A DNA stretch of 23,755 nucleotides from a virus. The number at the start of each line of letters is the position of its first letter. Positions within the stretch are counted from its first letter, which is position 1. The notes beneath the pieces were generated by a model. The model was not told the DNA's origin. It ran no database searches and saw nothing but the letters and a program-made list of their open reading frames with translations. The stretch lies in IMG/VR virus record IMGVR_UViG_3300027779_000161, positions 1 to 23,755 of that record; one strand, written 5' to 3'. Position numbers and translations under genes: made by a program. Shown piece by piece: positions 1-23,755 of the stretch.

Positions 1-175
1 CACCAGTTGCTGTAACAGCAGTGACGTCCAAGGTAAGCGAATCGATATTTGCGCGACCATCAATCCACAAGTCCTTCCATTGGTTATCAGAGATACCCAA
101 GTCGTAGACATTGTCGGCTGACGGTGCGAGGGCGCCGCTTAATTGAGCGGTCCCCATTTGAAATTTATAAGCCAT
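1..175 (-). CDS. Tail-fibre-like protein, N-terminal part (runs off left edge)
   Basis: Translating the minus strand from the ATG at 175-173 gives an open frame to the window edge, starting MAYKFQMGTAQLSGALAPSA. About 58 residues are visible. A GGAGG Shine-Dalgarno lies about nine bases upstream, which supports this start. The segment reading D-L-G-I-S-D-N-Q-W-K-D-L-W-I-D-G-R-A is a D-L-G-x-x-x-x-x-W-K-D-L-Y/W pattern that I associate with phage tail fibres and other virion surface proteins, where it precedes beta-structured repeats. It follows three other fibre or surface genes in the same direction, so a host-contact structural role is likely. The C-terminus and total length cannot be seen. 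Confidence 0.6.
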   Translation of the reverse strand, partial: MAYKFQMGTAQLSGALAPSADNVYDLGISDNQWKDLWIDGRANIDSLTLDVTAVTATG

Positions 176-297
176 TTATAAAACCCTCCATATAATTTAG
201 TTTTTAAATGTTAATGATATAAAAAAAGAATAGACACATCGCATAAGCAACATATCTAAATATTGTTCTACATCACTCTTAAATAGGTCGCCAAAGA
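176..297. other. Intergenic gap between two fibre-like genes
   Basis: This 122-base AT-rich gap separates the stop of the 298-1047 gene from the start of the next fibre-like gene. It contains the GGAGG ribosome-binding site of the left-hand gene at about 184-189. I see no clear hairpin terminator and no sigma70 promoter with acceptable spacing. It may hold a phage late promoter of unknown sequence, but nothing supports one directly. Confidence 0.5.
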
Positions 298-1047
298 CTA
301 GTATACGAAGTATTTATTTGAGCCGTTACAATAAAGCGAGATTGATGCATATGGAGACTCCAAAAATACTATATTTTGTCCATCAATAGTATCCGAACCA
401 GAGCCCGATATCGTTATTTTTCTTGTTTGTGCGTTGCCGCCTTCATCTTTTACAACAAACGTTTGGCCGGATCTAGTTGTGCCGGCAGAGGGCAGTATAA
501 GATGTACCACATTAGAGGTAGTATTTACTCCAACATAGTAATCGCTGACTGCTACTGAATAGTTATTAGAGACCAGCGATCTCTTATATATTACAGCGCC
601 ATTAAAGCGCGAACTGCCTGAAACTGACAAGGTGTGAGTGGGAGTGCCAGAGGCGCCCACTTGAATACTACTCGTGGTATAAGCTTTGGATCCGTTTACT
701 GTGGTGAAGATACCGCCGATGCCTGTGGCAATACCTGTTAACTTGCTGCCATCCCCTACAAAGTACGAAGCTGTTATCGCGATGCTGGCGGTGATCGTTC
801 CCAGCACAGTTAGCTTGTTGTTTAGAGGATCGAATTTTAAATTTGATTTGCACTCAAACCTATTGGCATCTCCGTCGATATTCAGTACAAGCGCATTGTC
901 AGTTGGCGTTATAACGCGCGGCACGTTGATTAGTTGGGCGCCATTAGACTTTAATAGATTTCCAGAAACAACATTTCCAACAATCAAATTGCCGGGAATA
1001 TAGCTCTTGGCGGCAATTAAAGTGCCTGATATCGCGTTGTATGCCAT
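298..1047 (-). CDS. Tail-fibre-like structural protein with shared C-terminal domain
   Basis: This 249-residue protein starts at ATG 1047 behind a purine-rich GGGAGGGCT site and ends in TAG. It is rich in Ser, Thr, Gly, Val and Asn with few charges, typical of beta-structured fibre proteins. Around residues 94-106 it has Y-F-V-G-D-G-S-K-L-T-G-I, a motif common in fibre and spike subunits next to trimerising stalks. Residues 169-249 form a C-terminal domain shared with the neighbouring 218-residue protein: Y-Y-V-G-V, LILPSA, VKDE, TIDG, ISLYCNGSN, and a final aromatic F-V-Y. The shared domain could be a receptor-binding or trimerisation head. The exact virion location is not determinable from sequence. 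Confidence 0.65.
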   Translation of the reverse strand: MAYNAISGTLIAAKSYIPGNLIVGNVVSGNLLKSNGAQLINVPRVITPTDNALVLNIDGDANRFECKSNLKFDPLNNKLTVLGTITASIAITASYFVGDGSKLTGIATGIGGIFTTVNGSKAYTTSSIQVGASGTPTHTLSVSGSSRFNGAVIYKRSLVSNNYSVAVSDYYVGVNTTSNVVHLILPSAGTTRSGQTFVVKDEGGNAQTRKITISGSGSDTIDGQNIVFLESPYASISLYCNGSNKYFVY

Positions 1048-1067
1048 TCACAGAGCCCTCCCAATAA

Positions 1068-1724
1068 CTAGAAGACAAACCAATTGGTGCCATTAGAATA
1101 TAAACTAATTGCCGGCATCGATCCTGTTAAGACATAAGTAAGGGAGTTATCTATTGTATAACCGGAGCGAGAATGAAGTGTGATATTCTTTCCACCTCGT
1201 GCCGCTACTTCATCTTTTACCATTAGAATCGCGCCGGCGCCATAAAGAGATGCACTGGGGATAAGTATGTTGACATTGTTGGTCTGGGTGACGCCCAGAA
1301 TATAAGATGGTACGCTAGCTGTGGCGGCTCGGGTGGCGACGCCGGAATACATTCCTTTGAAGGCGCGGACAGTAACTGTCTGAGTGCTGTTTGCTACATC
1401 AAGAATACGGACGTTTGAAACATTGGATACACTCAGGCTTCCCGTTCTAACGTGAACATCGGTGTTGTCATCACCAAAGAACGTACTACCAGTGACGTTA
1501 AGCTCCATGCGGTTCTTGATGTAGTAGTTGTCGGCGTGAATAGCTCCGGAGACCCACATGGCGCCAGTCAGCATTAACCGAGAGGCATTCTTTCTATATA
1601 GAAGATTAGCTGAGCCAGATGAGTTTCCACCTGCAATCTTAAATTGTACAGAGTGCAACGGTCCCGTCGCGGAACCATCCGCGGAACCACTGCAGTCTAC
1701 ATATGCCCAGCCAAACTTCGCCAT
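1068..1724 (-). CDS. Tail-fibre-like protein, paralogous C-terminal domain
   Basis: This 218-residue protein starts at ATG 1724, three bases after the upstream stop, with AGGGG inside the upstream gene as a plausible ribosome-binding site. The N-terminal 135 residues are unlike the neighbour, and include a G-D-D-N-T-D-V-H-V-R-T-G-S-L stretch typical of beta-helical or fibre shafts. Residues 139-218 repeat the neighbour's C-terminal plan: Y-I-L-G-V, ILIPSA, VKDE, TIDN, AISLYSNGTN, then W-F-V-F at the extreme end. The pattern suggests domain duplication or exchange between two surface proteins. I infer a tail-fibre or spike role, but no enzymatic motif is visible. Confidence 0.6.
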   Translation of the reverse strand: MAKFGWAYVDCSGSADGSATGPLHSVQFKIAGGNSSGSANLLYRKNASRLMLTGAMWVSGAIHADNYYIKNRMELNVTGSTFFGDDNTDVHVRTGSLSVSNVSNVRILDVANSTQTVTVRAFKGMYSGVATRAATASVPSYILGVTQTNNVNILIPSASLYGAGAILMVKDEVAARGGKNITLHSRSGYTIDNSLTYVLTGSMPAISLYSNGTNWFVF

Positions 1725-1727
1725 GGA

Positions 1728-2162
1728 TTAACTTACCCCTAGCGAGCCTGACCAACTGGGTCCGATGGAGCCCGATACCTTATTGGGACGGATAGATGTC
1801 ATACCAGCAACCACCGACAAGGATGGGGTTCCTGCGGATCTCATCCACAATTGGGAAACTTTTAGTTCCAGTCTCACGGTCTGATGTTGTTGCACTCTAG
1901 AGGAACCGACCGTGTCCCCCGACAAGACAATGTAGTTGTTTGCCGGTGAGTTTAGTCCGTTCGCAGAAAAGGCGATCTTAACGTCATTAGAGCCGTGATT
2001 TGTAATCTGCACCCATCGAGTTACGTAAGGAAACGATACCTCTGTTTTCGTGGCAGCAGACAAAGTTAGATGTGTAGCAAAAGGTCGCCCACTAACCTGA
2101 TATGACGCAACGTTGTTGACGCCGACGTCGGATGCCCATGAGGGATTCCAGTTTTTAGCCAT
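1728..2162 (-). CDS. Putative virion surface protein, beta-rich
   Basis: This 144-residue product starts MAKNWNPSWASDVGVNNVAS and is dominated by short beta-prone segments rich in Ser, Val and Thr, such as W-V-Q-I-T-N-H-G-S-N-D-V-K-I-A-F. No signal peptide, transmembrane segment, coiled coil or catalytic motif is apparent. GGAG lies about ten bases before the ATG. Its place between the bS21 gene and two fibre genes, and its compact beta composition, point to a small virion structural or decoration protein. I do not recognise a named family. Confidence 0.5.
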   Translation of the reverse strand: MAKNWNPSWASDVGVNNVASYQVSGRPFATHLTLSAATKTEVSFPYVTRWVQITNHGSNDVKIAFSANGLNSPANNYIVLSGDTVGSSRVQQHQTVRLELKVSQLWMRSAGTPSLSVVAGMTSIRPNKVSGSIGPSWSGSLGVS

Positions 2163-2204
2163 GTTTAAAAATCTCCATATTTGTTTATTTAATATAAATA
2201 GTGC

Positions 2205-2453
2205 TTACTTTTTTCTATTGCGTCTTTCTTGTGCTTTCAGACGTTTTAGTTCTTCTCTTTTTCTCAATCTCGCAGTTCTTTCTCTCTTCTCTCTTTTTTC
2301 TACAGAAGGCTTCTTATAATAGCGCCGGTCTTTTGCTTGCTCTATAATTTTCTCTTTCTTGCATTTTTTAATAAATCTGCGAATCATTTTTTCATGATTG
2401 CCTCTGCATTCTTTTGCATCGACTTTTACGTTTGTACTGCTTTTTCTTGACAT
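2205..2453 (-). CDS. rpsU: Ribosomal protein bS21 homologue
   Basis: This 82-residue, extremely basic protein aligns well by eye with bacterial small-subunit protein bS21 (71 residues in E. coli). The core R-R-F-I-K-K-C-K-K-E-K-I-I-E-Q-A-K matches the bS21 helix that includes A-L-R-R-F-K-R-S-C-E-K-A-G-V. R-R-Y-Y-K-K-P-S-V-E-K-R matches R-R-E-F-Y-E-K-P-T-T-E-R-K. The C-terminal 30 residues are Arg/Lys-rich, as in the family. bS21 sits at the mRNA exit side of the 30S subunit and assists initiation. Phage bS21 genes are known from aquatic phages and are thought to replace the host copy and favour phage mRNAs; that role here is inferred. Its placement among late structural genes is notable. Confidence 0.9.
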   Translation of the reverse strand: MSRKSSTNVKVDAKECRGNHEKMIRRFIKKCKKEKIIEQAKDRRYYKKPSVEKREKRERTARLRKREELKRLKAQERRNRKK

Positions 2454-2460
2454 TATATAC

Positions 2461-2871
2461 CTATTTTAAAGCCTTCCACATCTGAGATGCGCCAGTAACT
2501 AGAGAACTGATGTCTACTCCAGCATCGCGCGGGTCGCCTAAGTCGACGGATCCTGGGACTGCTTCTCTCGACTCGTAAGACGATGCGGGATCGGTGCCCT
2601 CAAACAGATTGACTCCATTATAAGAATCCTTCCCTATCGCGTCCATTAATTTTTTTCTTTGCTGTCGCCTCTGCTCCTGAAGTTTCTGAGAGTTATCTTC
2701 TGGAGGGGGTGCTGGCGTGTGCTTGACTTGGCTTTCCGTAATCACAGCAGACTGCATCCCTTTGGCAACTTCTGCCACAACGTTGGACAGCAGCCCTTCT
2801 TCTATCAATACTTCATTGATACATTCTTTTACTAATGGTTTGATTAGCATTTTCAATTCTTTCTTGTTCAT
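2461..2871 (-). CDS. Small protein with amphipathic, prohead-leader-like N-terminus
   Basis: This 136-residue protein starts with alternating charged and hydrophobic residues (M-N-K-K-E-L-K-M-L-I-K-P-L-V-K-E), resembling a divergent member of the leader family seen on other proteins in this window. At residues 23-26 it has I-E-E-G, a candidate site for the prohead protease, which in T4 cleaves after I/L-x-E. The middle is Gln/Arg-rich and likely disordered or coiled (residues 60-80), and the C-terminus is short and mixed. It follows the 693-residue scaffold-like gene with a ten-base gap, so a head-core or internal-protein role is a reasonable inference. No named family recognised. Confidence 0.55.
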   Translation of the reverse strand: MNKKELKMLIKPLVKECINEVLIEEGLLSNVVAEVAKGMQSAVITESQVKHTPAPPPEDNSQKLQEQRRQQRKKLMDAIGKDSYNGVNLFEGTDPASSYESREAVPGSVDLGDPRDAGVDISSLVTGASQMWKALK

Positions 2872-2881
2872 TAAATATCCA

Positions 2882-4963
2882 TTAAATGTTTGCTAGTTCT
2901 TTCCAGCGACCAAGGCGCTTATCGTCTTGTTCGGTCAATAGTGCTTGCCTCAAGAGGTGCTCCAGAAGAGCATCGATTTGATTGGGGGCATACTGCCTCT
3001 TCTGTAGCTGTATCTTTAGGGCTAAACCTATCTGGTCGAAGAGCGACTTAAGCTTTTCGGGATCGCTAAAGACTGCTACTGCTTCTGGAGTCTTGAGTGG
3101 ATCTCCTTCAGGTGCTTGTTCGAAGGCTCTTACTAAAATTTTACCAATTGCGCTGTCTCCGGCGTCCATCTTTGCGCGCGCAGTGTCAGCACTGCGATCC
3201 TTGAGGTTGCTAGCTTCGGGTTCTCCAGCGGCGGCAGCGCGTTGAGCCTGCTGTGCTTTTAGTTTGTCTTTAAGCGCTGCAATTTCTTCTGGGCTCTTCT
3301 GTTGAGCGCTAGCGGAAGGATCTGTCGGTGCCGGCGCAGCTTGACCTTGTGCACGTTGTGCCATGGCTTGTTGGGCGACTTGATTTGGGTCGGAAGAATC
3401 TCCGCCAGGGGGTACTGCTGCTGGCGGTGCGACTGGGTCTTCTTCATCTGGAACCGGCGGCCGTTTCATCCGCGTGGAAGTTCGGGTATCTGTGACCTTC
3501 ATCTGCTCCTTCAAGCTAACCGCAATTTTAGAAGCTAGCCTCTTTAAGTTGCCCTCTGAAACTGGGATTTCGCGGCTGTTCAAATAGTCCACCATCTTGG
3601 TGGCAATCAAGGCTGCTGCGTCCTGCGGGAGCCCAAGGTCTTGGATAACGGCTACGAGCGGCTCTTCTTGCTCTGCGTTGGAGTTTGTAATTGATAGTGG
3701 GGTTTCTTGGGGGAGAGCTTCTCCGCCGCCAGTGGCATCGGGCTCCGCCTCAGTCTCGTCTCCCAGCTTCTCTTTTTCCTGTTCAAGCTCAGCTTCATTT
3801 TCAGCAACTTCAATGGCGCTCTCAATATTCTCTTCCGGATCTCCAGTTTGGAACTGACCCAATACAGCGCGGACGATATCCTGCTGTAACTCTGGTAGAT
3901 CTTCCAGCTTCTGTTTGCCGGCAGCAACAGCAACAAAGGCGGCTGCATTTTCGGCGCCGATAGCATCCTCGAGGGCTCCTCCAAGCTGTTGAACAACTTG
4001 CGGTTGCTGTTGTAACTGCTGTACTCCAGCTTGGGCGTAGGTATTCTGCATGCCTGTATACCCTTGGGTCGCAGCTTTAAAGTCGCCCTGCCCAACAGAT
4101 TGAGCAACCGATGAGGCTTGGCTAGCGCGCTCTCCCGAATAAGGGGCAGCCTGTGCGGGATCCACGGGATCCAACATCTTAACTAGCTTCTTTAGCATTC
4201 CTTGCCGTGATGAACCAAACAATCTCTTTCCAATCATTAAGGCGCCGGCGCCGATAACAAGCGGCGCGCCGACCATAGCCAGAGTTGCAAGGAGACCACC
4301 GGCTGTCATAGCGGTACCGCCGGCGACCCAAGTGGCTAAACCACCGACACCTTGAGCGGCGCCGGCTAACAAGCCACCATACCCGGCTGCTGCGCTAGTT
4401 GCAGCGCCGCCTACGGCGCTAGCTACACCTGGCACCATCGCTGCAGCGCCGGCTGCGGCGCCGCCTAGGGCAGCTTTGCCGGCGGAGACCTCTTCTAACT
4501 CTTCTAACTCTTCTTCTTCTTTCATGAACTTGTAGGTTCTAGAGAGATCTTGAAGTAGCGCCTCTGTATATTGTTTGAGTGTGACGACAATAGAGTTGGC
4601 AACTTCAACGGGCATCTGACCGTTTAATGCTGATTCTTTAACTGACTGGTACATAAGTCCGAGAGATGTGACTCCCTTCTCAAATTTATCAGAGTCTTTG
4701 ATATTTGGAAACCCTGGATAATCTTTTTCGAACTGATCGAACATGTTCTTGACTGTCTTGTTTGCGGCTTGATCCATTGATCGCTTAAGAGTGCCACTAA
4801 CTTTTGTACTATGCTCTGGGTCTTTTCCTCCGATCATGTTTTTAAGAGAGTCCCAGACTCCCTCGTTGATCAGTCCTGATTCGATCGATTCGTATAATGC
4901 TTTTTCGCGGCGAGCGCGCTCTATCTTTTCTTTGAGAGCGGTCTTTAATTCTTCATTAATCAT
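2882..4963 (-). CDS. Large scaffold-like or internal head protein with Gly/Ala hydrophobic block
   Basis: This 693-residue protein lies directly after the prohead protease, overlapping it by eight bases, where T4 encodes its scaffold gp22. Residues 1-40 form a charged helix ending in L-I-N-E-G-V-W-D, a candidate I-x-E cleavage site. Residues 50-150 are helical, followed by an acidic E-E-E-L-E-E-L-E-E run. Residues 162-249 are an unusual Gly/Ala-rich hydrophobic block, long enough for two or three membrane passes. Residues 255-650 are Gln, Ala, Pro and Glu-rich, largely low complexity. The C-terminus is helical, ending K-E-L-A-N-I. The layout fits a head-core or ejected protein, and the hydrophobic block could insert into a membrane during DNA delivery. 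Family not recognised. Confidence 0.55.
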   Translation of the reverse strand: MINEELKTALKEKIERARREKALYESIESGLINEGVWDSLKNMIGGKDPEHSTKVSGTLKRSMDQAANKTVKNMFDQFEKDYPGFPNIKDSDKFEKGVTSLGLMYQSVKESALNGQMPVEVANSIVVTLKQYTEALLQDLSRTYKFMKEEEELEELEEVSAGKAALGGAAAGAAAMVPGVASAVGGAATSAAAGYGGLLAGAAQGVGGLATWVAGGTAMTAGGLLATLAMVGAPLVIGAGALMIGKRLFGSSRQGMLKKLVKMLDPVDPAQAAPYSGERASQASSVAQSVGQGDFKAATQGYTGMQNTYAQAGVQQLQQQPQVVQQLGGALEDAIGAENAAAFVAVAAGKQKLEDLPELQQDIVRAVLGQFQTGDPEENIESAIEVAENEAELEQEKEKLGDETEAEPDATGGGEALPQETPLSITNSNAEQEEPLVAVIQDLGLPQDAAALIATKMVDYLNSREIPVSEGNLKRLASKIAVSLKEQMKVTDTRTSTRMKRPPVPDEEDPVAPPAAVPPGGDSSDPNQVAQQAMAQRAQGQAAPAPTDPSASAQQKSPEEIAALKDKLKAQQAQRAAAAGEPEASNLKDRSADTARAKMDAGDSAIGKILVRAFEQAPEGDPLKTPEAVAVFSDPEKLKSLFDQIGLALKIQLQKRQYAPNQIDALLEHLLRQALLTEQDDKRLGRWKELANI

Positions 4964-5573
4964 TTTTTATCTCCAAAATAATATCATTTAATAGGCGATT
5001 AACCTTATCTGACTTGTTAAAAATGTTTGAGGATCCCATGTCTTTGGCTTCTTTCATCATAAAAGCGCCGGGGGTTGACGGCTCAGAAACAAAATCAAAA
5101 CATATAAGCTGGAAGTCATCCTCGACCATGGTTTGTCCGTTGCTTTCTGTGACTGATCCCATCCCGCGTGAGGATATCCCCAACTTTACTCCAGACTCGA
5201 CCAAAGAGCGAAGTATCTTTCCAGAAGGTGTTTCTAAAAGTTGGACTTTACCCATCACATTTTTACCCTCAAACCACACTTCTGTTACCATATGAGAGGC
5301 ATTCTTAAGATTAATGACCGAGTCATCCGGGTGATCTAACTCGCCTAGGGCTCTTCGCTCTTTGACAAGTTTCTTATAATTCTCGACTTCGCGCATCAAA
5401 ATGCGACTTGGATACACTCTTCCATTGCCGTTCTGTGTGTCAGCTTTTTGCATAACTCCAGACAGTATCATACCGCCATCGGTTATGAATTTCTTTTCTG
5501 CTTCGGTGAGGAGGTCTTGGCAGACACCGCCTTCGCATAGTTCGTAATATTCTCTTAAAAGTACTTTAGCCAT
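4956..5573 (-). CDS. Prohead core protease, T4 gp21-like
   Basis: The product from ATG 5573 is 205 residues, close to the 212 of T4 gp21, a serine protease that matures the prohead by cutting core and capsid proteins. An N-terminal extension to 5732 in the same frame overlaps the upstream gene and lacks leader character, so I reject it. Visible family features are G-R-V-Y-P near residue 51, G-E-L-D-H-P with the likely catalytic His at 81, and G-I-S-S-R-G with the likely catalytic Ser at 134 or 135. F-D-F-V-S-E-P-S follows, with a probable acidic residue near 160. The start is one base after the upstream stop, implying coupled translation. Several neighbours carry candidate I/L-x-E cleavage sites near their N-termini and are its probable substrates. 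Confidence 0.85.
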   Translation of the reverse strand: MAKVLLREYYELCEGGVCQDLLTEAEKKFITDGGMILSGVMQKADTQNGNGRVYPSRILMREVENYKKLVKERRALGELDHPDDSVINLKNASHMVTEVWFEGKNVMGKVQLLETPSGKILRSLVESGVKLGISSRGMGSVTESNGQTMVEDDFQLICFDFVSEPSTPGAFMMKEAKDMGSSNIFNKSDKVNRLLNDIILEIKND

Positions 5574-5574
5574 T

Positions 5575-6327
5575 TTATTGTGCTGCCCCTTTGAGGTCTT
5601 TTGGCAGGCGATACTGTGGAACTCCTGCCTGCATGGGTTTTCCTCTCTTAATCCAATCTTCTTCTTGGGCTTTTCGCTGCGCCACTTTCTGTTGTGCTCC
5701 CTTGTCGCCGCGCTGTGCGGCAAGGTTATCATGGTGCTGCTGTTGTTTGAGAAGGGCTGCGGTGGTGGATCCTGGCGCGCCTGGTTGAATGCGCTCCTGG
5801 GGGGGTGCAGTGCCGTCTTCGGGGGGTGCGCCGGCGGCTTGCGGGGTCGTCATTTTTGTAATAGTTTGTGACACATTTCCAATCGCTGTTTGCAATTGGG
5901 CGAGTGACGTTTTAACTTCCGGCGTGTCGAAAAGCCCCAGCGCCTGCGCATTCTTGGCAAGATCTTCGTAGGCGCCGCCGAGGGTCTGGTACGACTTTCC
6001 TAAGACTGCCTTGGCTTTCGCCATTTGGGCTTTTTGGGCGCCTTGTGCTGCCGTGTCTTCTGCATCTGCTGCCATGGCTGCTGCTGCGTCCTTCTCTCCC
6101 ACAGCGCCCAGAGCCGCAGAGACTCCTCTCTTTTTAAGCGACGAAGCGGCGCTGCCCACTTGTGACAATCCGCCCTTTACGGCTCCCTTGACTTGTGTGA
6201 CGCCGCGGCCGACCTTTCGGATAGCGTCCATAACACCTTCATCGATCTCACCGTTTTCTATCATTGCATCAAGCTCCTCAAGAATGAGGTGCTGCAGCTC
6301 TGACTCTGTTATGGATATATTACCCAT
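5575..6327 (-). CDS. Leader-tagged putative internal head protein
   Basis: This 250-residue protein begins with the shared amphipathic leader (residues 4-19, I-S-I-T-E-S-E-L-Q-H-L-I-L-E-E-L). At residues 28-34 it has I-D-E-G-V-M-D, a candidate prohead-protease site close to the I-N-E-G-V-W-D of the 693-residue protein. After the leader, residues 35-75 are basic and Gly/Ala/Ser-rich, residues 80-170 are Ala/Gln-rich helix, and residues 175-235 are Gln, Pro and Gly-rich. No enzyme motif is visible. It sits just upstream of the protease gene, where T4 encodes the small core proteins gp67 and gp68, so a prohead core role is likely. A good Shine-Dalgarno (AAGGAAG) precedes the ATG. Confidence 0.6.
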   Translation of the reverse strand: MGNISITESELQHLILEELDAMIENGEIDEGVMDAIRKVGRGVTQVKGAVKGGLSQVGSAASSLKKRGVSAALGAVGEKDAAAAMAADAEDTAAQGAQKAQMAKAKAVLGKSYQTLGGAYEDLAKNAQALGLFDTPEVKTSLAQLQTAIGNVSQTITKMTTPQAAGAPPEDGTAPPQERIQPGAPGSTTAALLKQQQHHDNLAAQRGDKGAQQKVAQRKAQEEDWIKRGKPMQAGVPQYRLPKDLKGAAQ

Positions 6328-6372
6328 AGCTAACTTCCTTTACAACAATGTCTAACTGGTTGCAACATCCAC

Positions 6373-6681
6373 TTATTTGTCCAGATATTTATGTTCATGT
6401 TTAACTCCGTGATCTCCAAAGATCATATTTAAAATATAAGAGGTGCCAGACGACAGCCACCCTAAAAGGAAGAAATTAGCCACTGTCACATCAAAACTAA
6501 ATAGTTCTGTAAACGGAGAAAGAAGCATTAAAAACCAGCCAACGTGAAATCCTATACACATTGGACACTTAAATAGGGCGCCAAGTTTTCCTTTTGTTGG
6601 TCGTATTCTGTCAAATATTGAGCCATAAACGATGCACTGGGTAAGCCCATATGCTGATAAAATAAAAAATAATAATTCCAC
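6373..6681 (-). CDS. Small membrane protein, DUF1360-like
   Basis: This 102-residue protein starts at GTG 6681; GGAG seven bases upstream, inside the end of the preceding gene, decides the start. It has a hydrophobic N-terminal segment (residues 2-20), a C-P-M-C-I-G-F-H-V-G motif leading into a second hydrophobic segment (about 39-62), and a third (about 66-90). The Cys-containing C-P-x-C-x-G-F/W motif after a short basic loop is reminiscent of small bacterial membrane proteins classified as DUF1360, whose function is unknown. Why a membrane protein lies in the head-assembly cluster is unclear. It could be made late and act at the host membrane, or be part of the virion. Confidence 0.55.
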   Translation of the reverse strand: MELLFFILSAYGLTQCIVYGSIFDRIRPTKGKLGALFKCPMCIGFHVGWFLMLLSPFTELFSFDVTVANFFLLGWLSSGTSYILNMIFGDHGVKHEHKYLDK

Positions 6682-6685
6682 TTCT

Positions 6686-7228
6686 CTACTCCATTGTATA
6701 CATATAGTTTAGTGCGTATGGATCTCTAACGAATCCCCTTCTTATCGAGCCCTGGTCGGTTGATTGGGGAACTTCTCCAAGCTCAGTGGAGTCTTCCTTA
6801 TCTGGATGGACTAGTTCATCATCGTTCATAGAAATAATTGCCTCTGTGTTTTCAAAATATGGTCTCTCTTCGTCGATAAACATGGATAAATTTATTAAAG
6901 CTAGTTTTGGGGCGCTGACATCTTCTTTTATTGGTTGGTGCAGGGTTCCCTCCAGGGCTCCGTAGAACGCGCCGGCTTGAACAGACTCTGGCACTACAAT
7001 TCCCTTCTTAACTAAATGAGTCATCAATCTATTTTGGGCTCCGTAAACCAAATCATTCATCGTATCTTTTGGAAATGTCGTAATTTTATTTCCAGAAGGG
7101 GATAATACTACATCGATGTCACCATGATCAAAAACCATTATGTCTCCGTTTAGTGCTTGGCGAGCGTTTAACTCAAGGCGTACTTTCTTTTGATTAGCCT
7201 TTGCTCCAATCTTAATTACTATCGCCAC
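6686..7228 (-). CDS. Conserved-looking head-cluster protein of unknown function
   Basis: This 180-residue protein starts at GTG 7228, supported by a perfect AGGAGG nine bases upstream. It overlaps the preceding gene by 17 bases. The N-terminal half is beta-prone (A-I-V-I-K-I-G-A and D-I-D-V-V-L-S-P-S-G), and the C-terminal 60 residues are acidic with likely flexible linkers. There is no signal peptide, transmembrane segment or catalytic motif. Its position between portal and protease genes suggests a head, neck or core role, but I do not recognise the family and assign no function. Confidence 0.5.
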   Translation of the reverse strand: MAIVIKIGAKANQKKVRLELNARQALNGDIMVFDHGDIDVVLSPSGNKITTFPKDTMNDLVYGAQNRLMTHLVKKGIVVPESVQAGAFYGALEGTLHQPIKEDVSAPKLALINLSMFIDEERPYFENTEAIISMNDDELVHPDKEDSTELGEVPQSTDQGSIRRGFVRDPYALNYMYTME

Positions 7229-8042
7229 TTTGTGATACCTCCTGTACGAGAGCTTGAGTCTTCAGGACGACAAGCAGAATTCGCTCGTTGATATTTTGTG
7301 TTTTATAACTGTTTAGTTCAGCAAGGACTTGAGAAGTCTTTTCTATCATTTCCTTGTCTTGATTGACATATTCCAACGCCTGGGCATCTTTTAACCGATT
7401 CTTTAATCTAGAAATCTCTTCATTGAGAAAGCTTTTTAGCTCTACCGCGTTGTCCATGAACGAAACAATATAGTGAGTTAAAAGCTGCTTCTGTTCATCT
7501 AAGAGTTCGGAACTGTACTTAGCATTAAATTTCTTAACAAAAGATTTTATAACCAAGGAATCAACGTCCTCAGTCTCGTCAGTGGAGTTAGTCAAGCTCA
7601 TATTGTCAACTATTATCTGTTCAAGGATAACACGATCTTTTGGAGAAGTAGCCATTGCGAATAGCTGAGAGATAGTGGCTAGCGTCTTATAATTCGGAAC
7701 AAAATTATCGAAGACCGATCCTTCTAGTTTTTTATTTATATCTCCAATTAGACGGCTTTGGTGAACGAAAAGATCTTTTGGGTCAATTAGCCTTTTTTGC
7801 AATGATGCCTCTCTTACAATTCTGTTGCCCGTCGACTTATTAATATCTTGACTTTCGTAAAGAGACCGGTAACACTCTAAATCACTTTTGAGTATACTAC
7901 CATTCTTGAAATGTTCTTTTATTATATCAACAATAGTCTGTTTTCTTTTTTCGTCCTTCTGCAGAATCGCAGAGGTTCCTTCTCGAATCAGAGCCTCATA
8001 TACAAATGCTGTGTTTCGCTTTTTATTGTGCTTTATCTTCAT
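7212..8042 (-). CDS. Helical protein downstream of portal, unknown function
   Basis: This 276-residue protein starts at ATG 8042, overlapping the 3' end of the portal gene by 20 bases. It is basic at the N-terminus (M-K-I-K-H-N-K-K-R-N) and otherwise almost wholly predicted helical, with a coiled-coil-like stretch around residues 205-245. No transmembrane segment or enzymatic motif is seen. It directly follows the portal gene, where T4 carries small head-core genes. A structural or chaperone-like role in prohead initiation is possible, but this rests on gene order only. Confidence 0.5.
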   Translation of the reverse strand: MKIKHNKKRNTAFVYEALIREGTSAILQKDEKRKQTIVDIIKEHFKNGSILKSDLECYRSLYESQDINKSTGNRIVREASLQKRLIDPKDLFVHQSRLIGDINKKLEGSVFDNFVPNYKTLATISQLFAMATSPKDRVILEQIIVDNMSLTNSTDETEDVDSLVIKSFVKKFNAKYSSELLDEQKQLLTHYIVSFMDNAVELKSFLNEEISRLKNRLKDAQALEYVNQDKEMIEKTSQVLAELNSYKTQNINERILLVVLKTQALVQEVSQSGDSN

Positions 8043-10014
8043 TTTCTTGCTCCATGATTGGTTTATTTTTTTCCTCTAGGTTTTCTAACAACGAACGGAT
8101 AGAGTTGTTCACTTCAAATAATCTATTCTCTTCTTTTAATTCATCTAATTTATAAGTAGACTGCTTTACCTCATAAATGCCCTTTGCGATACTTGGAATC
8201 GAATTGATTTCAGATCCAGGGAAGACTGACCGAGTAGAAGCGCCTCTTTTTTCATGATTATATTTTGAATTGTAATTGCGTATACGAGGGCCGCTATCGG
8301 ATCTTTTATCGCGATTAACTGGGTGATATACTTTCCCCTTGGCGCCGGGGGTAAGGCGAGGGGAATTTCTAGATCCGGGTGGCACTGCTAGAAGTGAAGA
8401 CTCGTCTCCGCCTGCAGCTACGTCGGCGCCTCCTGCCGGCATCTCCTCCGCTCCCATATCCATTTCGGCTCCCATGTCCATTTCACCGCCGAGGTCGGCG
8501 CCCATGTCGCCACCGCCAACGGCGCCGGCAGTTTCGCCGGCTGCAGCTTGTTCTGCCACCTGCTGCAGTGAGGCATCGTGTTTACGATCGTAGTACATCT
8601 CTCGTTGATTGCGCATGAATTCTTCATGCGACATGCCAAAGATGTTATCTGCTACCCATGCGCGCGAGAAGTAACCCTCGGTGGCAGAAGCGGCTATATC
8701 AAATTTAGCTTTCCAGTGCTCGACTTCTTGAAGCTCTGCAATTTTAGATGGATTGTTGAGGGATAGACTAAAGGATAACAAATCGTCGCCGCGGAAACCA
8801 AGGGTATAGAGATGAATGATTCCGATCTTTTCAAGTTCGGAAATGATAACTCTCTGCAAGCGTTGAATAGTTCTTGCAAATCTAATGTCCTTCTGGGCTA
8901 ACGTGGTTTTATCCTCGGATGCTCCCTCCCCCATTGTAAGGTAGGCTTGTGGAATCTTAAGTGCTGCAAACAACTTGTCGCGAAGATACTTGACGTCATC
9001 AATCGCAGTTGTGTTTGTGCCGCCGGCGAGATTAGTAATCTCTGTGGCAGAGCCCGGGCGTACAGGAATAAAATAGTCCTCTTCGATACTCATGGGATTA
9101 TAACGTAGGTCAACTCGACCCGTAGATGCGTCGACAACAGAGTGTCTCTTCAGTTGCGTTACTATCTTCTCCATATATTGTTCGACGTCGTTTGGAGGGA
9201 TAGCTCCAACATCAATCTTGAATAGGCGGCGCTCTGATGACCTAATGACTCGATAAGCCATCATCGCATCTTCGACTAAAGTTAATTGGCGGAAAATCCT
9301 GCGAGCTGGCTCCAAGATAGAGGTGCCGTACGGTGCGTATTTATCATTACCTAAAATTCTAAAATGGGAAATCTGCCAGTTTTCGAAAGTCATACCAGCT
9401 GAGTTCCATTGATACTGGACATAGTTGGGGTTAGTAGAGTCTCCCCCTTCCAGTCTTTCGATCTCTCCAGACGGCAGCGCGATAACAGACTGTACTCCAT
9501 ATTTATCGTCAATATCCAAATAAACGAAGAGATCTCCATATTTGCACATTGTTCGCGCCCATCCGAAAAGATTATAATTAATACTTAATATGTTTTCATA
9601 GAGGACCGCCAACACTGCTTTTATTTCTTCGTTGGGACACCTGATGTTTAACATCGGTCTCAAGTCAGAATAGGTGGTCATCTCGTCTGCATAGATATCT
9701 AGCGATGAAGCTATCTCTGGCGTGTATTCCATTTGGTCAAAGTCAACATATCTCTCGGCGCGTGCTTGATTTTGCATCGCATTGGAGGCAATCGTGTCAA
9801 GAGGGTTGTTTACCGCCTTTTTAAACTGTTGTCCGGAGGCGGACTGAAATCTATTCGCAAACTTATCCAGATGCTGTCTACGGATGCGTCGACCGGACTG
9901 AGACCTATAATTGATGATAGGACCAGAAAACAATCTAGTCAAAGCTTTGAAAAGATTTGACTCGGTATTTCTGGGGTTTTTGGAGCTTACATGATTTCTA
10001 TTTCTTGGTGGCAT
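8023..10014 (-). CDS. Portal vertex protein, T4 gp20-like
   Basis: This 663-residue protein follows the large terminase by eight bases and has recognisable gp20 features. These are a helical N-terminal region with D-F-D-Q-M-E-Y-T-P-E-I-A-S-S-L-D-I-Y-A-D-E-M (residues about 92-112), a clip/stem region with G-A-x-P-P-N-D-V-E-Q-Y-M, and K-Y-L-R-D-K-L-F-A-A-L-K-I-P-Q-A-Y-L. The latter is the strongly conserved portal helix, followed by G-E-G-A-S-E-D-K-T-T-L-A-Q-K-D-I-R-F-A-R-T-I-Q-R-L. Portals form the dodecameric ring through which terminase pumps DNA. From about residue 490 to 545 there is a low-complexity Gly, Ala, Asp, Met and Glu tract, and the last 120 residues are basic then acidic. The length exceeds T4 gp20 (524 residues), mostly in this C-terminal region. 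Confidence 0.88.
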   Translation of the reverse strand: MPPRNRNHVSSKNPRNTESNLFKALTRLFSGPIINYRSQSGRRIRRQHLDKFANRFQSASGQQFKKAVNNPLDTIASNAMQNQARAERYVDFDQMEYTPEIASSLDIYADEMTTYSDLRPMLNIRCPNEEIKAVLAVLYENILSINYNLFGWARTMCKYGDLFVYLDIDDKYGVQSVIALPSGEIERLEGGDSTNPNYVQYQWNSAGMTFENWQISHFRILGNDKYAPYGTSILEPARRIFRQLTLVEDAMMAYRVIRSSERRLFKIDVGAIPPNDVEQYMEKIVTQLKRHSVVDASTGRVDLRYNPMSIEEDYFIPVRPGSATEITNLAGGTNTTAIDDVKYLRDKLFAALKIPQAYLTMGEGASEDKTTLAQKDIRFARTIQRLQRVIISELEKIGIIHLYTLGFRGDDLLSFSLSLNNPSKIAELQEVEHWKAKFDIAASATEGYFSRAWVADNIFGMSHEEFMRNQREMYYDRKHDASLQQVAEQAAAGETAGAVGGGDMGADLGGEMDMGAEMDMGAEEMPAGGADVAAGGDESSLLAVPPGSRNSPRLTPGAKGKVYHPVNRDKRSDSGPRIRNYNSKYNHEKRGASTRSVFPGSEINSIPSIAKGIYEVKQSTYKLDELKEENRLFEVNNSIRSLLENLEEKNKPIMEQENEDKAQ

Positions 10015-10022
10015 TTATTTTC

Positions 10023-11606
10023 TCACTTGATTATCCATTTATATTGACTGTATAAGTCTTCTGCTGCACCCATTTTATCAAATATATCATCTTTCTTGTA
10101 GCCCTGTTGTCCTTTAATTTGAGTATTCATGGTCGTTTTGCTGGTTCTAATGGCAGCTACAAAGGCTTTTTTATAGTTAAGTTCTCTAGCATTCGACTGC
10201 AGTGCTGTATCTCTTACCCAACAGGCAATTGCGAGCGCCATGACTAAATCATCATGGTAACCCTTCATTGCTTGGGGTTTTCCGTTCTTCCAAATAAACG
10301 TTTTCATTTCGTTGATGGTGCGCATTGAATATATTTTAATTAGTTTGTTTCTTATGAATTCTTCTAGTTTTGCTATGATTAATGGTCGGGTCTTCATTGT
10401 GGTTGTAAATCCTGGAACGGAATCGTTTCTATATTCGCCTTCATGCTGTTCGATATATGCGTGTGTCGACTTTATTGAATAGTACAAATTGGGATATGCA
10501 TATTCTGTTAGTTTATCTAATATTGAGTATCCAATATTGTTGTTCTCCACCACCATCATACAATTTCCATATTCTCTGCCAACTTGGTTTAGCATATTCG
10601 CATACATATCAAGAGTGGGCTTACCTTGATATTCCCCGACGGCTTCCAGGGTTTCTAATTTTATGATGTGAAATGTAGAATAATCTGCTCCGTCGCCGCG
10701 GGCAACATCTGCAACCAATAAATAATTACACGTGGGATCAAACTCTTCCCAGATCCAAAAATTGCGATCGAAGCCGGTGCGATGTTTAGGCTCACGCACT
10801 CCAGCTAGCAACCACTCCATACATGCGGGATCGATCACAGTCTCGCCTGATGTATTGAAGTTACATGCAAGCTCTTGCGCGATCTGTCGCTTTGACATAT
10901 TTCTTGTTTCTTTATTGTACCATTCTTCATCGCGGTCTGGGTGGACCTCCCACGGCAGCGTGGTTAACTTGAAGTTATTTGAGCCTCCGGAGGAATCAAC
11001 GCATGTCTTGTGAAACCAGTTGCCTACACCATTCGGCGTTGATAATGCGATGCAACGACCACCAGTAGATAGCGTTGGATACAAGCCCGTCCATAATTCT
11101 CCCAGCCCTTCGATATGAGCAGCCTCGTCGAGAACCAGCAAAGACAATGCTTCAGAACGACCGGCATCGCCAGATGTAGATGCAGCCTTAATCGAGGATC
11201 CATTAGAAAGCTCAAATGACGTTCGGTTATCTACGCTAATAGTTGCTATTCTTAGCCAGTCTGGGACATTCCGCATAATGTTTTTCACCTTCTTTACAAG
11301 GTTCCCTGCTGTGGCAAATTTGGTTGCCATAACTAGGATCGCTTTGTCTCTATGAAAAAGCATCATCCATACGACATAGCCGGCAGTAATTGTTGATATG
11401 CCGAGCTGTCGAGCTTTTAAAATTACATTAAAGCGATAGTCGTTAAAATCTTTGAGAAGTTCGTCTTGGAACTCGTAGGTATCAAAAATAATTAACCCGT
11501 GTATCGGGTGAGAGATTCTTGCATAATTGTTGAGAAAATAAGACGGATCTTTTCCGCACTTAAGTATCTCTTTTACTCTTTGTTTCTTGTCTAGCTGAAA
11601 GCTCAT
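10023..11606 (-). CDS. terL: Terminase large subunit, T4 gp17-like
   Basis: This 527-residue DNA-packaging motor has an N-terminal ATPase and a C-terminal RNase H-like nuclease. In the ATPase, the Walker A region reads L-K-A-R-Q-L-G-I-S-T (residues 63-72), Walker B is L-V-L-D-E-A-A-H (157-164), and the coupling motif is A-L-S-T-P-N-G (187-193). The nuclease metal ligands are likely D300 in V-A-D-V-A-R-G-D, E354 in V-V-E-N-N-N, and D452/D453 in Y-H-D-D-L-V-M-A. The P-loop lacks the usual G-K-T/S lysine, so K64 or R66 probably takes over, as in other terminases with deviant Walker A motifs. The start overlaps the upstream stop as ATGA, implying translational coupling. T4 gp17 is longer (610 residues). 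Confidence 0.93.
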   Translation of the reverse strand: MSFQLDKKQRVKEILKCGKDPSYFLNNYARISHPIHGLIIFDTYEFQDELLKDFNDYRFNVILKARQLGISTITAGYVVWMMLFHRDKAILVMATKFATAGNLVKKVKNIMRNVPDWLRIATISVDNRTSFELSNGSSIKAASTSGDAGRSEALSLLVLDEAAHIEGLGELWTGLYPTLSTGGRCIALSTPNGVGNWFHKTCVDSSGGSNNFKLTTLPWEVHPDRDEEWYNKETRNMSKRQIAQELACNFNTSGETVIDPACMEWLLAGVREPKHRTGFDRNFWIWEEFDPTCNYLLVADVARGDGADYSTFHIIKLETLEAVGEYQGKPTLDMYANMLNQVGREYGNCMMVVENNNIGYSILDKLTEYAYPNLYYSIKSTHAYIEQHEGEYRNDSVPGFTTTMKTRPLIIAKLEEFIRNKLIKIYSMRTINEMKTFIWKNGKPQAMKGYHDDLVMALAIACWVRDTALQSNARELNYKKAFVAAIRTSKTTMNTQIKGQQGYKKDDIFDKMGAAEDLYSQYKWIIK

Positions 11607-12364
11607 ACATCTTTCAAGGCCGCTATAACTTCTTCGCGATTTGCAAGGTCGCCGTCGCCGTCTAACACGATTATTTCTTCCATTCCATCGGTGCGTAGCA
11701 TATCGATAAGTTCTGCATCAGCCATTTTAGCGAACCCATGAGGGTCTAAGACGTCATATACTTCGGTCTCGTCTCCCATATCATGGTAGTCTTCGTCTCG
11801 GTTGCCCGGTACTCCGGAAATAGAGTGAGAGCCCCATGAGATACCAGCCATTTCTAAAATCTTCTCAAAAGATTTGGCTGCCAAATGTTCTCTCATTGGT
11901 CCCAAGCTAATCGCTGGTCTTCCGCCGGCGCCGGGGGAGTATAGAGTCTCGGGATCTTCTTCGGCATCTCCCATCTCAACTCCAGGAATCTGAGCGAACA
12001 CTGTCTGGAAAAGTTCTGACACCTGTTCGGGATCGCGTCCTTGAATCATCTGGCTGATAGAGGCAATGATATCATCGTCAGACATATCGGATGGACCTGA
12101 GCGATCTTGAAATCCAGAATATTCACTCTCCGGTGCATCGTCTGGGGGCGGAAAAGCTTGTGTTTCGGCGCCATGAATGTCAGTCGGGGGAACGTCCGGA
12201 GGCGGTGGTATTTTGCGCTCATCATCGCCCATCCAGTCGGGTCGAGGACCGCCCTTAATATGGGCGATTAAATCATCAACCTTGCTCTCGCTGATTTGAA
12301 GACCCCCTTCTTTAAGATATTCTTCTAGAATAATCCGATATAGATCATTACGATTTATATTCAT
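11603..12364 (-). CDS. Acidic leader-tagged protein next to terminase
   Basis: This 253-residue, strongly acidic protein begins with M-N-I-N-R-N-D-L-Y-R-I-I-L-E-E-Y, the same leader plan as other tagged proteins here. At residues 17-20 it has L-K-E-G, a candidate prohead-protease site. Residues 45-100 are Pro/Asp-rich and probably disordered. Residues 100-253 look folded, with a possible acidic loop at D-G-D-G-D near residue 237, which could bind a divalent metal, though no EF-hand is complete. It occupies the place where a small terminase subunit is often found, but I see no helix-turn-helix or gp16-like features. The tag suggests a packaged protein instead. Its stop overlaps the terminase start. 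Confidence 0.5.
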   Translation of the reverse strand: MNINRNDLYRIILEEYLKEGGLQISESKVDDLIAHIKGGPRPDWMGDDERKIPPPPDVPPTDIHGAETQAFPPPDDAPESEYSGFQDRSGPSDMSDDDIIASISQMIQGRDPEQVSELFQTVFAQIPGVEMGDAEEDPETLYSPGAGGRPAISLGPMREHLAAKSFEKILEMAGISWGSHSISGVPGNRDEDYHDMGDETEVYDVLDPHGFAKMADAELIDMLRTDGMEEIIVLDGDGDLANREEVIAALKDV

Positions 12365-12366
12365 GG

Positions 12367-12900
12367 TTACTCCTTCCGGGTGTCGTTTTTAGGTCTAGTT
12401 CCGAGGCCGCCTTGATCTAGGAATGTTTTCCACTTGGTATCAATCGTATCTGCCGATGGGGCGTCGATCATCATTTCTTCCGAAAGCTCTCCCACTTTGA
12501 AGTGTAGTTTGGCGGTAAGCCATGAACGTACTCTGGATGAATTCTCTACTCGGATATCAACTTCTCCCTCCTTGGTGAGCGAAACTGAATTTCCAGTTAC
12601 CTTTTTATATTCCTTCTTGAGCCAACTAGAGATGTCCACAATTCTCTGTTCAGTCTCCTCTTCGAATCCTCCAGCATAGACTTCTTTCAATTGAATCTCA
12701 GACATGTAACTCAGACACATCATATTGCCGTAAAATTTTACGTTAAAGCCATCCATAACACGCTGATCAATGAGAGCATCTCCCTCTTCTCTGCGTAGTG
12801 CGCCGGTCTTAATTGGTTCATAGTCTTCTCCAAGCGCGCCATCGTAGGCATTTGCTGCCGCTTGCGATAACCCTTGAATTATTTCATATACTGTTGCCAT
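12367..12900 (-). CDS. Unknown protein upstream of terminase cluster
   Basis: This 177-residue protein starts M-A-T-V-Y-E-I-I-Q-G-L-S-Q-A-A-A-N-A-Y-D-G and seems to be a mixed alpha/beta soluble protein. It has no leader motif, transmembrane segment or known catalytic motif. A central stretch (S-S-W-L-K-K-E-Y-K-K-V-T-G-N-S-V-S-L) is helix followed by strands. It overlaps the upstream Cys-rich gene by 17 bases and ends two bases before the next ATG, so it is co-translated with the packaging genes. I do not recognise it; a virion or packaging accessory role is only suggested by position. Confidence 0.45.
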   Translation of the reverse strand: MATVYEIIQGLSQAAANAYDGALGEDYEPIKTGALRREEGDALIDQRVMDGFNVKFYGNMMCLSYMSEIQLKEVYAGGFEEETEQRIVDISSWLKKEYKKVTGNSVSLTKEGEVDIRVENSSRVRSWLTAKLHFKVGELSEEMMIDAPSADTIDTKWKTFLDQGGLGTRPKNDTRKE

Positions 12901-13297
12901 TATTTGGTCTCCATCCTTTTTGCCATCTTTCCTCTCTATCTTCTACAAATTTAATATAACACAAATGGCAGCAATCAAATTTAAGAAGACAAACATCATC
13001 CATAGATTTCTTTGGGAAGTTCCCGCAGACAGAACACGTTTTTAGAGATTCTCTATTAAGTAGTTTTTTTGTAACCTTTATGCCATTAACCTCAATTTTA
13101 TCTTGCCATTGTTTATTTTGAGATGTCTTTGAGTAAAGCTCTTTCATTTGTTCGACATATTCTTGCTCTTTAGCTTCATCCCAATTAGAGCGAGGATTTA
13201 CAATTGTTTCGTCTCCGTATTTTTCTGATATAGCTTTTTCGATTTTTGCTATCTGATTTGGGTCTTTATCTTTCATTTGTTGCTTTATATACTCCAT
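12884..13297 (-). CDS. Putative zinc-binding protein, unknown function
   Basis: The product from ATG 13297 is about 137 residues; a second in-frame ATG at 13276 (starting M-K-D-K-D-P-N) is equally plausible, and the upstream extension to a TTG at 13333 has no support. The N-terminal half is charged helix (I-A-K-I-E-K-A-I-S-E-K-Y-G). The C-terminal half has C-S-V-C-G-N-F-P, then after about 16 residues C-C-H-L-C-Y-I-K-F-V-E, a four-cysteine arrangement compatible with a zinc ribbon or treble-clef fold. It ends with an Arg/Trp-rich basic segment. This could be a small nucleic-acid-binding protein; no nuclease HNH residues are evident, so I do not call it endonuclease VII. It overlaps both neighbours. 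Confidence 0.5.
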   Translation of the reverse strand: MEYIKQQMKDKDPNQIAKIEKAISEKYGDETIVNPRSNWDEAKEQEYVEQMKELYSKTSQNKQWQDKIEVNGIKVTKKLLNRESLKTCSVCGNFPKKSMDDVCLLKFDCCHLCYIKFVEDREERWQKGWRPNNGNSI

Positions 13298-13688
13298 ATG
13301 AGGCTGCAGTACCAATGAGGATCCCACCAGCAAAATACAACCATTTGTGACGGGGTGAGGTTTTTTTTAGTGAGTCTGCAAGAATATTAATTTCTTTGTC
13401 CTTCTGTATTATAAACAAATCGTACTCACTTGTTAAGGCTTTGTGTTCAATTCTCAAATTCTCTAACTTAAAGTCGTACTCTTCTTTTTGAATCTTTAAC
13501 TGATAATCAATTTTGATATCGCAGGCGTACAGGGCGAGATCGTAACGCGACAGCATCTTTGCCATGGCTTTCTCATCAAATATAACGCCGGCAAACGGTG
13601 CGGGTGCTTTATACTCCAGTATGGAAAATTTGGCCGGCTCGGTGGCATTTACCGAGAGACTCAGCATTAGAAGAAGATTAAGGAGCAT
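13266..13688 (-). CDS. Secreted membrane-anchored coiled-coil protein, likely lysis cassette
   Basis: I start this product at ATG 13688 (140 residues) rather than at an upstream TTG, because it then begins directly with a signal peptide (M-L-L-N-L-L-L-M-L-S-L-S-V-N-A) and a plausible signal peptidase site after V-N-A. Residues 30-45 contain A-P-A-P-F-A-G-V-I-F-D, followed by a long charged coiled coil (about residues 55-112). A C-terminal hydrophobic segment (Y-F-A-G-G-I-L-I-G-T-A-A-S-Y-G-V-Y) follows. The topology places the coiled coil in the periplasm, anchored near the C-terminus. It follows a spanin-like gene and a holin-like gene, so a role in envelope disruption or its timing is inferred. 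No lipobox is seen. Confidence 0.5.
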   Translation of the reverse strand: MLLNLLLMLSLSVNATEPAKFSILEYKAPAPFAGVIFDEKAMAKMLSRYDLALYACDIKIDYQLKIQKEEYDFKLENLRIEHKALTSEYDLFIIQKDKEINILADSLKKTSPRHKWLYFAGGILIGTAASYGVYKATNER

Positions 13689-14061
13689 ATTCGATACCAA
13701 ATTTAGTTTCTATATCTTTAATTAGTGCTTCTTTGTCGTGCCTGAACTTTCTTTTATATTCGTTATTCTTTTTCTCTCGAAGGACTTCGAGTTCTTCTTG
13801 GGCTTTTTTATACTCTTCTTCGATTTCAGAAATGGATTCCAAAAAGCTTTCCATCAGGAGTTGCTTCTCTTCTATTTCTCGCTTGTGTATTTCTTTTAAT
13901 CCGTCGACCTGGGCTTGGTAAGACTCTATTTGTGTTTCATACGCAGTTTGCATGAGCTTATAATCGCGACTGTTCTTAAGAGCTATAACGACCAAAAGCA
14001 ACACTATTAGTATTGCTTTCCAATTCTTCAGAGCAAATTCTAGTATCTTCTGTTTAATCAT
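13678..14061 (-). CDS. i-spanin-like protein (Rz-like)
   Basis: This 127-residue protein has a short cytoplasmic N-terminus, a single strong transmembrane helix (residues 15-28, W-K-A-I-L-I-V-L-L-L-V-V-I-A-L), and then an unbroken charged coiled coil (about 35-112). This is the topology of inner-membrane spanins (Rz type), which join an outer-membrane partner to fuse the two envelopes in the last lysis step. It overlaps the holin-like gene by eight bases upstream and the secreted coiled-coil gene by 11 bases downstream. No Rz1-like lipoprotein was found in the other frames here. The identification is topological, since spanins share little sequence; other membrane-tethered coiled-coil proteins cannot be excluded. 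Confidence 0.55.
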   Translation of the reverse strand: MIKQKILEFALKNWKAILIVLLLVVIALKNSRDYKLMQTAYETQIESYQAQVDGLKEIHKREIEEKQLLMESFLESISEIEEEYKKAQEELEVLREKKNNEYKRKFRHDKEALIKDIETKFGIEYAP

Positions 14062-14251
14062 TATATCCTTTTAAGCGAGCGACCCCATCAATAATAGTCT
14101 GCCCTCCAATATAGATTGCTGAAATAATCACCCAGTCTTCGCTCGTAACATGTCCAGCAAGAGTGAGACCTGTTGCTGTTAACCATACCATCAACTTACG
14201 AGAAGTAAGTTTGGCTAACCACGTGTCTATGAATGCCTGTGCTTTTGCCAT
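14054..14251 (-). CDS. Holin-like small membrane protein
   Basis: This 65-residue protein starts at ATG 14251, or at an adjacent GTG at 14254, behind GGAG. It has two hydrophobic stretches, L-M-V-W-L-T-A-T-G-L-T-L-A-G-H-V and W-V-I-I-S-A-I-Y-I-G-G-Q-T-I-I. A short hinge containing T-S-E-D separates them, and the tail is charged (V-A-R-L-K-G-Y-N-D). The size, two-segment topology and the S-R-K-L-x-V-W plus Y-I-G-G-Q-x-x-I-D pattern resemble small phage holins. Holins time lysis by permeabilising the inner membrane. It is the first of three adjacent membrane proteins; no endolysin is visible in the window. Confidence 0.6.
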   Translation of the reverse strand: MAKAQAFIDTWLAKLTSRKLMVWLTATGLTLAGHVTSEDWVIISAIYIGGQTIIDGVARLKGYND

Positions 14252-14298
14252 CACTTATCACTCCAATGTCGAGTCCGACCGGACTCTTCTTTTTCCGG

Positions 14299-14493
14299 TC
14301 AGCCATCTTCTTCTATTTTAGATCTACACATCTCGTCGGCTTCATCTGCGGATAAACTATCTGCGCGTTCACCTGCTGCCTTATCTTTTTGCGCACAAGC
14401 CCAGCGGCGCTGTTTCTCAGAGGAAACTTCATCTAATACCCCCTCAAGTTCTTCTTTAATGATCTGTGTGAGTTGGGACTTAGCGACTTTCAT
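14299..14493 (-). CDS. Small leader-tagged Cys-containing protein
   Basis: This 64-residue protein begins M-K-V-A-K-S-Q-L-T-Q-I-I-K-E-E-L, one of the clearest copies of the shared leader. L-D-E at residues 20-22 is a candidate cleavage site. After it, the mature part would be about 42 residues: R-R-W-A-C-A-Q, then a charged linker, then D-E-A-D-E-M-C-R-S-K. The two cysteines could form a disulphide or bind metal together with other ligands. No transmembrane segment. It lies two bases after the 94-residue gene and just before the lysis genes. I infer a packaged small protein; its biochemical activity is unknown. Confidence 0.55.
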   Translation of the reverse strand: MKVAKSQLTQIIKEELEGVLDEVSSEKQRRWACAQKDKAAGERADSLSADEADEMCRSKIEEDG

Positions 14494-14494
14494 T

Positions 14495-14779
14495 TTATTT
14501 GTATTTGTCGCCCACTCTATGCGCTATGCTCTGGTGGACTTGAAGAAACTCTGGCATTGCTGCTCGAACTGCCTCTTCGGTTAAATCTCCAGTATACCAC
14601 TTCTGAAAAAGTTCGGGCGCATTGAGCTTTAAAAACCATGGTGAGGCGTCGTCCTCTTCCAATACGCATTCTAGTAATTCCGATGCGGAGCAGTCGGGCT
14701 CTTCTTTAGCTAACTCTAATACTGGCGTTTTTGATGTGTTGCTAACTATCCGCTTCCATATCCTTGCAAGTAAACTCAT
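14495..14779 (-). CDS. Unknown 94-residue protein
   Basis: The product begins M-S-L-L-A-R-I-W-K-R-I-V-S-N-T-S, a short basic amphipathic segment different from the leader of its neighbours. It continues as an acidic helical protein (E-L-L-E-C-V-L-E-E-D-D-A-S-P-W-F). Single tryptophans and the L-K-L-N-A-P-E-L-F-Q-K-W-Y stretch suggest a small folded domain. Three bases separate it from the upstream stop and one base from the next start, so it belongs to the same polycistron as the tagged genes. I do not recognise it. Confidence 0.4.
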   Translation of the reverse strand: MSLLARIWKRIVSNTSKTPVLELAKEEPDCSASELLECVLEEDDASPWFLKLNAPELFQKWYTGDLTEEAVRAAMPEFLQVHQSIAHRVGDKYK

Positions 14780-14782
14780 TTC

Positions 14783-15031
14783 TTACTCCGATGCCGGAGC
14801 AAGATCGGGCGTTGAGTCCGCAGTGCCTCCGGCGCCAGCACCACCTTCGCTGCCCATAGATTTCATCATGGCAGTAAGCTCGGGAAGCATTTGAACCAAC
14901 TGCATAATCTGCGGCAAGTATTTGACCACTTGTCCGATCATCGCTGGGTTTTCATTAAGTTGCTGTTCTGCTTGAACCTGTTCTATCTCTTCCGATATTA
15001 GTTTCTTAAGTTGTGATTTTGTGATTTTCAT
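14783..15031 (-). CDS. Small leader-tagged protein, Met/Leu-rich
   Basis: This 82-residue protein starts M-K-I-T-K-S-Q-L-K-K-L-I-S-E-E-I, a canonical copy of the shared leader. L-N-E at residues 25-27 could be the processing site. The middle is a hydrophobic amphipathic helix with many Met, Leu and Gln (Y-L-P-Q-I-M-Q-L-V-Q-M-L-P), and the C-terminus is Gly/Ala-rich and acidic. The hydrophobic middle might associate with membranes or self-assemble. The ribosome-binding site and part of the 5' gap are supplied by a copy of the repeat described below. Confidence 0.55.
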   Translation of the reverse strand: MKITKSQLKKLISEEIEQVQAEQQLNENPAMIGQVVKYLPQIMQLVQMLPELTAMMKSMGSEGGAGAGGTADSTPDLAPASE

Positions 15032-15036
15032 TGGTT

Positions 15037-15070
15037 ATTCCTTTTATGTCGCTAATCCATTCATACTTAG
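15037..15070 (-). repeat. Cassette-spacer repeat, copy nearest the lysis genes
   Basis: On the minus strand this reads TAAGTATGAATGGATTAG then CGACATAAAAGGAAT. It supplies the TAA stop of the upstream 169-residue gene and the AAAAGGAA ribosome-binding site of the next gene. It matches the copy at 15583-15616 over 34 bases with only three differences. Confidence 0.8.
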
Positions 15071-15576
15071 TATTCTTCTTTTGATAATGCATCATACATT
15101 TCGTCCGAATCATTATAGGTTACGGTTTCACCATCTGGGAGATGTACTACAATGACCGGTCGCCCATCGTCGGCGATCTCCACCGATGCTTCTACTCCAA
15201 ATTTAGAAGCGATATCTTGCACATCGGTCTCCTCAACTTCTTCGGGAGTGTAATCTGCTCCTGCCCACGACTGTTTGTTAACAGTAAGTTGATAACGATC
15301 CTCTAACATTCTTACATTAACTTGCCAGTCGTTTCCCAAAGCCTGACGCACCTCTTCAGCTTCTGCTTCTTTTTGGGCGCGGTGCTGCTTGGTTTGATGT
15401 TTGTCATCATGCGCTTTGTTAGCTTGTCTTACCTTCTTCTCGTCGTCCGCACCCCATGGCTCCATGCCGGGCATGCTTTCATTCATAACCTTTGAAAGCT
15501 CTTCTTTAATACCATCTGTCTTCTCGTCCATAAAGTAACGAGGATCAATAAATTTCTTGTTTTTTCTTATAGCCAT
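15067..15576 (-). CDS. Putative packaged protein with different N-terminal tag
   Basis: This 169-residue protein begins M-A-I-R-K-N-K-K-F-I-D-P-R-Y-F-M-D-E-K, a basic leader unlike the M-K-I type but of similar length. I-K-E-E-L at residues 23-27 contains a candidate I-x-E site. Residues 40-75 are charged and His/Lys/Glu-rich, probably a flexible helix. Residues 80-169 look like a compact alpha/beta domain, with alternating strands (W-Q-V-N-V-R-M-L-E-D-R-Y-Q-L-T-V and R-P-V-I-V-V-H-L-P-D-G-E-T-V-T-Y). It is bounded on both sides by the cassette-spacer repeat. No known catalytic motif. Confidence 0.5.
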   Translation of the reverse strand: MAIRKNKKFIDPRYFMDEKTDGIKEELSKVMNESMPGMEPWGADDEKKVRQANKAHDDKHQTKQHRAQKEAEAEEVRQALGNDWQVNVRMLEDRYQLTVNKQSWAGADYTPEEVEETDVQDIASKFGVEASVEIADDGRPVIVVHLPDGETVTYNDSDEMYDALSKEEY

Positions 15577-15582
15577 TATATT

Positions 15583-15616
15583 AATCCTTTTATGTTGTTA
15601 ATCCATTCATACTTAG
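15583..15616 (-). repeat. Cassette-spacer repeat, second copy
   Basis: The minus-strand core TAAGTATGAATGGATTAACA is followed by ACATAAAAGGATTAATAT before the next ATG. It carries the TAA stop of the 76-residue gene and the ribosome-binding site of the 169-residue gene. Confidence 0.8.
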
Positions 15617-15843
15617 TTTTTGCGGGCAGGTAATTTGCCAGCATCTACCAACTTTTGTCTTGCCCGTTCTCGTTCGACGGGATCTGCATAATTCTTTTCA
15701 AGCTCATCTTCCATTCTTTCTCTTTCAATCTCTTCGGGACTCATAGCTGGGACACCAGTATCAATGTCGAGTGCTCCCTCGGATATAGCATTTGATATCT
15801 CTTCTTTGATAATCTGCTTAAGTTGTTGTTTTGTAATCTTCAT
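15613..15843 (-). CDS. Small leader-tagged protein, charged
   Basis: This 76-residue protein starts M-K-I-T-K-Q-Q-L-K-Q-I-I-K-E-E-I, the consensus form of the shared leader. It carries I-S-E-G-A-L-D at residues 20-26, a strong candidate prohead-protease site similar to those in two larger proteins of the head cluster. The predicted mature part of about 54 residues is highly charged helix (P-E-E-I-E-R-E-R-M-E-D-E-L-E-K) ending K-L-P-A-R-K-N. It is flanked by spacer repeats on both sides, making it the simplest cassette of the array. Function unknown. Confidence 0.55.
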   Translation of the reverse strand: MKITKQQLKQIIKEEISNAISEGALDIDTGVPAMSPEEIERERMEDELEKNYADPVERERARQKLVDAGKLPARKN

Positions 15844-15849
15844 TTCATT

Positions 15850-15882
15850 ATTCCTTTTAAGTTGCTAATCCATTCATACTTA
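15850..15882 (-). repeat. Cassette-spacer repeat, third copy
   Basis: The minus-strand core TAAGTATGAATGGATTAGCA is followed by ACTTAAAAGGAATAATGAA just before the ATG of the 76-residue gene. It supplies the stop codon of the 175-residue gene and the next ribosome-binding site. Confidence 0.8.
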
Positions 15883-16407
15883 TTCTGCTGCTGCTCGGCG
15901 CTTATCCAGCGCAGCCAACACCTCATAACCACTTTTAACTTTAGGCGGCATCTTGCTAACATCCCCATTATACTGACCTAGAATTATTTCTGCTGGAGTC
16001 ATATTTGGGTTATCTTTAAGTTGAGCAATTTGCTTAGCCATCATCGCTAATCTTTTAGCGTTTTCTTTTTCTTGTTGTGAAAACTTTTCATCGTGCGCCT
16101 GCTGCTGTTGAGCCATTTTTTGCCCATGCGCTTGCTGTTGTTGGGCTGGTGCTGCGTCCGACATGTGTTTAGCTTTGCATTGGGGGTTTTTAGCGCACAT
16201 CTCTCTCCCTTTATCGGTGAGTGGGGCGCCGGTGGCAGTATCAAAGTGTTGTGCTGGTGTAGCCTCCTTCATGTGTTTAGCTTTGCATTCAGGGTTTTTG
16301 GCGCACATCTCTCTCCCTTTATCGGTGAGGGGGGCACCGGAGGCGGTATCGAAATGTTGTTCTTGTTCGTTTAGGAAATTATTCCAATTTTCAAATAGTT
16401 GTTTCAT
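15880..16407 (-). CDS. Putative packaged protein with two 36-residue Cys/His repeats
   Basis: I choose ATG 16407 (175 residues), whose ATGA overlaps the stop of the tubulin gene; a longer frame to 16491 lies wholly inside that gene. The N-terminus M-K-Q-L-F-E-N-W-N-N-F-L-N-E resembles the second common type of T4-like capsid-targeting leader, with L-N-E as a candidate cleavage site at 12-14. Residues 17-52 and 53-88 are near-identical 36-residue repeats containing H-F-D-T-A, G-A-P-L-T-D-K-G-R-E-M-C-A-K-N-P, then C-K-A-K-H-M. Each could bind metal through C-x5-C-x3-H. Residues 89-115 are Gln-rich, and the C-terminus is helical (A-E-I-I-L-G-Q-Y-N-G-D). Function unknown. Confidence 0.55.
   Translation of the reverse strand: MKQLFENWNNFLNEQEQHFDTASGAPLTDKGREMCAKNPECKAKHMKEATPAQHFDTATGAPLTDKGREMCAKNPQCKAKHMSDAAPAQQQQAHGQKMAQQQQAHDEKFSQQEKENAKRLAMMAKQIAQLKDNPNMTPAEIILGQYNGDVSKMPPKVKSGYEVLAALDKRRAAAE
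16144..16359 (-). repeat. In-frame tandem duplication, 2 x 108 bases
   Basis: Bases 16252-16359 and 16144-16251 are two adjacent, nearly identical 108-base units encoding the 36-residue Cys/His repeats of the packaged-type protein. Most differences are single bases. The high DNA identity points to a recent duplication or ongoing homogenisation. Confidence 0.85.
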
Positions 16408-17555
16408 GTTGCTAATCCATTCATACTTAGTATCGCAATCAATCCGGGCACATTCTTTCGGACGTAAACGCCAGAGAAAAGTGTCTCGCATCGACCGCCA
16501 ACATAAGCAATCGCGGACTCAATATTCTTACTGATTTTTGGATCAGCCACCATCTCCTCCGATACAACCAACACCAACGAACCTGCTGCAGCCTTACCCT
16601 TGGGCGGAGGACATGCAGAACGATTCATGCAGTTGTGAAGAATCACCGATCCAAGCTTAGCTGTATTTGGATCTTTTATCATAGTTGAACCTAAGAAGGC
16701 TCGACCGTCATTGCCCAGACATGTTTCCAAATCCTTGCTATCAAAAGATTGGATCGGTGAATCCTCGGTGGAGAGTTTTAGTACTTGGGCAAGTGACTTA
16801 GCAAATGTTGTGTTGGCGACAGGATACATGCCGAGCATGCCAATTCTGCCGCGCAGCAAGCGTGTGGCTCGTTCGTTGTCGAGAACGATATGCGGATACT
16901 GGGCAACATCATTTGCCAGCGTCAACGCATTACGAGCGATTGTGGGGTTAAGGTTTTCTTGTGCTGTTGGCCAAGAGACTATGTAAACGACCTTACCACT
17001 CGACTGCACAGAGCGCATGTAACGCTCAAAGACAGGGTGCAGAGCGGTAACAGAACTACCGGTACCACCACCACCGCCAGCAAGGACGAATAACCAATCA
17101 ACTTTACCGAGTTTGATACGCAGGGCATCTTCAACAATCGCACCATTTTGACTTAAAACCTCTTTTCCATATTCTACATTCTTCCCAATTCCATCAGAAT
17201 CGGGAATTAAAACGACGTGGTCCTCTTCAACATTCTTGGGAATATCCTTTCCTGTTGAGTTTACGAGTAGCGTCTTATTGAAACCTAGTTCAATAAACGC
17301 ATTCGCCATTTTGTTGCCTCCACCGCCGACCCCGACAAAGCCTACGTTAATCGAAGAAGGCGCAGTATTCTCGGGGAGTAAATCTTCATCAGAGTATTCC
17401 ATCTGTAATCCAAAGTCCTCTACCATACCAAAGTCTTCTGCTTCTACTGATTCGTGATAGCTGTCTTTTTCCTGCGCGAACGCGGGAGGTGGTTCTGCGG
17501 GAGGCAGAAAATCAAATTCGTTTTTATCTTCGTTGTTATCGTTTTCGTCTGACAT
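16404..17555 (-). CDS. FtsZ/tubulin-family GTPase
   Basis: This 383-residue protein has the diagnostic FtsZ/tubulin layout. An acidic extension of about 68 residues is followed by V-G-F-V-G-V-G-G-G-G-N-K-M-A-N (71-85, nucleotide-binding T1 loop) and A-G-G-G-G-G-T-G-S-S (159-168, the tubulin signature T4 loop). F-D-S-K-D-L (271-276) aligns with the FtsZ T7 loop, so D272 and D275 match the two catalytic aspartates that complete GTP hydrolysis across a polymer interface. The FtsZ C-terminal linker and conserved tail that bind FtsA/ZipA are absent. Phage tubulins (PhuZ type) can centre and move phage DNA; this one looks nearer FtsZ. AGGAG precedes the ATG, and the gene ends in a copy of the spacer repeat. 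Confidence 0.85.
   Translation of the reverse strand: MSDENDNNEDKNEFDFLPPAEPPPAFAQEKDSYHESVEAEDFGMVEDFGLQMEYSDEDLLPENTAPSSINVGFVGVGGGGNKMANAFIELGFNKTLLVNSTGKDIPKNVEEDHVVLIPDSDGIGKNVEYGKEVLSQNGAIVEDALRIKLGKVDWLFVLAGGGGGTGSSVTALHPVFERYMRSVQSSGKVVYIVSWPTAQENLNPTIARNALTLANDVAQYPHIVLDNERATRLLRGRIGMLGMYPVANTTFAKSLAQVLKLSTEDSPIQSFDSKDLETCLGNDGRAFLGSTMIKDPNTAKLGSVILHNCMNRSACPPPKGKAAAGSLVLVVSEEMVADPKISKNIESAIAYVGGRCETLFSGVYVRKNVPGLIAILSMNGLAT
16407..16433 (-). repeat. Cassette-spacer repeat, copy inside 3' end of the tubulin gene
   Basis: The minus-strand core CTAAGTATGAATGGATTAGC lies in the tubulin reading frame, encoding L-S-M-N-G-L-A. The next bases form the ATGA stop/start junction. The other three copies lie at gene ends downstream, so this copy is a candidate source. 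Confidence 0.75.
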
Positions 17556-17565
17556 TGAGTGTCTC

Positions 17566-20500
17566 CTACTGGTTTACTCTTGCGTATCCGTCTTTCTTTT
17601 CAATTACGACCTGTATATCAACACAATCTTTGAGCGAGTCAAGGTGGGAGATTAACAAAACGTTCTTAAAATACACCTTAATTAGTTCCAAGATCCTAAT
17701 AAAACCCTCCATATTTTCTTCATCGAGTGCCGTGCCGGGTTCGTCGAGGATAAATAAGTCGCTCTTGGGTAACGATGAGACACTCAAAAGAGCCAAACGA
17801 ATTGCCATAGCTCCCATTGTTTTTTCAGCGCCCGAAGCCATTTCAATAGGTCTTGGTTCATGTCGTGGGTGTTTAATAAAGATGTCAAATTTCTTTCCAG
17901 AATCCTCAAAAAAGATTTCGAAGTCTACAATGTTTGCCAAGACTTTGGCGATCTCCTGGTTGATGACTGGGAGTTTTCGTTTGATGATATCATACGCGAT
18001 ACCAGAAGAGTGCATACTTCTCATATAAAGATCATATGCTGAATATTCTTCTTGAAGCTCTTTGTGCTCTTGTTTCTGTTCCTTTATACTCTCTACCTTC
18101 TGTTCCAAAGAGCCTACGTCCTTATAGAGTTCTAATGTCTGAGTCTGGCAGGATTCATGTTTGGTCCTGCATACTTCAAGATTTGTGGTACACTCCAGCA
18201 GTTCTGCTGTGAACTCCTCAAAGTTTTCTATCACTTCCTTATTTGCTTCATACTTCTCTCTCTTTTCTTCCAACTCTTTAAGTTCATATTTAATCCGTTC
18301 AATGGACGTCTGGTTTCTCTCTATTGACAGATTAAGATCCGATATCTCGTGGGATACCTCATTCTGTCTTTCCATCACTGCACTATACTTTGAAATTCTA
18401 TCTCTCACAAATTCCGGTCGCAAGCTCTCTATCTTCTTCTGTACTAAGCTTAATGCCATGGCAGCGTTCTTTTGTTCACTTTCGGTATGTGGCAGATTTG
18501 CGACCGCAACATTGGCATCCCGGATAAACTTGCAGTGAGGGAACTCCGTCCCACAGGGGATTCCATCTAAAAGTTTTGACTTTTTATCTATTTCTTCTAT
18601 CTGCTGTAGCAAACTAGTTGTTAGTTTCTGTTGTTCTTCTTTTCGGGTGTCTAAACACTCGATCGCATCAAGTTGAGATTTCAAGCTCTCTATATTGGTG
18701 GTCGATATATATTCTCCTATCTTCTCAATTATTTCTTTTTTCGCTATTAAACTTTTGTTATGTCCTTCGTTTTCTGTTTCCAGGGAAAAGGCATGGATTT
18801 GTCTTTTCTTTATTTCTCGCTTTGTGTCCACCACGTTTATTACTTCTTCCGGGATCGCTTCTATACCATTGCGCAATCCCTCGCAGGAGCTGGTTATCAC
18901 ATCTATTTCTTCTTTTAGAGACGCACATTCGCTTTCGTGATTTTCTAATTCTGCGCGCTTGTCATCCAACAGTGAAGTCGACTCTTCTATCTCTTCATCG
19001 TAATTCCGAGAATCTAGCCTTCGCAGGGCGCCCTTCAGGTCCGTGCTGTCTTCCTTGGCTAGCTTGAATTTCTTTTCGAAAATCTCCAAATCTAAGAACT
19101 TGGCTATGATCTCTTTTCGCCTAGTAGAGCCCTCGTCAATAAACGCTAGCGCTCCATGCTGAGCACTCATCGAAGAGATTAGAAAATCCTCGCACGCACC
19201 GAAGTGCTTCCTGATATTGGCATCTGTGTGGATGCGACTGAGACCGTTTAGCGAAGTTGTTTCGTCTGCAACATTATCATATACTTCGAAATTCAAATCA
19301 GTTTTTGCTTCAAGGGTTTCTTCGCCTTTGAGTCGTTTAGTATATTTATCTGCTGTTCTTTCTACTGTATAGGTGTAGTGTCCTACATCAATAGTTAGCT
19401 TTCCTCGGCACGATTCTTTATTCTGGTTAATAACATTGAGATTCTTGCGCTCATTTTTCGAGGTTGTGTTAAAAAGAGTCCACAGCACAGCATCAATAAT
19501 GCTGCTCTTCCCAGAAAAGTTCTTCCCAAAGACCCCTGTAATCCCATTAAGCTTGTCAAAAGATACATTGTTATCTTCCCCATAATTAAATAGATTGTCA
19601 AATTCAAAATTTGTTAATTTCCAGTTGACATTTCTGGATATATCGTCGTCGTCTTCGACTAGTTTCTTATATTTTCTATTAAGCTCGTAGATTTTTTCAA
19701 CTGTTGAGTCATCGACCTGATATTCTTTTAGATATTCGTTGATCAATTCTTCTTGTATGTTGATGTCTCGGAGGTTTTCCGTCTTAAGAGTGTCGGTTAT
19801 TTCCGACACGTCGCCGCGATCGCCGGCGGCACGATTAAGAAATGTTACAACCTCTGGCTTAAACCGGTGTTTTGCAATGTCCATTGCCCGCTTCATAATG
19901 TTCAGCGGCAGGTTATTATTGCTTACGATTCGTAAACGCGCACCTTCGGGAACTTCCGCATTTCGTGGCATTCTCCCCTTGGCGGTTAATTCTAAAGTAA
20001 CAAATGGTTTTGGATTTATAAATACGTGAGGTTCAATTTCCCAATCGTCTTTGGACTTAATATCCCAAATCAAGATTCCTTTATCGTTAGTCTCGCCGTG
20101 GTTCTGTTGAACAGTGGAGCCGGCATACCATACGCGGCCATCTTCGTCTAGGAATTGGCGCCGGTGAATATCACCAAGCATAGCAAAATCATAGTCTTTG
20201 AAGATACTTAGCTCGTCTTCTCCGTTAGTCATTGTCCAATTGATGTCGGTCTTGCAATTGCTAATAGAACCGTGATAAAGAGCGATGTTAATCTTGTCGG
20301 TATCGGTTGGTTTAATCCATCTATCTCGATCAAACACAGATAATACGTTCAAGCAGAATTTATCATCGATATTTGTTTCACCTGAATTCTTCAGCAAGTG
20401 AAGGTTCGGGTGATTAAGTGCATTAAAGATTGGCGTCAGGGCGTCTTGACGGCTGCTGTTCTTTAAGTTACCATCATGATTGCCAAGAATCGCATACGTC

Positions 20501-20715
20501 GGTGCAATGTCAGCAAGACTCTCAAAGAACTGAGAGCACATCTCAACATATTCTGGAGAGATCTGTGTCTTAGTATGTGCGACATCTCCACAGTGAACGA
20601 TATAGTCTACATCTTCTTCGCGCAGCTTTTCATACAGCTGCTCGAAAATAACTCTATACTCGTAATGATACTTTAAATTTTTAATGTGCGTGTCGCTAAT
20701 ATGAGCAAACTTCAC
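17566..20715 (-). CDS. Single-chain Mre11-Rad50 (gp47-gp46 / SbcD-SbcC) fusion
   Basis: This 1049-residue protein joins both halves of the recombination nuclease complex. Residues 1-240 are the Mre11/SbcD phosphoesterase: D8 and H10 (D-T-H), D44 (C-G-D-V-A-H), N79-H80-D81 (G-N-H-D), H148, and G-D-I-H at 181-184. After a cap and linker, residues 364-1049 are Rad50/SbcC: Walker A G-K-N-F-S-G-K-S (397-404), coiled coils, a hook with C721 and C728 in P-C-G-T-E-F-P-H-C, and a second coiled coil. Signature S-G-A-E-K (961-965), Walker B F-I-L-D-E-P (988-993) and H1024 complete the ATPase. In T4 these are separate proteins that resect ends for recombination-dependent replication. The start is GTG 20715 behind GGAGG. 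Confidence 0.92.
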   Translation of the reverse strand: MKFAHISDTHIKNLKYHYEYRVIFEQLYEKLREEDVDYIVHCGDVAHTKTQISPEYVEMCSQFFESLADIAPTYAILGNHDGNLKNSSRQDALTPIFNALNHPNLHLLKNSGETNIDDKFCLNVLSVFDRDRWIKPTDTDKINIALYHGSISNCKTDINWTMTNGEDELSIFKDYDFAMLGDIHRRQFLDEDGRVWYAGSTVQQNHGETNDKGILIWDIKSKDDWEIEPHVFINPKPFVTLELTAKGRMPRNAEVPEGARLRIVSNNNLPLNIMKRAMDIAKHRFKPEVVTFLNRAAGDRGDVSEITDTLKTENLRDINIQEELINEYLKEYQVDDSTVEKIYELNRKYKKLVEDDDDISRNVNWKLTNFEFDNLFNYGEDNNVSFDKLNGITGVFGKNFSGKSSIIDAVLWTLFNTTSKNERKNLNVINQNKESCRGKLTIDVGHYTYTVERTADKYTKRLKGEETLEAKTDLNFEVYDNVADETTSLNGLSRIHTDANIRKHFGACEDFLISSMSAQHGALAFIDEGSTRRKEIIAKFLDLEIFEKKFKLAKEDSTDLKGALRRLDSRNYDEEIEESTSLLDDKRAELENHESECASLKEEIDVITSSCEGLRNGIEAIPEEVINVVDTKREIKKRQIHAFSLETENEGHNKSLIAKKEIIEKIGEYISTTNIESLKSQLDAIECLDTRKEEQQKLTTSLLQQIEEIDKKSKLLDGIPCGTEFPHCKFIRDANVAVANLPHTESEQKNAAMALSLVQKKIESLRPEFVRDRISKYSAVMERQNEVSHEISDLNLSIERNQTSIERIKYELKELEEKREKYEANKEVIENFEEFTAELLECTTNLEVCRTKHESCQTQTLELYKDVGSLEQKVESIKEQKQEHKELQEEYSAYDLYMRSMHSSGIAYDIIKRKLPVINQEIAKVLANIVDFEIFFEDSGKKFDIFIKHPRHEPRPIEMASGAEKTMGAMAIRLALLSVSSLPKSDLFILDEPGTALDEENMEGFIRILELIKVYFKNVLLISHLDSLKDCVDIQVVIEKKDGYARVNQ

Positions 20716-20884
20716 ATGTCCTCCAGTTAGTTAATATAGGGCACCCCGAAACATGCATGCATGATTATCGGCAAGATGAATGTGCTTATATTCACACCAA
20801 TCTCAAAAAATAAAACTTTGACGAACGTGTCTACAATAAAATACATTTTTGCCCTCATGTATTAATATAGCACGCCTCTATTGA
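20716..20884 (-). promoter_or_regulatory. Leader region of the Mre11-Rad50 gene
   Basis: This 169-base gap is the longest non-coding stretch in the window. It holds a promoter -10 element at 20864-20869, a transcribed leader of about 140 bases, a 12-base perfect palindrome (catgcatgcatg, 20752-20763) and the GGAGG site at about 20720. The leader is long for this compact genome, and a regulatory role is possible. Confidence 0.55.
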
Positions 20885-20892
20885 CTATGCAA
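20864..20892 (-). promoter_or_regulatory. Extended -10 sigma70-type promoter for the Mre11-Rad50 gene
   Basis: On the minus strand: -35 TTGCAT (20892-20887), a 17-base spacer ending T-G-C, and -10 TATATT (20869-20864). The TGn before the -10 is the extended -10 signature. The -35 overlaps the stop codon of the upstream 327-residue gene. Confidence 0.6.
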
Positions 20893-21868
20893 GCACTTTC
20901 TTTCGATTTTTGTAGTTTTTCCAAGTGATCTTGTTTTCTTTTAGGCTTGTGGCGCGGTCTTTAGTCTTCTGGACGAGTTCCGGTTCTAACTGTCCACGGG
21001 TCCTTATAGTGACGTCATCGGGCGTCACAGTCATCTCTTCGTCAGGCTGTTCAAGGGCCTCCATCTCACCGGAACCCATGAACTCTCCATACTGGGAGTT
21101 ATAAAAATCAGCGGCAGTCATCCCCAACTCTGGTAGGTAGTAGTCGGCGCTGATGAGGTCTGGGTGCACCATCACTACCATGCTTTCGGTGCCCTCCACA
21201 GGAACAGTATCTAATTCATCGTGGGCGGCTACAACATCAAACGCATTAACAAATTTTCCCTTATGAGTCTTAAAGAAGTTATCAACATTCTGCTCAAAGT
21301 CCCCTTGATATTCTGGTTTATCACCCCCGGGGTTGTCTAAATTGATCTCACCGTAGCGTTCAGTGGGTCGGAGCCCCTGTTCGACTCTTTCAGCATTATC
21401 TTTTTTATCTTTAAGTGCCTGTACGGCTAAGCTGTAACTGGCTGGTAAAACTGTAATTTTGCCCTTTGAGCCCGGGGCATATACCACAGAGTTGTTGCCC
21501 TTTCCCCATCGGAATGCGTATTGATTGTTTAGTTGTTTAATAAACTTATCAAATTGAGCTTCGTCAGAGGCTGCCTTTTCCATATTTTGTGTCACTCTTG
21601 CGTCGGTCTCTGCGGCTTTAGTATCGGAATGGGCGTCAGCAGCCATCTTAAGTCCGCCGAATCCAAGACCCAGAGTAAGAGCTAGCGCTGCTGGTATTTT
21701 CTTGCCTTGGTTAGATAGCCTTCTGTATTCTTCTCTGGCTTTCTGCACTTCCGCGTCATCGGAATCTTCGAAAAGTATTTGAATTTCCTTTTCAATATAA
21801 TATTCTAAAAGGTAGTCTCTTGCCTCTTCTAAGATAATCTCTCGGAGCCTGGCTTCAGAGATGTTCAT
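20885..21868 (-). CDS. Leader-tagged protein with one hydrophobic segment
   Basis: This 327-residue protein begins M-N-I-S-E-A-R-L-R-E-I-I-L-E-E-A, a clear copy of the shared leader, though it lies between replication genes. L-F-E-D at residues 32-35 could be its processing site. A hydrophobic segment (P-A-A-L-A-L-T-L-G-L-G-F-G-G-L) sits near residues 58-74. It is followed by helical and then alpha/beta sequence with V-V-Y-A-P-G-S-K-G-K-I-T-V-L-P and E-S-M-V-V-M-V-H-P-D-L-I. The C-terminus is basic (W-K-N-Y-K-N-R-K-K-V-L-A). No recognised catalytic motif. The stop of the primase gene lies nine bases upstream. I infer a packaged, possibly membrane-interacting protein. Confidence 0.5.
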   Translation of the reverse strand: MNISEARLREIILEEARDYLLEYYIEKEIQILFEDSDDAEVQKAREEYRRLSNQGKKIPAALALTLGLGFGGLKMAADAHSDTKAAETDARVTQNMEKAASDEAQFDKFIKQLNNQYAFRWGKGNNSVVYAPGSKGKITVLPASYSLAVQALKDKKDNAERVEQGLRPTERYGEINLDNPGGDKPEYQGDFEQNVDNFFKTHKGKFVNAFDVVAAHDELDTVPVEGTESMVVMVHPDLISADYYLPELGMTAADFYNSQYGEFMGSGEMEALEQPDEEMTVTPDDVTIRTRGQLEPELVQKTKDRATSLKENKITWKNYKNRKKVLA

Positions 21869-21877
21869 GCTGGTACC

Positions 21878-22816
21878 TCATATTGCTGCTAGCAAATTCA
21901 ACAGTAAATAGTTATCTCTATCGATAAAGGATGCGTTATTCTTTCTTTCCCAGAATACTTCTTTTGGCATCGAGCCGACATCTTCGTATCCCGAGACGTC
22001 GATCTTGTAAAGTTCGATATCGTACTCCAACAGCATTTTAATAATCCGCCTTTCTTTGCTGGCGGCGTCTGGATCTAGGGCGACGTAGATGGGCGTATCA
22101 TTATAGACAATTTTCCGTAACAAATCGGAGTCGGTGCGCAAGGTTGAACCCAAGATGGGTACTGCATTTCCACAGACAATCGCATCGAATACCCCTTCAA
22201 CTAACATTAGATCTGAGTTCCAGTTAACAAACAGGTCATTAAACACTATATCCTTGGACGCTCTTGGATTTTTATACTTATATGAGTCTCCACTATAGGA
22301 TCTCGCTATAAAGTAGCTACAATCGCCATTCTCGTCGAAAGAAGGGATAATGATCCTATTCCGGTATTCTCCATCAAAGCAATATCCAATCTTCCATTTG
22401 ATTATATCTTCCCTTGATATGCCGCGTGATTGCAAATATCTCATTGCATATTTTCCTGTGGCCGGTATATTGTCGGAACACAAACTTATGAAGTTCTCTG
22501 GGAGGTCGACCCGTTCCTTACTTTCTTCAATGCGTCGTTCCACAAATAAGTCAGCAAATCTTTCAATATCTGTCCTGTCCGATATTGAGTCCCATTTCTG
22601 TAGTTGCAAATACGTACCAAAACGTCTAATAGCACGCCTAACATTACGACCATGATAATCACAAATCCAACACTTAAACACATTTTTGTTAATGTTAATA
22701 GAAAATTTACGTTTGTGATGATCGCATGCCGGGCACGAGAAAAGTAGCTCGCCGCCTTTGTCTGCATAGTCTCCAAATGTTTCATATAAAATCTTCTTTG
22801 CTTCTTTCTTATTCAT
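21878..22816 (-). CDS. DNA primase, DnaG/T4 gp61-type
   Basis: This 312-residue protein (T4 gp61 has 342) starts with a zinc ribbon: C-P-A-C (C28, C31) and C-W-I-C (C49, C52), which reads the template during RNA primer synthesis. A DnaG-type core follows: G-I-S-R-E-D-I-I-K-W-K-I-G-Y, R-I-I-I-P-S-F-D-E-N-G, and F-I-A-R-S-Y-S-G. The TOPRIM metal-binding motifs are L-V-E-G-V-F-D-A and A-L-D-P-D-A-A. No helicase domain is attached, so the phage helicase is encoded elsewhere. A short GAGGG-CGC-ATG spacing precedes the start. It has its own promoter right after the FKBP terminator. Lagging-strand priming is the expected role. Confidence 0.88.
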   Translation of the reverse strand: MNKKEAKKILYETFGDYADKGGELLFSCPACDHHKRKFSININKNVFKCWICDYHGRNVRRAIRRFGTYLQLQKWDSISDRTDIERFADLFVERRIEESKERVDLPENFISLCSDNIPATGKYAMRYLQSRGISREDIIKWKIGYCFDGEYRNRIIIPSFDENGDCSYFIARSYSGDSYKYKNPRASKDIVFNDLFVNWNSDLMLVEGVFDAIVCGNAVPILGSTLRTDSDLLRKIVYNDTPIYVALDPDAASKERRIIKMLLEYDIELYKIDVSGYEDVGSMPKEVFWERKNNASFIDRDNYLLLNLLAAI

Positions 22817-22830
22817 GCGCCCTCATCTAT

Positions 22831-22859
22831 AACCTAACACATATATTTTTAGCAGTCAA
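22831..22859 (-). promoter_or_regulatory. Promoter for the primase gene
   Basis: On the minus strand: -35 TTGACT (22859-22854), a 17-base spacer ending T-G-T, and -10 TAGGTT (22836-22831). The -10 is imperfect but preceded by an extended TGn element. The -35 begins four bases after the hairpin and T-tract of the FKBP terminator. Confidence 0.6.
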
Positions 22860-22860
22860 G

Positions 22861-22886
22861 AAAAAACAGCCCATTTGGGCTGTTTT
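22861..22886 (-). terminator. Rho-independent terminator after the FKBP gene
   Basis: A perfect 10-base-pair inverted repeat (aaaacagccc / gggctgtttt, 22863-22886) with an ATTT loop is followed on the minus strand by a run of six T. The symmetric A and T tracts mean it could also stop transcription from the other strand. It lies 26 bases past the FKBP stop. Confidence 0.88.
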
Positions 22887-22911
22887 GTTCGTTTGGTCCG
22901 ACTCGCGGAGC

Positions 22912-23415
22912 TTACGCTTCGGTTTCGGTCTCAGTTTCGTCGGCGCCGGTAGTCGTAGCCTCTGGCGAGTCATCCTCAACAATGACCTGGGTGCCGGTGT
23001 TCGCCAGTACCTCAATTTGAAAACTAAGTTCCTTACCCGCAAGAGGATGGTTCATATCCAGGGTTACAGTTTCATTTTCGATTGCGGTTACTTGTGCAAG
23101 AAATGGACCGCGTGGACCATTACCTTTGACCATTCCGCCTACTTCAACCTCGATCTCTCCGAAATCAACGATGGGAACATCGCGGGTTGCTGCCTCATTT
23201 CTCTGTCCGTACGCCTCTCCGGGCGGGATAGTAAACGACTTAGTCTCCCCCTCATTCATTCCAACGATTGCTGAGCTGAAGCCCCTAATCATTCGATGAT
23301 CTCCCACCTTGAATGTTAGAGGTTGCCCCCTAGTTCGCGAGTTATCAAACTCTGTTCCATCGACGTGTGTGCCAACGTAATGTATTTGCACATTGTGCCC
23401 AAGTTCTACTTTCAT
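22912..23415 (-). CDS. SlyD-type FKBP peptidyl-prolyl isomerase
   Basis: This 167-residue protein matches SlyD-class prolyl isomerases, which combine an FKBP catalytic domain with an inserted chaperone flap. The FKBP part shows V-Q-I-H-Y-V-G (9-15), G-T-E-F-D-N-S (20-26), P-L-T-F-K-V-G (32-38) and I-R-G-F-S-S-A-I-V-G-M-N-E-G-E (43-57). Then come F-T-I-P-P-G-E-A-Y-G and the hallmark D-M-N-H-P-L-A-G-K-E-L-S-F (120-132) that returns from the flap to the catalytic fold. The C-terminus is a short acidic/Thr tail, not the His-rich metal tail of E. coli SlyD. It probably helps fold phage or host proteins in the cytoplasm. The gene has its own promoter, AGGAGA site and terminator. Confidence 0.9.
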   Translation of the reverse strand: MKVELGHNVQIHYVGTHVDGTEFDNSRTRGQPLTFKVGDHRMIRGFSSAIVGMNEGETKSFTIPPGEAYGQRNEAATRDVPIVDFGEIEVEVGGMVKGNGPRGPFLAQVTAIENETVTLDMNHPLAGKELSFQIEVLANTGTQVIVEDDSPEATTTGADETETETEA

Positions 23416-23450
23416 TATTTCTCCTGTTGTTAATGAAATTATTCCCTATA

Positions 23451-23479
23451 AGAATAACATGTATTTAGATGTCTGTCAA
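23451..23479 (-). promoter_or_regulatory. Strong sigma70-type promoter for the FKBP gene
   Basis: On the minus strand: a perfect -35 TTGACA (23479-23474), a 17-base spacer ending T-G-T, and -10 TATTCT (23456-23451), so an extended -10 is present. The -35 overlaps the stop codon of the upstream resolvase-like gene. The predicted transcript start is about 23444, giving a leader of roughly 29 bases. Confidence 0.75.
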
Positions 23480-23755
23480 GAAGTTTTAGCTAAATTTTTC
23501 TCAACGATGTTGCCGGCTCGAGCTACGACAATTGCGTCAGCCTGATCATATGATTCAGGTTTTGGGTTTCCAAATTTAGTATACTCTATATGAAAAGCCT
23601 TTTCATTCTCAAGAAGGTATTTTAAAACTACTTCTTTTCCTTTTTCGCCGCGCTTTACTTTAATCCCGCAATGCTTGCGGGCGCTCGTTGCTGCAATGTA
23701 TTTTGGCTCGATCTCGAACATTTCATATACAAGCCATGATACTATTCCATTAAAC
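23476..23755 (-). CDS. RuvC-like Holliday junction resolvase, C-terminal part (runs off right edge)
   Basis: The frame is open from the right edge of the window, with no in-frame stop before the first internal ATG at 23721, so the true start probably lies outside. About 92 residues are visible. The sequence includes F-N-G-I-V-S-W-L-V-Y-E-M-F-E-I-E-P, A-A-T-S-A-R-K-H-C-G-I-K, R-G-E-K-G-K-E-V-V and Y-D-Q-A-D-A-I-V-V-A-R-A-G. This is the RuvC/RNase H-fold C-terminal arrangement, in which a Lys/Gly/Lys-Glu helix is followed by a final aspartate motif (D-x-A-D-A). Such enzymes cleave recombination junctions and branched DNA before packaging. The family call is by motif only and without the N-terminal catalytic residues in view. 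Confidence 0.55.
   Translation of the reverse strand, partial: FNGIVSWLVYEMFEIEPKYIAATSARKHCGIKVKRGEKGKEVVLKYLLENEKAFHIEYTKFGNPKPESYDQADAIVVARAGNIVEKNLAKTS

Follow-up and report, generated by a model that had tools for sequence, protein, structure and literature searches.

T4 gp21 cuts after L/I-X-E (PMC9026906), and T4 head proteins shed N-terminal propeptides, capsid targeting sequences (CTS) included (PMC5694885). Its substrates comprise gp22, gp67, gp68, internal proteins, Alt, gp23 and gp24, and the locus described here resembles this system in having an S77 protease whose His and Ser are conserved. An initial annotation, which had proposed a protease motif in N-terminal leaders at this locus, gave the rule of T4 gp21 as I/L-x-E, in agreement with the published one.

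The DNA analysed, called the window here, is a single virus contig of 23,755 bases with its late genes on the (-) strand. A 205-aa S77 (gp21-type) prohead protease is encoded at 4956..5573 (-), as judged by matches to Pfam PF03420 (Peptidase_S77; E = 2.9e-31), to the PHROG head maturation protease (E = 6e-56) and to the T4 gp21 crystal chain 5jbl (E = 5e-19). Thus, the gp21-like protease that the initial annotation placed in this cluster was confirmed. Its His81 (GELDHP) and Ser134 (GISSRG) align with GELNHP and GVSSRG of T4 genomic gp21; the catalytic His and Ser positions are alanine in the 5jbl construct, which we take to be inactivating changes. The likely start is the ATG at 5573, inside a listed 258-aa ORF, and was placed there because MAKVLLREYYELCEGG is common to the relatives. 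Domain homology, the catalytic His and Ser and the location in the cluster all agree with membership of the T4-type prohead proteases. The gene sits between two substrate-candidate genes, encoding a 250-aa and a 693-aa protein. From the portal-protease-scaffold-capsid cluster, the window contains, besides the protease, a terminase and a portal of the T4 type (Pfam and PHROG profile matches), and the scaffold and major capsid protein (MCP) genes are downstream in relatives. No MCP was recognised in the window. The MCP is present in 21 of 25 related records, several kb downstream of the protease and alongside a gp22-like scaffold; therefore, the contig probably ends short of the MCP gene. The protease itself has a possible N-terminal self-cleavage site, L-T-E↓A, at about residue 24 (5502..5510, (-); ↓ marks the cut), where L-T/N-E is conserved in relatives and most T4-like proteases compared have [IL]xE or a similar triplet in the same alignment region. 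Another candidate, LCEGG, is doubtful as a self-cleavage site, being LCDGG in some relatives.

Five peptides of the window had been proposed to share a motif, and all five were found where they had been reported: INEGVWD (residues 32–38 of the 693-aa protein), IDEGVMD (28–34, 250-aa), ISEGALD (20–26, 76-aa), IEEGLLS (23–29, 136-aa) and LKEG (17–20, 253-aa). Five of the eight helical-leader proteins in the window contain [IL]xEG in residues 15–40 against a mean of 0.49 on shuffling (P = 5e-5), a post hoc figure since the pattern was drawn from the same data; the 64-, 82- and 327-aa proteins lack it. As an independent test, we read the genes surrounding the protease in 80 loci encoding protease relatives, using the core pattern [ILVM]xEG[AVILMF][WLMIF] in residues 10–95, which was written after the neighbours had been seen. 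Near genes were those lying within 1.2 kb upstream or 3.5 kb downstream of the start of the protease. Of these 325 protease-flanking genes, 84 contained the pattern, where shuffling gave 2.8 on average; of 578 genes elsewhere, 1 did, with 4.8 expected. Members of one family are related to each other, and the counts are therefore not statistically independent, but composition does not account for the difference between near and far genes. Neighbour genes of very different sequence carry the same element, as in IDEGVLDRLK, LDEGVWEKAK, ITEGIWSSLK, IDEGAWDALK, ELDEGLWDRIK, VDEGFIDSVK and LLEEGLLSNVV. Comparable positions of the peptides, as first described, did not prove general, for in relatives the site of the downstream gene lies anywhere from residue 29 to 83, behind either of two unrelated leader types. 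In two loci, insertions split E-G from W-D-x-x-K (IEEG-MMSN-LWDKAK in L058, ITEG-K-IWDSLK in L014), and the E-G and Trp parts are therefore separable. I/L-x-E at a conserved place, by which gp21 substrates can be judged, was found in the families of the 693-, 250- and 136-aa proteins and not in the 76- and 253-aa proteins.

The 693-aa protein (2882..4963, (-)) is encoded directly downstream of the protease. From this position and the conserved site in relatives, it is a probable internal head or core protein; it has no Pfam or PHROG match. Its site, INE↓GVWD (4850..4870, (-)), has E34, G35, W37 and K41 invariant among 20 aligned relatives, and these four make up half of the eight invariant columns of an alignment with 21% mean column identity. 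Because the members were chosen for carrying the motif, the alignment is biased towards E and G, though not towards K41. In this family, the charge per 30 residues changes from −4.0 before the site to +2.6 after it, and in 69% of members the largest charge change falls no more than 6 residues from the site. The predicted model is poor (mean pLDDT 60), with coil at residues 26–33. A long hydrophobic Gly/Ala-rich stretch occupies residues ~164–248 of the protein, and this stretch could span membranes, like ejected proteins.

The 250-aa protein (5575..6327, (-)), directly upstream of the protease, stands in the place of T4 gp67/gp68, as judged by gene order against T4 and by 20 relatives. In its site, IDE↓GVMD (6226..6246, (-)), D and E are invariant in the 20 relatives and G is kept in 19 of them (95%), one lineage having IDEN. 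The charge change is larger, from −6.7 before to +4.2 after the site per 30 residues, and the largest change lies within 6 residues of it in 88% of the family. The 136-aa protein is the product of the second gene downstream of the protease (2461..2871, (-)); its site is IEE↓GLLS (2785..2805, (-)), and E24, E25, G26 and L28 are invariant in 42 aligned relatives. No charge change was found at the site in this family. An AlphaFold model of the protein (mean pLDDT 66) has helices at 3–24 and 27–40, with the break exactly at E25-G26. The hydrophobic moment of the new N-terminus is higher than in shuffles for the 136-aa family (z 2.1) and not above them for the 250-aa (z 0.7) and 693-aa (z 0.4) families; an amphipathic new N-terminus was therefore rejected as a general feature. 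The substrate families have no detectable relatives in Pfam or PHROGs, and family searches gave no useful result; likewise, 50,697 phage records contained no detectable match to the 693-aa protein, the 136-aa protein or a query made of 66 N-terminal residues of the 250-aa family.

The other two examples behaved differently. LKEG of the 253-aa protein (12305..12316, (-)) is replaced in its family by EEYLKEEG, EEYAREEG or EEYARDMG, and is therefore peculiar to this contig. ISEGALD of the 76-aa protein (15766..15786, (-)) has no motif-bearing orthologue among the related loci. This protein belongs to a large class with the leader MKITKSQLKQIIKEE. Among 48 distinct helical-leader proteins, nearly all from outside the protease-flanking families, [ILV]xEG occurred in 4 against 2.4 expected (P = 0.20), and ISEG is probably a chance match. 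Thus, the proposal of a recurrent conserved motif holds for the 693-, 250- and 136-aa proteins, whose sites are kept in diverged relatives, and was dropped for the 253-aa (not conserved) and 76-aa (chance level) proteins; enzyme and probable substrates lie side by side, as had been suggested, for the same three proteins and not for the other two. The region 14299–15843 (-) and the related loci encode many small proteins with the MKITKSQLKQIIKEE leader, ~90 of them distinct in the related loci; their bodies are unrelated, and most lack an EG site. They form a large candidate set that may be targeted by one leader, for which a literature search by sequence gave no match.

Sites in other head proteins bear on the specificity of the protease. 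In 20 relatives, the predicted cut of the MCP follows LRE, and the next residue is S (13), G (2), A (2), T, N or Q; the LLRE segment aligns with VSE↓A (immuto) and ISE↓A (Mel-JY01), at the place where T4 is cut. Relatives also have a second leader class that resembles the T4 CTS, with the sequences MSEMKLIMENWxxFLxE and WSSFE..WRxFLxE. Among these W-type leaders, 30 of 39 distinct ones have [LIV]xE ending six residues past the Trp (1.5 expected), and Gly comes next after L-x-E in 1 of the 30 T4-like leaders, the other 29 having another residue. Because the next residue varies in the MCP and in W-type leaders, the ordinary I/L/V-x-E rule most likely holds for the protease, and Gly as a requirement of the protease was rejected. 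The initial annotation had read Gly, a hydrophobic residue and Asp as a phage-specific cleavage specificity; the predicted MCP site LLRE↓S and the non-Gly leaders speak against it. The added Gly and W-D-x-x-K are probably features of the substrates, as the sequence comparisons suggest. In relatives, the gp22-like scaffold shows an enrichment of [ILV]xE[GAS] (123 vs 48 expected). There and in other helical proteins, [ILV]xE before a charged or polar residue is in excess as well, and the scaffold enrichment thus partly reflects helical sequence. MCP LLEG was rejected as the main cut, since LLEG of T4 gp23 ends at E18 yet the propeptide has 65 residues (PMC5694885); it could be an additional cut inside the propeptide. 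In the 276-aa protein, the E of ALIREG is largely conserved and followed mostly by G, A, S or N, and ALIREG is absent in the homologues of immuto and Mel-JY01.

Several other genes of the window were recognised. A 175-aa protein (15880–16407, (-)) begins with MKQLFENWNNFLNEQ, a T4-CTS-like leader with L-N-E, behind which are two near-identical repeats of ~42 residues (HFDTA..GAPLTDKGREMCAKNP). The gene at 16404–17555 (-) encodes, in a T4-like phage, a 383-aa member of the tubulin/FtsZ GTPase family (Pfam Tubulin, E = 4.5e-8; FtsZ chains, E ~4e-11); the region of its 3' end is shared with the next gene. A 1049-aa protein (17566–20715, (-)) joins a calcineurin-like phosphoesterase at its N-terminus to an SMC/AAA region at its C-terminus and looks like a single-chain fusion of T4 gp47 and gp46 (SbcD-SbcC). 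A DnaG-like primase (21878–22816) adjoins a gene for an FKBP-type peptidyl-prolyl isomerase (22912–23415, (-); Pfam FKBP_C, E = 1.6e-21).

We consider it likely that T4-gp21-type cleavage after E strips N-terminal leaders from the 250-, 693- and 136-aa head proteins, most likely at INE↓GVWD, IDE↓GVMD and IEE↓GLLS. In favour of cleavage are the occurrence of the motif beside the protease only, the invariance of the sites, the two unrelated leaders, the charge jump in two families, the helix break in the 136-aa protein, the S77 protease with its catalytic His/Ser, the T4 specificity and propeptides (PMC9026906, PMC5694885) and the scaffold enrichment. Against it are the helical bias in that enrichment, the lack of a charge change in the 136-aa family, and the conserved W and K at three and seven residues past the cut, which go beyond the known needs of gp21-type enzymes. 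This last point would be explained if E-G-hydrophobic-W-D-x-x-K were an uncut docking motif through which the core proteins bind one partner in common, be it protease, scaffold, portal or shell lining: the invariance extends beyond E34 and G35 to W37 and K41, more than the L/I-X-E rule of T4 requires, and the G-W-D part is missing from the predicted MCP cut site. However, I/L/V-x-E at P3–P1 fits the T4 rule, the site is a charge boundary, the E-G and W-D-x-x-K parts are split by insertions in two loci, and one lineage of the 250-aa family retains IDE and loses G; we regard docking as distinctly unlikely.

An N-terminal module of leader plus site might also have been copied or recombined onto neighbour genes and simply inherited, with no protease site. 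The downstream genes of relatives do have the site in common despite widely diverged C-terminal parts, but unrelated leader types precede it, so that leader and site are not one travelling module, and half of all invariant columns of the 693-aa family fall within the site, which needs selection. Such shared ancestry is improbable as the explanation. Chance, by which I/L-x-E-G would arise from the composition of E-, I- and L-rich helical leaders, accounts for the 76-aa class and for LKEG of the 253-aa protein, but fails before the excess near the protease and the invariance in three families; it was refuted by conservation for the 693-, 250- and 136-aa families, and as a general account it is very improbable.

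From the conservation, the location, the charge boundary and the protease homology, all of which were observed, we infer cleavage, targeting and a role of the new N-terminus in the following way. The 250-, 693- and 136-aa proteins would be prohead core or internal head proteins, each brought into the assembling prohead by its N-terminal leader, which is acidic in the 250- and 693-aa families. The S77 protease would cut after the Glu of [I/L/V]-x-E↓G, the leader would be lost, and the mature chain would begin G-hydrophobic-[W/L/M]. The protease probably needs [I/L/V]-x-E only, like that of T4, and Gly and W-D-x-x-K may be conserved for the sake of the substrates, probably for a function of the new N-terminus. 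Tentatively, and with low confidence, we suggest that the cut site E↓G-hydrophobic-[W/M/L]-D-x-hydrophobic-K also acts as a bipartite element, in which loss of the acidic leader unmasks a basic, membrane- or DNA-active N-terminus, so that maturation would arm several otherwise unrelated internal or ejected proteins at once. For an uncultured marine group of T4-like phages with core proteins invisible to homology, the site flags the head proteins likely to be processed and predicts their exact mature N-termini. With it comes a question that T4 does not pose, namely why the residues after the cut are as strictly conserved as the cut itself.

This locus belongs to an uncultured marine relative of T4, in which the I/L-x-E-G signature most likely marks where the protease trims head proteins that otherwise differ from each other, and it extends the known T4 mechanism rather than adding a new one. 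As in T4, the protease adjoins core-protein genes, the sites are of the I/L-x-E type and head proteins have N-terminal leaders (PMC9026906, PMC5694885); unlike in the T4 gp21 system, the substrate families lack detectable relatives in the databases searched, and G, W, D and K after the cut are conserved. Short N-terminal leaders common to otherwise unrelated proteins recall the T4 CTS, and the W-type class ends in F-L-x-E; in contrast, the main helical leader MKITKSQLKQIIKEE differs from the CTS, and its members far from the protease are not enriched in [ILV]xEG. The proteases of giant phages (phiKZ gp175, SPN3US gp245) also cut after the Glu of a short motif and act on many propeptide-bearing head proteins (PMC5694885, PMC10052503); the third-last residue before their cut is S or A (S/A-x-E, A-x-E), whereas it is I, L or V here.
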